In this document: one piece after another, positions 1-64,000 of the stretch
How positions within the stretch are numbered: position 1 is the first letter of the stretch
How the letters are laid out: each line of letters begins with the position of its first letter
Notes under the pieces: model-generated
What the model saw: only the letters and a program-made list of their open reading frames with translations
Told to the model about the DNA's origin: nothing
The model's database searches: none
Assembly (NCBI RefSeq): GCF_000230995.2
Contig: NC_019973.1
Span: forward strand, 6,090,001-6,154,000
Length of the DNA: 64,000 nucleotides
Direction of reading: 5' to 3'
Source of the DNA: Mesorhizobium australicum WSM2073
GTDB taxonomy: Bacteria; Pseudomonadota; Alphaproteobacteria; Rhizobiales; Rhizobiaceae
Program-made: the position numbers and the translations under genes

Positions 1-1
1 G

Positions 2-589
2 TTCTACCGCCTGCTCGGCCGGATGGTCGATGTCGAGATCGCGCCGGACTCCGGAGATTTCCGGCTGATGAGCCGGCGCGCGCTGGACCATCTGATCGCG
101 ATGCCCGAACGCTACAGGTTCATTCGCGGCATGGTGAGCTGGATCGGGTTGAGGCAGGTCGCCTTTCCCTATGAACGGCAGCGGCGCTTTGCCGGCGCAA
201 CGCACTACCCGCTGAAGAAGATGGTTCTTCTGGCGGTCGACGCCATGACCAGCTTTTCGATCGTGCCTTTGCGCTTCGCTTCGCTGCTGGGCATGATGTT
301 CGGCCTGCTCGGCCTGGTCGTGCTTGGCTATACGCTGTTCGAATGGTCTATCGGCAATGTCCTGCCGGGCTGGACGAGCCTTGCCGCGATCATGCTTATC
401 CTGGGCAGCGTCCAGCTTCTGGTGCTGGGCATTTTCGGCGAGTATCTCGGCCGGATGTACATGGAGACGAAGCGGCGACCGCTTTACTTCGTCAACGAGA
501 TCGTTTCACGAAGCCAGGCGGCGGCCGAGGACCAGGACCTGCCGGTCCACCGCCTCCAGGAAATAGTGAAACGGGCGGCGCGTCGTTGA
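2..589 (+). CDS. Family 2 glycosyltransferase, GtrB/DPM1-like (5' partial)
   Basis: The frame is already open at the left edge, so the nucleotide-sugar-binding part with its acidic motif is missing. The visible 195 residues are the end of the GT-A domain and two hydrophobic segments, followed by GEYLGRMY and RRPLYFV. Those are typical of the membrane-anchored C-terminus of GtrB/ArnC-type enzymes, which load a sugar onto undecaprenyl phosphate at the inner membrane. A GtrA-like gene starts 14 bases downstream, and GtrA/GtrB pairs usually work together in surface polysaccharide modification. The sugar is unknown. Confidence 0.85.
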   Translation, partial: FYRLLGRMVDVEIAPDSGDFRLMSRRALDHLIAMPERYRFIRGMVSWIGLRQVAFPYERQRRFAGATHYPLKKMVLLAVDAMTSFSIVPLRFASLLGMMFGLLGLVVLGYTLFEWSIGNVLPGWTSLAAIMLILGSVQLLVLGIFGEYLGRMYMETKRRPLYFVNEIVSRSQAAAEDQDLPVHRLQEIVKRAARR

Positions 590-603
590 GGTAAGGGTCG
601 ACC

Positions 604-1080
604 GTGGGTAACGGGAACGCCATGGGCAGGATATGGTCGACTGTTCCGGCCGGCTTTTCGCGGATGCTGCGGTTTGGCGCGGTCGGGCTGCTCAACACAG
701 CACTGGGCTATTGTCTTATCCTGGCTGGGCTGAAGCTGGGCCTTGGCGACATCGCCGCCAACATGACTGGCTATGCCGGCGGCCTTGTCCTCGGCTTCTT
801 CCTCAACCGCCGCTGGACCTTCGGCCGTGCGGGTGGTTTTCGCTCCGGCACGGCCGTGCGGTATGCGCTTGCCTTCGTTGTGGCTTATACCGCAAACCTG
901 ACGATAGTGGTCGCCGCCATGTCCGCCGGCGTCGTCGAAAATCCGTTTGTCCACCTGGCGGGAAACTGCCTCTACTCGGTCCTCTTCTATCTCGGCTCGG
1001 TCCGTTTCGTCTTCGTCGGCGCGGCAAAAGACGCTGTCTTGGTCGCGATCGACATGAAGTCCCCTGGAGCGGCGACATGA
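604..1080 (+). CDS. GtrA family membrane protein (putative polyprenyl-linked sugar flippase)
   Basis: This is a 158-residue protein with about four hydrophobic segments. It has the GtrA signature: FGAVGLLNTALGY near the N-terminus and FFLNRRWTF in the middle. GtrA proteins are thought to flip lipid-linked sugars made by a GtrB partner, here the preceding gene. The start used is GTG at 604; an in-frame ATG at 622 is also possible. Its stop overlaps the next start as ATGA, which suggests one transcript. Confidence 0.82.
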   Translation: MGNGNAMGRIWSTVPAGFSRMLRFGAVGLLNTALGYCLILAGLKLGLGDIAANMTGYAGGLVLGFFLNRRWTFGRAGGFRSGTAVRYALAFVVAYTANLTIVVAAMSAGVVENPFVHLAGNCLYSVLFYLGSVRFVFVGAAKDAVLVAIDMKSPGAAT

Positions 1081-2567
1081 ACAAGGTCGAGGCAATCGTT
1101 CCAGTGTTCTCGCCGCTCGAGGACGCACAGCGCGCCAGGCTGATATTCTGCCTGATCGGCGCGGGTGTCATGGCGACGGTTCTGGCAACCTTTGCCAGCG
1201 CAACCCTGCAGGACCCCGACAGCTGGTGGCATGTCAAAGTGGGGCTGGATTTCCTGGCAAACGGAACGCTTCCGACCGTCGACACGTATTCCTACACCTT
1301 CGCCGGCCAACCGTGGATTGCCAAGGAATGGCTGGGGCAGGTTCTGCTGGCCCTTGCCTACAGCGCGGGTGGCTGGAACGGCGTCGTCACGCTGATCATC
1401 GGCACGATCTGTCTCGCGGTCTTCCTGTCGGGATGGTTCCTCAGCGCGCACCTGAAACCGGTCCTGGCCGTAGCGCTGGCATTCGTCGCGGCCTTCCTGA
1501 TCAGCCCGATCTATACGGCGCGCCCGCATGTCTTTACCTTGCCGATCATCGTCGTCTGGACGACGATGCTGTTTCGTGCCGCGCAGGACGAGAAGGCGCC
1601 GCCGCTCTGGCTGCTCGGTCTGGTCGTATTGTGGGCGAACCTGCATGCCACGTTCACCCTGAGCTTCATCATCGCCGCCTTCGCCGGCCTCGATCTCCTG
1701 GCGCGCACCGGCCTGTCGAAACCCGCACTTTTGGCGAAGTGGGTGGCGTTTGGCCTGCTCTGTCCGTTGGTCAGCCTGATACACCCTTATGGCGTGCAGG
1801 CCATCCTGGCCACGCTCACCGTCGCCTATGGCAATGAGGCGGTGCCTCTGATCCTGGAGTGGCGGCCGTTCAATGCCCAGGAACAGGTCCTCCAGGAAGC
1901 CGCGATACTGCTGGCCTTTTTCGGGCTTCTGACATCGAGGCTACGGATCGGCTGGGCGAAGGCGTTGTTCATCGTCTTCACCTTGCACGTCTACCTTTCG
2001 CATCTGCGGTTCGTCTATCTGTTCTTCCTGCTTGTTCCCCTGGTGGTCGCGGTCGAGGTCGCGCGCCAATATCCCGCCCTGTCCGCAGGCGCCTGGCTGA
2101 AAGAAGAGCGCGACGGACTGGAAAAATTCTTCGCCAGCCGGTTCCATCTGCTCCGCGGCGCGACGGCGGTGTCGCTGGTCGTTGCGATGCTTGCGCTCAA
2201 CAACGCCTACCAGGTCGCGCCGAGCCCAAAGACATCAGCCAGCGGCGCCCTTGCGTTCGCCAGGGATCACTACCTCGCAGGCAATGTGCTGAATTCCTAT
2301 AATTTCGGCGGCACATTGATTTTCCACGACATCAAGACCTATGTCGACGGCAGGACGGACCAGCTGTTCCTGGGCGGGTTCACGAAAGCGGATGAGGCGA
2401 CGGGGCAGACGGGCGGAAAACCACTGCTCGAGGCGCAGTTGAAGAAATACGCCATCGGCTGGGCACTGCTTACAGCCGCGGATACCCGCATCCCCTTCTT
2501 CGCCGAGTTGGGCTGGAAGCGGGCCTATGCCGATGACTATGCCGTGATCTACCTGCCGGCAACCTGA
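1077..2567 (+). CDS. Polytopic membrane protein, GT-C glycosyltransferase-like
   Basis: This is a 496-residue protein with around ten hydrophobic segments. I chose ATG 1077 because it overlaps the gtrA-like stop (ATGA); the frame is open further upstream but only as an antisense-like extension. Near the N-terminus it has DPDSWWHVKVG, resembling the acidic first-loop motif of GT-C (PMT/ArnT-like) transferases. A soluble C-terminal part follows from about residue 390, including VDGRTDQLF. Together with the two preceding genes it probably moves sugars onto a periplasmic acceptor. The substrate is unknown and the GT-C call rests on topology and one motif. Confidence 0.7.
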   Translation: MNKVEAIVPVFSPLEDAQRARLIFCLIGAGVMATVLATFASATLQDPDSWWHVKVGLDFLANGTLPTVDTYSYTFAGQPWIAKEWLGQVLLALAYSAGGWNGVVTLIIGTICLAVFLSGWFLSAHLKPVLAVALAFVAAFLISPIYTARPHVFTLPIIVVWTTMLFRAAQDEKAPPLWLLGLVVLWANLHATFTLSFIIAAFAGLDLLARTGLSKPALLAKWVAFGLLCPLVSLIHPYGVQAILATLTVAYGNEAVPLILEWRPFNAQEQVLQEAAILLAFFGLLTSRLRIGWAKALFIVFTLHVYLSHLRFVYLFFLLVPLVVAVEVARQYPALSAGAWLKEERDGLEKFFASRFHLLRGATAVSLVVAMLALNNAYQVAPSPKTSASGALAFARDHYLAGNVLNSYNFGGTLIFHDIKTYVDGRTDQLFLGGFTKADEATGQTGGKPLLEAQLKKYAIGWALLTAADTRIPFFAELGWKRAYADDYAVIYLPAT

Positions 2568-2618
2568 TCGGGTGCTTCCAAACCGGCTTCGCCGGCGTTC
2601 AAGGCATGGCGTTCCGGC

Positions 2619-2647
2619 TTGACACTCATGTTGCAGTGCAGCAAAAT
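2619..2647 (+). promoter_or_regulatory. Candidate sigma-70-type promoter for the acyltransferase gene
   Basis: TTGACA at 2619-2624 and CAAAAT at 2642-2647 are separated by 17 bases. The element lies in the gap after the membrane-protein gene and about 125 bases before the chosen acyltransferase start. The match to the -35 consensus is perfect; the -10 is four of six. Confidence 0.4.
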
Positions 2648-2773
2648 CGTTTCGCAGAGGAGAGCCTGTGAACCCCACGCGTCACGATTTTTCGCACAAC
2701 CAAGGCATCGCCGCATGAGCGGCGTGGCATGCTTCGCACGAGATCGGCGGGCCGCGAGCCGCGGACTGTCCGA

Positions 2774-4705
2774 ATGAACTACAGGCGCGACATTGACGGC
2801 CTGCGGGCCGTTGCCGTGCTGCCCGTGGTGCTCTTTCATTTTGGCGTGTCCGCCATCCCAGGGGGATTCACCGGCGTCGATATTTTCTTTGTCATATCGG
2901 GCTATCTGATCAGCGGCAGCTTGCTGGATGATCTCGAGCGCGGCCAGTTTTCGATCGGCCGCTTCTACTGGCGCCGCGCACGGCGCATCCTGCCGGCGCT
3001 GACCTTCGTCATCCTGCTTGCAAGCATCGCGGCATGGTTCATCCTCCTGCCGTCGGACCTGCACGAATTCAGCCTCAGCGTGATCGCTGCCTCGACCTTC
3101 TGGTCGAACATCTATTTCTGGAAGACGACGAACTATTTTTCGATCGACGCCGAACTGCGGCCGCTGCTCCACACATGGTCGCTTTCGGTCGAGGAACAGT
3201 ACTACATCTTCGCGCCGATCCTGGTTTATCTGATCTACCGCTATGCCTCGAAGCGCTGGCTGACGATACTTCTGCCCATCACCATCGGCAGTTTTGCCCT
3301 GGCGGTGATGGCGACCACGCTGGCGCCGACCGCCGGCTTCTACCTGCTGCCGACACGCATTTGGGAACTGGCGCTGGGCGCCATGCTGATGCTGAAAAGG
3401 CCGCCGCCACTTGCCAGCCGGCCGGCGACGGAACTGATCGGCCTGGCCGGCTTTGCACTGCTCGGCTTCGGCTTCCTGACGATCTCGGAGAGCGACCCGT
3501 TTCCGGGCTATAACGCCCTGTTTCCCTGCGTCGGAACGGCCCTGCTGATCTATGCGGGCCAGAACCATGCGAACCGACCCGTGCCCCTCGCCACGCGTGT
3601 GCTTCAGTTCGCCCCGATGGTCTGGATCGGCCTCATCTCCTATTCGCTCTACCTTGTTCACTGGCCGATCAACTCCTTCGTCCACTACCTCTCGCTGAAG
3701 GCCATCTCGGTGCCGATGATCGTCGCGATGACGGTGGCCAGCGTCGCCCTGGCGACCTTCTCGTGGAAATATGTCGAGCAGCCTTTCCGACGGAAGCGGG
3801 CCTTCACCGCCCCGCTGCCGATCTTCGCCTTTTCGGCGACGGCGATCGCCCTGCTGTGCGTCGGCGGTCTGGCCGGTGTGCTGGGCAAGGGCTTTCCGCA
3901 GCGGTTCCCGGATTTCTCGACGCAACGGATCCTGGTGGGCGACTGGCGCAACGGTGTCTGCTTCAATGAGGGTGCGAGCCGGATCGAGGATTGGAACCTT
4001 GCCGGCTGCACGCGCACGCACGGCTTTGCCACCAATGTGCTGCTGTGGGGCGATTCCTTCGCGGCTCACTACGTATCGGGCCTGGAAGCCAACGCGCAGA
4101 AAATCCAGGCCAACGTCGTCCAATATACCTATGCCGGCTGCCCACCCAACCTGAGCTATTTTTCCTATGCCCGGCCGGCCTGCACCCGCTTCAACGAACG
4201 GGCGCTGTCGATCATCCGTGATGCCAATATCCATGCGGTGATCCTGAGCGGTCGATGGACCGACTACCAGGCCAGGGGCTTCGACGGCCTGCAGACGACG
4301 ATCGACCGGCTGCGCGACATGGGTGTCAAGGTCTATGTCATCGGCCAGTCTCCGGAGTTCATCGCCGACGTCCAGAAGATCGCTTTCTTTGCGAAACACG
4401 AGGGCGCCGCAAATACATCCTGGCCGATGGCCATGGATCCCGACATCAACAAGCAGGTGCAACTCTTCGCCAACGGCGCGACCTTCATCGACCCGCTCAC
4501 CTATCTATGCGACGCAACCGGTTGCTCCTATGCGGATGCCGGCAGCAAGCAGTTTCTCTATTTCGACTATGGCCATTTCTCTTCCGCCGGCGCGACGCTG
4601 GCCATCTCGAAATACTGGCCGAGCTTCGCCGCCGGCGGCGAAGTCGCAAAGGCCAGGGAACCAACGCCGACCGTCACCGGTGAGCTGGCGAAGCCCGCCT
4701 TGTGA
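2774..4705 (+). CDS. OafA/YrhL-type acyltransferase with C-terminal SGNH domain
   Basis: This is a 643-residue inner-membrane enzyme. The acyltransferase-3 domain begins at once (YRRDIDGLRAVAV, then FFVISGYLI) and has about ten membrane segments, with the catalytic histidine in the first. A periplasmic SGNH domain follows, with GDSFAAHY near residue 430 and the catalytic pair in DYGHFS near residue 600. Such enzymes acetylate O-antigen or exopolysaccharide sugars. I chose ATG 2774 over ATG 2729 because family members start directly before the YRxDIDGLRA motif. It fits the polysaccharide cluster upstream. Confidence 0.88.
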   Translation: MNYRRDIDGLRAVAVLPVVLFHFGVSAIPGGFTGVDIFFVISGYLISGSLLDDLERGQFSIGRFYWRRARRILPALTFVILLASIAAWFILLPSDLHEFSLSVIAASTFWSNIYFWKTTNYFSIDAELRPLLHTWSLSVEEQYYIFAPILVYLIYRYASKRWLTILLPITIGSFALAVMATTLAPTAGFYLLPTRIWELALGAMLMLKRPPPLASRPATELIGLAGFALLGFGFLTISESDPFPGYNALFPCVGTALLIYAGQNHANRPVPLATRVLQFAPMVWIGLISYSLYLVHWPINSFVHYLSLKAISVPMIVAMTVASVALATFSWKYVEQPFRRKRAFTAPLPIFAFSATAIALLCVGGLAGVLGKGFPQRFPDFSTQRILVGDWRNGVCFNEGASRIEDWNLAGCTRTHGFATNVLLWGDSFAAHYVSGLEANAQKIQANVVQYTYAGCPPNLSYFSYARPACTRFNERALSIIRDANIHAVILSGRWTDYQARGFDGLQTTIDRLRDMGVKVYVIGQSPEFIADVQKIAFFAKHEGAANTSWPMAMDPDINKQVQLFANGATFIDPLTYLCDATGCSYADAGSKQFLYFDYGHFSSAGATLAISKYWPSFAAGGEVAKAREPTPTVTGELAKPAL

Positions 4706-4757
4706 GACCGGTTTGCGATTGCCCGAGGTCATGCCGTCATGATAACGAGGCTGCAGC

Positions 4758-4831
4758 GCGGGTATGATGTAATGGTAGCCTGTCAGCTTCCCAAGCTGAA
4801 CGCGCGGGTTCGATTCCCGCTACCCGCTCCA
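4758..4831 (+). tRNA. tRNA-Gly (anticodon CCC)
   Basis: The acceptor stem GCGGGTA pairs with TACCCGC at 4821-4827. The anticodon stem TCAGC/GCTGA encloses the loop TTCCCAA, giving anticodon CCC. The T arm contains GGTTCGATTCC, and CCA is encoded at 4829-4831. Length is 74 bases including CCA. The accessory island begins immediately downstream, so this may be its insertion site; I did not find a second copy of the tRNA 3' end at the far side of the island. Confidence 0.95.
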
Positions 4832-4971
4832 GTCTTGTCGGACGACATAGAAGTGTGGACTCCGTCGCAGAAGGTTGGACCCGTGATCGCGGCGTGCTTT
4901 TAGGCTGATTCTGCAATTTTCTGTACGCTGTCGCAGATAAATCGGCCAAAGCGCGGACCGAATGGCGCCGG

Positions 4972-5403
4972 CTAGGCTGGGCGCCTTTGGCCGATCTCCG
5001 ACGCAACGCGCCGAGCAACCTCCTCCGCCTTTCGCTGGGATCCCAGTTCGCACTCCCAGGCGACGATCACTTTCCAGCCAAGCTCCTCGATGGCCGCAGT
5101 GTTTCGCTGGTCGCGCTGGACATTGCGGTCGAACTTCTCCTGCCAGAATGGCGTCTTGCTCTTCGGCGTCGACGCGATCTTGCATCCAGCATGGCGATGC
5201 CAGAAGCAGCCGTGTACCAAAATGACGGTCTTGAATCTCGGGAGGGCGATGTCCGGCTTCCCTGGCAGGCGCCGATAATGCACACGGAACCGCAAGCCAA
5301 GTGCATGGAGCGCCCGCCTCAGTGCCAGTTCCGGCGACGTGTCCTTCGACCGGATGCGCGACATCCGTTCCGAGCGTTGCTCTGGGGAAAGGAAGTCGGC
5401 CAC
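4972..5403 (-). CDS. vsr: Very short patch repair endonuclease Vsr
   Basis: This 143-residue protein cuts beside T:G mismatches that arise when 5-methylcytosine deaminates, starting repair to C:G. The family features are all visible: RMSRIRSKDTSPE near the N-terminus, KPDIALP with the catalytic aspartate, HGCFWHRHAGC with the zinc-binding and catalytic histidine region, and the WECEL end. The frame is open to 5505, but the family starts just before DFLSPEQR, so GTG 5403 is preferred. This puts it 8 bases after the preceding stop. It is the last gene of the operon headed by a cytosine-C5 methylase, its usual partner. Confidence 0.92.
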   Translation of the reverse strand: MADFLSPEQRSERMSRIRSKDTSPELALRRALHALGLRFRVHYRRLPGKPDIALPRFKTVILVHGCFWHRHAGCKIASTPKSKTPFWQEKFDRNVQRDQRNTAAIEELGWKVIVAWECELGSQRKAEEVARRVASEIGQRRPA

Positions 5404-5411
5404 CGCTGTCG

Positions 5412-8400
5412 CTACTCCTCTCGAGGCAGTCGGGTCTGCAGAAGCTCGAAGAACGGGAAACCGCGGATGATCTCTCCCGGAACGTCGAACGACTTGTACA
5501 GGCACTGGTGGTTCGCTAGCGTCTTCACGCGCTCTGCGACCTCGCCCGCGCTTGCCGCTAGCCCGAGCGCGGACAGCTCTGCCGCCGTGACGTTTGGGAC
5601 CTTGTGCACGAACCAGGTCAGCAACGGCTCGCGATAGTCGGTAGCACCCGCCTTGAAGTGCCGCAGGTATTGCGAGGCTAGGATTATACCAGTGCCGAAC
5701 TCACGACCCTGGAGAAGTAGCTTTCGGAGTACGTCGAACTCATAACGCATGATGTTGTCAGCTTCGTCGACCAGCAGGTACGAGTCGATTGCCCGGAGCT
5801 GCGGGTTGCTTCCGAGGAATGGCCGCTTCGGCGTCCTCAGCATGTTCTCGTAGAACATGTTCAGCATCACCGCCACGAGCATGTTCTTGCTGTGATCGTC
5901 CTGCCCGAGGGCATCCAGCGCGATCACAACGACGCCGTTGAGGAACTGGTCGAACGGTACGGTCCGCGTCTGATCCGGCTCGAAGATCTCCATATCCATG
6001 AGATCGTCGATGATCGCCATTGGCGAGTCGGACTTTCCGTCCAGAATCGCAGCATAGGCCGCGTGGACGTCGCGGAGCGTCGGGGGCGCCCCTTGCGGAG
6101 CTGCGTCATATGCTTCCCGCACCGCGCGCTTGAGCTTATCCCTCTGGACCGGGCCGATGCCGGGATAGATCTTGCCAAGCACGTCGGCGAAGAAGCGAAA
6201 CCGGTCGAGCCAAGGTGTGGGGACGTCACCGATGGTCCTAGTGTCAAAAAGGTTCAACGGCAGGCGGTGGGGGCGCACCACGCGCGCGCCCGTAGCCGCG
6301 ACGAAATCCTCGCTGCTGTAGTCCCGCTTGTAGTCGAAAATGAGGAAGCGCGGTCGTATCCCTCGGTTCGCTGGACCTGCAGCAGAAATCTGCGCGATGA
6401 GCGACTTCAGCAACTGTGTCTTGCCTGTCCCGAGGTCCCCGACCACGCCCATGTTCAACTGGTTGAGCCTCGTGTCCGAGATATTGAGCGATAGCTCCCT
6501 CGGTTTGAAGCCATCGACGGCCTTTCCAACCTCAAGGACGACCCCGCTGCCTTGCTCCTCCGCGTTGCAATCCACGGCCGCCGAGGGCGAATTAGTGACA
6601 ATGGAGATGGCTGGCGGCAACGTCGGTGAGGCCGGATCGCTTTCCGGTCCATTGCTTTCATCTGGTGGCGCTTCGACCGGGGGCGACGCCAGTGTCGTTG
6701 GCTTCCCGCTCTCGTCGGAGTCAGCCTTCGCTACCTGGCCAGCGGGCACGGGCATGAGCGCCCAGTCGCCCACGCGGGCCTTGACCATGGCGTAGAAGCT
6801 CGAAGGATCGCCCGCCACGATCTGGCCCGCGTCCTCGCGCCCTATGACGATCGTCTCATCGAACCCATCACCATCATGGTCGCGCGGCGCGCTCGATGGC
6901 GATTCGTCTACAATGACAAGGCGGCCACGCTGGTCGATCTCGACACAGTCATCGCCGTCGAGGATCGCTTTCGCGACTCGTTCATGCAGTTTCGACCATT
7001 CGGCGGAGTGCCCTTTGACATCGTCCTGTTGGCTGTAGACCCGCATGCCGAATCCGATGATCGAAAGCATCAGGTGCTGGAAAGCCAGCCCCCAAAGTCG
7101 GGGCTGATCGGGATGGGGTGCCATCGCGTGAAGCAGCGATGATAGTGCCTTGGCCTGCTCGAGCGCCTCGACGGCATCGCCTGCCGCAAAGGAAGCCGTG
7201 GGCCTGCACTTGACCTCTATCGGCGTCAGCTTGATGCGCAGCCCGCCGGCGAAGTCGATGCCTAATACCATCAAGTCAGGTCTTAGAAGCGTCAGGTCTT
7301 TCCGGTCCTTCCCGAGAGTACGGCAAAGGTCCCCGATATATCCTCGGAATGGATCGACTGGGACCACGATCGCGATCGCCGGCTCGTCCTCGCTTCCCTT
7401 GAGCACAGGGAGCACTCCACCGGAACAACCAGCCTCCGCCCGGAACTTGTCCTGAAGGAGCCGGACGGCAACGAGGACGCCAAGGTCACCCGTCGCGCCC
7501 GCATCGTCGCCTGCGAGGCCCTTGATCGTCGGAATGCCCCGCCGAGCCACCTCGAGCAGCACATCCTTGACCTTGGCTGGTTCTATGCCTTTGCAGCCCG
7601 GCAGGCGGTCGAGGGCTTTGGCAAGCGCTTCCCGGTCGGCATCGGTCACTTGCGAAATGAGATAGTAGCCATTTGTGTCGCCGGAGCGGTGGGAATAGGA
7701 CGGCAACTCATAGTCCCAGAGGTAGGCTCCATCGAGCCAGCCCCCCAGGAAGCATGCGGGATCGATCGCCGATGATGATACTGCCACGAAGTCGGTCCGC
7801 CGTCCCTGCAGCATGTGCCTTACCTCGTGCACATTAGGGGCGAATTGCAGGCCGACTCGGGTTGCCGACAGGTTCTCCATTGCTGCGGTCAATCCACCGA
7901 TCTTGTCGGCGAGAACATCGCCGGACTGTGCCGGCGGAGTGGATTGGCGGGACTCATTGAGGAATATGCGCGGCAGCTGCCGGCGGATCCGGTGCCGTGA
8001 TAAGGCGCCGAAGCCGAGCGGGGTCCGCTGATCCACTGCCGCGATCCCCGGTTCGGTCATGTCGAGCTGCGCAATGATCCCGAGGTCAGGGATGCTGCGG
8101 GGTGGCTGGACGCTGTACCAGCGAACGGCATTCCGCGTATCTTCGGATAGGTTAGCGATCTTGGCATCATCCGGGCGGGCATCATCCGTTCTGTCGTCGA
8201 ATATCTCGACCAATCTTTGTCCTGTTGCTCGCGAGCGCGGCCGCTTCGCTTCCGGCTGGAAGCGTGTCGTGCACCATTCGATGAGCCCGTCGTTGCACGC
8301 ATCCGTGGCGCCACCGGCACTTGACACAGCGATCGAGAATACCGGCTTGGCGGCAAGCAGCTCGGAGACGTCATCTAGCGCCCTGACGACCTGGGCGGCG

Positions 8401-10925
8401 CTGAAGCCGACCGATATGCCGCCAACGCTGATTCCGAACTCGTCGCCAAACGGGGCGCCCATTGACCGGCGAGCAAGGCTCGCGAGGTTCGACCCGTTCC
8501 AAAGCACTGACCAATAGTCGGTGCCATTTTCGACCGCGAGGTACTCGACCTGATCCACCCCCGATGGCGATCGCACGAACAAGGTCATGATATCGGGGAC
8601 GCAGTCAGGGTCGAGCACACTGGCGGCAGGGCATGGCTTGCCTTGCTCGTCGGCGTCAGACAGGACACCCTGCGCCACCACATGCCAGCCCACCCGCAGT
8701 GGATGGAAGGGAGAGAGCAGGATGGCATCCGGCACCCGGGTCAGGCTGCGACCGCTTCCATCAAGCGAGGACACGGCGACGACATCGCACCAGGAAGCGA
8801 CCTCGGGTGCTGCAGCTAGCCAGGCATGATATGCATCAACATACCGCTCGACGACCGCTCTGAACCCTTCATCGCGCGCGGCCCACTCGCCAAGTCGGGC
8901 GATCTCGAAGACCCCGGACTGGTCGCCGTCCCCACGCACGCGATTGGCAATCTCCTCGCGCAAGGCGAGGAATTCCTCCGGCGGATTGAATTCGTCAGGC
9001 GCGGGGCGCGGGTCGCAGATGAACTTCCCTCCGGACATGATGGGCCCAGTCTCGAATCCCCACCTTGGCGGCGCCCAGTGCTCGCCATAGTCCTCCGCTA
9101 GCACAATTGGCTGGTAGGAATGCCGAACGGATTCGGGCGCCAGCAGCCAGTCCTGGAGCATCGTCGATCGGACCGCGCGGTTGACCTGGATAACCGCCTT
9201 GGCGTCGAAAGGCTCGATCGGGCGCCTGTTGGCCCGTATGAGGCGTTCGAACTCGCTTCGGCACCCAACTTCAGGCACGTCTTCGCAGGTCAGGTAGACG
9301 CGGCAAGTCTCATTGGAGAACGAGCCATCCCGGATCGGGCGGCCAAACCTGAAATCGACCTGCAGGTTCCCTTCCGCCTCGACCTCGAGCTGGAAGATCG
9401 AATCCCGGAGGCCGCGCACCACCAGTTGCGTAGCCGCCTCGGCCCGCCCGTCCGCTTGCTCCGCAGTGCTCGTCGCCGATAGCTCTAGCTCAATTCCGGG
9501 CGAAACAAAGACGAGGAGCTCATAGCGACCTTGACCTGGCAATGTAAGGCTCGATTCCCAGTCGGCTCCATTTCGCGCGGCACCCCTCGCGGGCTTGCGA
9601 GGACCGGTGAACTTCCTTGCTAGACGACAACCTACGAGTATTCCGGGTTGCCACGTCGCTAGCGACACGACCTTAATCGAGCCCGGCTTGAATCCCTCGG
9701 CCGTCGCCTTGTAGCTAATCGGATTCTTGTGCTGCGGCGGAGCCGCGTCCGACAGAACCTTGTCGGAGTCGGCCTCGATCTCACCTATCCCCTTTGATCC
9801 ACCGGCCGGTGTGCGCTGCACCTCGACTCGGGCACCGCTCTGATCGCTACCCTTCGTTGTGAACTTCAGGTCGACCCGATCCGTTACAATGGCAGGCATT
9901 GCCTTCCCAAGCGCAGCAATTGCGTTGACGCATTCCATGACAATGTCGCCAGAGACCGCCGGCTCCTCGGCGAGTAACTCCGACCACTTCTCGACGTCCA
10001 GAAAGCTCCACCAGTCTGGCGGACGGCCAAGCTCCAGGCCCTGCATCGGCGCATAGAAGGCCGCGGTCGCACGATCGAAGGCGCTCTGGACCTGCCAGCC
10101 TGCCCTTATATGGGCGTGGAACTGCTCGAGCGCGGCCCGCTCATCGTCCGTGGCACCGTCTGCCAGACGGTCGATGCCATTGCGGAACCCGTCAGCCATC
10201 GCGTCGGCAATCTTGTCCAGCGTTCCAAGCTGGTCGCGAGCCGACAGGGACCCATCGCGCCGTGGAGGCACCCCGCACGCTAGGCTCACTCCAAATCCAG
10301 CCGAGAGGCTGAGTCCCCGGTCGATCGCGAACAGCCGGGCGACGACGTTCCACGCCCCCTTGCGGACAGAGCGGTCGGGGTCCACTTCGTCGGCCGCGCG
10401 AGCAGCGGCTTCGACTAGCAGGCGACCTTCTTCCACCATTGCCTCGGTCAAGCCGGCGCGCGCGAGGCCATCGGAGACGACGCGTTGGACGAAGGCGTCG
10501 TCCCACCAGCTCTCGAAAGTTGCGTTTCCTCCGTTGCTGGCCTCCGCGACCCCAAACCTGTCGGTCGTCGACGACACGGACAGGATACTGTGCTCGCCCG
10601 GCGGCACGAGTGCCACGAAGCTCGGCAGCTCGGGTAGGTTCCTGAGGTCCAGCAAATGCGTTTCGTCACATCTGCCCGACTCACCGATACCAGGGTTTCC
10701 CCCTGGCAGCTGTGCACGCGGAACCTGCAGAAGATAGGGCGGCCGCGATCCCGCAACAGACTCGGCTTCGCGGACGAGATGGTCGAACACCTTCGAGAGG
10801 ATCTCGAGCGGCGGCCCGTGGAAGACAAGCCTAACCTCAGCCTGCCCCGTAGTCCTGCGATCCGGTGGCGCGATGCCTACCTGCGCAGAAACATAGTCGG
10901 CAAGCGCTTGCGCGATTGCATTCAT
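5412..10925 (-). CDS. Giant DptH-like protein: PD-(D/E)xK nuclease motif plus HerA/FtsK-type ATPase
   Basis: This is an 1837-residue protein. The first ~1200 residues match nothing I recognise. A nuclease-like motif lies near residues 1220-1240: RPDLMVLGID, then a strand and PIEVKCR (D...ExK). After a proline- and acid-rich linker comes an ATPase domain with Walker A GDLGTGKT near residue 1495, Walker B YLLVDEAD near 1718, and ASQYLRHF as a likely sensor. This matches HerA-FtsK translocases and the size and design of DptH/DndH. It starts with ATGA overlap on the preceding gene. I infer that it is the translocating nuclease of a restriction module. Homology to DptH is inferred from architecture only. 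Confidence 0.65.
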   Translation of the reverse strand: MNAIAQALADYVSAQVGIAPPDRRTTGQAEVRLVFHGPPLEILSKVFDHLVREAESVAGSRPPYLLQVPRAQLPGGNPGIGESGRCDETHLLDLRNLPELPSFVALVPPGEHSILSVSSTTDRFGVAEASNGGNATFESWWDDAFVQRVVSDGLARAGLTEAMVEEGRLLVEAAARAADEVDPDRSVRKGAWNVVARLFAIDRGLSLSAGFGVSLACGVPPRRDGSLSARDQLGTLDKIADAMADGFRNGIDRLADGATDDERAALEQFHAHIRAGWQVQSAFDRATAAFYAPMQGLELGRPPDWWSFLDVEKWSELLAEEPAVSGDIVMECVNAIAALGKAMPAIVTDRVDLKFTTKGSDQSGARVEVQRTPAGGSKGIGEIEADSDKVLSDAAPPQHKNPISYKATAEGFKPGSIKVVSLATWQPGILVGCRLARKFTGPRKPARGAARNGADWESSLTLPGQGRYELLVFVSPGIELELSATSTAEQADGRAEAATQLVVRGLRDSIFQLEVEAEGNLQVDFRFGRPIRDGSFSNETCRVYLTCEDVPEVGCRSEFERLIRANRRPIEPFDAKAVIQVNRAVRSTMLQDWLLAPESVRHSYQPIVLAEDYGEHWAPPRWGFETGPIMSGGKFICDPRPAPDEFNPPEEFLALREEIANRVRGDGDQSGVFEIARLGEWAARDEGFRAVVERYVDAYHAWLAAAPEVASWCDVVAVSSLDGSGRSLTRVPDAILLSPFHPLRVGWHVVAQGVLSDADEQGKPCPAASVLDPDCVPDIMTLFVRSPSGVDQVEYLAVENGTDYWSVLWNGSNLASLARRSMGAPFGDEFGISVGGISVGFSAAQVVRALDDVSELLAAKPVFSIAVSSAGGATDACNDGLIEWCTTRFQPEAKRPRSRATGQRLVEIFDDRTDDARPDDAKIANLSEDTRNAVRWYSVQPPRSIPDLGIIAQLDMTEPGIAAVDQRTPLGFGALSRHRIRRQLPRIFLNESRQSTPPAQSGDVLADKIGGLTAAMENLSATRVGLQFAPNVHEVRHMLQGRRTDFVAVSSSAIDPACFLGGWLDGAYLWDYELPSYSHRSGDTNGYYLISQVTDADREALAKALDRLPGCKGIEPAKVKDVLLEVARRGIPTIKGLAGDDAGATGDLGVLVAVRLLQDKFRAEAGCSGGVLPVLKGSEDEPAIAIVVPVDPFRGYIGDLCRTLGKDRKDLTLLRPDLMVLGIDFAGGLRIKLTPIEVKCRPTASFAAGDAVEALEQAKALSSLLHAMAPHPDQPRLWGLAFQHLMLSIIGFGMRVYSQQDDVKGHSAEWSKLHERVAKAILDGDDCVEIDQRGRLVIVDESPSSAPRDHDGDGFDETIVIGREDAGQIVAGDPSSFYAMVKARVGDWALMPVPAGQVAKADSDESGKPTTLASPPVEAPPDESNGPESDPASPTLPPAISIVTNSPSAAVDCNAEEQGSGVVLEVGKAVDGFKPRELSLNISDTRLNQLNMGVVGDLGTGKTQLLKSLIAQISAAGPANRGIRPRFLIFDYKRDYSSEDFVAATGARVVRPHRLPLNLFDTRTIGDVPTPWLDRFRFFADVLGKIYPGIGPVQRDKLKRAVREAYDAAPQGAPPTLRDVHAAYAAILDGKSDSPMAIIDDLMDMEIFEPDQTRTVPFDQFLNGVVVIALDALGQDDHSKNMLVAVMLNMFYENMLRTPKRPFLGSNPQLRAIDSYLLVDEADNIMRYEFDVLRKLLLQGREFGTGIILASQYLRHFKAGATDYREPLLTWFVHKVPNVTAAELSALGLAASAGEVAERVKTLANHQCLYKSFDVPGEIIRGFPFFELLQTRLPREE

Positions 10926-12445
10926 GGCTGCCCCCTTCCGCTAACCGGCGACAACCGGAACGGCGGCACGAGCAGCATGCCGCTCTCAGCATCAGGGCTG
11001 TCGAGCACGAGGCCGAGCATCCTCAGCTGCTGGCCGAGGTCATTCTGGGGGATGTCCCTGTGGGCCATGCTGACACCATATTGCGCCAGATGCTGGGCGA
11101 GCCGGTGGACCGATCGAGGGCCGCCAACGCCAGCAAGGGAACAATGCACCAGTGCAAGTACGGCCACCGGGCCGAGAGACACGATCCACGGGCTATTCGC
11201 ACTGGCGCCAGCCTTCTTCAGGACGTAACCTTGGTCGTAGCCCCTGAGCGTGGGATTAGCTGTTTGGCGCTGACCAAGCACGTGTCGGACGAACTCGTTA
11301 ATATTCGAGCCGATGCCTTTCCGGCAAAGGAGCGTGCGCGTTTCCCTGTCCTCTAGACTGGCAACGACATCCCGAACCCCGGTCCCTTCGAGGCGAGTCC
11401 GGTTTGCGCGGACTTGGTCGCAAAGTTCCGCCAGGCCATGCGAGGACGACAGGCCATCCGCTGGCGCGATCCCTAATGAATCCAAAGCCCACAGGGTTGT
11501 ATTAATACCGAGGCGCGCAGCAAGGAAGCGGGAGACGCTGTCTCGGATCGAGGGCAAGGCCTTGTTTCCGTAGGGAAGACAAGCGAGGCGCTCGGGGTAC
11601 AATGCAACGCGCGAGGCCTCCGCGCCCTCGGGACCTTCTCCGTCTAGGGCCGAAGACAGCGCTATCCACGCGCGAGAGTGGACCTCGCACAGCCAAACGA
11701 CGTGGGCGACCGCACCTAGGCGAATGACAGCCTCCAGCAAGCTGGTCCACTGGCGGCGCGTCATTGCCGACTTTGCCGCGATCACGGCCCGGACGTCATG
11801 GACGAACTGGCGCGCGGGAAACACGTCGATGCTGGCGTCATCCCTCGCCATTACGGGGTCGGCGCGCGGGGTTGCTAGATGCCAGTTGGGCTTCGGCACC
11901 CACGCCTCCACCTCAGCTTGCAGGAACCGGGCAAACACATCATCCTCGTTGCCAACTGACAGCGCCTCGAAGAAGGCTCGCCAGATAGCCTCTGCTGCAG
12001 CCGAATCGCTGGACCCCAGCCAAACCATTCGCTTGACAAGCTGGCCGGCGGTCCAAGGATTGCCAGCCAGTCGCGCCGACCCAGAGAAGACGCTCAGCTG
12101 CGGCACCAGCGGCATCACCTGGAGGAAGCGCTTGGTCGATTGGTTCGGGAGCTTTGGGCTTTCAAGGATAGAGCCGAGCAATGAGCTGAAGGAATCCGGG
12201 TCAAGAGTGGAGCGGTCAGGTCCCTTTCCGCGTTCCCGAGCACGCTTGATCGCGCGGTCGAGATCGCGGCCGCTCTGTGGCACCGTACGTTCGGTCGCGC
12301 CCTCGAGGCCGATCACCCGGTACACGGAGGAGAGGATCACCTCCGAGCTGGCGTATTCCGGCGCTGGCGTCATCGCTAGCCGTGCCTTCGAGTAGGCTTC
12401 GTGCGAGTTCGCCCATGGTGCATCGCGGAACTGCGCAAACGTCAT
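10922..12445 (-). CDS. Uncharacterised protein in DptG position
   Basis: This is a 507-residue soluble protein with no motif I recognise. It overlaps both neighbours by ATGA, so translation is coupled with the ATPase before it and the giant nuclease-ATPase after it. In phosphorothioation-dependent restriction operons the equivalent middle gene is dptG, also of unknown fold and around 400-500 residues. Its place and length are the only reasons for comparing it with DptG. It could be an adaptor joining the two ATPases. Confidence 0.55.
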   Translation of the reverse strand: MTFAQFRDAPWANSHEAYSKARLAMTPAPEYASSEVILSSVYRVIGLEGATERTVPQSGRDLDRAIKRARERGKGPDRSTLDPDSFSSLLGSILESPKLPNQSTKRFLQVMPLVPQLSVFSGSARLAGNPWTAGQLVKRMVWLGSSDSAAAEAIWRAFFEALSVGNEDDVFARFLQAEVEAWVPKPNWHLATPRADPVMARDDASIDVFPARQFVHDVRAVIAAKSAMTRRQWTSLLEAVIRLGAVAHVVWLCEVHSRAWIALSSALDGEGPEGAEASRVALYPERLACLPYGNKALPSIRDSVSRFLAARLGINTTLWALDSLGIAPADGLSSSHGLAELCDQVRANRTRLEGTGVRDVVASLEDRETRTLLCRKGIGSNINEFVRHVLGQRQTANPTLRGYDQGYVLKKAGASANSPWIVSLGPVAVLALVHCSLAGVGGPRSVHRLAQHLAQYGVSMAHRDIPQNDLGQQLRMLGLVLDSPDAESGMLLVPPFRLSPVSGRGQP

Positions 12446-14544
12446 CGCCGCCCAGTCTCCCTGAGCAAGCCAAATCCCTCCCGCCGCTGCTGGACAGTGA
12501 TTCCGCCAGTGCCGAGCCTGATCTCGGCGCGAGGTAGTACCACCGCATCCCGGACGATCGGACCGCCAAGGCGAGCGCCCGTTGTATCAAGTAGCGCAAG
12601 GACGGACCGCGGAAGGGACGCGACCGACATGCCGCGATCGACCTCCTTCACTGCCTTGAATAGGTCGTAGGTCAGGGCGATCTTCTGGGCTGACGCGCCA
12701 TCGCCGACTTCCAGGAAGCGGAGCGGCGAGCGTGGGCGTCCCTCCTGCACGGTATCTGTTGGCTGAACGTGGCGCCGTTGGACGACAAGCGTCGCGCGCC
12801 TCGTCGGTGGGGGCAATGGCTGCCCGAACGTCGTCGTAAGTGACACCTCAAAGTCCTGATTCTTGTTAAGGAGCCGCTCTACATCCCGCGCCACTTCGAA
12901 GACCCCATCGCCGCCATCGTCCACGATCTTCTGGAATTCACGAAGCACCTCAGCATCCAAGACAGTAGCGGTCCTTGCGCCAATGCTCCGCCGTACCAAG
13001 CGGCAGGCAAAATCACGGACTAGACGCTGCACGCGAGTGGCGACGGCAGGTTTTTTCCGGCGCACCTGCTGCTTCGAGAGGAAGGAATCCAGCTCAGCAA
13101 GCCTACCGAGGAGGTCGGTCTCGATGCCGGAGAGCACGCGCGACTTCTTGAGGTGGTCCAGCCCCTCAGCGACCGAGCGGCTAAACCGTGTGTCGAAGTC
13201 ACGGAGCACGTAGGTCCTTCCGTGCGTTGCCGCCGCCTCGCTTTCTGGGCTTGCCAGCGCCGGGTCGAGCAGCTGGTCGAAACCGTCAAGTAGGCCGGAG
13301 ATCATTGTTGGCAAATAGGAAGCTCTACGAGACGCAAGGAACCATTGCAGACCCATGGCAGTGTTGTTTTCCTTGAGGCCGAGCTCGGTGAGGTCGCGCA
13401 GCAGGGCCTGACCCGCCTCCTTGTCCCAGCCGTGGAAGAGGGCGTGCTGGTATTGCGAGCCGACGAGCCGGAAGAGGGCGGTGGAGCTGTCCTTGCGCGG
13501 GCGAGCGTTTGCCACGGCCTCCTGGTCAAGCTGCAGGAGTGACGCCGCCCATTCGCATGGGGAACTTTCGTCGAGGGAAGCATCCTCGCGATGCCCTGCC
13601 AGCAGGTATGAAACGAGCGAGAACAAGTCACGGAAACTCCACCGCTTCCCACTCCCTATCTCGAACCACCTTAGCATCTGCTGCAGCGCTGCTGCCGGCC
13701 GCTCCTGCGCGAGATGCGACCGGCTTCCGCAAAATGGGCAATGCGCTCCGGCGGCACACGTGCCCGGCTGCGGCCAGAGACTGGCGTCAATGGCCTTCCG
13801 GAAGATCTCGACGGCCGGAGCCGGGTCGCCGTTCTCGGTACCAGCGAGCAGCGACTCCATGTCCATCGGCCACACTGCAACGTCCGGATAATCGTCGAGA
13901 GGCCAGCAGGCAGGAGCGTCGGGCGACAGGCTTACCGCCTGGCTGGTGCATTCCAGAAGCCTGCGCGCTTCGTCCGCGCCTGCCTCGATGGCAGTTATAA
14001 GCGCATCGTCGAGCACGCCTCGGTTTACGCAGCAAAGGTAAAGCTCGCGCGAATCCGTGGTTGCGGATGCCAGCTCGCTAAGGAGCATCATGGCCGGCGA
14101 CTGGCCCGACGAGCCTGCGATGACCGAGGCGTCCTGAACAATGGAAAGTGGCAGGCTTCTGGTCCGCGATGCAAACGCCCCTGCATCGATCGTGATCGTC
14201 CGCGGTACTTTCTCTCCCTCGGGTCTGAAGGCGATCTCAAGTGCGCTGAGCAGCTTACCGTCGCAGCCGAGGGCAGCGTCGAGCCAGATCATCGTCGACT
14301 CGATTGCTTCGGTCTTGCCGTTGCCCGGCCCACCGACGAGGAGAATGACCCGCGGCGTTCCCTCCTTGCCGGCGCCAATGTCCGCGCACCATTGCTGGAG
14401 GCGCGATAGCAGGTTCGTCTTGAAGACCGCAGCACCCGGCCGGCCGCTTTTCTCATCGAACAAGCGTCGGACACCGCCGGAGCGGTTTCCCGCCCACCTG
14501 AGCAATTGCGCAGGGTAAGTCGCCGCGGTTTCGGTGATCTCCAT
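12442..14544 (-). CDS. P-loop ATPase in DptF position
   Basis: This is a 700-residue protein with Walker A GGPGNGKTE near residue 72. A cysteine cluster (GTC, HCPFCG, then SRSH) near residues 262-278 looks like a zinc-binding knuckle. The C-terminal half has no recognisable domain. It begins 3 bases after the methylase stop and overlaps the next gene by ATGA. DptF in phosphorothioation-linked restriction is also an ATP-binding protein at the head of a three-gene set, so I infer an analogous regulatory or target-sensing role. AAA or STAND subclass cannot be settled by eye. Confidence 0.6.
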   Translation of the reverse strand: MEITETAATYPAQLLRWAGNRSGGVRRLFDEKSGRPGAAVFKTNLLSRLQQWCADIGAGKEGTPRVILLVGGPGNGKTEAIESTMIWLDAALGCDGKLLSALEIAFRPEGEKVPRTITIDAGAFASRTRSLPLSIVQDASVIAGSSGQSPAMMLLSELASATTDSRELYLCCVNRGVLDDALITAIEAGADEARRLLECTSQAVSLSPDAPACWPLDDYPDVAVWPMDMESLLAGTENGDPAPAVEIFRKAIDASLWPQPGTCAAGAHCPFCGSRSHLAQERPAAALQQMLRWFEIGSGKRWSFRDLFSLVSYLLAGHREDASLDESSPCEWAASLLQLDQEAVANARPRKDSSTALFRLVGSQYQHALFHGWDKEAGQALLRDLTELGLKENNTAMGLQWFLASRRASYLPTMISGLLDGFDQLLDPALASPESEAAATHGRTYVLRDFDTRFSRSVAEGLDHLKKSRVLSGIETDLLGRLAELDSFLSKQQVRRKKPAVATRVQRLVRDFACRLVRRSIGARTATVLDAEVLREFQKIVDDGGDGVFEVARDVERLLNKNQDFEVSLTTTFGQPLPPPTRRATLVVQRRHVQPTDTVQEGRPRSPLRFLEVGDGASAQKIALTYDLFKAVKEVDRGMSVASLPRSVLALLDTTGARLGGPIVRDAVVLPRAEIRLGTGGITVQQRREGFGLLRETGRR

Positions 14545-14547
14545 GCG

Positions 14548-15873
14548 CTAGCCTAACGCCGCCATGGTCGGGCGCTTTCGGGCCTGCCCGAAGACCTTCC
14601 TGCCAATCTCTATCTCGTCGAGCGCCTTGCAGAGTGCACTTCCGATTGCCCGCGCGAGGTAGGGCGGCACCGCGTTACCGACCTGGGTATAGCGAGGGCA
14701 TTCCTTGGTTCGGCGATCGCCGCCAGTGGTGAACTTGCCCTTGAACTGGAACCAATCCGGGAAGGATTGCAAACGCGCGCTCTCACGGACCGTCAGGATG
14801 CGAGGCTCGGAATAATGCAGCACGTCGTCTGGAAGCGTCGTAATCGTTGGCGCCGGTTCAGTCGGAGACATCGGGTAGATGCGGTGTTTCTTCAGTCCGT
14901 AGCCGCGCCGCGCTTCGTCGTCCATGCGGACACCACGCCGGCATTCCGCAAGGATTCGCCCAAAGCGCTCGCGCACGTCGTCGCGGTGCCGGGCGAGGCG
15001 CATGCTATCAGGCTGGCGCTCGTGATCGCCGCGCATAAGGCGTTGATAGCGAGTTGCAGGCTCGCCCCGGCGCGCCTCCTGAAAGCCGCGAGGGGACTCA
15101 GGATCTTCGCAAGGGCGTAGTTGCACTCCGGCGATTTCAAGATCCGAGATCGCTTCCCTGGCGGATATAGCGTCAGGCAGGCCGAGCTGCTCGAGCTGGG
15201 ATGCGCGAACCTCTTCGAGCAGTTCGAAGAGGCGACGAACACCCCCTTCCAGCCAGCCTGCCAGATCCTGCCGGACTCCAATGGCAATGAGGCGAGACCG
15301 CTTCTGCGGCACCCCGAAGCGAGAGGCGTCGACCAGCTCTGCCTCGACCCTGTAGCCAACACCATCCAGGCTCTCGACGAGCCTGTCGTAGAAGGAACGC
15401 TTCTTGGGCGCGGGACCGACCTGCAACTCGACGACGTTCGAGGGCCGATGCACGACGCGCATCCCGGGTACGTTCTCTAGGATGAGGGCCGCGGGCCGGA
15501 TCGCGTCGACCGCTTCGACATATTTGTGGAAAAGCTGGTTTCGCGGGTCATCCTCGACCCGCCGCCCGGCGAAGCTGAAGCCCTGGCACGGCGGCCCACC
15601 CGCGAGCACATCGACCTTGCCGCGCAGCTCCAACAGGTCGGCCTTGTGCTCCTCCAACAGTTCGTCAATGCCCCAAGCACGTTGTTCAAGCCAAGTCGGC
15701 CATTCAAAAGCATGGCCCCTATTGGAGGACTTGGAAACGAAGTTCGCATGGAAGGTCCGGAATGCCATATGGTCGCGCTCAACTGCGAACAGGCCTTGCA
15801 TGCCGGCCATCGAGAGCCCGAGCGACAATCCACCGCATCCAGAGAACAAATCTACGAACCTACGGTCCTTCAT
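14548..15873 (-). CDS. dcm: DNA (cytosine-5) methyltransferase
   Basis: This is a 441-residue C5 methylase with motifs in canonical order: DLFSGCGGLS (motif I, SAM binding), GGPPCQGFSFAGRR (motif IV, catalytic Cys), ENVPGM (motif VI), QKRSRLIAIG (motif VIII) and QVGNAVPPYLARAIG (motif X). The target-recognition region between VIII and IX is long and its specificity cannot be read. I chose ATG 15873 over TTG 15879. The gene heads an operon ending in vsr. It probably marks self DNA for the nuclease module between them, and vsr repairs the mutations it causes. Confidence 0.93.
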   Translation of the reverse strand: MKDRRFVDLFSGCGGLSLGLSMAGMQGLFAVERDHMAFRTFHANFVSKSSNRGHAFEWPTWLEQRAWGIDELLEEHKADLLELRGKVDVLAGGPPCQGFSFAGRRVEDDPRNQLFHKYVEAVDAIRPAALILENVPGMRVVHRPSNVVELQVGPAPKKRSFYDRLVESLDGVGYRVEAELVDASRFGVPQKRSRLIAIGVRQDLAGWLEGGVRRLFELLEEVRASQLEQLGLPDAISAREAISDLEIAGVQLRPCEDPESPRGFQEARRGEPATRYQRLMRGDHERQPDSMRLARHRDDVRERFGRILAECRRGVRMDDEARRGYGLKKHRIYPMSPTEPAPTITTLPDDVLHYSEPRILTVRESARLQSFPDWFQFKGKFTTGGDRRTKECPRYTQVGNAVPPYLARAIGSALCKALDEIEIGRKVFGQARKRPTMAALG

Positions 15874-16199
15874 CGGCAACGCTCATCCAATTCTTGCCCA
15901 GCACTTTGCGGGCAAGCTAAAACGAGGAACCGAACTTCGTTCTTCTTGGGCTCGATAGACGCGAATCTTTCCCCATGCGAGGCCAAGGCATAGCAAGGAA
16001 TGCCAGCCACTTCCACCGAGATTGTGATTGATCTAGCACGATTACACGCGCCGAGACCCGGCGGCCTTCTGGCTCCTCGTCCGTCCTTTGCCTCGCCTAA
16101 CGCGTGGGCCAAGGGCCAAGAGGGCACCCCCTTCGTAAAGCCGCCCACTTAGACCGGATACGCGCGGCGAAAAGAAAGTTACATTGTAGCTGCACTGGG
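15874..16199. other. Leader region of the methylase operon, with one doubtful small ORF
   Basis: No recognisable gene lies here. On the minus strand a frame open from 16148 ends in TGA at 15870-15872, overlapping the methylase ATG as ATGA. That is the same coupling used inside the operon. The last ~48 residues could be read from a GTG, but I see no family resemblance or clear ribosome-binding site. The region should also hold the operon promoter, which I could not locate. Confidence 0.3.
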
Positions 16200-16492
16200 C
16201 TATGTCGCCTCCCACACTTGGTTCAATATCCGCGCTGCGAGAGCGGCCTTGTCCTGGGGCAGGAAACGCCCGTAATGATGCGCAACCATATCGGGAGTGT
16301 CCTGATGGCGTAGCTCGCTTGTTCATAAGAGCCTGTCCGCTTGAGGATGCTCGTAGCCAACACATCACGGACATTGTGCGGCCCGTGAGGGAGCAGGCCA
16401 GCAATTGCGCCCCGTCCAGCGAATGGATTGTAGATACCATATCGTTGGATTGCGAGGCGCCAAGCCTCGTAAAAGTGTTCTGATCGTATGAC
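16200..16492 (-). pseudogene. C-terminal remnant of a tyrosine recombinase (phage-type integrase)
   Basis: Read from 16492, the strand encodes HFYEAWRLAIQRYG, then LLPHGPHNVRDVLATSILK and TGSYEQASYAI. After a one-base loss near 16303, the other frame continues with DTPDMVAHHYGRFL and ALAARILNQVWEA. The HxxR and the HHYG tyrosine are the second-half catalytic residues of tyrosine recombinases. A TGA stop just upstream at 16496-16498 and the missing N-terminal half show it is dead. It may be the former integrase of an element in this island. Confidence 0.75.
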
Positions 16493-16498
16493 GCGTCA

Positions 16499-17071
16499 TT
16501 GCTCGTCGCTTTCATCGTCTTGATAGAGGACGTGCCAGGGTCGTCAGCTTTTCCCCGGAAGCGTGCGCCGATACCCGATTCTTGGCTTGACGGCGCTTGC
16601 GCTTCGTCGGCGCCTACCTCGACAACTCGGTCAGCCGTTCGATTCGGCCCAAAACCACCATGTCCGTCCTGCTTGGACGCCGGTTAGACCGGCGGGTTTC
16701 GGCTGCGTAAAACTAGTTAGCCGCGGCAAACGCGAGGGGCTCAGCGCCGCATCCGATACCTTAATCCCAGCCTTCGACGACCACAGTCAGTTTCCAAAAC
16801 CTACCCCCCAACGTTCCGCATTTGGCTTTAGGGGTAGAAAGCAGACAGGCTGTCGGCTGCTACGACACTCAACGCAAAAAGCGGACCTCCGTCATTCTAT
16901 GCCAAGTGTGAAAATAGCCCGCTGCGCCCGATGGCAAAGAGTAAGGCCATACATGACGACGACCTGACGACTGTGTCGTGTTAGAGCTTAGGGCCGGTTA
17001 TAGTCAAGGAACACTGTTTCTGATACTTGCGGCCCGATAGATGCGATTTGGTGCCAGCTGTGGGGCTGAAA
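16499..17071. other. Gene-free stretch between integrase remnant and hamA
   Basis: Several frames are open for 60-130 codons, but none shows a family motif or a convincing start. The left part probably contains further decayed integrase sequence, because the remnant reading frame is interrupted at 16496 and fragments resume in other frames. The right part should carry the promoter of the Hachiman operon; I see no clear -35/-10 pair. Confidence 0.4.
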
Positions 17072-17848
17072 ATGACAAAAATAACAGACTGGTGCACAAT
17101 CAAAAGCGAGAAGGTAGGAAAACACCACCTCACGGTTCTTGAGCTGGAAAGCGGCAAGTTTGACGTTGCTAGTGATACAGTAGCGGCGGTTGTGCCTTCA
17201 CATTATGCGTCAGATGAACGCACAGCGAAGCTGCTGAAACGTCTGGGGAAGACGAAGGCCGCTGCACACCTCAAAGAGAAGCTTCCGAAGTCCCCGCAGG
17301 TGCGCTCCGGCGACCTTGGTGAAATCCTGGGTGCGACCTATGTGCAGGAATCGACACCATTTGGAACCAGTATCAACAAGCTGCGCTGGAAAGATCACCG
17401 CAACATGGCGATGCGCGGTGATGACCTGGTTGGCATACAGCCGGCCGCCGGCGCAGGAAATATCCGCTTCCTGAAGGGCGAGGTCAAAAGCGCCGCCAAC
17501 ATAACGGCAAAGGTTCTGGATACCGCGCGCACGGCACTGAAGAAATCCCATTCACGTCCTTCGGCGCACGCCCTCGGGTTCATTGCAGACCGCCTGCACG
17601 AGGAAGGAAACGATGAGCTTGCGGACCTTATAGACGACGCGCTCTGGCGGGATGGCATCAGGCTTTCGCAGGTCTCGCACATGATCTTTGCCTTCACGGG
17701 CAACGATGCATCGAACCTGCTGGGCGCGAACGTACAGACCTACACTGGACAGGTTGCGCAGAGTGTTGTCGGTCTTCGTGTCAAGGACCACCAGAAGTTC
17801 ATCAGATCGGTATTTAGAAAGGTGATCAAGAATGCCGACGGGAAATGA
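17072..17848 (+). CDS. hamA: Hachiman defence protein HamA (DUF1837, PD-(D/E)xK nuclease)
   Basis: This 258-residue protein carries a nuclease core with GDLGEILGATYV (acidic helix), RGDDLVGI (catalytic Asp) and LKGEVKSA (ExK). It is the effector of the two-gene Hachiman anti-phage system, in which the HamB helicase restrains it and releases it to degrade DNA when DNA integrity is lost. I chose ATG 17072, preceded by a GGGG element, over TTG 17027. The hamB start lies 17 bases inside its 3' end. All three nuclease residues are present, so it looks active. Confidence 0.88.
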   Translation: MTKITDWCTIKSEKVGKHHLTVLELESGKFDVASDTVAAVVPSHYASDERTAKLLKRLGKTKAAAHLKEKLPKSPQVRSGDLGEILGATYVQESTPFGTSINKLRWKDHRNMAMRGDDLVGIQPAAGAGNIRFLKGEVKSAANITAKVLDTARTALKKSHSRPSAHALGFIADRLHEEGNDELADLIDDALWRDGIRLSQVSHMIFAFTGNDASNLLGANVQTYTGQVAQSVVGLRVKDHQKFIRSVFRKVIKNADGK

Positions 17849-20800
17849 GGCCATCGAGTCTGCGGTCCGTACCGCCACCGAGGGTGGCTTCCGCGGCCGT
17901 CTGCTGGCACGTGGCCAGGCCCGGTCGCTGATCTGGCGTGACGGACAACTGCCGCCGGATGCTCCGAACTTTGCGGCCCAGCTTTCCTATGACCTGCTGT
18001 CCTACGGATATAGTCTTCTGGATATGGGCCTGCGTCTCCTTGACGGAGACGGAAACCCCGATGTTGCCCGCAGCGCTTTTGAGCAGGCCGGCGAAGCCCT
18101 GGAATCCCTCGTGGCGCACGGTGCGCCGAATCCGGATCGGGATTTTCACCGCTTTGTAGCGGCCGCCGCCTATCACCTTGGCCGTTACTCTGCGCGCGCG
18201 TATTCGATGCTGCGGGCCACCATCGACGATGCCAATCTTTCGCGTGGAGAACGCTGCGTTGCGCTTCTGATGCTGCGCGACCTCGATCGGGCGCAGCAAG
18301 AAATTCTTGAGTGGCGACGGGAAGGCAGTGCTGAAGACGGCCATCTGACGGAGATGCTGGCTGCCATCCCGACCGGCGACGAGATTACCGATGATGGTGG
18401 CGATGACGACGAAGACGTCGGTGCCGATGTCATCGATCTGGCACTGACCGACAATCTGCTGGGCGCGCTTGCGATGGCTTTCCTTGCACTCGAGCGCGGA
18501 GATGCAGAGCTGATGGGACAGGCAGTTGACCGCGTCGATATTGGTCGCGAGGAAGCAGCCGGGGTCAGCATGGTTCCGCAGTGGTGGTGCCACCGTCTGA
18601 CCGCCCATCTGCTACGCGATCTGTGGGATACGAGTTTTCATCAACGCCTGCCGCTAAGTCCAAACAATCTAGATAACGCGGAGGGATGGAAGCAGCTGCG
18701 TGAGCTCTTCGTCGCCTCGGCCATACGGCGTTCGCGTGCCGAAATCGAGCTTTGGCCTTCACAGCTGGACGCGGTTGAGCAGGCGATCAGCAGCAATGGC
18801 AACATGGTTGTTTCACTGCCCACAAGCGCCGGCAAGACCCGTGTCGCAGAGCTGTGCATTCTTCGCGCCCTTGCGAAGGGCGAGCGTGTCGTCTTTGTAA
18901 CGCCGCTGCGGGCCCTCTCAGCCCAGACCGAGGTATCGCTGCAGAAGACGCTGGCCCCGCTGGGCAAAACAGTGTCAAGCCTCTACGGCAGCATTGGTGT
19001 ATCGGAAACGGATTCCAGTTTCTTCGAGGACCGCGATGTGATCGTAGCCACGCCCGAGAAACTGGATTTCGCGCTGCGCAATGATCCATCGCTGCTGGAC
19101 GATGTGGGGCTCGTCGTTCTCGACGAAGGCCATATGATCGGGCTTGGCGAGCGTGAAATCCGCTACGAGGTCCAGATCCAGCGGCTGCTGCGCAGAAGCG
19201 ATGCCGGCAGCCGACGCATCGTGTGTCTGTCCGCCGTACTGCCCGATGGCGACCAGCTTGATGACTTCTGTAACTGGCTGACGGGTGACGCCAAGGATGG
19301 GTTAATTCGAAAAAACTGGCGCCCCACAAGACTGCGCTATGGCGAGGTCACTTGGCGGGGCACACATGCGCGCCTTGATGCGCGCATTGGCGATGAAGCT
19401 CCTTGGGTCGAGAATTATATTAGCGGCTTTGTTCCGAAAGGTCGCAGAACGCAGTTTCCGCGTGATCAGCGCGAGCTGTGCCTTGCAACAGCTTGGCGGT
19501 CGGTAGAGGAGGGTCAGTCTGCGCTAATCTTCTGTCCGCTACGCCGATCGGTCCAACCATTTGCTGAAGCTGTGGTGACCCTGCATCGCCAGGGCGCGCT
19601 TCGATCTCTGTTCAAGGGGGATAAGGCTGTCCTGGCCGATGCGCTCGCGATCGGTGCGGAGTGGCTTAGCCCGAATCACGACCTGCTAAAATGCCTGGAG
19701 CTTGGGGTTGCGGTACATCACGGCGCATTGCCCACGCCCTACCGCAAGGAAGTTGAGCGGCTGCTACGGGAAGGTATTCTCCCCGTGACAATATCTTCGC
19801 CAACGCTGGCACAGGGCTTAAACCTATCTGCATCTGCCGTGATTTTCCATGGCCTCAAGCGAAACCGCAAAGAGCTGGCCTCGTCGGAATTTAGGAACAT
19901 CGTGGGTCGCGCGGGTCGCGCCTATGTCGATGTGGAGGGGCTGGTGCTCTTCCCTATGTACGACAATCAGATGACGGGAAAAGCCGAGTGGAACGCGCTT
20001 ATCGCAAACCAGGCCGGTCACGAGATGGAAAGTGGTCTGCTTCGCCTGATTTTTACCCTGCTTGCGCGCCTGGCTCTTCGGACCGGTGACAAATCGGTCA
20101 AGGGCTTGAGTGAATACGTGCTCAATAACACGTCAGCATGGGATTTTGTACGACTGAGAGCGGAAACTGCTGAAGCAGCCGCCGCAGGACAGGTGCAGTG
20201 GAACAGTCATCTGGCCAGTTTGGATACGGCCATCCTCAGCCTGCTGAGCGATGGCGATGTTGCAGAGGCCGATCTGGAAGATGCGCTGGACGATGTGCTG
20301 AACTCGTCGCTGTTCCAGCGTCGGCTTGCGCGTCGGAGGGCCAATCAGCATGAGGTGTACCGGGCCGTCCTTCTAGGCCGCGCAAAACTCATCTGGGCTA
20401 ACAGCACGCCTAAGCAGCGCAAAGGCTACTTCCTATCTGGTGTCGGGCTTACGACGGGCAAGGCGCTTGATGCGAACTCGCCCAAGCTCAACCAGCTGCT
20501 AGTTGAGGCTAATGGCGCGATCCTGAGCAAGGATGACATTAAGGCGATCAAGGCGATCACTGATTTTGCAAAGATCGTTTTCGCGATCGTGCCTTTTGTA
20601 CCGGATAATCTTCCCAAGAACTGGAAGGCGATTCTCGATGCCTGGCTTCGTGGTCAGGCGCTGCAGAGCTTCGTAGCAGAGGATCAGGACTCCGTGCTAC
20701 GCTTTGTCGAGCAGGGGTTTGTCTACATGCTGCCCTGGGCGATGGAATCCGTTCGTGTGCGAGGGATGGCCAATGGTGACATCCTTGCGCCGACCAAAGG

Positions 20801-21350
20801 GCTGCCCGACACGACGCTGGAGGATATGGAACTTGGCGTTGCCGTAGCAGCTGTTGAGACCGGTTCGCTTGATGTGAGGGCAGCGCTGATCATGCGCACC
20901 GGCTTTGCATCGCGCAGCGCGGCCATAAAGATCATTGCGGACATGGACCCGAATTTTGATTCCACACAGTCGTTGCGTCGGTGGCTGCGAATCCCTGAAG
21001 TCCGGAAAGCCACGGAAGACGAGGCGTTCCCGACGCCAGAAACGCACCGGCTGTGGCTCGAGTACATCCAGAGCGTCATTCGTACATCTTCTGCACGCTG
21101 GTCTGCCGAACAGGAAGTCTGTGATGTCACATGGACAGACGACGCGCCGTCAGAAGGCACCCCGCTACGCCTGATCGAAGATGAAGAGGATAGTCAGACG
21201 ATTGTGACCGATGCCGAATTTCGGCCTTTGGGCACCGTCGCTCGTATCTTGAGCCCGGGACGTTGCGGCCTCCTGAGAACCACCGTGATGAAGGGCGGGA
21301 AGGTTGCGCTGCGCTATCTGGGGCCGGATGATCTGTGGGCTGAAGTATGA
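17832..21350 (+). CDS. hamB: Hachiman defence helicase HamB (superfamily 2)
   Basis: This is an 1172-residue helicase. The first ~300 residues are an unrecognised regulatory part. The SF2 core follows, with LPTSAGKTR (Walker A, near residue 332), VVLDEGHMIG (DEGH box, near 429), LSAVLPDG (motif III) and IVGRAGRAYVD (motif VI, near 692), so it is a Ski2/Lhr-like helicase. A long helical C-terminal region of ~480 residues completes it. It starts within the hamA end with AGGTGAT upstream as ribosome-binding site. In Hachiman, HamB senses damaged or invading DNA and controls HamA. Confidence 0.88.
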   Translation: MPTGNEAIESAVRTATEGGFRGRLLARGQARSLIWRDGQLPPDAPNFAAQLSYDLLSYGYSLLDMGLRLLDGDGNPDVARSAFEQAGEALESLVAHGAPNPDRDFHRFVAAAAYHLGRYSARAYSMLRATIDDANLSRGERCVALLMLRDLDRAQQEILEWRREGSAEDGHLTEMLAAIPTGDEITDDGGDDDEDVGADVIDLALTDNLLGALAMAFLALERGDAELMGQAVDRVDIGREEAAGVSMVPQWWCHRLTAHLLRDLWDTSFHQRLPLSPNNLDNAEGWKQLRELFVASAIRRSRAEIELWPSQLDAVEQAISSNGNMVVSLPTSAGKTRVAELCILRALAKGERVVFVTPLRALSAQTEVSLQKTLAPLGKTVSSLYGSIGVSETDSSFFEDRDVIVATPEKLDFALRNDPSLLDDVGLVVLDEGHMIGLGEREIRYEVQIQRLLRRSDAGSRRIVCLSAVLPDGDQLDDFCNWLTGDAKDGLIRKNWRPTRLRYGEVTWRGTHARLDARIGDEAPWVENYISGFVPKGRRTQFPRDQRELCLATAWRSVEEGQSALIFCPLRRSVQPFAEAVVTLHRQGALRSLFKGDKAVLADALAIGAEWLSPNHDLLKCLELGVAVHHGALPTPYRKEVERLLREGILPVTISSPTLAQGLNLSASAVIFHGLKRNRKELASSEFRNIVGRAGRAYVDVEGLVLFPMYDNQMTGKAEWNALIANQAGHEMESGLLRLIFTLLARLALRTGDKSVKGLSEYVLNNTSAWDFVRLRAETAEAAAAGQVQWNSHLASLDTAILSLLSDGDVAEADLEDALDDVLNSSLFQRRLARRRANQHEVYRAVLLGRAKLIWANSTPKQRKGYFLSGVGLTTGKALDANSPKLNQLLVEANGAILSKDDIKAIKAITDFAKIVFAIVPFVPDNLPKNWKAILDAWLRGQALQSFVAEDQDSVLRFVEQGFVYMLPWAMESVRVRGMANGDILAPTKGLPDTTLEDMELGVAVAAVETGSLDVRAALIMRTGFASRSAAIKIIADMDPNFDSTQSLRRWLRIPEVRKATEDEAFPTPETHRLWLEYIQSVIRTSSARWSAEQEVCDVTWTDDAPSEGTPLRLIEDEEDSQTIVTDAEFRPLGTVARILSPGRCGLLRTTVMKGGKVALRYLGPDDLWAEV

Positions 21351-21874
21351 GGTGGCTATTCGGATACGGCTCGCTGATGTGGGACGGCTGGGAGGCGCGG
21401 TTTGAGTGCGCGGAGCGCCAGGTCGCCGACCTAAAGGGATACAGCCGCGCTTTCAACAAGGCATCGGTTCGGAACTGGGGAACGAAGCTGCAGCCAGGCC
21501 CCACACTGAACATCAGGGAAACAGAGGGGGCAGTATGCACTGGCATTGCGTTTGGCTTTGCCGACGATGCCGATGCACTCGCCTATCTGAAAGAACGCGA
21601 GGGTGGTTTCCTCTTTTTCACCGTTGCCCTTCGGCTTCATGACGGACGGCAAGTGAATGCGATCACGTCGCTGTATCGCGGCAAGAACCTGCTTCCTGAT
21701 CTTCCCGCGAGTGAACTCGTCGACATGGCTGTCCGCGCGCGTGGCACAGACGGGAAAGCAATGGACTACGTCCTTAATATCGAGCACCAGCTGATTGAAC
21801 TAAACATCTCTGATCATGTTGTCACTGCTCTCGCGGATGCGATCAGGGCGAACGGTTCCGTCATGCACAAATAA
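21347..21874 (+). CDS. Gamma-glutamylcyclotransferase (ChaC/GGCT-like)
   Basis: This 175-residue protein begins RWLFGYGSLMWD, the substrate-loop YGSL signature of the gamma-glutamylcyclotransferase fold. It has a candidate catalytic glutamate in LKEREGGF near residue 85. ChaC-type enzymes release 5-oxoproline from glutathione or other gamma-glutamyl compounds. Its ATG overlaps the hamB stop as ATGA, so it belongs to the Hachiman transcript. A third gene of this type is not part of the core two-gene system. It could be an accessory effector or a passenger; the substrate is unknown. Confidence 0.8.
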   Translation: MRWLFGYGSLMWDGWEARFECAERQVADLKGYSRAFNKASVRNWGTKLQPGPTLNIRETEGAVCTGIAFGFADDADALAYLKEREGGFLFFTVALRLHDGRQVNAITSLYRGKNLLPDLPASELVDMAVRARGTDGKAMDYVLNIEHQLIELNISDHVVTALADAIRANGSVMHK

Positions 21875-22158
21875 AGCGCAGCCACCCGCTCGGTTTGATG
21901 CGACCTGGCCGTAGACCAGCTTCGCCAAATCACAAGCCAAACGTGTAGATAGCCTTGCCTCGCACCACGTCATCGAAGGGCGGATCGTCTCCCTTGAGCC
22001 GCGTTGCAGCAATACCTGCCATCAAGATGAGCGGCCTTTCAAACATTGGATCCGCAATTTGAATATCAAATCCGCCACGAAGTCCGCGCAGGCGTGTTAT
22101 GTTAAACGCCAGTCACCAAATCCTCAGGCGTTATCTGCCACCCCCCGATGTTGCGTCA

Positions 22159-24888
22159 TTATTCCAGACCGGAGAATGCCAAACCTCGCAATAAATCTCT
22201 GTGCTGCTCCCGCTCACGCATTGCGGAAATGAAAGCTGCCGTACCCTCCAACTGCCCATCTGGCGAAATCATGAACTCGCCGCCTGGCTGCACGGATTTG
22301 AAAATAAACCCATTTGGTTTGGAAGTGTCATACTCGAACAGGTCGATCTCGCTGTGGTGATCGGAAGCGTTTAGCCCCCAAAGGTACCATGGGGCAAGGT
22401 TGATCGCCGTTCCATTCTTTGGATTGGCAACATAGACATCCTCGTCAGAGAACGGGACGAGGCCCTCGTATTCATGCACATGAATGAACGTCTGTGACGG
22501 ACCTCGCAACTCTCGGAACAGCCCCTTGAAACTTCCCTGGCTAAATCTTTTCGGGGTTACTCCCTCGAATACGCCTAGACAACTGTCGCTAAACGCCTTG
22601 GCAATAACGTTACCCAGCAGACCCAAGAAGCTTACATAGTCTACGTTTGAGCTACGTCCATGTTTTGAATTGGCAATCTGATCAATCCACTGGTTTATTG
22701 TGGGCAAGTGCTTTTGGGTTAAGGGCAGCAACGCTGAACAATAGGGCAGATCGGTGCGTGCGGTCTTAAGGCAATTCTTCAGAATCGCCCAAAGGGGACC
22801 TGCCGAACGATGTCCCATCCCCTTAAAATGCGAGCTGTTCACCTTCGCTAAGGTACAGTGCTCTGCCAGGACCAAGTAGGCTGACAACGTCAGCATTGCT
22901 TCGACCGCTTCTCTACCTCGGTCAAGCCGCCGGAGTGCATCCTTCTCGGACATATACCTGGCCAACGGTGCTGCTGCGGGATAGGGCAGCTCACTCACAA
23001 GCTCGGCTAGCTCAAGCCAATTGGCGCTTTTTGATCGCTCTTCAATCCACTGGATGTCAGCACTGCTCACGAATGAACAGGCTGACGTGCTCGTTCCAAA
23101 ATCAAAGCCGAGATATGTTTCCCCTTGTACTTCTTCGGCAGCAAACGTCATGTCCATGAAAAATGGGTTGCCAACGGCACTGCTTCCGTCTCTCAGATTG
23201 TCCTTCCCATAAAAAAAGCGCGGCTCAGCTGTGCCGTCCTCCCGCACGATCAACTCGATTTCGATCCCTTGTTGGAATACTGCACCCCGTGGAGTTTGCA
23301 CCTTAGTTTCGACAATGTTATGGCGCGATTCCAAGTCATCGGGGTCGAAAGACGACCGCATGAAATAGTAATTCAAGTTGTGCTTGGGCGGTTTGGAAAG
23401 GCGGACCTTCCAGCGCAAAGGTTGGCCCATAAGCCCCCGCAGGCTACTCGCTGCGGGAAGCAATACCGCCTCGTCATATTCCTTTGGCTCGCGCCCGTCA
23501 TCTTTTAGGTTTTCGCTGACTGGTCTAAAGCGCTTTCTCTCAAGCTCTCCTTCATCAGGTCTGAGGAGCAAGCAAAGGCGGTTGTAGGTTACAGCACGAA
23601 AATCACCTTGGCCGCCGGTGTAGTACCGGCGCGCGCATTCAGTCGCCAGGCCCTTCGCCACTATTTCCGCGAAATTCTCGTTTAGCTCCAATATCTGAGC
23701 ATTAACAAGCTGAGACTTCAGATCTCGTTCAAGCAAAGATCGGAGCCACCGGATGTTTGACGATCCTCCTGATAGCAAAACGACCGATATATCTTGCCCG
23801 GCCAGGTCGTCCTTTGACCTGTCAATTGTTCGAGACACCGCATCTCGAAGCTTCTCTGACCACACGCGATCCGTGTAAACTTTCTGTATTTTGGCAGCAT
23901 CTAGCCTCTTGTTCCCACGAGCTGAGCGCTCATCGAACGGATCTACCGGAATTGAAATAGGATAAGGGGCTATCCCCGACAAGTCAGCCGAAAGACTCCA
24001 ATTTGCAATACTGTTACAAATCGCTATCTTCGCGCGCTCAACCTCCTGAAGCAATACCTTCATATGTTTGAAGAACGCCCTCTTCTCCTCGCTCCATTCA
24101 CCCATTTCTTCTTCATCGGCATTCTTGTGCTCATAGAAGAAGGTGAGCGCCTTCCGCACCTTGGATTTCTCTACGCGAGGTCCGATTACCGAGAATAATA
24201 GGTCCTCGGCCAGAATCCTGTTGATGAAGAAACCTCCAACCTGGATAGAGGTCGCGCCTAGAGGCCGTGAGTTGACCCCGCCGCCACTGATGTCGCCAGC
24301 TTTCGTCGTTTCAACCACGGAAACATCAAAAGTTCCGCCACCAAAATCAAGAACCAGTGCGACGTGCTTTCTTTGCTCCGCAACAGCCGGATGGCGTAGA
24401 CCATATCGATAGTACTGGAAGACCGCGAAGGGCTCCGGCATGAAGTCAATCTCTTCGAATTTCCCGTAAAGAGCCTTCTTGATGGATTTTCGATAATGAG
24501 AGAGCCATGACTCGTCTGCGAGTTCAGAGCCCCCGAGGGAGAGAGGCTCGGCGATTAGAATCCGCGTCGGGACGGGCAACCCTTGCGAAGCAAGCCAGCC
24601 GTTTATCTTCTTTAGTGTCTCATCGAAGAAGTCTTTGGCTAACCCTACCGGCGTGCGTCGCGGAACATTAGTCAAGCTGGAACGGCTGACCAAACGGTCT
24701 GGGTCATTGTTGCCGAGTTCGATCTTGAAATCTTCGATCAGCAGTTCAGGAGAGGTGCAACGTTCGCGCGCGTCTCGGCCGACATGCGGCTTTTTCCCTT
24801 CGTAGAACAATGCAGTCGGAATCACGTGGCTCTCGTCAATCCGCGCCAACTGCACCGAACTGACAAATGGTAGTTTCTTCAAGGACAT
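22159..24888 (-). CDS. Hsp70/actin-fold ATPase with unusual motif order
   Basis: This is a 909-residue protein. The N-terminal ~400 residues resemble an Hsp70 nucleotide-binding domain, with HVIPTALFYEG near residue 20, LDFGGGTFDVSVVE (phosphate 2) near 181, and VVLLSGGSSNIRWL (adenosine motif) near 370. The usual N-terminal phosphate-1 strand pair (GIDLGTT) is absent. A matching stretch, YLGFDFGTSTSACSF, appears near residue 593. I chose ATG 24888, which has GGGGAG upstream, over TTG 24936. Hsp70-like proteins of this kind occur in defence islands, but the function is not known. It faces the Hachiman operon. Confidence 0.72.
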   Translation of the reverse strand: MSLKKLPFVSSVQLARIDESHVIPTALFYEGKKPHVGRDARERCTSPELLIEDFKIELGNNDPDRLVSRSSLTNVPRRTPVGLAKDFFDETLKKINGWLASQGLPVPTRILIAEPLSLGGSELADESWLSHYRKSIKKALYGKFEEIDFMPEPFAVFQYYRYGLRHPAVAEQRKHVALVLDFGGGTFDVSVVETTKAGDISGGGVNSRPLGATSIQVGGFFINRILAEDLLFSVIGPRVEKSKVRKALTFFYEHKNADEEEMGEWSEEKRAFFKHMKVLLQEVERAKIAICNSIANWSLSADLSGIAPYPISIPVDPFDERSARGNKRLDAAKIQKVYTDRVWSEKLRDAVSRTIDRSKDDLAGQDISVVLLSGGSSNIRWLRSLLERDLKSQLVNAQILELNENFAEIVAKGLATECARRYYTGGQGDFRAVTYNRLCLLLRPDEGELERKRFRPVSENLKDDGREPKEYDEAVLLPAASSLRGLMGQPLRWKVRLSKPPKHNLNYYFMRSSFDPDDLESRHNIVETKVQTPRGAVFQQGIEIELIVREDGTAEPRFFYGKDNLRDGSSAVGNPFFMDMTFAAEEVQGETYLGFDFGTSTSACSFVSSADIQWIEERSKSANWLELAELVSELPYPAAAPLARYMSEKDALRRLDRGREAVEAMLTLSAYLVLAEHCTLAKVNSSHFKGMGHRSAGPLWAILKNCLKTARTDLPYCSALLPLTQKHLPTINQWIDQIANSKHGRSSNVDYVSFLGLLGNVIAKAFSDSCLGVFEGVTPKRFSQGSFKGLFRELRGPSQTFIHVHEYEGLVPFSDEDVYVANPKNGTAINLAPWYLWGLNASDHHSEIDLFEYDTSKPNGFIFKSVQPGGEFMISPDGQLEGTAAFISAMREREQHRDLLRGLAFSGLE

Positions 24889-25035
24889 TCCAGCACTCCC
24901 CGCTGGATGACAACCACATCGAGGCGTTATCTTCAAGAGGGTTTAAGCAGCGTGAGAATCCGAACCCTTGTTATACACACAAAGCACTAGTGCTGCTCGT
25001 GAGAGGCGCCAAGAATGTGCGGAAATAATGCAAGC

Positions 25036-25132
25036 CGGCTAGCCGACGCGATGTTAGGGCGCTGGTCAGTGACCAGGTGAGATCGGGCGCTTCCGCCGGC
25101 ATTCACCTGCAATCGACCCTAGGATTGCAATC
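25036..25132. repeat. Cluster of palindromes downstream of the recombinase/ParB operon
   Basis: Three elements lie within 100 bases: CGGCTAGCCG (25036-25045), a perfect palindrome; CTGGTCA-G-TGACCAG (25062-25076); and GCAATC(N8)GATTGC (25109-25128), overlapping GATTGCAATC (25123-25132). They sit between the Hsp70-like gene and the stop of the RepB-like gene. They could be partition (parS-like) or recombinase sites, or transcription stops for convergent or tandem genes. Confidence 0.45.
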
Positions 25133-25171
25133 CTCGCCGCGGTCTCCGGGCTTATCGCGGTTCACTCCAGG

Positions 25172-26062
25172 TCACGCTGCCTTCTGCACTTCCGCGATTT
25201 TCTGGAACTCCGCGAGAATGTCCGGATGGCGGTGTGCCAGGTGCCGCACCACCCTGGCGTTTTCGAGTAGCCGGGCCACATAGCCGGTGGCGAGGATTAC
25301 ATCCAAATGATCGCTTCCATAATCCTGCTCAATCGCTTTGAACTCTCGGTCGAGTGTGGCGGATTCGCCCTCCATCATGTCGATCTGCTGTTGGCTTAAG
25401 CCCTTTACCGTCTTGGTGCCCCTCACCAGCTGGCTCTCGGGCGTCGCGGCGACCAAAGATTTCGCGTAGCTGATCGAGTATTTGTTCATTGCCATCATCA
25501 GCTCGGCTGCCTCGATTTGCCGGATCGATTTCAGTTTTTTCAACTCTCCGAACGTGTTGATCGGCACGTGTCTGTCCTTAAGCAAGTCCACGACTTCCGG
25601 ACAGATGCCCTCCAGCAGGCTGCGTTTGTGGCGGATGCTGGTTATGTTGACGTTCAATGCCCGCGCGAGCCGCTCCTCAGACACGCCTTTCTCTATGGCC
25701 TTCAGGATCATTTTGTGTTCTTGGATGATAGCTATCCGGCTAATGCGCTTGTGGTATGTGAATGCCTCGTCTTCGGTGGCCACGAGGCACACGACTTCGG
25801 TCTCGCCACGCGCTCGCAGGATGTCTACGCGTATGTGGCCGTCAAGCAGGTGGAAGCGATTTCTGTCGGTGCTGTCCCTAACCACCACCGGCGGCTCGAT
25901 GATGCCGACCTCGGCAATGGAAGCAGCGATCTGGGCATACTTCACGGACTTTAATACCGAGGGGGTGAGTTGCCTAAGAGGCAGTATCTCATCGATCGAA
26001 ATACGGAGGCTCGCTTTTTCGAACGCGATTTTCACGAGAGCTGTTTTTGCCGCTGTGCTCAT
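25172..26062 (-). CDS. ParB-family protein with RepB C-terminal domain
   Basis: This 296-residue protein has a ParB-N domain: VGIIEPPVVVRD, FHLLDGHIRVDILRA (ParB-box-like) and KRISRIAIIQEHKMI. A helix-turn-helix (EERLARALNVNITSIRHKRS) follows near residue 135, then a helical C-terminus like that of RepB plasmid-partition proteins. It overlaps the preceding ParB gene by ATGA. There is no RepA or RepC nearby, so it is probably not a plasmid replication unit. It may bind the element's own DNA to support recombination or maintenance. Confidence 0.8.
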   Translation of the reverse strand: MSTAAKTALVKIAFEKASLRISIDEILPLRQLTPSVLKSVKYAQIAASIAEVGIIEPPVVVRDSTDRNRFHLLDGHIRVDILRARGETEVVCLVATEDEAFTYHKRISRIAIIQEHKMILKAIEKGVSEERLARALNVNITSIRHKRSLLEGICPEVVDLLKDRHVPINTFGELKKLKSIRQIEAAELMMAMNKYSISYAKSLVAATPESQLVRGTKTVKGLSQQQIDMMEGESATLDREFKAIEQDYGSDHLDVILATGYVARLLENARVVRHLAHRHPDILAEFQKIAEVQKAA

Positions 26063-26952
26063 GGATGTAATGCCTCTAACCGATCTAGACGCTTCGCCAA
26101 ATTCTTGGGCAAGCTCGTTAGCCCCTCGTTGGTGAGAAGGTCCCGGAACTCTTCGTCTTGCAGCAGCCTTCGCAGGGCTTCAGCGATAAAAATGAGGCGG
26201 TTGCTCGCCGCCTGCGCACGCCTGATCAGCAGGCGTTTCCTATCAGTGTCCTGTTGATACGCACGAACGAGGGCATCGGTCGACAGCTTCCTTGGCTTCA
26301 GATGAAGGTTGCTCTTCAGGCGCTTGCCCTGAACGCGCCGTTGCTCCACAAGCCGTTTCGCTGCAAGGAGTTTTCGTCCCCGAAGTAGGTTCTTCTCATA
26401 AGCATTCTGCAGCGCGCTCTGTATATCCTGGTCATCCGCCTCCGCGATATCAAGCGCGACGCTGAAGGGGATCTGGCCAGATTCAACCGCTCGCAGAAGG
26501 CGTTGCTCACCCTTCTCAAGAAGCTTGACCACTGCATGAACGTACTCCGTCGTAAGTCCCGTCTTCCTTGCAATGTCAGCTATCGGGTGCCCTTGCTGTT
26601 TCATTCTGCCGATATCGTTCAGAAGATCGATGGCTTGATGTTTACGCCGAGCGCAATTCTCCACCAGGCTGGCTACGAGACAGTCTTCGGGGTCGGCAGT
26701 GACGACAAGAGCTGGGACCTGCTGTTGGCCAAGCGCCTTGTAAGCCTCCAGCCTACCCTGTCCGCAAACCAGATCGTAATACGGTCCACCCGCCTCGGGC
26801 CGGCGCGCGACTGTAATCGGCCTTTTCAGGCCGATTTCAGAGATGTTGTCGACGATATCTCTGAAGACTCGTTTGTTGCGTATTCTGGGATTGACGACCG
26901 CAATCCTATCGACTGGGATCATCTCAACCCGCTGCGCCGGCATTGCGGTCAT
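26059..26952 (-). CDS. ParB N-terminal domain protein
   Basis: This 297-residue protein begins RVEMIPVDRIAVVNPR. It has the ParB core YYDLVCGQGRLEAYKALG (GxGR-type nucleotide-binding box) and LVENCARRKHQ near residue 95, then a helix-turn-helix DIARKTGLTTEYVHAV. I chose ATG 26952, which overlaps the recombinase TGA by one base, as start; the frame is open to 27231 but only inside the recombinase gene. ParB domains of this type bind CTP and act as DNA clamps. Two different ParB proteins in series after a recombinase point to a dedicated DNA-handling module. Confidence 0.82.
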   Translation of the reverse strand: MTAMPAQRVEMIPVDRIAVVNPRIRNKRVFRDIVDNISEIGLKRPITVARRPEAGGPYYDLVCGQGRLEAYKALGQQQVPALVVTADPEDCLVASLVENCARRKHQAIDLLNDIGRMKQQGHPIADIARKTGLTTEYVHAVVKLLEKGEQRLLRAVESGQIPFSVALDIAEADDQDIQSALQNAYEKNLLRGRKLLAAKRLVEQRRVQGKRLKSNLHLKPRKLSTDALVRAYQQDTDRKRLLIRRAQAASNRLIFIAEALRRLLQDEEFRDLLTNEGLTSLPKNLAKRLDRLEALHP

Positions 26953-28526
26953 CACGCTGCCTCCTCTATGGGAGTTCGTTGCGACATTGCATAGAGGGTT
27001 TCGAGAGTATCGAAACGGTATGCATCGAGTGACAGCCCGTTGTGCTCGCAGAGGCGCAAGACGGCTGTATGCATATCCAAGCGGGGAAGCAGATAGTAGT
27101 CTCGCGGCTGCGCGTTTGTTGGGTCCATGCGTATTGCGACGGTCAAATCTGGATTCAGCGCCGTATCCAACCGCAGCTTCCAGCGAAGTGAACCCGCCCC
27201 AGTATGGAAGCACCTGACGATCACAATGCAAGTGGTGAACTCGTGGTTCACCGTCAGCATGTCCGTTGACGGTTCCTGTTCGACAGTTCCCCCGGCCGCC
27301 CTAATTCCCTCGATCACTTCTGCCACCACATTGGGATGCAGGCGTCGCAGGGCTCGGTTTGTCTCCAGATAGCGATAGTCGTGATCCGGAACGAACCCAA
27401 CGAGAGCATAGGCGCGAAGCAAGCTGCCGAAGCGCGACAGATACGAGCTGCTCGAGGGGCAGTCCTCTGCTTCGTCAATAATGATCCCGGAGAGATAGCC
27501 GTTCCTGGCCAGAATTGTTCCGAGGAGGCCCAGCATGGCCTCGTCCGACAGACGCTCGGACCTTGCTGCTATAATGGATTGTGCCCGGATGAAGGAGTCT
27601 TTGTCGACAATCGGCTCGAACACCCCATTGGCGCGTATCCAGGCATCATCTGGATTCTGAACATGCGACTGTTTGAGCTTGAACGACGTGCGCCCCCACA
27701 CGTTGTTTCCGATGTATTTCTCGTTAATGAGGAGCTGATGGACCGTTCCTCGCGTCCAAGGCCGACCTAGGTCTGACATGACGCCCCGAGCGTTTAAAGC
27801 CTGGGCAATTTCGAGCTCGGAACGGTCCTCAGCTACGAACTTGCGATAGACTTCTCGTACGATGTCGACCTCATGTTCCGGTCCAGGGATCAAGATGACC
27901 CGGTCGGTCGCGATACTTTTTTGTTCGCCGCGGTCAAGTTGCGCTTTCCGACTATGGTTCTGATCGACGAGGACACGCCGCAGACCGTATCCGGCGGAGC
28001 CGCCTTGCCGAAATCCAAGGCGGATCAAATTAGCCTGGCCTGCGAAAACTTTCACGGAGAGTTCGCGGCTATATTCGCCGGCCATCGCCCGCTTGACCGT
28101 CTTCACTATCGAAGAGCCAATGCTGCCGTCGTTCTCAAACTGCTCGGCGCAGTAGTGCACGCGAATTCCCGCGTGCTTGCATCTAAGCTCGATAGCAGCC
28201 GCTTCGTCAGGGTCTTGAAAACGTCCCCATCGGCTGACATCGTAGACAAGGATTGCTGCGTAGTCCGCGCGACCGCTTTCAATGTCACCCAGCAGGGATT
28301 GCAAGGCGTCCCTTCCAACGAGGCGTAGGCCACTTTTGCCCTCGTCCGCATAAGTTCGAACGATCACGAAGCCGCGCGCATCGGCGTACCGCTGTATTGC
28401 CGACGCTTGGTTGTCGGTCGAATACTTCTGGTGTTCGGTCGACATGCGAACGTATTGGGCGGCTCGAATCCTGGAACGCGGGGCCCGGGCTTCGCTCCCA
28501 CCCGTCTGGTTCCAATTGATTACCAT
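26952..28526 (-). CDS. Large serine recombinase (resolvase/invertase family)
   Basis: This is a 524-residue protein. The catalytic N-terminal domain shows AAQYVRMSTEHQ (catalytic Ser in RMST), DEGKSGLRLVGRD, LVYDVSRWGR and GEYSRELSVKVF. A recombinase domain follows, with ARGVMSDLGRPWTRGTV and LINEKYIGNNVW near residues 245-275. The C-terminal third is family-specific. Serine recombinases with this layout integrate or excise mobile elements by double-strand exchange. It starts the operon with two ParB-like genes and has a small gene diverging from it. It looks intact. Confidence 0.9.
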   Translation of the reverse strand: MVINWNQTGGSEARAPRSRIRAAQYVRMSTEHQKYSTDNQASAIQRYADARGFVIVRTYADEGKSGLRLVGRDALQSLLGDIESGRADYAAILVYDVSRWGRFQDPDEAAAIELRCKHAGIRVHYCAEQFENDGSIGSSIVKTVKRAMAGEYSRELSVKVFAGQANLIRLGFRQGGSAGYGLRRVLVDQNHSRKAQLDRGEQKSIATDRVILIPGPEHEVDIVREVYRKFVAEDRSELEIAQALNARGVMSDLGRPWTRGTVHQLLINEKYIGNNVWGRTSFKLKQSHVQNPDDAWIRANGVFEPIVDKDSFIRAQSIIAARSERLSDEAMLGLLGTILARNGYLSGIIIDEAEDCPSSSSYLSRFGSLLRAYALVGFVPDHDYRYLETNRALRRLHPNVVAEVIEGIRAAGGTVEQEPSTDMLTVNHEFTTCIVIVRCFHTGAGSLRWKLRLDTALNPDLTVAIRMDPTNAQPRDYYLLPRLDMHTAVLRLCEHNGLSLDAYRFDTLETLYAMSQRTPIEEAA

Positions 28527-28587
28527 CTCGGGCCACGTGCGGAAAAGCAGGAAGCTGCAAGATACTTTAGCTCAAGGAGCCGGAAAT

Positions 28588-28956
28588 ATGTTTCCGAAAA
28601 GCGGCAATAAACTTCCAGAGGGACCCGTTCACGCGACCGAAATCGCCTATGCGGCTGCAGTCGCCAAAGCATTGGCATCTGAGGTCGGCACCAGCCGGTT
28701 AGCGACGAAAACCGTAATGCTCTGGACGGGTGCCAGTGACCGTAGTGCAAGGCACTGGTTGAACGGACATCATGGCCCGGGAGGCTTGCACCTCATCCTA
28801 CTGGCTAGGAACTCGCCAGCGGTAATGAGGACGGTAATGCGGCTGGCCGATCGGCAAGGGTTCGAATTGGCAATTGAACTCTCCGCCGCTCGCACAGCTC
28901 TCATTCGAGCCACCGCCATCATCGAAGCCCTTTCATCCGATGGCGGGGAAATTTGA
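28588..28956 (+). CDS. Small protein of unknown function beside the recombinase, DNA-binding-like
   Basis: This 122-residue protein starts at ATG 28588, which has AAGGAG at a good distance, rather than at 28411 inside the recombinase gene. A central segment, KTVMLWTGASDRSARHWLNG, resembles a helix-turn-helix, and the C-terminal half is helical. It is transcribed away from the serine recombinase and may regulate it. Its last 24 bases overlap the 3' end of the convergent gene on the other strand. I do not recognise the family. Confidence 0.6.
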   Translation: MFPKSGNKLPEGPVHATEIAYAAAVAKALASEVGTSRLATKTVMLWTGASDRSARHWLNGHHGPGGLHLILLARNSPAVMRTVMRLADRQGFELAIELSAARTALIRATAIIEALSSDGGEI

Positions 28957-29595
28957 TAGATTGTTTGGCATTCCCGTGGACCCGTCTGCCTCTCTTCCGA
29001 TTTCAGTCTTGTCCAAAGTGATCCGACGCGCTCGGTCAGCCGATTTGCGTGTCCGCTCCGCCGGGCGGTATACCGACACAACGAGGGGCTGCCGCAACCG
29101 ACCTGCGATAGTTCTAGCAATGCGCCGCAAGTCCAGCGTAACGTGGGCGCGCGAACCATCGGGAAAGCGCGACTGGGCCCGACCAGCTAGCTGGATGCAC
29201 ATGCCATACTGAAGCAGTGCAAATCGATACGGTTCGTGATCCAAAGAAGCCGCGAATGCGTTTGCCATGATCCCCATATGGCGGGGAGCATGGACCAATT
29301 TGCCATGCGCCCCCTGCCTCTGGGTCGCTATGGCTTTTGGGCAGACGTCGAACACGTGGAATACAAGGTGTTCCGACACTAGTTTCGTGAAGCGCAAGAG
29401 CCACCCGTCGCGGACACCAACCTCAGCTAGAATTGCGGCGGCTGCTGCGTCGATCACCGCATATACGTTCGATTCCTGCACCACCACTTTCTGATCCACC
29501 CACTTCTCAAGCTGAGCCTCGTCCACCCCGGCCAAACGTGCGATCTCGGCCTGGTCGAACTCTACAAACTCATTTTCAATAACGCCTTCACACAT
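28933..29595 (-). CDS. Unknown protein with MerR-like N-terminal helix-turn-helix
   Basis: This is a 220-residue protein. ATG 29595 is preceded by AAGGAG. Residues 16-38 (AEIARLAGVDEAQLEKWVDQ) look like a MerR/excisionase-type helix-turn-helix; the rest matches nothing I know. It lies 22 bases after the next upstream gene and is probably co-transcribed with it. Both proteins share a short helix-turn-helix followed by an unknown domain, so they may act as a pair. The C-terminus is rich in Arg and polar residues. Confidence 0.5.
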   Translation of the reverse strand: MCEGVIENEFVEFDQAEIARLAGVDEAQLEKWVDQKVVVQESNVYAVIDAAAAAILAEVGVRDGWLLRFTKLVSEHLVFHVFDVCPKAIATQRQGAHGKLVHAPRHMGIMANAFAASLDHEPYRFALLQYGMCIQLAGRAQSRFPDGSRAHVTLDLRRIARTIAGRLRQPLVVSVYRPAERTRKSADRARRITLDKTEIGREADGSTGMPNNLSNFPAIG

Positions 29596-29617
29596 GAGCG
29601 TACTCCTTACGTTGAAA

Positions 29618-30343
29618 TTACTGCAGCGTCGGCAAGCCGATCATCGATGCCAAATCGTGTGGCTCGTATTCGCGTCGCCTGGGCAAGCGGATCACCATCT
29701 GCGCGAGGAAGGTGCCTGCCCGCTCGGCAAGGCGTTTTCCGGCGGCATCGAGATCGAGGACAACGGCCCTCGCATGCTCGTCATCCGAAATCCGCCTCCT
29801 AAGCTTAACCGCAAGGTTTGCCTGCTTGATAACCGCGAATTTTCCGGTCCGTTCGACAAAGGCGCGGCTTAGGATCGCCTCGTCGGTTCCCAGACTTGAA
29901 GCAACTGTTCGAAACATTCCTGTTTCAGATTCCTTGATCACGCGGGTGAGCGGCGCTGACCGCCGCAGCGCATGATATAGGATGCTTTGGGAAACCTTCC
30001 CGGCGATGTTCGCTGCGTGAAGGAGCGGGACATCGAGAGCCAACATATCGCGGATAGCGCAGAGTCTGGCGACATCGGAGGAGCAAGGCCGCCTTTTGCC
30101 TTCCGGCATAATACGGATCCCTGATTTCGCCCAATCGTCCAGAGTTTTCGAGTCGATTTCGGTCAAGTCAGAGAGACGATCACGAGCGAAAGAACACTCA
30201 AGAAACTGGATGAACCTTCCACCCTTATACGGGATTTCGTTGGAAGCCATAGAAGGCCCCAAGGACAGGTAATACCTGAAGAATTCCTCCTCAGAATCAA
30301 AGATCGCGAGCTGCAGATTTTGCAGAATTGCGTACGCATTCAT
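29618..30343 (-). CDS. Unknown protein with possible DNA-binding helix-turn-helix
   Basis: This is a 241-residue protein starting at ATG 30343. Around residues 58-78, SDLTEIDSKTLDDWAKSGI resembles the helix-turn-helix of MerR-type regulators, and a second helical stretch (DVARLCAIRDMLAL) follows. The rest is unrecognised. It is divergent from tnsA across a 436-base gap and likely forms an operon with the gene below. It could be a regulator or accessory factor of the Tn7-like or the serine-recombinase unit. Confidence 0.5.
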   Translation of the reverse strand: MNAYAILQNLQLAIFDSEEEFFRYYLSLGPSMASNEIPYKGGRFIQFLECSFARDRLSDLTEIDSKTLDDWAKSGIRIMPEGKRRPCSSDVARLCAIRDMLALDVPLLHAANIAGKVSQSILYHALRRSAPLTRVIKESETGMFRTVASSLGTDEAILSRAFVERTGKFAVIKQANLAVKLRRRISDDEHARAVVLDLDAAGKRLAERAGTFLAQMVIRLPRRREYEPHDLASMIGLPTLQ

Positions 30344-30779
30344 TTGCAGGGCCTTTTCAATCGGGTGAGTCAGTTCTGGATGTCAGTTTCCGCGCAGCGT
30401 GAAGCGGCCTAAGTGCCCCGACAGCGCGCCTGTGCCCACCTCAGTGAATTGTCGTCGCCATGGCAGGCGGCCGGAAGCCGGCCCCAGCAAAGGATATTCC
30501 TGAAAGTCGCATTCCATTTCAATAATCCATGTTGTCGGGCCGACTCCTACCACATTTATGCGCCGTTGCAAGTATAAATTTCTATTAACGATAACCTTAC
30601 TTGGTTAATTCCGGATATCTATGGACGGCATTGTCTGTCCAGCAATTCTTTACATCGGCTTTTAAAAAGTCGACCTTATGAAATCATTTGACATCGTTTG
30701 GACAAAAATCTTAACCCAGGGAAACTCACCCGCCGCGAAGCAACAAGGTGCGGAGGTGGCAAAGACAACAGGAGGCTGA
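30344..30779. other. AT-richer divergent region, possible left end of the Tn7-like element
   Basis: No gene is visible. It contains the hairpin GGCCGG-AAG-CCGGCC at 30469-30483. A distinctly AT-rich part runs from about 30560 to 30720, with repeated GTCCA/GGACA-like words (TGGACGG, TCTGTCCAG, TTTGGACAAA) near 30622-30704. Such short repeats would fit transposase-binding sites or the tnsA promoter. I could not define a terminal inverted repeat. Confidence 0.35.
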
Positions 30780-31484
30780 ATGCGGCCGCGATCCTCGATC
30801 ACGCCCGAATATTTCGGGCTTTGTGAGGCCCCATCCCGAATGCGCCAGCCTCTGAGGTTTAGTCGCCGCGGATTGATCGTCGGGATGTCGTGCGCATCAA
30901 AGCTGTTGGGTTCTCGTCAGCACGGATCGTTGCTGGAGCGTGATCTCCACACTCTGCTGGAAGCGGACCCCTCATTTGAGAGTTTCGCGCTTGAGGCACA
31001 CTCCCTCGTTTACTTCGCTCCTGCGGAACAGGGTCATTTCCAACGGCGCACTTACACTCCAGACGTCGTCGCCCGAACAACTTACGGCGAAATCGTGGTG
31101 CTTGAGGGAAAGGCAGCGGCTCTCCGGGCAAAGACGAACTGGGCCGAGAAGGAGCATCTGATCCGCGAAGCATATTGGTATGATCACGGTATTCGCTTCT
31201 GCGTGCTGACGGAGTTCGACATCCGGAAGGAGCCGCGACTTTCGAACTGCAAGGTCATCGTCAGCCGCGCACGCGGAGCCGACGACCCTGACCTGGCACT
31301 CCGTCTTGGCGATGCAATCCGGCTTCGCCCACACACGCTCGGAGAATTGTATCGCATCATGCTGGCGCCGAAGGCATCGGTCTTCGCCACTCTTATGGCG
31401 CTGGTTTACCGAGGTAAGGCCCAGTTCGATCTGGCGCAGCCCGTGAGCGAAACGTCCACATTTTCTGAGGCGCTTTCTCGATGA
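30780..31484 (+). CDS. tnsA: TnsA-like transposon endonuclease
   Basis: This 234-residue protein carries the TnsA nuclease core: SLLERDLHTLLE (catalytic Glu), RTYTPDVVAR (Asp) and IVVLEGKAAA (ExK). TnsA cuts the 5' ends of a Tn7-like element so that it moves by cut-and-paste, in complex with TnsB. GGAGG lies just before ATG 30780. The stop overlaps the next start as ATGA. The catalytic residues are all present, so it looks functional. Confidence 0.88.
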   Translation: MRPRSSITPEYFGLCEAPSRMRQPLRFSRRGLIVGMSCASKLLGSRQHGSLLERDLHTLLEADPSFESFALEAHSLVYFAPAEQGHFQRRTYTPDVVARTTYGEIVVLEGKAAALRAKTNWAEKEHLIREAYWYDHGIRFCVLTEFDIRKEPRLSNCKVIVSRARGADDPDLALRLGDAIRLRPHTLGELYRIMLAPKASVFATLMALVYRGKAQFDLAQPVSETSTFSEALSR

Positions 31485-33739
31485 ACGGAAGAGAGGCGGC
31501 GCGAGAATTGGGATCCGCATTGAACACGCCCGCGGGAGTGCGATTTTTTGAGATCCCACTTTTCTCCGAGATCAAGATGCATGACCGCCATTATTTCGTG
31601 CAGCAGCGCCTAGGAGATCAGTGGGTTTTCATCGACCGGCAGAACGCACGCCCAGCTCTCCTTTCGGACGCGCAGATCGGGGGGCTCATGTCGGCAGGGG
31701 ACTTTGTGGTCGAACGTATGGCTGCAGGGGCCAAGTCGGTCCCCGTCCCCCGGTCGCCGTTGTTGACAAGTGAGACAACTCACGGCCAGAATCTTCGAAA
31801 GCATGCCTACGTAGACGAGTGCCGCAAGCTCGGCGACCATCTCCGGCGGTCCAGATCGATACTTAAACCCGTCATCAAAGACCTGGCGTCGCGACGTGGC
31901 GAGAAAGCGCCCGGATTCACAACGGTCCTTTCGTGGCTTGACGAAGCGGAGCAGTTCGGCGAGCACTTTGGCACTGCCGCCTATTCTGATCGTCACTATC
32001 TCAAGGGAAGACGAGGACCGCATCTGCCGACTTGGCAGGAAGACGCCATACAATGCGGGATAGAGTTATGGCTCTCAGTCAACCGCATGACCAAGGGCAC
32101 GGCATACGCAAAAGTTTGCGAAGCCATTCGTGAGTTTGACGAAACGGTCGGACCATCGCTCGACAAGAGCACCCTACCTTCGAAGTTCCTAGCGTCAGAC
32201 GGGAGCCTGGTACCGCCCTCCGAAAGAACCTTCCAGCGTAGATGCGCCCAGATTGATAGGCAGACCCGCGACCACTATAAGCGCGGCCCGCATTTTGCTG
32301 CCAATAATAATCGGACCTACTCCACACGTCCTCGACCCGCGAGGCCATATGAGGACGTCGAGGTTGACCACTGCACCCTTGACGTGATCGTCGTCGACGG
32401 AGAGCGCGGCTGCATTTTCGGACGTCCTGATGTGGTAGTGTTTCGGGACCGGGCAACGGCGATGATCGCCGGCTTTTCGATCGGCTTCGAAGCGCCAAGT
32501 TACGCTTCATTCCTCGAGGGGTTGCGACATGCAATCTATCCGAAGTCACCGGACAGCCTGGCAGGAGTATCCAGCGATTGGCCCTGCTATGGGCGCATCG
32601 AGAACCTCTGGGTCGACAACGCCTTCCATTTCATAGGCAACAACATCGCCGAGGCCGGGCGAGAGCTTGGTATCAATATCGAGCGACTACCGCGACGGTC
32701 TCCTTGGATGAAGGGAGCGTTAGAAAGGTTCTTCCGATCGATGGGGGTGGGCCTTCTACACCTCCTGCCCGGAACCACGTTGGAGAACGTCCTCGCGAGA
32801 CGAGATTATGAGAACCTTGGCACGGCGACTCTGACACTTCCTGAACTCGAAGGCGTTATCACGAAGTGGATCTGTGACGATTATCACCAACGCATAACGA
32901 AGGGTCTGGGGGTCATTCGTGGTCACGGCGACATCCCGTCGAAGGTGTGGAACGAGCTTGCAGCAAAATGTCCGGCATCTCTTCCACCCAACCGAGACTT
33001 GTTCACGTCGCTCGCTGGAGACACGCAGTACCGAACCGTACAACGCGAGGGCATAGCTTGGGACTACATCAAATATGAGAGCCCAGAATTGTCAGCGCTA
33101 CTGACAGACCCGCGGCATGGGCTGAGGCGAGAAGGACGAGTCTCGACCAAATATAGGATTGCACGCGATCCTTATCGGTTGGGGGAGATCAGTGTGGTCA
33201 ATCACCACGCTGGTGAAATCATCCGTGTGCCGGCGACCGCTGCACATCACCAGTATGCATCAAGCGTTACGCTTCACCAGCATCGTGTCATCCTCGCACG
33301 GGCCAGAGAACAAATGCGAGGAAGCGTAGACATCCATGCTTTGGTGCGCGTTCGTGCCGAATTGATTGACCTCGTGGCACGCCTCCTCGGCAAACGCCCA
33401 AAGACGGTCCAGAAGAAGCTCGCGCGGTTTTTGCAGAAGGAGTCAGCCTACCGTTTGGCAAGTCACGTCGTAACCGTCCCGGATACGGCTGCGTCAGATT
33501 TCCTTGGGTCGGATCTACCGCTCTTGGAGACCTCGCGGCCGCTCGCAGCTTCGCTGTCCAGTCAGCCTACGGCTCCGGCCACGGCACAACAGACTCAAGA
33601 AGTCGAAGGGGCGGCAATCAAGACGAATTTCGTAAGCCTCGGGTCGGAAACTGCGGGCAAGTCGCTCGACGAAATGGAAGATTTGGAAGAGTTCAAGAAG
33701 CGTAAAGCATGGAGCGTATCAGATGGGCGAAACGTCTGA
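31481..33739 (+). CDS. tnsB: TnsB-like DDE transposase (Mu/rve family)
   Basis: This is a 752-residue transposase. An N-terminal DNA-binding region (~residues 100-270) leads to the RNase H-like core with VDHCTLD (first Asp, near 294), WVDNAFHF (second Asp, near 378) and KGALERFF (Glu, near 414). The spacing between the second Asp and Glu is 35, as in DD35E enzymes. A Mu-type beta-barrel and a C-terminal tail follow; in Tn7 the tail contacts TnsC. It overlaps tnsA by 4 bases and the TnsC gene by 17. Confidence 0.9.
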   Translation: MNGREAARELGSALNTPAGVRFFEIPLFSEIKMHDRHYFVQQRLGDQWVFIDRQNARPALLSDAQIGGLMSAGDFVVERMAAGAKSVPVPRSPLLTSETTHGQNLRKHAYVDECRKLGDHLRRSRSILKPVIKDLASRRGEKAPGFTTVLSWLDEAEQFGEHFGTAAYSDRHYLKGRRGPHLPTWQEDAIQCGIELWLSVNRMTKGTAYAKVCEAIREFDETVGPSLDKSTLPSKFLASDGSLVPPSERTFQRRCAQIDRQTRDHYKRGPHFAANNNRTYSTRPRPARPYEDVEVDHCTLDVIVVDGERGCIFGRPDVVVFRDRATAMIAGFSIGFEAPSYASFLEGLRHAIYPKSPDSLAGVSSDWPCYGRIENLWVDNAFHFIGNNIAEAGRELGINIERLPRRSPWMKGALERFFRSMGVGLLHLLPGTTLENVLARRDYENLGTATLTLPELEGVITKWICDDYHQRITKGLGVIRGHGDIPSKVWNELAAKCPASLPPNRDLFTSLAGDTQYRTVQREGIAWDYIKYESPELSALLTDPRHGLRREGRVSTKYRIARDPYRLGEISVVNHHAGEIIRVPATAAHHQYASSVTLHQHRVILARAREQMRGSVDIHALVRVRAELIDLVARLLGKRPKTVQKKLARFLQKESAYRLASHVVTVPDTAASDFLGSDLPLLETSRPLAASLSSQPTAPATAQQTQEVEGAAIKTNFVSLGSETAGKSLDEMEDLEEFKKRKAWSVSDGRNV

Positions 33740-34718
33740 CCGGCTAAGAACCGCACAACTGCCTGCGGCAGAGCGGCAGTCAATCCTCAAGAAGCTGATC
33801 ATCAATCACGACCGGCTCGTCGAAGGGTTGGAAGCTTTGGCGCGATTTCACATGCCGGTCAAAGGCGGCGTCCACGATACGGGGTGCGTGTCCGCGATCG
33901 TGGGAGATAGCAGGACCGGTAAATCCTTTGCCGCGTCGGCGTATGTCCGGCGATTTCCACCCGCAGAAGGCGAAAAGGGAATGATCTTTCCAGTTCTCTT
34001 GGTCGAAACGGCACCGACGGGAGGCATGAGACCTGTCCTCGAGAACCTCGCCAACGCTCTCGGCATGCTTCACTCCCAGCGCATGAACAATGCCCTGCTG
34101 ACCAACAACATCCTCGAGGGGCTGAAATATCATCAGGTGCAACTTTTGATCTTTGATGAGTTCCAAGACGTGTGCGACAGCCGGAATATTCGTTTGGCGG
34201 TGGACGTGAAGCGCCTGCTTCGTAAAATCCTTAATCTCGACACTCTCAACATCATCTGCATCGGCCTTCCAGAGACCTATCAAATTCTGGCCAACGACAA
34301 GCAGCTTGTCGGGCGCGGCGGCTTGCAACATGCCCACCTGCATCCCTACACATGGGATAGTGATGACGAGAGGAAGTCGTTTCGCCTCCTGTGCGACATG
34401 TTCGACGACGGCTTGCCCTTTCGCGAAAAGTCAGGCTTAGGATCAGTCGCCCTCGCACAGCGTCTTCATTGGGTTTCCGACGGGACCATCGGCAAGCTAA
34501 AGAACTTCCTGTTCCAAGCGGGATGTCTCGCGATCAACGACGGCTGCGAGCACGTGACGTTCGAGCATCTCGCGATGGCTTACAGCGCCATCAAGCCACC
34601 AAAGACAACCTTTAATCCCTTTGTCGATGATTGGAGCTTGAAGCCGGTCGAGAAGACCGAACTGCTCTTGTCATCCGCGCAACGCTCGCTCTCCAAGAGG
34701 AGCGTTGCGCATGCTTGA
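33723..34718 (+). CDS. tnsC: TnsC/TniB-like AAA+ ATPase
   Basis: This is a 331-residue regulator ATPase with Walker A GDSRTGKSF near residue 61 and Walker B LLIFDEFQDV near residue 143. A typical TniB end follows, in which a winged helix covers GTIGKLKNFLF near residue 260. In Tn7-like and Tn5053-like elements this protein links target recognition by TniQ to the transposase. It begins within the tnsB 3' end, so the four genes are translated as one unit. Confidence 0.88.
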   Translation: MGETSDRLRTAQLPAAERQSILKKLIINHDRLVEGLEALARFHMPVKGGVHDTGCVSAIVGDSRTGKSFAASAYVRRFPPAEGEKGMIFPVLLVETAPTGGMRPVLENLANALGMLHSQRMNNALLTNNILEGLKYHQVQLLIFDEFQDVCDSRNIRLAVDVKRLLRKILNLDTLNIICIGLPETYQILANDKQLVGRGGLQHAHLHPYTWDSDDERKSFRLLCDMFDDGLPFREKSGLGSVALAQRLHWVSDGTIGKLKNFLFQAGCLAINDGCEHVTFEHLAMAYSAIKPPKTTFNPFVDDWSLKPVEKTELLLSSAQRSLSKRSVAHA

Positions 34719-36915
34719 CCGAGTCGATTCAGAAAGGCTCGTGCCTGTTATCAGCCGCTGGGGTATTCAGCCTCTTGCCGATGAACCCGCACACGGGTTC
34801 TTCCTGAGACTAGCCGCGCTAAACGGCCAAGTATCAATACGACCCTTTGCCATGGCTCTTGGCATCAATGGGCGAAACATTAAACCCCAGGAGATGCTGA
34901 GCTTCTGTGCGGAGCTTCCTATTCCCGGGCTCGATATCTTACGCGACGCAACGCCGGTGCTGGGTGATCGTGGATCAGTCTACATTCGCGGAGAGCGTCT
35001 CAGAGTCGGTCGCGACTGGTCGACGCGACATCGCCGGTACTGTGCCAAATGCCTCGAAGAATCGTCGCATCACAGGTTCTGGTTCGACATCCTGGCAATT
35101 TCACACTGTCCGTTTCATGGCCAGGAGATGTCGGTCGAGAAAAATGGTATGGTGTGGGCCCAGGGCTACTCGGCGAACGCCATGCGGACGCCGGCGACAA
35201 GCAATCTCGCGAAAATTGGGCTAGCGCAATATCTGGCTGGTCGTTTGGGGGTCCTTCCGCGCGTACGGGTGGCATTGCTCGACGCCATGGAACTCACCGA
35301 TGCGATCTTTCTCAGCGCCGTCATTGGAGACATGATCCAAGTGGGCTGGCGATCGCGCAAGCCAGACGCTGACCGCACCCAGTCGACGCAACAAGCCGCT
35401 GATCGAGGGCTTTGCTTCTTACTGGATGGCAGATCGCTGATCGACTTGTGCAGCGAATATATTCGGGCCGGCCGCTTTTTCATCGATGGAAAACTTACCT
35501 CGCGAAAGCCAACTCACGTACTCGGTTGGCTCGAATCGCCAATGAGGAACCAGATCCATCATAAAGGCATCGCCCCACTGCGGGATTGCATTCGAGCGCT
35601 TCTCGGCGAGTTGAGGCCTCCGGCGCGGCGGAAGCGTGTTCAAATCAATGCCGAATTTGATCGCGGCGTAGACGTCATCGCGAAATCCCTTAGGCTAAGA
35701 TCATCTGCAGTTCGGCAACTTGCAGTCGCGTGTGGTCAGCTAACCTGTCGGGATCTGAACGCCGACGCGATTGCCAATATGGCGACGAGGGCCTGCAGTC
35801 CAGAGACTGCAGCAGAATTGCTCGGCGTCAGCGACAAGCGCCTTGCGACCCTTCGGGATTCTCAGCTCATCCAACCCCTTATTAAGGGCTGTGCCGGCAA
35901 TCCGGCGAAATACGACGTGGAGGCGATACACTCGCTGATCGATCAATTGAGTGCCCGGTATCCCACTGCTGGAGTGCCTACAGCAGGCCTGACGTTGGAG
36001 CAATATCAACGGAAGATGCTATGCTCCTATCCGACCGTCGCAAGGCAAGTACTAACCGGGCAGTTGCCAATATCGGGATTGGATTTAACCAAGAATGGTT
36101 TCTCCGCAATCCTTGTGCCTCAGCCATCGGTTCACCGGATCAGACGGACAGCTCTCGACGATGGGTATGTGACCGCCGAACAGGCTGCTGCGCGTCTTTG
36201 CGTTCAGCCGAATGTCATCAAGAATTTGGTCAAGCTGCGTATAATTCACGGCCTGGAGAAAGGCGGCAAAGCCTGGGCCGTCGACGTTCAGTCGCTTGAG
36301 AGGTTCGCAAGCGACTTTGTCCCCGCAAAAGTCTTGGCTGAGCGCTTGCAATGCCCTGTTTGCAAGCTGCCAGCCAGACTCCAATCTCTGGGGATTTCAA
36401 TTGCTTTCAGCACCCGTCAAATTGGCGTGACGATCGTCCGTAGATCCGACGTCGCCCGTGTGGTGCCTGTCTCTTCGGATAGCAGTGATCTAGCCGATCA
36501 GTTCTTCAGGGCAATGAGAGCGTATTTTTTGACGTCGAGATATGGCCATGGCCTGCGTTGGGTCGAGGGGGAGAGCAACGCGATAATTCTCGGGATCGGA
36601 GGACGGGTTCGTCTGTCGGTGGAGTATCAGGCCAAGCAATCCGCAACTGATGCGACGCTGGTTATCTCGAGTTCGGCCTCCGAAAGGAAGTTCGCTCTTG
36701 CTGATGACAAATTTCGAGCTTTGTGGCCGGAATCAACGATGGGCATTCGTTCGGGTGGAAGGGCAACTGTCAGCCAAAGTTGTGCATTGGATGGCCAAAC
36801 TTCATCCCACGAGCCAACTTTTAACTGGCTCGAAAGTTGCGCCTTGTCGCTGCGATCTCTTGTAGGTCAGCCGTGTAAGTGGGGATCAAAGCCCGTTCAG
36901 AGCATAGCCGACTGA
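34711..36915 (+). CDS. tniQ: TniQ/TnsD-like target-selection protein with helix-turn-helix array
   Basis: This is a 734-residue protein. The TniQ domain appears at the start (PLADEPAHGFFLRLAALNG), then zinc-binding motifs YCAKCLEE and HCPFHGQEM near residues 110-135. Further on, three MerR/excisionase-like helices recur: TAAELLGVSDKRLATL (~366), EQAAARLCVQPNVIKNL (~489) and AKVLAERLQCPVCKL (~539). Long TniQ proteins of TnsD type recognise a fixed chromosomal target. I chose ATG 34711, with AGAGGA upstream, over TTG 34705. The target site is unknown. Confidence 0.82.
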   Translation: MLDRVDSERLVPVISRWGIQPLADEPAHGFFLRLAALNGQVSIRPFAMALGINGRNIKPQEMLSFCAELPIPGLDILRDATPVLGDRGSVYIRGERLRVGRDWSTRHRRYCAKCLEESSHHRFWFDILAISHCPFHGQEMSVEKNGMVWAQGYSANAMRTPATSNLAKIGLAQYLAGRLGVLPRVRVALLDAMELTDAIFLSAVIGDMIQVGWRSRKPDADRTQSTQQAADRGLCFLLDGRSLIDLCSEYIRAGRFFIDGKLTSRKPTHVLGWLESPMRNQIHHKGIAPLRDCIRALLGELRPPARRKRVQINAEFDRGVDVIAKSLRLRSSAVRQLAVACGQLTCRDLNADAIANMATRACSPETAAELLGVSDKRLATLRDSQLIQPLIKGCAGNPAKYDVEAIHSLIDQLSARYPTAGVPTAGLTLEQYQRKMLCSYPTVARQVLTGQLPISGLDLTKNGFSAILVPQPSVHRIRRTALDDGYVTAEQAAARLCVQPNVIKNLVKLRIIHGLEKGGKAWAVDVQSLERFASDFVPAKVLAERLQCPVCKLPARLQSLGISIAFSTRQIGVTIVRRSDVARVVPVSSDSSDLADQFFRAMRAYFLTSRYGHGLRWVEGESNAIILGIGGRVRLSVEYQAKQSATDATLVISSSASERKFALADDKFRALWPESTMGIRSGGRATVSQSCALDGQTSSHEPTFNWLESCALSLRSLVGQPCKWGSKPVQSIAD

Positions 36916-36932
36916 TAGCATAGCCGATTGAT
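36901..36932. repeat. 16-bp tandem duplication at the end of tniQ
   Basis: AGCATAGCCGACTGAT (36901-36916) is followed directly by AGCATAGCCGATTGAT, one base different. The first copy encodes the tniQ stop codon. It looks like a recent slippage duplication, but it could mark an element-related site near the transposon's right side. Confidence 0.6.
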
Positions 36933-37035
36933 AGCGACAGTGCGTCCTGCACGCTAGATGAGCCACTTCCCCGATTTCCTTGACTTTCGACCTCGAAGAT
37001 AGGATTATTTGCCTATCAACAGCAAGGAAACATCT

Positions 37036-37305
37036 ATGGATACCTATAACAAGCTTGGTCATCTCGAGGACTCGCTCGTTTCGTTGAATCCATTGCGACT
37101 CGCCGGAATGAGTCGTTTGACGCTGGCAAAGATCGAGAAGGCGCGTGTTCGTCATGCTGAACTTCTTCAGCAGTTGCGCGACCTCGACAAGCAGCACGCT
37201 GCAGCAGAAAATTCACATTTGCAGCATCACATCTCTCAGCTCATCGAGCATTTGCGCCCTCAGATTCAGCACGCGTTTGATACGATCGCACCGTACAGAA
37301 GGTAG
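37036..37305 (+). CDS. Small helical protein downstream of tniQ, function unknown
   Basis: This 89-residue protein starts at ATG 37036, with AAGGAA upstream; a TTG at 37009 is less likely. The sequence is strongly helical and charged, with heptad-like leucines (LAKIEKARVRHAELLQQL, then HISQLIEHL), so a short coiled coil is likely. It lies 120 bases after tniQ and may be the last gene of the Tn7-like unit. No family is recognised. Confidence 0.5.
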   Translation: MDTYNKLGHLEDSLVSLNPLRLAGMSRLTLAKIEKARVRHAELLQQLRDLDKQHAAAENSHLQHHISQLIEHLRPQIQHAFDTIAPYRR

Positions 37306-37528
37306 TGACGGGCCAGGTCCGTCGCGAGTCCATTAATTGTTGGCGCCTTGGGACGAACGTCCAATCTTTTGTGGCCAAATCAGTCCATGAAAATGACGCT
37401 ACAGGGAGCTAACCTGTTGATTTTTATACGGCGTCTGTCCAGGATACCTTGTCGCCCCACAAGTCTGATGCGAAAAGCCGATTGCCTAGCCCGGCCCCTG
37501 TCCGATTGGCAGCACTATCGGGATTCGC
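37306..37528. other. Gene-free junction between mobile element and chromosome
   Basis: I see no coding region here. It includes CGTCTGTCCAGG near 37430, which shares TCTGTCCAG with the possible left end near 30633, in direct rather than inverted orientation. The island probably ends in or near this stretch, since ordinary chromosomal genes follow. I found neither an inverted terminal repeat nor a copy of the tRNA-Gly 3' end. Confidence 0.35.
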
Positions 37529-38290
37529 CTAGGCTTGTCCGGTTAGCATCTGCTTCTTGAGGAGGAACCGGGCGAGGTTGTTGATGTTCCGCGGCGCCAC
37601 CTTTCTGGGCAGATGCGCCAGGAGGTCTTCCGATTTGACGTCGTTGCGGAACCGCTCCGCCCAATCTTCGGTGAGATCGTCCCGCTGCAGGCGTAAATTC
37701 GTCTCGAACCCTCCGTCCGGCATTTCAACCGACAACTGCCGGGCCACCGACGCGACGTACGGCCGAGGATCGTCCAACAGATCCTCATAAAAAAAGTGAT
37801 CGTAGGCCAGATCGGCCAGCCGCAGGTAAGCTTCCCAGAAAGCATAGCTCTGCTCGATCAGGAAATAGGCCTGGCAGATGCCGGCGAAGTCGTATCGCGG
37901 AACCAGATCGGCGCCGTCCATCGTGCTTTTCCAATGCCCCGACGCCTTTGCCCGGCAATAGGAAATCGCCTGGCGAAGGCGGTCCCGCCGCTCCAGCAGG
38001 ACCAAGCCCATGGCATGGCGCCGGCTGCATTCAGCGAGGAAGTCAACTCCATATCTGGCCTGCGACCAGTGAAGATGCCGCGGAAACAGTTTCACGGCGA
38101 ACGTGCCGTTTGCGGTTCCGCCGCGATCGATCACGGCGGACATCAGGTCATCGAAGGATTTCGGCTTGCACCCCAGATTGGCGGTGTCGAGCCACTCGGC
38201 CGACTTGCCCAACAATCCCGTGCTGTTCGTGAGACTGCCAAGCCATTCGGAGCCGCTGCGGGCTTCGGTCAGTATGGCGACGCCCTTCAT
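37529..38290 (-). CDS. Stf0-type sulfotransferase
   Basis: This 253-residue protein begins MKGVAILTEARSGSEWL, in which the PAPS 5'-phosphosulfate-binding loop (RSGSEWL) is recognisable. The second PAPS-binding region is around LLERRDRLRQAISY. This matches Stf0-like enzymes, whose best-known member sulfates trehalose in mycobacteria. In rhizobia, sulfated surface glycans or Nod factors are possible products. I chose ATG 38290 because the frame upstream to 38398 lacks family sequence. The substrate is unknown. Confidence 0.75.
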   Translation of the reverse strand: MKGVAILTEARSGSEWLGSLTNSTGLLGKSAEWLDTANLGCKPKSFDDLMSAVIDRGGTANGTFAVKLFPRHLHWSQARYGVDFLAECSRRHAMGLVLLERRDRLRQAISYCRAKASGHWKSTMDGADLVPRYDFAGICQAYFLIEQSYAFWEAYLRLADLAYDHFFYEDLLDDPRPYVASVARQLSVEMPDGGFETNLRLQRDDLTEDWAERFRNDVKSEDLLAHLPRKVAPRNINNLARFLLKKQMLTGQA

Positions 38291-38549
38291 GCGTGCCGCT
38301 TCTCCGCGGCACGCATGATCTTGATTGCAGAATGCCGTTCTTCTTGATGGTCCCTCGGCATGGTCAAAGCTCCGCTTTAAACAGGCTTCAACGGACAAAG
38401 GCTTATATGGTTCCGCCGATTCGGCGGCAGCTAGGCAAAAGTGCGAGTCCCAAAAACGTTACAGTTGGGTAATCAACGCCGGACTTAAAGAGCCTGAACA
38501 CAGGTGCCGGCCACCTGCGGTGGCCGGCCTATGCGTCAGCAAAAAGCGA

Positions 38550-38900
38550 TTACAGCCATACGCGGAGCCAGACGCGCTCGCGCCAGCAGCGGGTACGGCG
38601 GCGGCCATGGCGCCAGTAGCTGCGGCAAACTCGTCTCCAGCCGCGGCGACGCCCGTGGCGACGACGCCAGTAGCCATCGTGGCCATGATGGCGGCGAAAA
38701 TGCCAGTCCCGATGCGAGACCTGCTCCAGCTCGACCGCGTCATCCCCTTCGAAGACAGCCGGATCCGGCTTGTCCAGTTCATCAAGAATTCCGTTTCCCT
38801 GGGGAACACCGGCTACCGCGCGGCCGGGTCCGGCCACGCTCGCAAACGCCGCTGCCCCCGCGAGGCCAAGCATTCCAGTAAGAAACAACCGACGTTCCAT
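38550..38900 (-). CDS. Small secreted arginine/tryptophan-rich protein with Tat-like signal
   Basis: This 116-residue protein starts ERRLFLTGMLGLAGAAAFA, a signal peptide with a twin-arginine-like RRLFL motif. A conserved-looking segment (GILDELDKP) follows, then a C-terminal half made mostly of Arg, His, Trp and Gly (for example RRRHGRRRGWRRVCR). Similar proteins are found in rhizobia, often labelled protamine-like. The ATG at 38900 is chosen for the signal peptide. An overlapping frame on the same strand (38459-38809) lacks such features. Function unknown. Confidence 0.65.
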   Translation of the reverse strand: MERRLFLTGMLGLAGAAAFASVAGPGRAVAGVPQGNGILDELDKPDPAVFEGDDAVELEQVSHRDWHFRRHHGHDGYWRRRHGRRRGWRRVCRSYWRHGRRRTRCWRERVWLRVWL

Positions 38901-39006
38901 AAAAACCTCCCGAGTTGTTAATCGTCGACACCTCGTTTCCTCGCCCGCAACGGGCTCCAGCGCGCATGCCGAACGGTTTGAACGCGCGGCAGCGGTTCTC
39001 GTTCCA

Positions 39007-39996
39007 TCACCCCACTTCGCGCAGGATGAAATCATGCAGCATTTTGGCAGCCGGCGACAGTACGCGATTCCTGACGGTGATCAGGCTGTAAGGCCTGACC
39101 TCGATGTCGAATTCGGTTTGGACGACATCGATGGCGCCGGCAAGCCCGTCCGGGTTCTGGATGAACTTCGCCACCTGCACCGAGACCGGCGCGATGGCAT
39201 CGGATTGCGCGACCATGACCAGCGTGAGCAGCAGCGAACTGGTGTTCAAGATCCGGTCCGGCAGCGCGATGTTGCGGTTCAAGAAGTTGCTCTCCATCGC
39301 CTGACGCAAGGGCGAACCGCCCGACTGGAAGACCCAGTCATAGGCTGCGGTGTCTTCCAGCCGCACCACATTGCCTCCAGCGAGCGGGTGGCCGCGGCGC
39401 ACGATCAGGCAGGCCTTCTCGACGCCGATCACACGGGATTCGAACAGTCGTGGATTGAGGTCGTCGGGAATGCGGGCGATGATGAAGTCGTGACGCGAGG
39501 CGATCAGCTCGCGGGCGAGCACGTTCGACGTCTCGACCTGCATGGTGATCTCGATGCGCGGATAGATGCGGCGGATTTCACGGATCGCCGGCACCGCCAA
39601 TTCGATCGCCGGCGCGGTCACGGCGCCGAGGAACACCGAACCGCCCTTGCCGGCCTTGAGCTCGGCAATCTCGCGGTCGGCTTCGCGCATCTCGAGCAGG
39701 ATCGAGCGGGCCCGCCTGGCAAGCGCCTGGCCATAGGGCGTGAGGGTCACTCCGCGCGGCAGCCGTTCGCACAGCTTCACGTCGAGCACCGCCTCCATCT
39801 CGGCGATCATGCGCGAAGCGGCCGGCTGGGAGATGTTCATGACCTGGGCCGCGGCGCTCACCCGTCCGTGATCGTCGAGGGCGGCGATCATGCGCATGTG
39901 GCGCAAGCTCAAACCACTGCGCAGGAGTGTCTCACCGTCTCCCGGGAGCTTCTCGTAACTTACTGGAATCGCATCGGGATCGCGCAATGCCGCCAT
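39007..39996 (-). CDS. gbpR: LysR-type regulator GbpR, controller of chvE
   Basis: This 329-residue protein has an N-terminal winged helix near residues 28-85 (AAAQVMNISQPAASRMIAEM) and a substrate-binding domain after it. Its position, divergent from chvE, and its similarity to the galactose-binding-protein regulator family identify it as GbpR. In Agrobacterium GbpR activates chvE in the presence of sugars such as arabinose and galactose. I chose ATG 39996, since the frame upstream to 40101 is in the shared promoter region. The 291-base gap to chvE should hold the operator. Confidence 0.85.
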   Translation of the reverse strand: MAALRDPDAIPVSYEKLPGDGETLLRSGLSLRHMRMIAALDDHGRVSAAAQVMNISQPAASRMIAEMEAVLDVKLCERLPRGVTLTPYGQALARRARSILLEMREADREIAELKAGKGGSVFLGAVTAPAIELAVPAIREIRRIYPRIEITMQVETSNVLARELIASRHDFIIARIPDDLNPRLFESRVIGVEKACLIVRRGHPLAGGNVVRLEDTAAYDWVFQSGGSPLRQAMESNFLNRNIALPDRILNTSSLLLTLVMVAQSDAIAPVSVQVAKFIQNPDGLAGAIDVVQTEFDIEVRPYSLITVRNRVLSPAAKMLHDFILREVG

Positions 39997-40287
39997 GATC
40001 TCCAGCTTTCTCGCCGATTGCTTTCCGGATGCTAGATCATACCGGTTTCGATATAGCAACCACCAAAGATCGCATTTGACAGTTATGGCAAAGGGACCCA
40101 CCCTTCGCGCGTTCCGGGACGCAAGGGTCGGTGGCGATCAAAATCGTATCGATTGAAACTGCGTCGCGGAGCCGATTGGGAGGATACCGGAGATCGATAA
40201 TGCCGACAGCGGCGCGTTTGCGCTCCTGTCTGGCTGCGCGGCCCGCGAAGCCCCGAGGTGTCGCGTCCATCAACCAGGGAGAGTAAT

Positions 40288-41358
40288 GTGAAGATTATCA
40301 AGACGCTGGCCGCCGTGGCGGCCCTTGGCATCGCTGCCATGACCTATCAGGCGCACGCGGCCGACAAGGGTCTTGTCGGCGTGCTGATGCCGACCAAGAC
40401 CTCGCAACGCTGGATCAATGACGGCGACGCCGTCAAATCCCAGCTCGAGGCGCTCGGCTACACTGTCGACCTGCAATACGCGCAGGACGACATCCCCAAC
40501 CAGCTCAGCCAGCTGGAAAACGAAATCACCAAGGGTCCGAAGGCGCTGATCATCGCCTCGATCGACGGCACCACGCTGTCGGATGCGCTGCAGAAGGCCA
40601 ACGACGCGGGCGTCGTCGTCGTCGCTTATGACCGCCTGATCAAGAAGACCAAGAATGTCGACTATTACACCACCTTCGACAATTTCGGCGTCGGCGTGAT
40701 CCAGGCAAATTCCCTGGTCAAGGGCCTCAAGGAGCGTTTCCCGAACACCAAGCCGTGGAACGTCGAACTGTTCGGCGGCTCGCCCGACGACAACAACGCC
40801 TTCTTCTTCTACAATGGCGCGATCTCCGTCCTGCAGCCGCTGATCGATGACGGCTCGATCAAGATCAAGTCCGGCCAGACCGGCATGGACAAGGTCGGCA
40901 CGCTGCGCTGGCTCGCCGCCACCGCCCAGGCGCGCATGGACAACCTTCTGTCGGCCAACTACTCGGACGGCAGCCGCGTCGATGGCGTTCTGTCACCCTA
41001 TGACGGCCTGTCGCGCGGCATCACCGCCTCGCTGCGCGCTGTCGGTTACGGCACCGACGCACAGCCCTGGCCGATCGTGACCGGTCAGGACGCCGAGACC
41101 GCCTCGGTCAAGCTGATCATCTCGGGCGAGCAGTACTCGACCGTGTTCAAGGACACCCGCGAACTGGCCAAGGCCACGGTGCAGCTGGTCGACAAGGTGC
41201 TCTCCGGCGGCAAGCCGGAAGGCCTCGACGAAAAGACCTACAACAACGACGTCAAGGTGGTTCCCTCGATCCTGCTGACGCCGCATGAGGTCGACAAGTC
41301 GAACTACCAGGCCCTGGTCGTCGACTCCGGCTACATCAAGGCCGAAGACCTGAAGTAA
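40288..41358 (+). CDS. chvE: Periplasmic sugar-binding protein ChvE
   Basis: This is a 356-residue precursor. GTG 40288 follows a GGGAGAG ribosome-binding site and starts the signal peptide [20 protein letters not shown], with likely cleavage after AHA. The mature part has the type 1 periplasmic-binding fold ([27 protein letters not shown]). ChvE binds monosaccharides for the GguAB transporter and, in Agrobacterium, also signals to VirA. The upstream ATG at 40258 would spoil the signal peptide. Confidence 0.93.
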
Positions 41359-41375
41359 TCCCGGTTACAAAGGCA

Positions 41376-41404
41376 GGGGTCCTGCGCGACGCAGGGCCCC
41401 TTTT
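41376..41404 (+). terminator. Intrinsic terminator after chvE
   Basis: GGGGTCCTGCG and CGCAGGGCCCC form an 11-bp stem with one G-T pair and a 3-base loop, followed by TTTT. It lies 18 bases after the chvE stop and before gguA, so it would lower gguAB relative to the more abundant binding protein, a common arrangement in ABC operons. Confidence 0.85.
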
Positions 41405-41521
41405 CGTTCACAAGCGGCCCCGGTATTGTCTCTGCCGGCCTAGAGCCATTCCCGGAAAAGTGCGCAGCGGTTTTCCGTCAGGAATCGCCTAAAAAAGAAA
41501 GTCTAGGAGGAGCTTGCCCTG

Positions 41522-43054
41522 ATGACCTCGACGATTTTGGAGATGCGCGACATCACCAAGACGTTCCCCGGCGTGAAGGCGCTGTCGAACGTCAACCTCC
41601 GCGTCGAGGAAGGCGAAATCCATGCCGTGGTCGGCGAGAACGGCGCCGGAAAATCGACACTGATGAAGGTGCTTTCGGGCGTCTATCCCTCCGGCACCTA
41701 TGATGGCCAGATCATCTTTCAGGGCCAGGAATGCCAGTTCAAAGGCATTCATGACAGCGAACACAAGGGCATCGTCATCATCCACCAGGAGCTCGCGCTG
41801 GTGCCGATGCTGTCGATCGCCGAAAACATTTTCCTCGGCAACGAGCAAGCCAGATACGGCGTCATCGACTGGGACGCCAACGAGGCGCGCACGGCCGAGC
41901 TTTTGAAGAAAGTCGGGCTCAAGGAAGACCCCAAGACGCTGATCACCCATATCGGCGTCGGCAAGCAGCAGCTGGTCGAGATCGCCAAGGCGCTCAGCAA
42001 GGAAGTGAAGCTGCTGATCCTCGACGAGCCGACAGCATCGCTCAGCGAGAAGGACAGCCAGGCGCTGCTCGATCTATTGCTCGAGTTCAAGCGGCAGGGC
42101 ATGACCTCGATTCTGATCTCCCACAAGCTCAACGAGGTGAACCGCGTCGCCGACAAGGTGACGGTGATCCGCGACGGGCGCACGATCGAGACATTGCCGA
42201 GGAAGGACATCAGCGAGGACCGCATCATCACCTCGATGGTCGGCCGATCCCTCGACGATCGCTACCCGCCGCGCGAACCTAGCATCGGCGACGTCATTTT
42301 CGAGGTCAAGGACTGGTCCGTCTACCACCCGATCCATGCCGAACGGCAAGTGATCAAGAGCATCGACCTCAAGGTGCGCAAGGGCGAAGTTGTCGGCATA
42401 GCGGGACTGATGGGCGCCGGTCGCACCGAATTCGCCATGAGCCTGTTCGGCCGCTCCTATGGCCGGCGCATCAGCGGCGAGGTGCTGCTCAACGGCAAGC
42501 CCGTGGACCTTTCCACAGTGGGCAAGGCCGTGCAGAACGGCATCGCCTATGTCACCGAGGACCGCAAGACCTACGGGCTGAACCTCATCGACCATATCAA
42601 GCACAATGTGACGCTGGCCAACCTCGGCGGCGTTTCCAGTGGCGGCGTGATCGACGATATGCGCGAAATGAGCGTCGCCAACGACTATCGCAAGAAGACC
42701 AATATCCGCGCCTCCAGCGTCTATCAGCTGACCGGCAACCTCTCTGGCGGCAACCAGCAGAAGGTGGTGCTGTCGAAATGGCTGTTCGCCGACCCGGAAG
42801 TCCTGATCCTCGATGAGCCGACGCGCGGCATCGACGTCGGCGCCAAGTACGAAATCTATACAATCATCGCTCGCCTTGCTGCCGAGGGCAAAGCGATCAT
42901 CGTCATCTCGTCTGAAATGCCGGAATTGCTCGGCATCACCGACAGAATCTATGTCATGAACGAAGGACGCATCGTCGGCGAGATGGCGGCAAGCGACGCC
43001 AGCCAGGAAAAAATCATGCGCGCCATTGTTCGCGGAGAAGGAAAAGCATCATGA
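41522..43054 (+). CDS. gguA: Sugar ABC transporter ATP-binding protein GguA
   Basis: This is a 510-residue protein with two fused ABC domains. The first has GENGAGKST and [10 protein letters not shown]; the second has [23 protein letters not shown] and [11 protein letters not shown]. The degenerate second Walker A is normal for the carbohydrate (CUT2) family. It energises uptake of the sugars bound by ChvE, through GguB. AGGAGG lies before ATG 41522. The stop overlaps gguB by ATGA. Confidence 0.93.
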
Positions 43055-44343
43055 GCACAGACAGCGCTCCCGCACCTCAAAGCGGCACCGCCGAGGACGT
43101 CAAGCAGGGTCCTCGCGTCGCCGTCTCGGCGCTGACGACGAACCTGCGCGAATACGGCCTGATCATCGCGCTGATCGTCATCATGCTGTTCTTCCAGTAC
43201 ACGACGTCGGGAACGCTGTTCAAACCGGTCAACCTCAGCAACCTGGTGCAGCAGAACTCGTTCATCATCGTGATGGCGCTCGGCATGCTGCTGGTCATCG
43301 TCGCCGGCTACATCGATCTCAGCGTAGGATCGGTCGCCGGCTTCATCGGCGCGCTTGCCGCCATGATGATGGTCATCTGGCCGCTTGGCATATTCAGCAA
43401 TCCGCTCGTTGTCTCGATCGTCTGCCTCATCGTCGGCGGGTTGATCGGTGGCGCGCAAGGGTACTGGATCGCCTATCACCGCATACCAAGCTTCATCGTG
43501 ACGCTCGCCGGCATGCTGATCTTCCGCGGCATCTGCCAGGCGCTGCTTGGCGGCGGCTCCTCGGTCGGCCCGCTTCCCGACAGTTTCAAGGCGCTGAGTT
43601 CCGGTTTCATCCCCGATGTGATCGGCCCGCTGACCCTGATCCCGCCGACGGTGAACGCGGCCGGCAAGACCGTTTTGGGCAGTGGCCTGACGCTTCACAT
43701 GACGACAGTCGTGCTGGGCCTGATCGCGGTGCTCGCCTACGCCTATTTCGGCTTCAGGACGCGACGCAAGCGCGAACTCCACGGTTATGAGGCCGAGCCT
43801 TTCACCCTGTTCGTCATCAAGACCCTGGTCGGCAGCGCGCTGGCGCTCTTCCTGGTCTTCCAGTTCGCGACCTATCGGGGCCTGCCGATCGTGCTGCTGG
43901 TGATGGGCGTGCTGATCTCGCTGTTCGTCTTCGTCACCAAGCGCATGACCATCGGCCGCCGCATCTACGCCATGGGAGGCAACGCCAAGGCGGCGCAACT
44001 GTCGGGCATCAACACCGAAAGGCTGACGCTCTGGGTGTTCGTCAATATGGGCGTTCTGTCGGCGCTCGGCGGGCTGATCATCGCCGCACGTCTCGGCCAG
44101 GCCGTGCCGGCGGCCGGCCTCGGCAGCGAGCTCGACGTGATCGCGGCCGTCTTCATCGGCGGCGCCTCGGCGATGGGCGGCGTCGGCCAGGTCATCGGCG
44201 CGGTGGTCGGCGGCTTCATCATGGGCGTGATGAACAACGGCATGTCGATCATGGGCGTCAATGTCGACTGGCAGCAGGTGGTCAAGGGCCTGGTGCTGCT
44301 CGGGGCCGTGATCTTCGACGTCTACAACAAGAACAAGGCTTGA
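43051..44343 (+). CDS. gguB: Sugar ABC transporter permease GguB
   Basis: This is a 430-residue membrane protein with about ten hydrophobic segments. It carries CUT2 permease signatures such as [17 protein letters not shown] and [17 protein letters not shown]. It forms the inner-membrane channel for ChvE-bound monosaccharides with GguA. The ATG overlaps the gguA stop, so the two are translated together. Confidence 0.93.
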
Positions 44344-44546
44344 GGGCCGGGGGCGAGGACTAGGAGGCATACGGGTTCTAGATCGCGGGGCTGCCGGCAG
44401 CCCGTCGGCACCAAGAAGTCCGGGGAAGGACCAGGCTCGCGAACGCAATCCGGACGAAGCGTTTCAACCGTGGCGCGTTTCCGCGCCGCGCCGGTTAGGA
44501 TTTGCCCATCGGCAGCCGGATACAGATAAATGAGAGAGGACTGATC

Positions 44547-45539
44547 ATGCTGATCTCGCAGATTCTCGACGACGCCGAGACGATCCGTGTCGTTGCCCGC
44601 AGCGGCGGGAAGACCCGGATCATCAACGGGGCGCGCAGCGTCTATTCGCTGGCGATGGAGGCTGCCCGCACCGGCGTCGGCCTGGCCGCCCTGATCGAAC
44701 GCAAGGGGCTTGGCGAGACGATCGATCTCGACGCCGCCTACAAGCGGGGGCGCCTGCTGTCGCCGATCAACCACCCCGACCCGGCGCATCTGCACTTGAC
44801 CGGCACCGGGCTGACGCATCTGGGGTCGGCCGCGACGCGCGATTCCATGCACAAGAAGCTCAGCACCGACGGCGAGGAGCAACTCACCGATTCCATGAAG
44901 ATGTTCCGCATGGGACTGGAAGGCGGCAAGCCCGCGAAAGGCCAGGTCGGCGTGCAGCCGGAATGGTTCTACAAGGGGAACGGCACCATGGCAGTCGCGC
45001 CTGGCGCGGCGCTCATGTCACCGGCCTTTGCCAAGGATGCCGGCGAGGAACCAGAGGTCGCCGGGATCTATGTCATCGGCGATGACGGGGCGCCATTCCG
45101 CGTCGGCTTCACCTTGTCGAACGAATTCTCGGACCATGTGACCGAGCGCGTCAACTATCTCTTCCTAGCCCATTCCAAGCTGCGCAATGCCTCCTTCGGC
45201 CCGGAGATCCTGATCGGAGACCTGCCTTCGGACATCCGCGGCACGTCGCGTATCCTGCGCGACGGCAAGGCATTGTGGGAGAAACCCTTCCTGTCGGGTG
45301 AAACGAACATGTCCCACACCATCGCCAATCTCGAACACCACCACTTCAAATATTCGGCCTTCCGCCAGCCTGGCGACGTGCATGTGCATATGTTCGGCAC
45401 CGCGACGCTATCCTTCGCCGACGGCATCAAGACGGAGGCCGGCGACGTGTTCGAGATCGAGGCCGGGGACTTCGGACTGCCGCTGCGCAACCCGCTCGAG
45501 ATCGAAAAGCCGGTGAAGGTGTCGGTGAAGGCGCTTTGA
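44547..45539 (+). CDS. gguC: GguC/AraD1 family protein (fumarylacetoacetase-like fold)
   Basis: This 330-residue protein starts at ATG 44547, which has GAGAGGA upstream; ATG 44502 is less likely. The region AHLHLTGTGLTHLGS and the C-terminal GDVHVHMFGT are characteristic of GguC-like proteins, related to the fumarylacetoacetate hydrolase superfamily. In Agrobacterium gguC follows gguAB. Relatives are involved in sugar-acid breakdown (L-arabonate pathway), so a role in metabolising the imported sugar is a reasonable inference. The exact reaction is not shown here. Confidence 0.82.
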   Translation: MLISQILDDAETIRVVARSGGKTRIINGARSVYSLAMEAARTGVGLAALIERKGLGETIDLDAAYKRGRLLSPINHPDPAHLHLTGTGLTHLGSAATRDSMHKKLSTDGEEQLTDSMKMFRMGLEGGKPAKGQVGVQPEWFYKGNGTMAVAPGAALMSPAFAKDAGEEPEVAGIYVIGDDGAPFRVGFTLSNEFSDHVTERVNYLFLAHSKLRNASFGPEILIGDLPSDIRGTSRILRDGKALWEKPFLSGETNMSHTIANLEHHHFKYSAFRQPGDVHVHMFGTATLSFADGIKTEAGDVFEIEAGDFGLPLRNPLEIEKPVKVSVKAL

Positions 45540-45748
45540 AGCCATGAGCGCGTGATTCCCCTCTCGTGGGGAATGGCTGGCAAGCCAGAGCGGGGCGCTG
45601 TCCCGCCGATCTAGCAATAGGTTCCAGTCACGCCTTCGGCTCTCAACAGATCGCGGGATGAATGAGGGCAGCAACCCTTCGCGTCCGCTCTGCCCTGCCG
45701 GGCTTCTCTTCCACAAGGCCCCTCGTGGGGGGATCGGCAGCTTCGACC

Positions 45749-46912
45749 TTAGCGCACGGCGCGGAAATGCTTCGACAGCTTCAGGCCCTGCGCCTGGTAG
45801 TTCGAGCCGAGATCGGTGCCGTAGAGCGCCTGCGGTCGCTTCAGCATATGCTCGTAGACCAGCCGGCCGACGATCTGGCCGTGGTCGAGAATGAACGGCA
45901 CTTCGTGGCTGCGTACTTCGAGCACCGCCCGGCTGCCGGTGCCGCCGGCCGCCGAATGGCCGAAACCCGGATCGAAAAAGCCGGCATAGTGGACACGAAA
46001 CTCGCCGACCAGCGGATCGAATGGCGTCATCTCGGCGGCGTAGAGCGGCGGCACATGCACCGCCTCCTGGCTGACGAGGATGTAGAATTCGTCGGGATCG
46101 AGCACCAGTTCGCCGGCGCGGCTCTTGTGGATCGGCTCCCAGAAGTCGAGGACATCCTGCGCAGCGCGCTTGTCGACATCGACGAGGCCGGTGTGGTGCT
46201 TGCCACGATAGCCGACCAGCCCATCCTTGTCGCCATTGAGGTCGATCGACAGCGCGATGCCGCCGCCGGAAATGTTCGGTGGCTCCGTGGCGACCAGCAT
46301 CTCGGCACGATGCAGTTCATGCAACTCGGCTTCCGAGAGCAGCGCGTTGCCGGTGCGAAAGCGGATTTGAGACAGGCGCGAACCCGTGCGCGCGATGATC
46401 GGAAAGGTGCGCGGGCTGACCTCGAGATAGAGCGGACCGTTGTAGCCGGCGGCGATCTTATCGAACTCGTGGCCCCGATCGGTCATGACGCGGGTGAAGA
46501 TGTCGAGCCGCCCGGTCGAGCTCTTCGGATTTGCCGAGGCCGAAATGTCAGCCGGCAGGGCCAGACTTTCGAGCAGCGGCACAATATAGACGCAGCCGGT
46601 TTCGAGGACCGCGCCTTCGGTCAGACTGATCTCGTGCAGTTGCAGCCGATCGAGCTTTTCCGACACCTTGTGGTTGGGACCGGGCAGGAACGAGGCGCGA
46701 ACCCGCCAGGCCCTTTCGCCCAATCTGAGATCAAGGCTTGCCGGCTGGATCTGGTCGGCATCGAGCGCGCGCGGCGACTTCAGCGCGCCGGACCGGAACA
46801 GCGCCGAAATGTCCTGATCGGGAAGAATGCCTGTCTGCCGCAAAGTCTGGCTCCGCCCCAAGACTGGTCTCTTTCGTTGCAGGTTCTTGTTTGTTGCAGG
46901 ATCTTGCCGCAA
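45749..46912 (-). CDS. dcd: 2'-deoxycytidine 5'-triphosphate deaminase, long two-domain type
   Basis: This protein of up to 387 residues converts dCTP to dUTP for thymidylate synthesis. It contains two copies of the dUTPase/dCTP-deaminase fold, with ANPKSSTGRLDIFTR in the first and DPGFGHSAAGGTGSRAVLEV in the second. This duplicated form is usual in Rhizobiales, and about twice the length of E. coli Dcd. The longest start is TTG 46912. A TTG near 46843, just before RQTGILPDQDI, fits the family N-terminus better. It faces away from metZ. Confidence 0.85.
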   Translation of the reverse strand: MRQDPATNKNLQRKRPVLGRSQTLRQTGILPDQDISALFRSGALKSPRALDADQIQPASLDLRLGERAWRVRASFLPGPNHKVSEKLDRLQLHEISLTEGAVLETGCVYIVPLLESLALPADISASANPKSSTGRLDIFTRVMTDRGHEFDKIAAGYNGPLYLEVSPRTFPIIARTGSRLSQIRFRTGNALLSEAELHELHRAEMLVATEPPNISGGGIALSIDLNGDKDGLVGYRGKHHTGLVDVDKRAAQDVLDFWEPIHKSRAGELVLDPDEFYILVSQEAVHVPPLYAAEMTPFDPLVGEFRVHYAGFFDPGFGHSAAGGTGSRAVLEVRSHEVPFILDHGQIVGRLVYEHMLKRPQALYGTDLGSNYQAQGLKLSKHFRAVR

Positions 46913-47009
46913 AACCGCCGGGCACTTCTGCGGAACCTGCCTTGGTACAAACGTCTTAATGAAGCCGGCAATTGACGCAAGCGTGGCGCGGGTCTAAAGG
47001 GTCGTTATC

Positions 47010-47063
47010 CCGTGGTGATTTGGCCGGTCGGCTTGCAGCCACGTTAAACAAGTCGCTAAAGGA
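47010..47063 (+). promoter_or_regulatory. SAM-II riboswitch
   Basis: The RNA would read CGTGGTGATTTGG, a variable loop, GCTTGCAGCCACG, then TTAAACAAGTCGCTAAAG. The CGTGG/CCACG stem, GATTTG, the TTGCAGCCACGTTAAA core and the final GCTAAA are the SAM-II consensus, a pseudoknot that binds S-adenosylmethionine. It sits 73 bases before metZ, the classic location in alphaproteobacteria, so metZ should be repressed when SAM is plentiful. Confidence 0.95.
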
Positions 47064-47088
47064 CCGTCGGGCCGCAAGGCCGTATGGA

Positions 47089-47118
47089 CCGGTTGCGACT
47101 TTCGCGGCCGGTTTTTTT
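47089..47118 (+). terminator. Terminator hairpin between SAM-II riboswitch and metZ
   Basis: CCGGTTGCGA and TCGCGGCCGG pair (two G-T pairs) around a 3-base loop and are followed by seven T residues. It lies between the riboswitch and the metZ start. It could serve as the transcription-stop arm of the riboswitch, though SAM-II is often thought to act on translation. Confidence 0.75.
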
Positions 47119-47135
47119 GTGTCTGGAACAAAGCG

Positions 47136-48326
47136 ATGAGCACCAAGAAGCGCAACTGGAAACCTCAGACGGCACTCGTGCATGGCGGAACCCTGCGTTC
47201 CGGCTTCGGCGAAACCTCCGAGGCGATGTACCTGACCCAGGGTTATGTCTATCAGACGGCGCAGGCCGCCGAGGCCCGCTTCAAGGGCGAAGAGCCTGGT
47301 TTCATCTATTCGCGCTACGCCAACCCGACCGTCGACATGTTCGAAAAGCGCATGTGCGCGCTTGAAGGCGCCGAAGACGCGCGCGCCACGGCGTCGGGCA
47401 TGGCGGCGGTGACGGCTGCCCTTCTGTGCAGCGTCAAGGCCGGCGACCACATCGTGGCCGCGCGCGCGCTGTTCGGCTCCTGCCGCTGGGTGGTCGAGAC
47501 GCTGGCGCCGCGCTATGGCATCGAGGCGACCTTGGTCGACGGCACCGAGATCGCCAATTGGGAAAAGGCGGTCAGGCCGAACACCAAGCTGTTCTTCCTG
47601 GAAAGCCCGACCAACCCGACGCTCGAGGTCGTCGACATCGCCGCCGTCGCCTCGCTTGCCAATTCGATCGGCGCGCGGCTGGTCGTCGACAATGTCTTTG
47701 CCACGCCGCTGCAACAGAAGCCGTTGCAGCTTGGTGCGCACATCGTCGTCTACTCGGCCACGAAGCACATTGACGGCCAGGGCCGCTGCCTGGGCGGCGT
47801 CATCTTGTCGGACAAGAAGTGGATTGACGAGAACCTGCACGACTATTTCCGCCACACCGGTCCCAGCCTGTCGCCGTTCAACGCCTGGACGCTGCTGAAG
47901 GGCCTGGAAACCTTGCCGCTGCGCGTGCGCCAGCAGACCGAGAGCGCCGGCAGGATCGCCGACTTCCTGGCCGGGCAGCCGCAGATCGCCCGCGTCATCT
48001 ATCCCGGCCGCGCCGACCACCCGCAGGCCGATATCGTCAAGAAGCAGATGTCGGGTGGCTCGACGCTGATCTGCCTCGACGTCAAGGGCGGCAAGCCGGC
48101 GGCCTTCGCCCTGCAGAACGCCCTCGACATCGTGCTGATCTCGAACAATCTGGGCGATGCCAAGAGCCTGATCACCCATCCGGCGACGACCACCCACAAG
48201 AACCTCAGCGACGAGGCCCGCGCCGAACTCGGCATCGGGCCCGGTACGCTCAGGCTGTCGGTCGGCCTGGAGGATACGGACGACCTGCTGGAAGATATCG
48301 CGCAAGCCTTGAAGGCCGCCAAATAG
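47136..48326 (+). CDS. metZ: O-succinylhomoserine sulfhydrylase MetZ
   Basis: This 396-residue PLP enzyme of the Cys/Met metabolism family joins sulfide to O-succinylhomoserine to give homocysteine. The PLP-binding lysine is in YSATKHIDGQG, and the family motif SPTNPTLEVVD is present. The SAM-II riboswitch upstream supports a methionine-biosynthesis role. MetZ rather than MetB or MetY is chosen from overall similarity (GYVYQTAQAAEARF, QGRCLGG) and the alphaproteobacterial context. Confidence 0.92.
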   Translation: MSTKKRNWKPQTALVHGGTLRSGFGETSEAMYLTQGYVYQTAQAAEARFKGEEPGFIYSRYANPTVDMFEKRMCALEGAEDARATASGMAAVTAALLCSVKAGDHIVAARALFGSCRWVVETLAPRYGIEATLVDGTEIANWEKAVRPNTKLFFLESPTNPTLEVVDIAAVASLANSIGARLVVDNVFATPLQQKPLQLGAHIVVYSATKHIDGQGRCLGGVILSDKKWIDENLHDYFRHTGPSLSPFNAWTLLKGLETLPLRVRQQTESAGRIADFLAGQPQIARVIYPGRADHPQADIVKKQMSGGSTLICLDVKGGKPAAFALQNALDIVLISNNLGDAKSLITHPATTTHKNLSDEARAELGIGPGTLRLSVGLEDTDDLLEDIAQALKAAK

Positions 48327-48356
48327 GTTTCGTCCAGGCAGCGTCGTCAGCAGCGA

Positions 48357-49508
48357 TCAAGCGCTCGATGGCGTCTCCTCCAGTTCCGCCGTCTTGGTGC
48401 GGATGGTCATGGCGTTGCCGCGCCAGTCGACGGCGCCGCCGAGCCAGCCGCGCGCCCAGATGGCCGGGAGCATGACGTCCCGCGCGACCGTCGCCGCGAT
48501 CATGCCCGTCGAGACGTGCCAACCCTTGGCCAGGGCCAGAGCGCATTCCGGAAGATAGAATGCCGCCAGCACGGCAATCGCGGTTGCCCAGAGGCTGACG
48601 CCGGCGCTCGCCGCGGCAATCAGCGCAAGAGCCAGCGGGACCGCCGCACCAGTCAGGATCTCGGGCGCGAAGAACAGCGGGAAGGTGACGCGACGCAGGC
48701 GCGCCCAGCGGGCCTGGCGCGACCAGATCTCGCCAAACGTGCGCTGGCCGAGCGGCTGCTCGAAGGGCGCCGCAACGAGGTTGACACGCAGGCCGAGGCC
48801 GTTCACCAGCTTGGTTGCGGCGGCGTCCTCGGCGATCTCGGCGGCCAGCGCGCGTATGCCGCCATTGGCGTCCAGCATCGGCTTGTTCCACAGCATGCTC
48901 TTGCCCTGGGCGAAGCCGAGGCCGAGCGCCGCACCGGCATACTGCCAGCGGGCCTGCAATGTGTTGAGGAAGGCGCATTCGACGTCGGCCCAGAAACCAT
49001 CTGGCCTGGAGCCGATCGGCGTCGAGCAGACAAGGCCGGTACCGTGCTGCCACGCCGCCATCATGTGCTCGACATAGTCCCTCGGCATCAGAACGTTGGA
49101 ATCGGCAAGAATGATCCAGTCGTGGCGCGCCGCTTCCCAGCCTTTGACGCAATTGTTGAGCTTTGGATTGGCACTGACACGGTCGTCGCCGATCAACAGC
49201 CGGGCCGGCACCTGCGGAACCCGGGCAATCGCCCTGTTTATCAGTTTGACCACCGGGTCGTCGGCATGGGCGACGCAGAAGATCAGTTCGTAGCGCGGCC
49301 AGTCGAGCGCGAAGGCGCGTTCCAGCGTCTCATGTGTGAATGGCTCGACGCCGCGCGACGGGACGACAATCGACACCGCCGGCGATCTGCCCGCCGGCGG
49401 GGCAATCGTGGTGCGCCGTTTCAGCTGTGAAGCGGCAAGCAGGATGCTGGCAGCGTTCGAGAGGATGAGTGCGGTCGAAAGCGAGGCGGATATGAGAGTG
49501 AGTTCCAT
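48357..49508 (-). CDS. Ceramide glucosyltransferase (family 21)
   Basis: This 383-residue membrane enzyme has an N-terminal anchor (LISASLSTALILSNAASIL) and a GT-A domain with the acidic motifs ADSNVLMP and EIAEDAAATK, and RQARWARLRR matching the (Q/R)xxRW motif. Several C-terminal membrane segments follow. This matches bacterial ceramide glucosyltransferases known from Agrobacterium and Mesorhizobium, which move glucose or galacturonate to ceramide or diacylglycerol. I chose ATG 49508; the frame upstream to 49601 has no family sequence. Confidence 0.82.
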   Translation of the reverse strand: MELTLISASLSTALILSNAASILLAASQLKRRTTIAPPAGRSPAVSIVVPSRGVEPFTHETLERAFALDWPRYELIFCVAHADDPVVKLINRAIARVPQVPARLLIGDDRVSANPKLNNCVKGWEAARHDWIILADSNVLMPRDYVEHMMAAWQHGTGLVCSTPIGSRPDGFWADVECAFLNTLQARWQYAGAALGLGFAQGKSMLWNKPMLDANGGIRALAAEIAEDAAATKLVNGLGLRVNLVAAPFEQPLGQRTFGEIWSRQARWARLRRVTFPLFFAPEILTGAAVPLALALIAAASAGVSLWATAIAVLAAFYLPECALALAKGWHVSTGMIAATVARDVMLPAIWARGWLGGAVDWRGNAMTIRTKTAELEETPSSA

Positions 49509-49727
49509 CGAGATCTGGTCACTCCGGAAGTCGGCCCGCGTCGCGGCCGTTTTCAACAGTTCGACAGAGGGCCGAGTCGCCCGGTTCGCGCACACCACCA
49601 TTGTCGTGTGTCACTTAAATGACATTCTTTGCCGGCACCTGCGTTTCAATCCCAGGCGCGACAAGACGCGCACGTTGACCTGCTCACCGCGAGCGTCGAA
49701 AGTCGTCGGATTGTTTTGGAGCCGCTC

Positions 49728-50120
49728 ATGTACCGCGCCGTGACGCGCAACATCGAAGTGCAGGTCAGGCCGTTCTATCTGGAGGATCGTTCAAATCCCC
49801 AAGAGAACCGCTACGTCTGGGGCTATCAGATAACGATCGACAACCAGTCTGACGAGTTCGTGCAGCTTCTGTCGCGCTATTGGCACATCACCGATGGTGC
49901 CGGCCGGGTCGAGGAGGTGCGCGGGCCGGGCGTTGTCGGCGACCAGCCGGAACTCAATCCCGGCGACAGCTATCAGTACACGTCCGGCTGCCCGCTCTCG
50001 ACACCCTCCGGGATCATGGTCGGACGCTACACGATGCGCAACAAGCGCGGCGAGACGTTCGACATCGCCATCCCGGCCTTCTCGCTCGATCTGCCGGGGA
50101 CAAGGCGCACGGTGAACTGA
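49728..50120 (+). CDS. apaG: ApaG protein
   Basis: This is a 130-residue protein with a single FN3-like DUF525 domain. The ApaG hallmarks are present: the N-terminal [46 protein letters not shown] and the C-terminal [10 protein letters not shown]. ApaG is linked to cobalt/magnesium resistance, and its fold also occurs in F-box adaptors, but its biochemical role is unclear. I chose ATG 49728 over 49629 because the family begins here. Confidence 0.92.
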
Positions 50121-50194
50121 GCGCCGACGGTCGCGCCGCCCCTCAGCCGCCCTTCGGGCACCTTCTCCCCGCGGAACGAGGAGAAGGAAAGGCT

Positions 50195-51202
50195 TTACTG
50201 AGCCGCAAACTCGGCCGGATCGAAGTCGTACTGCGTCGAGCAGAATTCGCAGGCGACATGGATGCCGCCATCCTCTGTGCTGTCCTTGATCTCCTGCGCT
50301 GAGAAGCCTTCGAGGATGCCACGGATCTTGTCGCGGGAGCATGAGCACTGGTCGGCCACGGGAACGCCGCCGAAGACGCGCACGCCATGCTCGTGGAACA
50401 GACGATACAGCAGCCGCTCGGCGCCTATGGTCGGGTCGATCAATTCGGTCGGCTCGATGGTGCCGAGCAAGGCCAGGAGTTCCTGCCAGGAATTATCGGC
50501 CGGATTGTGGACTTCCTCGCGCGGATCGCCGTCCCCACCCGGCAGGTCCGGAATGCGCATGCGCTCGGGCGATTGCGGCAGGAACTGCGCCAGGATGCCG
50601 CCGGCGCGCCATTGCTCGCGCGCGCCGCCGATCCCGGGCGTCAGCAGCTTGGCGACCGAGAGCCTGATATCGGTCGGGATCTGTTCCGACTGACGGAAAT
50701 AGGTGCGCGCCGCGTCTTCCAGCGTTTCGCCGTCGAGCTGGACGATGCCTTGGTAGCGCTGGGTATGGGCGCCCTGGTCGATGGTCAGCGCCAGCACGCC
50801 GCTGCCAAGCAGCGTCTGCTGGGACGTCTCGCCTGCCGCGACCAGTGCTTCGAGCCGATCCGCATCGAAGCGTGCATAGGCGCGCAGTGCCGAGGGCGTG
50901 GAGAAGTCCGCGACCAGCATGTCTACAGGCCCGTCGGTACGGGTCTGCAGGATGAACTTGCCTTCGAATTTGAGCGAGGTGCCGAGCAGAACGGTCAGCA
51001 CGCAGGCTTCCGCCAGCAGGCGGGCGACCGGCTCGGGATAATCGTGGCGGCCAAGGATGGCGTCGAGCATCGGCCCAAGCTGGACCGTGCGGCCGCGCAC
51101 GTCGAGCGGACCGACCTCGAAGGGAACGACGTGATCGTCGCCGGCGTAGCCGAACTCGCCGAGTTTGGGGTGATGTTCAGTCACTTGATGGCTTTCCAAC
51201 AT
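50195..51202 (-). CDS. hslO: Redox-regulated chaperone Hsp33
   Basis: This protein of about 335 residues prevents aggregation during oxidative stress. The C-terminal redox switch is visible as CSCSRDK and CEFCST (CxC and CxxC), which bind zinc when reduced. The rest matches Hsp33 (GRTVQLGPMLDAIL; LLGTSLKFEGKF). The start is uncertain: ATG 51202 has GGAG upstream, and GTG 51184 begins at the usual family N-terminus TEHHPKLGEF. It is followed on the same strand, after argD and argF, by no other heat-shock gene. Confidence 0.9.
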   Translation of the reverse strand: MLESHQVTEHHPKLGEFGYAGDDHVVPFEVGPLDVRGRTVQLGPMLDAILGRHDYPEPVARLLAEACVLTVLLGTSLKFEGKFILQTRTDGPVDMLVADFSTPSALRAYARFDADRLEALVAAGETSQQTLLGSGVLALTIDQGAHTQRYQGIVQLDGETLEDAARTYFRQSEQIPTDIRLSVAKLLTPGIGGAREQWRAGGILAQFLPQSPERMRIPDLPGGDGDPREEVHNPADNSWQELLALLGTIEPTELIDPTIGAERLLYRLFHEHGVRVFGGVPVADQCSCSRDKIRGILEGFSAQEIKDSTEDGGIHVACEFCSTQYDFDPAEFAAQ

Positions 51203-51347
51203 GACAAAGCTCCAGGGCGCGGCCATGCGGCCCTGGTGGGCACATGCGTCCAAACGCGCTTGATTTGCGTGATGCGGCGCAGATAGGCATCGCGCCGCCG
51301 CAGATCAAGCGCCTGGGCATTTCTGGCGCCTGGGCATTTCGGGCGCC

Positions 51348-51398
51348 CAAGACACTTCAAGCCCCAAGACACTTCAAGCACCAAGACACTTCAAGCAC
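51348..51398. repeat. Three 17-bp tandem repeats at the argF 3' end
   Basis: CAAGACACTTCAAGCCC (51348-51364) is followed by two copies of CAAGACACTTCAAGCAC (51365-51381 and 51382-51398). The third copy includes the argF stop codon. A related two-copy repeat of GCCTGGGCATTTC lies just left. The array would be transcribed in the argF-hslO interval and may be a variable-number repeat. Confidence 0.75.
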
Positions 51399-52302
51399 CG
51401 AGGCACCAGGCAAGCACTGCCTTCTGGGCATGGAGCCGGTTCTCGGCCTCGTCGAAGACCACCGAATGCGGCCCGTCGATGACCTCGTCGGTCACTTCCT
51501 CGCCGCGATGGGCCGGCAGGCAGTGCATGAACAATGCATCCGGCTTGGCCTTGGCCATCAGCGCCGCGTTGACCTGATAGGGCGAGAAGACATTGTGCCC
51601 GCGAGCACGGTGTTCCTGTCCCATCGATACCCAGCAATCGGTGACGATGCAGTCGGCCTGGTCGACGGCTTCCTCGGGCGAGCGGGTGAAATGCAGCTTG
51701 CCGCCATGCGCCTTGGACCAGTCGATATGCTTCTGCGCCGGTTCGCTGCCTTCGGGCACGGCGACGTTGAGATTGAAGCGGAACCGTGCCGAGGCTTCGA
51801 GCAGCGAGTGCAGCACATTGTTGCCGTCGCCGGTCCAGGCAATCGTCTTGCCGGCCACCGGACCGCGATGCTCCTCGAAGGTCATGATGTCGGCCATCAG
51901 CTGGCAGGGATGGGTGTCGTCGGTCAGCCCGTTGATCACCGGAACGGTGGCATTCTCGGTCAGCTCCAGCAGCCGCTCATGCGAAGTGGTGCGGATCATG
52001 ATCGCATCGACGTAGCGCGACAGCACCTTGGCGGTGTCGGCGATTGTCTCGGAGCGGCCGAGCTGCATCTCGGTGCCGGTCAGCATGATGGTCTCGCCGC
52101 CGAGCTGGCGCATGCCGACGTCGAAAGAAACGCGCGTGCGCGTCGACGGCTTGTCGAAGATCATGGCCAGCACCTTGCCTTCGAGCGGCTTGGTCCGCTC
52201 GCCGGCCTTGAGACGCGCCTTTCGCGTCACCGCATCATCCAGCATGAAGCGCAAATCGCCTTCGGAAACGGTGGAAAGATCAGTGAAATGGCGAACTGAC
52301 AT
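51391..52302 (-). CDS. argF: Ornithine carbamoyltransferase
   Basis: This 303-residue enzyme makes citrulline from ornithine and carbamoyl phosphate in arginine synthesis. The carbamoyl-phosphate loop [11 protein letters not shown], the HPCQ motif and [13 protein letters not shown] (catalytic Cys) are present. It starts 16 bases after argD, so the two are co-transcribed under the control of the argD leader. Confidence 0.95.
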
Positions 52303-52318
52303 CAGGAATGGTTCCGGA

Positions 52319-53518
52319 TTACTTCGCGGCGGCGGAGGCGATCGCCTCCGACAGGCCCTTGGCGCCGGCGCGGATGCGGTTGAGCGCTTCGTGAATCTCG
52401 GCGTCGGTGACGGTGAGCGGTGGCAGCAGGCGAATGACGTTGTCGCCGGCCGGAACCGCCAGCAAATGCTGGTCGCGCAGCGCCATGTTCACCTTGCCGT
52501 TGGGCATCGCGCATTTGAGGCCGAGCATCAGCCCGGTGCCCCTGATATCCTCGACGATTTCGGGGAATTCGTCGGCTATCGAGGCTAGCCCCTGCTTCAT
52601 CAGCAGCGCCTTGCGCTGGACATCCTCCAGGAAGCCGTCTTCCAGAACGACGTCGAGCACGGCGTTGCCGACCGCCATTGCCAGCGGATTGCCGCCGAAT
52701 GTGGTGCCGTGCACGCCGGCGGTCATGCCGACGGCCGCCTCGTCGGTGGCAAGGCAGGCGCCCATCGGGAAGCCGCCGCCAATGCCCTTGGCGATTGCCA
52801 TGATGTCGGGCGTCACCGCGGACCACTCATGCGCGAACAGCTTGCCGGTACGGCCAATGCCGCACTGGACCTCGTCGTATATCAACAACAGGCCGTGCTG
52901 TTCGCAGAGCTGCCGCAGCCGCTTGAGCGACTGTGTCGGTACTGGGCGGATACCGCCCTCGCCTTGCACCGGCTCGATCAGGATCGCGGCGGTCTCGGGC
53001 GTGATCGCCTTCTCGGCGGCGTCGATGTCGTCGAAGCCAACCTGGTCGAAGCCTTCGACCTTGGGTCCGAAGCCTTCGAGATATTTGTACTGGCCGCCTG
53101 CCGCGATGGTCGCCAGCGTGCGGCCATGGAAGGCGCCCTCGAAGGTGATGATGCGGAAGCGCTCGGGATGTCCCTTGACGAAGTGGTAGCGCCGCGCCGT
53201 CTTGATCGCGCATTCCAGCGCCTCGGCGCCGGAATTGGTGAAGAATACCTTGTCGGCGAAGGTGGCATCAGCCAGCCGCTCGCCAAGCCTGCTCTGCCCC
53301 GGAATCTCATAGAGATTGGAGACGTGCCAGAGTTTCGCCGCCTGTTCGGTGAGGGCCGCGACAAGATGCGGATGGCCGTGGCCAAGCGAGTTGACCGCGA
53401 TGCCGCCGGCGAAATCAAGATATCGCTCGCCCTTGTCGGTAACCAGCCAAGTGCCTTCCCCATGGTCGAAGGCCAGGGGTGCGCGAGCAAAGGTCTCGTA
53501 AAGCGCCGAACCGCTCAT
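52319..53518 (-). CDS. argD: Acetylornithine aminotransferase
   Basis: This 399-residue class III aminotransferase makes N-acetylornithine from the semialdehyde, with PLP. The motifs [18 protein letters not shown] and [15 protein letters not shown] (Schiff-base Lys) are visible. The ATG overlaps the stop of a small arginine-rich leader ORF by one base (TAATG). It is followed by argF. Divergent gcrA lies upstream. Confidence 0.95.
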
Positions 53519-53598
53519 TATATGCGTCTCCGGTACCGGAAAATCAAAAAAGCCGCCAAAGCGGCGGCCTTCTGCGGCTTATCGTGTTTTTCGGCCAT
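53518..53598 (-). CDS. Arginine-rich leader ORF upstream of argD
   Basis: A 26-residue reading frame starts at ATG 53598 and ends FRYRRRI-stop, with four Arg codons in its last six residues. Its TAA overlaps the argD ATG (TAATG), so the two are positioned for coupled translation. A terminator-like hairpin lies inside it. I see no perfect ribosome-binding site upstream. The layout suggests control of argDF by arginine supply, although the Arg codons come after the hairpin, unlike classical attenuators. Confidence 0.55.
53546..53568 (-). terminator. Terminator-like hairpin in the argD leader
   Basis: On the minus strand GCCGCC-GCTTT-GGCGGC is followed by six T residues. It lies 28 bases before the argD ATG and within the leader ORF, so if it works it would stop transcription before argD unless translation or another structure prevents it. 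Confidence 0.7.
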
Positions 53599-53695
53599 GA
53601 AGTCAACGAAAACGTCGCGTAGTGGCGCGCGGCAAGCTCCCGACGCAACGCCGGCTCATGAGCGACCGGGCAAGTTGGGGAAAACCGAAAAAACC

Positions 53696-53842
53696 GATTC
53701 GTGTTGCACTTGGGACTCTTGTCACCGAGTCAGCGCATAGAGTAGTTGTAGTCGAGAAATAACTAGATTTCGTGCGGCGGACCTAATCACCAGATATATG
53801 TGGTGTCTGCCCCAGCAGTGGTGCTGGGTCGGGAATGGATTC
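53696..53842. promoter_or_regulatory. Four GANTC (CcrM) methylation sites upstream of gcrA
   Basis: GATTC at 53696 and 53838, GACTC at 53714 and GAGTC at 53727 all lie within 180 bases of the gcrA start. GANTC is methylated by CcrM in alphaproteobacteria, and GcrA itself acts at methylated promoters. The density suggests cell-cycle methylation control of gcrA. Confidence 0.5.
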
Positions 53843-53873
53843 TGATTGCCGCACGCTTATAAGGAGCGCGGTC

Positions 53874-54392
53874 ATGAACTGGACTGACGAGCGGGTAGAA
53901 CTCTTGAGAAAACTGTGGTCGGAGGGTCTGAGCGCAAGCCAGATTGCTGCGCAGCTTGGAGGGGTCAGCCGCAATGCCGTCATCGGCAAGGTGCACCGGC
54001 TGAAGCTGTCGGGTCGCGGTCGCGCAACAGCGACGCCGGCGCGCCAGAAGAAGGCTACGCAGGGATCGACCGCCCAGAAATCGGTGGCGCGCGCCGCAAG
54101 CACGGCACGCCACGTCACGACTTCGATCGGCGCGACGGCCCTTCAGACGCAATTCGACGCCGAACCGGTGGCGCGGCACTACATCCGTCCGGTCGAGAAC
54201 GTCGTAGTGCCGATCTCACGGCATCTGCAGCTCGTCGAACTGACCGAGCGCACCTGCAAATGGCCGAACGGCGATCCACTTTCGGAGGACTTCAATTTCT
54301 GCGGCAACGAAGCCGCTGAAACCGGTCCCTACTGTAAATACCATGCCCGCGTGGCGTTCCAGCCGGCGGCGGAGCGGCGGCGCAATCGCTGA
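53874..54392 (+). CDS. gcrA: Cell-cycle regulator GcrA
   Basis: This is a 172-residue protein. The N-terminal helix-turn-helix (NWTDERVELLRKLW, then ASQIAAQLGG and SRNAVIGKVHRL) and the C-terminal sigma-interacting domain (ERTCKWPNGDP, FCGNEA, YCKYH) are those of GcrA. It works with sigma-70 and CcrM methylation to turn on cell-cycle genes. AAGGAG lies before ATG 53874. The middle is a low-complexity Ala/Thr/Arg linker. Confidence 0.95.
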   Translation: MNWTDERVELLRKLWSEGLSASQIAAQLGGVSRNAVIGKVHRLKLSGRGRATATPARQKKATQGSTAQKSVARAASTARHVTTSIGATALQTQFDAEPVARHYIRPVENVVVPISRHLQLVELTERTCKWPNGDPLSEDFNFCGNEAAETGPYCKYHARVAFQPAAERRRNR

Positions 54393-54393
54393 G

Positions 54394-54482
54394 AGTGAGT
54401 AGTGAGTAGTGAGTAGTGAGTAGTGAGTAAATAAGCGCTCCCACAACCGACTACTCACTAATCACTACTCACTACTCACTAC
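54394..54482. repeat. Inverted array of a heptamer repeat between gcrA and corA
   Basis: The left arm (54394-54429) repeats GTGAGTA about five times. The right arm (54450-54481) repeats its complement, TACTCAC. The arms could fold into a long hairpin between two convergent genes, serving as a two-way terminator. Slight differences between the units suggest a variable locus. Confidence 0.85.
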
Positions 54483-54490
54483 CGACTTCC

Positions 54491-55498
54491 TCACAGCCAG
54501 CCGTTCTTCCTGAAGCGCCAATACAGGAAGCAGCAGATCAGCGCGATGGTGGCCAGCACCATCGGATAGCCATATGCCATCTTCAGCTCCGGCATGTCGG
54601 TAAAGTTCATGCCGTAGATGCCGGCGAATGCGGTTGGCACCGCCAGGATGGCCGCCCATGAAGCGAGTTTCTTGGAGATCGCCGTTTCCTGGCTTTGGCC
54701 GACCAGAAGACTGGCCTCGAAGGCAAAGGCCAGCACCTCGCGCAGACTGTCGATCTTCTCCTGGACGGTACGGATATGATCCGTAACGTCGCGGAACAGC
54801 GGGTGCATGGCCGAATGGATCTGCGGCAGGTCGGCGCTGGTCAGCCGGCGACAGACTTCCACCAGGGGCAATGCCGCGTTGCGCAGGCGCAGGAGGTCGC
54901 GGCGCAGCATGTAAAGGCGTTCGATGTCGGGGCCGGTCATCGGCTTCAGCAGGACCTTGTCCTCGATCGCCTCGACCTCATCCTCGATCTGCTCGAGCAC
55001 GGGCATGTAATTGTCGACGATGAAGTCGAGAATGGCATAGAGGACGAAATCCTCGCCCTTGGCCAGCGAGTGCGGGCAGCTTTCCCAGTGCTGCCGCACG
55101 GCGGCATAGGATGTCGAAGGACCGTGCCTGACGCTGACGATATAGCCTGAGCCGACAAACAGGTGTGTCTCGCCGAAGGTGACGCGCCCGTCGATCAGCT
55201 GCGCCGTGCGGGCGACGATGAACAGCGCATCGCCATATTGCTCGATCTTTGGCCGCTGGTGCGGATGCTCGGCATCCTCGATCGCCAGCTCATGGAGATG
55301 AAACTGCGCCTTGACGCGCAGCAGAAGTTCGCGGTCAGGCTCAAGCAGCCCGATCCAGACGACATGTCCCGACTTCTTGGCCCATTCGCCCGCTTCCTCG
55401 ATCGGAATATCGGCGATACGGCGCCCGGCGGTATAGACACCGCAGGCGATGATGCCCGATGTCGGCGGCGAGGCCTTGAACTCCCGGACATATTCCAT
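54491..55498 (-). CDS. corA: CorA-type magnesium/cobalt channel
   Basis: This 335-residue protein has a soluble, mostly helical cytoplasmic funnel and two C-terminal membrane helices. The selectivity motif GMN is present in GIYGMNFTDMPEL near residue 302. It passively imports Mg2+ (and Co2+). ATG 55498 starts the family N-terminus; the frame upstream to 55540 is not needed. Convergent with gcrA. Confidence 0.92.
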   Translation of the reverse strand: MEYVREFKASPPTSGIIACGVYTAGRRIADIPIEEAGEWAKKSGHVVWIGLLEPDRELLLRVKAQFHLHELAIEDAEHPHQRPKIEQYGDALFIVARTAQLIDGRVTFGETHLFVGSGYIVSVRHGPSTSYAAVRQHWESCPHSLAKGEDFVLYAILDFIVDNYMPVLEQIEDEVEAIEDKVLLKPMTGPDIERLYMLRRDLLRLRNAALPLVEVCRRLTSADLPQIHSAMHPLFRDVTDHIRTVQEKIDSLREVLAFAFEASLLVGQSQETAISKKLASWAAILAVPTAFAGIYGMNFTDMPELKMAYGYPMVLATIALICCFLYWRFRKNGWL

Positions 55499-55595
55499 GG
55501 CAGCCTCCCGAAAGCGTTGCCTTCCCTGGGGAACCGGCAAGCTTATCTTGGGATAGTCTAGCGCAATATGATCAAGCGTTCGAGAGGATGTGCGT

Positions 55596-56321
55596 TCACT
55601 TCACCGGCAGCGCCTCGGGGAGGCCGATTTTGTCGGTCTTGTCGCCTTTCGGCCGGTCGGCGGGCATCTGGTCGCCGGTGACGATATAGTAGATGGTCTC
55701 GGCGATGTTGGTGGCGTGATCGCCGATCCGCTCGATATTCTTGGCGCAGAACAGCAGATGCGTACAGGGCGTGATGTTGCGCGGATCTTCCATCATGTAG
55801 GTCAGCAATTCGCGAAACAGCGACGTGTACATGGCATCGATCTGGTCGTCACGGTCGCGCACGAAGCCGATCTTGTCGACTGAGCGCGATGCATAGACGT
55901 CGAGGACTTCCTTCAGCTGGGTCAGCGCCAAATTGGCCAGAGCCTCCAGGCCGCGAAACAGGCTGGTCGGCTGCCGGCCGTCGGTAACGGCAACCACCCG
56001 CTTGGCGACGTTCTTGCCGAGGTCGCCGACGCGCTCGAGGTCGGCCGAAATGCGGATGGCGCCGACGATCTCGCGCAGGTCAGTCGCCATAGGCTGACGC
56101 CTGGCGATAATGATGATCGCCTTGTCGTCGATCTCACGCTGTCCCTCGTCCAGGACGGCGTCGTCTCGGATGACCTTCTGAGCCAGCCCCGGATCGGCAT
56201 TGACCAGGGCGGCGACCGCCTGCTCGACCATGCGCTCGGCGTGCCCACCCATCGCGGCGATGCGCTTCGAAAGATATTTCAGTTCCTCGTCATAGGCGCT
56301 GACAATGTGAACGGACTGCAT
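55596..56321 (-). CDS. phoU: Phosphate-signalling protein PhoU
   Basis: This is a 241-residue, all-helical protein with the two PhoU repeats. The metal-binding motifs are visible (VGDLGKNVAKR in the first, ERIGDHATNIAE in the second). PhoU links the Pst phosphate transporter to PhoR and keeps it inactive when phosphate is ample. It lies 114 bases after phoR on the same strand. pstSCAB and phoB, often beside it, are not in the window. Confidence 0.93.
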   Translation of the reverse strand: MQSVHIVSAYDEELKYLSKRIAAMGGHAERMVEQAVAALVNADPGLAQKVIRDDAVLDEGQREIDDKAIIIIARRQPMATDLREIVGAIRISADLERVGDLGKNVAKRVVAVTDGRQPTSLFRGLEALANLALTQLKEVLDVYASRSVDKIGFVRDRDDQIDAMYTSLFRELLTYMMEDPRNITPCTHLLFCAKNIERIGDHATNIAETIYYIVTGDQMPADRPKGDKTDKIGLPEALPVK

Positions 56322-56435
56322 GGATGAAATGCCTTCCCACGGGATCTTGTCTTTGAGTCGTTTCCTCGAATCCCCGCTGATACGCTAACGGGATGACAGA
56401 AAAAAGAAACGGCCCCGTGGAAAACTAGGGCAGTA

Positions 56436-57701
56436 TCAGTGCGCCGGCAAATGGACCGAGAAGGCGGCGCCCTTGCCGACCTCGGACCTGATCGTCAGCC
56501 TGGCGTTGTGACGCGTCAGGATGTGCTTGACGATCGACAGGCCAAGCCCCGTGCCCTTCTGGGTCCGGCTGGTCTCGACATCGATACGATAGAAGCGCTC
56601 GGTGATGCGCGGTATGTGCTCCTCGGGGATGCCGGGACCAAAATCCCTGATGGTGACGTCGATGCCGGGTTCGGAACCATCATCGCCGCGCGCGATCGAC
56701 ACCACGACACGACCGCCCGACTGGCCGTATTTGCAGGCATTTTCCAAAAGGTTCTCGAACACCTGGAACAGCTCGTCGCGATCGCCCGGCACATCGAGCG
56801 GCCCCTTGGCGAAATCGCGCTCGATGGCGACATTGTTTTCGCGGGCGAGCGGGCCGAGCGAATCGATGACGCTGTCGACGGTCTGGCGCAGATCGACTTC
56901 GGTTCCCGGCTTGAGATAGGGCTTCATCTCCAATCGCGACAGCGACAGGAGGTCGTCGATCAGGCGCGCCATGCGGCCGGTCTGGTTCTGCATGATCTGG
57001 AGGAACTGCTCGCGCGCCGCCGGATCGTTGCGGGCCGGTCCGCGCAGCGTTTCGATGAAGCCCGCGATCGAGGCCAGCGGGGTGCGCAATTCGTGGCTGG
57101 CATTGGCAATGAAATCGGCGCGCATGCGGTCGATACGCCGCGCCTCGCTCTGGTCCTTGAAAACCAGCACATAAAGATCGGTGCCATGCCCGACCGAGGA
57201 TGCGCTGACGCGGTAGGCCCGTTCGACAGGCAGTTTCTCCGTGTAGTCGACGACATCCGAGGCGACAGTGCCCGACAGCACACTGTCCAGCAGCGCCTGC
57301 ATTTCCGGCGCCCGGAATTTCAGCGGCAGCGATATGCCGGGCGCGATGCCGCCAAAGGCGGCAAAGGCGGCGGCGTTGGCGTGGACGATGGTGGCGGCGT
57401 GGTCGAAGATGATGAGCGGGTCGGCCACGGCGGCCGCCAGATATTCACCGGACAGGCGCTGCAAGCCAATCGCCTCGATCGCCGCGGCGTTCCCCGCGGA
57501 ATGGCGGGCGCCGGTGACCGGCAATATTGCCGCGGCCGGCAGCAGGAGCAGCGCCGGCACCAGCACGTAGGCGGAAAAGCCCGCGAAGCCAAAGGCGATC
57601 AGAACCGCCACGACACCGGCCGCAAGCAGCCAGCGGCTGTGCCACAGCCGAGCGGCCACAGCTTGCCCCGTGCTCTTCTGCTCTGCGCCCAGCTCGGTCA
57701 T
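56436..57701 (-). CDS. phoR: Phosphate-regulon sensor histidine kinase PhoR
   Basis: This is a 421-residue protein. Two N-terminal membrane segments and a PAS-like region (residues ~90-190) precede the kinase core: ANASHELRTPLASI (phosphorylated His), ENLLENACKYG (N box), DFGPGIPEEHI and GTGLGLSIVKHIL (G boxes). It phosphorylates PhoB under phosphate limitation. The neighbouring phoU and ppk2 support the phosphate assignment rather than another kinase. Confidence 0.87.
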   Translation of the reverse strand: MTELGAEQKSTGQAVAARLWHSRWLLAAGVVAVLIAFGFAGFSAYVLVPALLLLPAAAILPVTGARHSAGNAAAIEAIGLQRLSGEYLAAAVADPLIIFDHAATIVHANAAAFAAFGGIAPGISLPLKFRAPEMQALLDSVLSGTVASDVVDYTEKLPVERAYRVSASSVGHGTDLYVLVFKDQSEARRIDRMRADFIANASHELRTPLASIAGFIETLRGPARNDPAAREQFLQIMQNQTGRMARLIDDLLSLSRLEMKPYLKPGTEVDLRQTVDSVIDSLGPLARENNVAIERDFAKGPLDVPGDRDELFQVFENLLENACKYGQSGGRVVVSIARGDDGSEPGIDVTIRDFGPGIPEEHIPRITERFYRIDVETSRTQKGTGLGLSIVKHILTRHNARLTIRSEVGKGAAFSVHLPAH

Positions 57702-57857
57702 TCGCGCGCCCAGCCTCCACCGGTCAGACGGCGGCGAAAACTTCCGCTGGACCGCAAATCAAAAGTGCTACAGCCTCCTTTGCGCGTCCAAACGGAGGCG
57801 CGGCGCTGTAGTGGCTCCCAATAGCATGAGTCCAGACACTTAAAAGGGTTCGTCTGC

Positions 57858-58766
57858 ATGAAAAAAGCCAACGACAATTCGGTCACTCCAACCTCAGGCC
57901 CGCTGAAAATCAGGATCGGCGGCAAGGAACGGGAGTTCGATATCGAGAATCCCGAGCTTCCGGACTGGGTCGAGGAGAACAAGCTGACCGCGGGTGGATA
58001 TCCTTACGACAAGAAGATGAAGAGCGAGGAGTATGACGAGACGCTCGAGAAATTGCAGATCGAGCTCGTCAAGGCGCAGGCATGGCTGCAGGCGACCGGC
58101 AAGCGGATGATGGCGCTGTTCGAGGGTCGTGACGCGGCCGGCAAGGGCGGCACGATATTCGTGCTGCGCCAGTATCTTAACCCACGCACGGCGCGCAACG
58201 TCGCGCTGACCAAGCCAACCCCGACGGAACTGGGGCAATGGTACTACCAGCGCTACGCCGACCATTTCCCGACAGCGGGCGAATTCGTCACCTTCGACCG
58301 CTCCTGGTACAATCGTGCCGGCGTCGAGCCGGTAATGGGTTTTTGCACCCCCGAACAGCACGAGAAGTTTCTCGACGAGACGCCGCATTTCGAACGCATG
58401 ATCGTCAATGACGGCATCTATTTCTTCAAATTTTGGCTGAACATCGGCCGGGAGACGCAGCTCGAGCGCTTTCACGATCGCCGCTACAGTCCGCTGAAGA
58501 GCTGGAAGTTCTCGCCGATCGACATTGCCGGCATCACCAAGTGGGACGATTACACCAAGGCACGCGACACCATGTTCGAGCGCACCCACAAGGAGTTCGC
58601 GCCATGGATCATCGTGCGGGCCAACGACAAGCGCCGCGCGCGGCTGGCGGTGATGCGCCGCATCCTGCTGTCGCTGCCCTACGAGGGGCGCGATCTCGAC
58701 GCTATCGGTAAGGAAGATAAGAAGATCATCGGCGAAGGGCCGTCATTCCTGGGCAAGCAGGACTGA
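57858..58766 (+). CDS. ppk2: Polyphosphate kinase 2
   Basis: This 302-residue enzyme carries a P-loop fold with Walker [12 protein letters not shown], the lid-region motif [14 protein letters not shown] and [18 protein letters not shown]2 moves phosphate between polyphosphate and nucleotides, most often making GTP or ATP. It diverges from phoR, which fits a phosphate-storage role. Subclass (I, II or III) cannot be settled by eye, but the single-domain length fits class I. Confidence 0.92.
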
Positions 58767-58839
58767 CACTTTTGGCGCCGCGCGGCCAGAAAGGCAGCGC
58801 GGCGCGGTTGATGCAGGTCCTTTCTCTCGGCCTTTCGAC

Positions 58840-59589
58840 TCAGGCCGCCAGACGCGCGATCCGCTGCAACCGTCGCAACGTGGCGTCGTCCTGCAGCGCC
58901 TGCTGGAACAGCGATATCTCCTCATCGATGCGCTCGCAAAGCGCGGCGGTGTTCCCCTTGAGCAGGCCCCGTGTCTGCAGCAAAGCGGCAACGGGCTTTT
59001 TGGCGAGCTGCCTGGCCCGGCCAAGCGCCGCTTCCTCGACGCTGCCTTCCGCGACGATCTCGGCGACGAGGCCGAGCGCCCTGGCGTCTTCGGCACCAAG
59101 CGTGTCGCCGAGACAGAAGAAGCGGAAAGCACCGGCATAGCCGAGTTTCTGCGGCGCCAGGATGCTGGTTGCCGCGTCCGGCACCAAGCCGAAATCGACG
59201 AACGGCACCCGGAAGGTGCTTTTTTCAGATGCGATCACCATGTCGCAATGGAACAGGATGGTGCAGCCGACGCCGACGGCATCGCCGTCGACACAGGCCA
59301 GGATCGGCTTTGGAAACGTCGCCAGCATGCGGAACATGTCGGTGACGGCGGCGATCAGCTTCTGGTGCTTGGCGGCATCCAGGAATTCGGAAAAGTCACC
59401 ACCAAGGCAGAAGCAGCCGGCCAGGCCGCGCAGCACGACAACCCGCACCTCGTCATTCTCGGCGGCTTCATGGAACGTCCCGGCAAGGCTCTCATAGGCC
59501 CTCCGGTCGAGCACCGGCCGGCCGTCGTTCGACGACACGGTGACGATCAGTGTGTGGTTGCGCAGTTCGGGTTGCGGGTGCGCGTTCAT
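58840..59589 (-). CDS. Crotonase (enoyl-CoA hydratase/isomerase) family protein paired with a LuxI synthase
   Basis: This 249-residue protein has the crotonase fold: LRGLAGCFCLGGDFSEF (oxyanion loop), VDGDAVGVGCTILFHCDM and FVDFGLVPDAATS. ATG 59589 overlaps the luxI-type stop by ATGA, so it is made with the AHL synthase. In mesorhizobia such pairs are associated with unusual, unsaturated acyl chains on the signal. I infer that it modifies or supplies the acyl group. One of the usual catalytic glutamates is not obvious, so hydratase activity is not certain. Confidence 0.82.
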   Translation of the reverse strand: MNAHPQPELRNHTLIVTVSSNDGRPVLDRRAYESLAGTFHEAAENDEVRVVVLRGLAGCFCLGGDFSEFLDAAKHQKLIAAVTDMFRMLATFPKPILACVDGDAVGVGCTILFHCDMVIASEKSTFRVPFVDFGLVPDAATSILAPQKLGYAGAFRFFCLGDTLGAEDARALGLVAEIVAEGSVEEAALGRARQLAKKPVAALLQTRGLLKGNTAALCERIDEEISLFQQALQDDATLRRLQRIARLAA

Positions 59590-60224
59590 GACGCCCTCCT
59601 TTGACCGAACATGTCGGGATATCCCCTGGCCAGGACGGGTGCATGATGATTGCGGCGCGAACGCACCACGTCCAGCGTGTGCTCGTTGAAGGTGAGCAGC
59701 GTCGCCACGACCTGCTGGTTGCCATAGGTGCGCTGATAACCGAGCGGCGTCGCCAGGAAGTGCAGTTGCAATGCGCGCAGCACCCACATCGGCTCGAACT
59801 CGATGATCACCTTGTCGACGCCGCGCTTCAGACCCCACTCGACGAAACCGGCTATCAATTCCGTGCCGACGGTCGAGACGCCGCGACGCCCATCGCGAAA
59901 ACCCGGAGCCACCGCATAGCGGGTCAACTCCCAGATGTTGGGACCCGCCGGCGGCGTTCCTTCGGAGAGATCGGTCAACACCTCGGTCAACAAATGCGGC
60001 CGTGTGGTCGGCAACATCCTCTGATAGCCCGCGACTTCATTGCCCCTGATGACGATCTGATGCACCGCCTCGTCATGATCGAACTGGTCGACTTCAAATC
60101 CGTCGGGGCGCCGAAGGTCCTCCCATCCCATCTCCTCGACGAATATCCGGTAGCGCAGCCGATGGACGGCCTCCCAAAGGTCGGGACGTTCCATCAATTC
60201 CTTGGTCGTAAGACAAAAAAGCAT
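59586..60224 (-). CDS. N-acyl-homoserine-lactone synthase (LuxI family)
   Basis: This 212-residue protein has the conserved N-terminal charged set of autoinducer synthases (LRYRIFVEEMGWEDL, then EVDQFD) and IWELTRYAV with the family Glu and Arg. It joins an acyl group from acyl-ACP to S-adenosylmethionine to give an AHL signal. luxR lies 98 bases upstream on the same strand. The gene overlaps a crotonase by 4 bases. The acyl chain cannot be predicted. Confidence 0.92.
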   Translation of the reverse strand: MLFCLTTKELMERPDLWEAVHRLRYRIFVEEMGWEDLRRPDGFEVDQFDHDEAVHQIVIRGNEVAGYQRMLPTTRPHLLTEVLTDLSEGTPPAGPNIWELTRYAVAPGFRDGRRGVSTVGTELIAGFVEWGLKRGVDKVIIEFEPMWVLRALQLHFLATPLGYQRTYGNQQVVATLLTFNEHTLDVVRSRRNHHAPVLARGYPDMFGQRRAS

Positions 60225-60322
60225 TCCGTAGTCTCCTGTGGTTCAGGGGAAGATACGGCCGTGCTTCGATGCGAAAATTGCGTGATCACGTAGGCAAGAA
60301 GTTCTAGGCCTGCACGGCCGAC

Positions 60323-61054
60323 CTAGCTAATGTAGCCGCGCCTTATCGCCTCGGCGACTGCCTGGACCCGGTTGACGGCACCGAGTTTGCTTTTGGCGTT
60401 AAGAAGATGTTTCTCCGAGGTGTGCTCGGAGATGCCGAGGATTTGGGAAATCTCCCATTCGGACTTGCCGACGGCAGCCCATTGCAGGCATTCGCGTTCG
60501 CGCGGCGTCAGCTCGATGTGATCGATCGTCGTGGTCGCCATGGTGTGGAGTTGCATGGCGCGGCCGACGGCATAGGTCGAGACCAGGGAGACCAGGCCGA
60601 ACTCGGCCGCCGACAGTTCCACGGCCTCGCCCCCCAGCGACACCATGACGATTTCGCCGTCGAGCGTGATCAACGGAAAGGCCAGCCCGTCGCGCAACTT
60701 GAAGGCGCCGGCGTCGCCCATCACTTCGCCGCTGCTCTTGTCGATGCGGATGCCCTGGGCGGCTTCCCGCCACTGGAACGGCGCTTGCAGCTGTTTCATG
60801 TGACTGACGACGGGATCGTGATCGACATAGTTGCGCGTCACGTAGCGCTCGAGCCATTCGACCGGCCAGTCGCAGAGCAGCACATGCTGCTTCTGCTGGC
60901 CCGTCGGTGTGCCCGGCTGCGGAACGGTTCCGGCCATCAGCGCGGTCAGACCGAACTCCGACGTTACGCCCAACAGTTTCTCGCAGACCGCGGCCGCCGT
61001 TGCGGCGTGCTGCAGTTGATCTATGTATTCCAGCGTTCGATCGAACTGACTCAT
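60323..61054 (-). CDS. LuxR-type quorum-sensing regulator
   Basis: This is a 243-residue protein. The N-terminal autoinducer-binding domain shows WLERYVTRNYVDHDPVV, with the Tyr and Asp that contact AHL. The C-terminal GerE helix-turn-helix is LTPRERECLQWAAVGKSEWE followed by ISEHTSEKHL. It should control the luxI/crotonase operon just below. In the gap, CGTGATCACG at 60281-60290 is a perfect palindrome that could be part of its operator. ATG 61054 is chosen over 61081. Confidence 0.92.
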   Translation of the reverse strand: MSQFDRTLEYIDQLQHAATAAAVCEKLLGVTSEFGLTALMAGTVPQPGTPTGQQKQHVLLCDWPVEWLERYVTRNYVDHDPVVSHMKQLQAPFQWREAAQGIRIDKSSGEVMGDAGAFKLRDGLAFPLITLDGEIVMVSLGGEAVELSAAEFGLVSLVSTYAVGRAMQLHTMATTTIDHIELTPRERECLQWAAVGKSEWEISQILGISEHTSEKHLLNAKSKLGAVNRVQAVAEAIRRGYIS

Positions 61055-61311
61055 CGCAACATCAACCCCATGTTGCCTCATGCATTAAGTCCATGGTCCG
61101 CGCCTTCCCGGCACTTCGCCACCGACCACGGATTGCAAAGCGCCCGCTTCCGGTTGTGGTTCTCGACCCTGGTATTCCCACCAGGGCAGCCACCGCTGTT
61201 TGCAAACCGACCGAACCATATCCTGAAATCGAAGCGTTGAAATCAAAAAGCATTGTGCCTGTATCGTTTTCGTACCAAAACCGGCACGAGCACGGGTGCG
61301 GGAGTTTTATC

Positions 61312-62163
61312 GTGGCGTTCCAATGGAGGTCCCATGTCCTGGCAGCGGCGCTCATCGCCGCATTGTCATGGGTTTCCGGCGCGGGCGCGGCCGAGCCGCA
61401 GGTGCCGGTGTTGTGGGATGCCAAGGAGCGGCTTCCGAAGCCCGACCTTGCGGCGCTGCCGCGGCTGCGGTTCCTGACGACCACGGATTTTCCGCCCTTC
61501 AATTTCCTCGACGGCGCGGGGAAGCTGTCCGGTTTCCACATCGACTTGGCGCGCGCCATCTGCGCGGAACTCGGCATCGTCGACAAATGCCAGATCCAGG
61601 CCTTGCCTTGGGCGGAGCTTCAAGGCGCGCTTGAGAGGGGCGAAGGTGAAGCTGTTATCGCCGGCATTGCCCCGACGTCACAGTCGCGCCAGACATACGC
61701 CTTCTCGCGCGCCTACCTGCAGTTCCCGGCGCGCTTCATCACCGCGAGGAACAAGGCGCTGGCGGAACCGCTCTTCGACAAATTGCACGGCAAGCGAGTC
61801 GGCGTGATATCGGGCTCGGCCCATGAACGCATGCTGCGCGATTATTTCGGCACGGTCCAGGTCGTCCCCTTCGACAAGCCGGAAGCCCTCTATGGCGACC
61901 TCAAGGCCGGCAAGATCGACGCGGCTTTCGGCGATGGCATGCGCTTCGCCTTCTGGCTCGGCGGCTCCGATGCCGCCGGCTGCTGCCGCTTTGCCGGCGG
62001 CCCCTACCTGGCGCCCGAATATCTGGGCACCGGCATGGCCATCGCCACGCGAGCGGACAATCCGGCGCTGGCCGCGGCCCTCGACTACGCTTTGCAAGAG
62101 ATTTCGATGAAAGGCACCTTTGCCGAATTCTACCTGCGCTATTTCCCGGTCAGTTTCTTCTGA
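61312..62163 (+). CDS. Periplasmic amino-acid-type substrate-binding protein
   Basis: This is a 283-residue precursor. GTG 61312, with GGGAG upstream, starts a signal peptide (VLAAALIAALSWVSGAGA). The mature part has the SBP family 3 fold: LRFLTTTDFPPFNFLD at its start and GFHIDLARAICAELG. It is probably a ligand-binding subunit for an amino-acid-like compound, but no transporter genes are next to it, so it may act alone or as a sensor. It diverges from luxR. Confidence 0.85.
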   Translation: MAFQWRSHVLAAALIAALSWVSGAGAAEPQVPVLWDAKERLPKPDLAALPRLRFLTTTDFPPFNFLDGAGKLSGFHIDLARAICAELGIVDKCQIQALPWAELQGALERGEGEAVIAGIAPTSQSRQTYAFSRAYLQFPARFITARNKALAEPLFDKLHGKRVGVISGSAHERMLRDYFGTVQVVPFDKPEALYGDLKAGKIDAAFGDGMRFAFWLGGSDAAGCCRFAGGPYLAPEYLGTGMAIATRADNPALAAALDYALQEISMKGTFAEFYLRYFPVSFF

Positions 62164-62202
62164 TCCGGTCCGGTCAGCTTTTCTGATCCGGCCGTAACCT
62201 CG

Positions 62203-62616
62203 TCAGGTCAGAGTTCGCAGCCTTGCCTTGGCCGCACGGCCGATGGCCGCCACGGTCAGCGTGTCGAGATCGAGCTGGCGACGGATCAACTGCAGCACCC
62301 GCACTTCCTCCAGCCGCATCTCCAGATCGACGGCGGCCACTTCGAAGGCCGCGGCATAGGCGGTGTCGCGCAACCGCTCCGGCAGCGCCTCCGAGACCTG
62401 GGTCAGGACACCTTCGAGCCCACCCTTCTCATGCAGCATCTTCTGACAGGCTTGGGCCACGGCAACGAGACGGTCCTGCTTGAAATCCTCGAACACCGGC
62501 CACGAGCGAACAACCTCACCGATCCTGGCCAGTTCGACATCGGTCATGTCCCGGTCGGAGGCCGAAGTGATGACCATCAGATAGATCAGGGCTTCGTGCG
62601 GGGTGGGCGACAGCAT
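62203..62616 (-). CDS. TerB-like family protein
   Basis: This 137-residue acidic helical protein begins LSPTPHEALIYLMVITSASDRDMTDVE. The acidic loop and seven-helix layout are those of the TerB (tellurite-resistance, metal-binding) family. ATG 62616 fits the family start; the frame is open to 62733. No other ter genes are nearby, so tellurite resistance should not be assumed. The function is unknown. Confidence 0.72.
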   Translation of the reverse strand: MLSPTPHEALIYLMVITSASDRDMTDVELARIGEVVRSWPVFEDFKQDRLVAVAQACQKMLHEKGGLEGVLTQVSEALPERLRDTAYAAAFEVAAVDLEMRLEEVRVLQLIRRQLDLDTLTVAAIGRAAKARLRTLT

Positions 62617-62772
62617 TCTTTGCTCCTTGAACGGGCTCCGAAGGTAGGAAGGGGAGCCTGAGGCCGCAAGGAAAAAGCGCCCGACGCGTTGACGCTCCGG
62701 CCACGCACGCCTAGAGACCGGTTGAAAATGCACTTGCGGCTATTGCCGGGATACAATCTGGAAAACTGTGAC

Positions 62773-64000
62773 ATGGCGGGATCAAACATCATCGATCTCA
62801 ATCCCGAACTGCTGACGGCCGCGGCCGAGAGCAAGGCATGGCCGTTCGAGGAAGCCAAAAAGATCATCGAACGCTACAAGGGCGCCGATTTCCCCGAAAC
62901 GATCCTGTTCGAGACCGGCTATGGACCGTCGGGCCTGCCGCATATCGGCACGTTCGGCGAAGTGGCACGCACCTCGATGGTGCGTCATGCGTTCCGCGTG
63001 CTGACGCAGGACAAGGTCGCGACCAAGCTGCTGTGCTTTTCCGACGACATGGACGGCATGCGCAAGATACCCGACAGCGTGCCGGATCGCGCAGCGCTCG
63101 AGCCATATCTGCACAAGCCGCTGTCATCGGTGCCCAACCCCTTCGGCGGCGACTATGCGAGCTTCGCCGACCATAACAATGCGATGCTCTGCCGCTTCCT
63201 CGACACGTTCGGCTTCGATTACGAATTCGCCAGCGCAACGCAATACTACAAGTCAGGCCGCTTCGATGCGATGCTGTTGCGCGCCGCCGAACGCTACGAC
63301 CAGATCATGGCGGTCATGCTGCCGACGCTCGGACCTGAGCGGCAGGCGACCTACAGCCCCTTCCTGCCGATCTCGCCAAAGAGTGGGCGCGTGCTTTACG
63401 TTCCCATGAAGCATGTCGACGCCAAGGCCGGTACCATCACCTTCGACGATGATGGCACCGAAACCACGCTGCCGGTCACCGGCGGCCGCGTGAAGCTGCA
63501 GTGGAAGCCGGATTTCGGCATGCGCTGGGCGGCACTCGGCGTCGATTTCGAGATGTTCGGCAAGGATCATCAGACCAATGCAGTGGTTTACGACCGCATC
63601 TGCAACATACTGGGCGGGCGGGCGCCGGAGCATTTCGTCTACGAACTGTTCCTCGATGAGAATGGCCAGAAGATCTCGAAGTCGAAAGGCAACGGCCTGA
63701 CCATCGACGAATGGCTGACCTATGCACCGACCGAGAGCCTCGGGCTCTACATGTACCAGCGGCCGCGGCAGGCCAAGAAACTCTATTTCGACGTCATCCC
63801 GCGGGCCGTGGACGAATATTACACCTTCCTCGCCGCCTATCCCCGCCAGGAGTGGAAGGAGCGGCTGGGCAACCCGGTCTGGCATATGCATGACGGCAAC
63901 CCGCCCGCCATCGACATGCCGGTGCCGTTCTCGCTGCTGCTCAACCTTGTCAGCGCCTCCAATGCGCAGAACAAGGAGGTGCTGTGGGGCTTCATCTCGC
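62773..64000 (+). CDS. lysS: Class I lysyl-tRNA synthetase (3' partial)
   Basis: The frame is open from ATG 62773 to the right edge, giving 409 residues. Class I signatures are clear: [10 protein letters not shown] (HIGH-type motif) and KISKSKGNG (KMSKS loop, near residue 300). This archaeal-type enzyme, which charges tRNA-Lys, replaces class II LysRS in many alphaproteobacteria. An in-frame ATG at 62728 would add 15 residues and is less likely. The C-terminal part lies outside the window. Confidence 0.95.

Follow-up and report, generated by a model that had tools for sequence, protein, structure and literature searches.

DndFGH has been reported to be a 2:2:1 complex in which nicking is coupled to translocation, and phosphorothioate represses its ATP hydrolysis and hence its translocation (PMC11662687). 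For SspFGH, damage to unmodified DNA and harm to cells without the mark have been described (PMC8092258), and both SspFGH and DndFGH are described as toxic when their respective mark is absent (PMC8092258, PMC11662687). In PMC10853773, DndFGH is described as having no inbuilt modification module and as acting alone. Here we describe an operon of Mesorhizobium australicum WSM2073 in which three genes of this kind, F, G and H, lie between a DNA cytosine-5 (C5) methylase gene, M, and a vsr gene. It lies in a stretch of 64,000 nucleotides, called the window below.

Operon layout and resemblance of F, G and H to DndFGH

The five tightly packed genes of the first-pass annotation were all confirmed as open reading frames in the window, in the order M-F-G-H-Vsr on the minus strand. 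The features are as follows.

4758..4831, plus strand: tRNA-Gly, left island edge (ARAGORN)
4970..16025, no strand: extent of the cassette as a transfer unit (91% identity to locus L001 across it)
4972..5403, minus strand: Vsr, T:G mismatch endonuclease, 143 aa counted from GTG
5412..10925, minus strand: H, DndH/DptH homologue with PD-(D/E)xK nuclease motif and HerA ATPase, 1837 aa
10922..12445, minus strand: G, predicted DndG-like DNA-binding subunit, 507 aa
12442..14544, minus strand: F, P-loop NTPase, probable DndF homologue, 700 aa
14548..15873, minus strand: M, DNA cytosine-5 methyltransferase, 441 aa counted from ATG 15873

Three bases separate the M stop from the F ATG, an ATGA is common to both genes at the F/G and G/H junctions, and 8 bases lie between the H stop and the Vsr GTG start at 5403, bearing out the ATGA overlaps and 3-8-base gaps reported earlier. 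The M reading frame opens with TTG at 15879, two codons ahead of the ATG at 15873, which is probably the start. A longer Vsr reading frame, reaching 5505 and overlapping H, probably has the wrong start, because the Vsr of a second operon copy in the same genome begins at the residue corresponding to the GTG.

In Pfam, M matched PF00145 (E 2.9e-55) and the last gene matched PF03852, Vsr (E 1.3e-29), which also matched the E. coli Vsr structure 1cw0 at E 3e-32. The Pfam match of H was confined to its C-terminal HerA part, F gave two weak P-loop matches, both under the cut-off, and G gave none; NCBIfam named no family for F or G. PADLOC assigned models to M, with a best E of 2.2e-44 against DrmMII models, to Vsr, and to C-terminal H, residues 1490-1828 of which matched DndH models at E 2.7e-65. 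F matched SspF alone in PADLOC (E 0.07), and G had no PADLOC match. Since F and G match no family above the cut-off in any of these three collections, model-based defence annotation would probably miss the cassette.

The earlier proposal that the middle proteins are DndFGH-like held for H by sequence, for G by structure and, more weakly, for F by motifs and bridging profiles. First, H residues 396-1830 aligned with DptH residues 352-1703 in hhalign (probability 99.9, E 2.5e-37), with a score of 344 against 18-21 for reversed and shuffled sequences, and H matched DptH 7es4 at E 1.8e-48. The homology extends far past HerA with the nuclease motif aligned, and D1217, E1237, K1239 and the Walker A motif were invariant in all 56 aligned H proteins. 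Second, structure comparison revealed that G has the DndG fold. Third, the Walker A motif GGPGNGKT and a VNRG motif were found in 56 of 57 aligned F proteins, the remaining row being a gap, and the predicted structure of F was AAA+-like (pLDDT 88.1). The hhalign match of F to DptF was weak (score 34), and F was tied to DndF-type proteins through bridging MADS-like F proteins. F is probably a DndF homologue, with weaker support than for H and G; the DndF traits considered were a derived P-loop kinase with an Asn in Walker B, a helical lid and a C-terminal alpha+beta domain. F, G and H gave no match at E 0.1 to the NCBIfam models TIGR03238 (DptF), TIGR03236 (DptG) and TIGR03237 (DptH), all three of which matched the G405 proteins used as a positive control.

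Linkage to a C5 methylase and mobility

The G profile, used in a pattern-limited scan across 84,980 species genomes, identified 55 loci, and 52 informative loci were left when L046, L050 and L052, cut by contig ends, were dropped; these loci are not independent, as L022 and L023 are 98% identical across 21.5 kb. Contrary to the outcome that would have refuted the first-pass annotation, related sets are almost always accompanied by a C5 methylase, which lay no more than 0.8 kb from FGH in 51 of the 52. It was immediately upstream of F (≤0.4 kb) in 47 loci and within 0.8 kb downstream of H in four (L006, L041, L047 and L055). The exception, L048, contains FGH without a nearby C5 methylase, and its F matched SspF at E 0.00054. 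A C5 methylase was also found beside FGH in five out of five loci reached by other routes (the second copy in the same genome, G174, L091, L111 and L116). With the same profiles, neither a C5 methylase nor Vsr was found in eight canonical Dpt loci or in four MADS/Ssp-like clusters (G166, G229, G378 and G396, the last judged by gene layout alone). Given this linkage and the invariant nuclease motif of H, a modification enzyme is linked to a nuclease here, as in restriction-modification.

The arrangement is more than chance, as the same set was found again across Alpha-, Beta- and Gammaproteobacteria, and also in a small number of MAG or single-cell records of other phyla. Its prevalence is low. 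In a survey of 397 genomes of the order, a clear match was found in the genome under study only and a marginal match in one other, and a survey of 369 genomes of the class of G405 gave one clear and one marginal match.

Vsr was present in 40 of 51 loci (L019, cut downstream, was dropped), immediately after H in most of the 40. In L054, an HhH-GPD glycosylase gene that overlaps the end of H stands in its place; at 115 bits, the best solved match of its protein is 1kea, possibly an enzyme of G-T mismatch repair, and MutY scored 99 bits. L047 has a 119-residue piece of a Mig/MutY-type glycosylase in place of Vsr; both loci are divergent relatives. Nine of the 51 loci contain neither Vsr nor a glycosylase, and eight of these nine retain the C5 methylase.

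Broken genes were observed in two loci. F, G and H are broken in L053 with M and Vsr intact, which fits nuclease-first loss or possibly a sequencing error, and the opposite is seen in L011, where M is split over two frames and FGH is intact. We take neither locus as evidence for an order of loss.

The host genome (6.2 Mb, one contig) contains a second complete operon at ~0.96 Mb, which lies ~7 kb from a tyrosine integrase gene and has an F that is 54% identical. The two C5 methylase matches in the genome are the Ms of the two operon copies. The claim that dnd modification genes are missing stands for DndC, the dnd gene searched, which had no match genome-wide, and extends as far as that gene. 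Among 50 locus-bearing genomes, DndC was above the cut-off in one, with weaker matches in three.

The cassette is mobile. The window and L001 share 91% DNA identity over the cassette alone, with no further match between window positions 1-40000 and L001 at E 1e-10, and the cassette adjoins tRNA-Gly on the Vsr side in the window and tRNA-Ser on the M side in L001. A tRNA gene was found within the fetched stretch in 13 of 44 scanned loci. Neither the window nor any of four flank stretches examined contained a second copy of the tRNA-Gly 3' end, and an inverted match of 16 bases between the candidate island ends was not found even when up to two mismatches were allowed. The cassette is tied to neither the transposition genes nor the Hachiman genes of the window, because none of them matched in the 55 loci at E 1e-5.

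Methylase exchange and the proposed mechanism

Pairwise distances among F, G and H were correlated at 0.97-0.985 in 47 sequences, compared with 0.71-0.74 between M and F, G or H. In an H tree rooted on the DptH sequences themselves, L006, L019, L025, L026 and L055 were nested within loci of the common methylase type (nearest-group supports 0.994, 1.0, 0.992, 1.0 and 0.849, respectively), and their own methylases grouped elsewhere. The trees point to four or five replacements of the methylase, each by another C5 methylase, and the count is left at four or five because L026 and L055 have one new type in common. L024 contains both this new type and the common type, and its sister L026 contains the new methylase together with a decayed remnant of the common type between the new gene and F.

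The PCQ and ENV motifs were present in 49 of 50 aligned M proteins, the remaining row being a gap, and the TTGG and PDDxxH subfamily motifs in all 23 aligned FGH-linked methylases. Four C5 methylases not linked to FGH, encoded in the genomes of L006, L046 and L048, were compared with these and all lack PDDxxH and TTGG; at least three further unlinked ones in these genomes lie outside this comparison. CCWGG was considered as the target of M, since Vsr is associated with Dcm sites and DrmMII with this motif, and is not claimed here. When we looked for a mark reader, no segment of F, G or H varied with the methylase type in 294 sliding windows (best partial correlation 0.43, worst -0.53, mean -0.02, s.d. 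0.18), a search that left out eight divergent loci (G174, L091, L054, L047, L042, L045, L040 and L038). No local swap in F, G or H accompanied the methylase replacement in L019 and L025.

With the H homology, G fold, catalytic motifs, FGH-C5 methylase linkage, C5-for-C5 replacement and mobility observed here, we favor the reading, which we consider reasonably probable, that the cassette is an anti-invader restriction-modification system with a DndFGH-type engine and 5-methylcytosine as the self mark. M would methylate target sites all over the host genome. F, G and H would assemble into one complex, with G as its DNA binder and F as its nucleotide-binding regulator, and H would travel on DNA by its HerA motor and nick or cut with its PD-(D/E)xK nuclease. 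Methylation by M would restrain FGH on self DNA, so that unmethylated invader DNA is damaged, and Vsr, or the Mig-type glycosylase, would correct the T:G mismatches arising from deamination of methylcytosine. These activities are inferred, as are the assembly of a complex, the direction in which self and non-self are told apart, the part played by Vsr and the use of 5-methylcytosine as the self mark. 5-methylcytosine may also have "replaced" phosphorothioate, as the first-pass annotation put it, and it looks like one of several FGH pairings rather than a single substitution, because the MADS-like G166 joins an FGH-type module to an adenine methylase and a specificity subunit. More tentatively, at somewhat short of even chances, FGH may be a general engine wired to various self marks, here to 5-methylcytosine from dedicated PDDxxH/TTGG C5 methylases, with Vsr or a Mig-type glycosylase as the deamination accessory. 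On this reading FGH would recognize either a site in common or the mark as such, because methylases that differ greatly in sequence but belong to one subfamily replace each other.

Four other explanations were weighed. FGH could be a counter-invader machine that acts on its own and detects infection by cues other than the mark, as has been proposed for DndFGH (PMC10853773). M and Vsr would then travel with it for another reason, for example to shield DNA from other restriction systems, to regulate genes or through addiction; in the presence of a Vsr-like protein, losing a C5 methylase can be harmful (PMC12907096). The replacement of M with no corresponding change detected in F, G or H, the lack of a nearby C5 methylase in L048 and the frequent decoupling of DndFGH from dnd modification genes (PMC10853773) are in line with this explanation. 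However, the C5 methylase is retained in all other informative loci and in eight of the nine loci that have neither Vsr nor glycosylase, and the replacement is always another C5 enzyme, so that we regard it as unlikely. It is improbable as well that 5-methylcytosine marks self and FGH blocks the replication of unmarked phage DNA without cutting, in a BREX-like manner. Although SspFGH suppressed phage DNA replication with no degradation products visible, DNA damage by SspFGH in unmodified cells is reported in the same source (PMC8092258), and D1217, E1237 and K1239 are invariant in H.

We give very little weight to Vsr as the nuclease of the system, attacking DNA that lacks the M mark or is mismatched while FGH provides targeting and translocation. 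Its frequent position directly behind H and the induction of SOS in Caulobacter by a Vsr-like protein without its methylase (PMC12907096) would agree with such a role, but Vsr is absent from 11 of 51 loci, a glycosylase gene takes its position in L054, with a G-T mismatch enzyme as the best solved match, and H carries its own nuclease motif. Finally, a Type IV-like attack of FGH on modified-cytosine DNA, with M serving another function, is hardly credible, since host DNA would be exposed by the C5 methylase that is constantly linked to FGH and has its motifs intact, even though no reading domain was identified and discrimination could thus run either way.

Comparison with known systems

The window operon shares with DndFGH/DptFGH the gene order F-G-H, a homologous H with nuclease motif and HerA domain and a G with the DndG fold; with weaker support, F resembles its counterpart in its P-loop, in an Asn where Walker B is expected and in a C-terminal block that aligns collinearly. 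It differs in that F and G fall outside the NCBIfam DptF/DptG and PADLOC Dnd models, and in that FGH is linked to a C5 methylase and Vsr instead of dnd genes.

MADS (methylation-associated defence system), as represented by PADLOC models, resembles it in having a related G/H module beside base methylation; the mad7 and mad8 models also meet DndH and SspG models, and the window H matched mad8 at E 1.2e-11. However, MADS-like G166 combines an N6 adenine methylase with a specificity subunit, whereas the window operon has a single C5 methylase and Vsr without a kinase, and its F and G match no mad models. In PADLOC, mad2 (N6 adenine methylase) and mad5 (specificity subunit) had no match among F, G, H and Vsr. 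DISARM class 2 is a multigene defence system that also contains a C5 methylase, and M matches its DrmMII models; the PADLOC models of DrmA, DrmB and DrmC had no match among F, G, H and Vsr.

SspABCD-SspFGH is similar in its three-gene module of a Walker A protein, a G protein and an FtsK/HerA-like H, and in damaging DNA without the self mark (PMC8092258), but its mark is a single-strand phosphorothioate, and F matched SspF just at the E values given above for the window and L048. In CxC-DndE systems, a modified cytosine has likewise been proposed to stand in for phosphorothioate, but with the CxC ABC ATPase/DndE and not with DndFGH (PMC10853773).

A literature search found no title or abstract start describing the C5 methylase-FGH-Vsr set; the supplementary data of PMC10853773 lay outside this search, and window-type proteins may be among the DndFGH of that study. 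Within this search the C5 methylase-FGH-Vsr pairing appears to be new, while an FGH-related module with adenine methylation (MADS) is already known. As 5-methylcytosine is easier than phosphorothioate to add, remove and map, the cassette offers a clean test of DndFGH-type self/non-self discrimination. If one engine serves phosphorothioate, adenine methylation and 5-methylcytosine, restriction engines would be portable between mark chemistries. Compared with the view of DndFGH in PMC10853773, the FGH clade described here has an inbuilt modification partner, of a kind that makes a common base mark, in nearly every case.

Genes beside the cassette and a possible Tn7-like element

The five-gene cassette of the window is adjoined by a Hachiman defence pair (HamA and HamB). 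The neighbouring region holds the following genes.

17027-21350 (+): Hachiman defence pair, HamA and HamB (PADLOC, E 5.9e-101 and E 0, respectively)
22159-24936 (-): gene for a protein of 925 aa (Hsp70/DnaK-like, weak match)
25172-28526 (-): two RepB/ParB-like genes and a serine recombinase
30780-36915 (+): Tn7-like transposition genes (TnsA-like ORF, TnsB-like, TniB/TnsC and TniQ)

Relatives of this serine recombinase and of one RepB are also present at L013, a locus of the genome scan. Among the transposition genes, the TnsB-like gene shows a weak Mu-transpos_C match, and the TnsA-like ORF was assigned by position and eye only. The region from the tRNA-Gly to about 37.5 kb of the window may be a Tn7-like element carrying the cassette and Hachiman as cargo. 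A comparison between the candidate ends found no 16-base inverted matches with two or fewer mismatches, and no second copy of the tRNA-Gly 3' end was found in the window or the four flank stretches tested.

Related operons in the same and other genomes

A complete second methylase-F-G-H-Vsr operon is encoded in the same genome at about 0.96 Mb (L070, 9845-20779), and its methylase is of a different type from that of the cassette. Two scan loci, L022 and L023, come from records labelled Bordetella hinzii and Solimonas variicoloris, respectively. Around the operon they are 98% identical over 21.5 kb, which suggests either recent between-class transfer or a labelling or contamination problem.

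At L048, FGH has no C5 methylase nearby, is followed by an HNH protein and lies downstream of a reverse transcriptase gene. A divergent version of the system is found on a plasmid in Pseudoalteromonas.

L091, 9722-22400: SAM methyltransferase, HNH protein, F, G, 165-aa protein, H and C5 methylase, in this order

Comparison with MADS-, Ssp- and Dnd-type modules

In three MADS- or Ssp-like clusters (G166, G229 and G378; stretches L076, L078 and L080), the H proteins are recognised by DndH models as well, and the G proteins by models for mad7 or SspG. Based on these profile matches, mad6-8, SspFGH and DndFGH appear to form a single superfamily.
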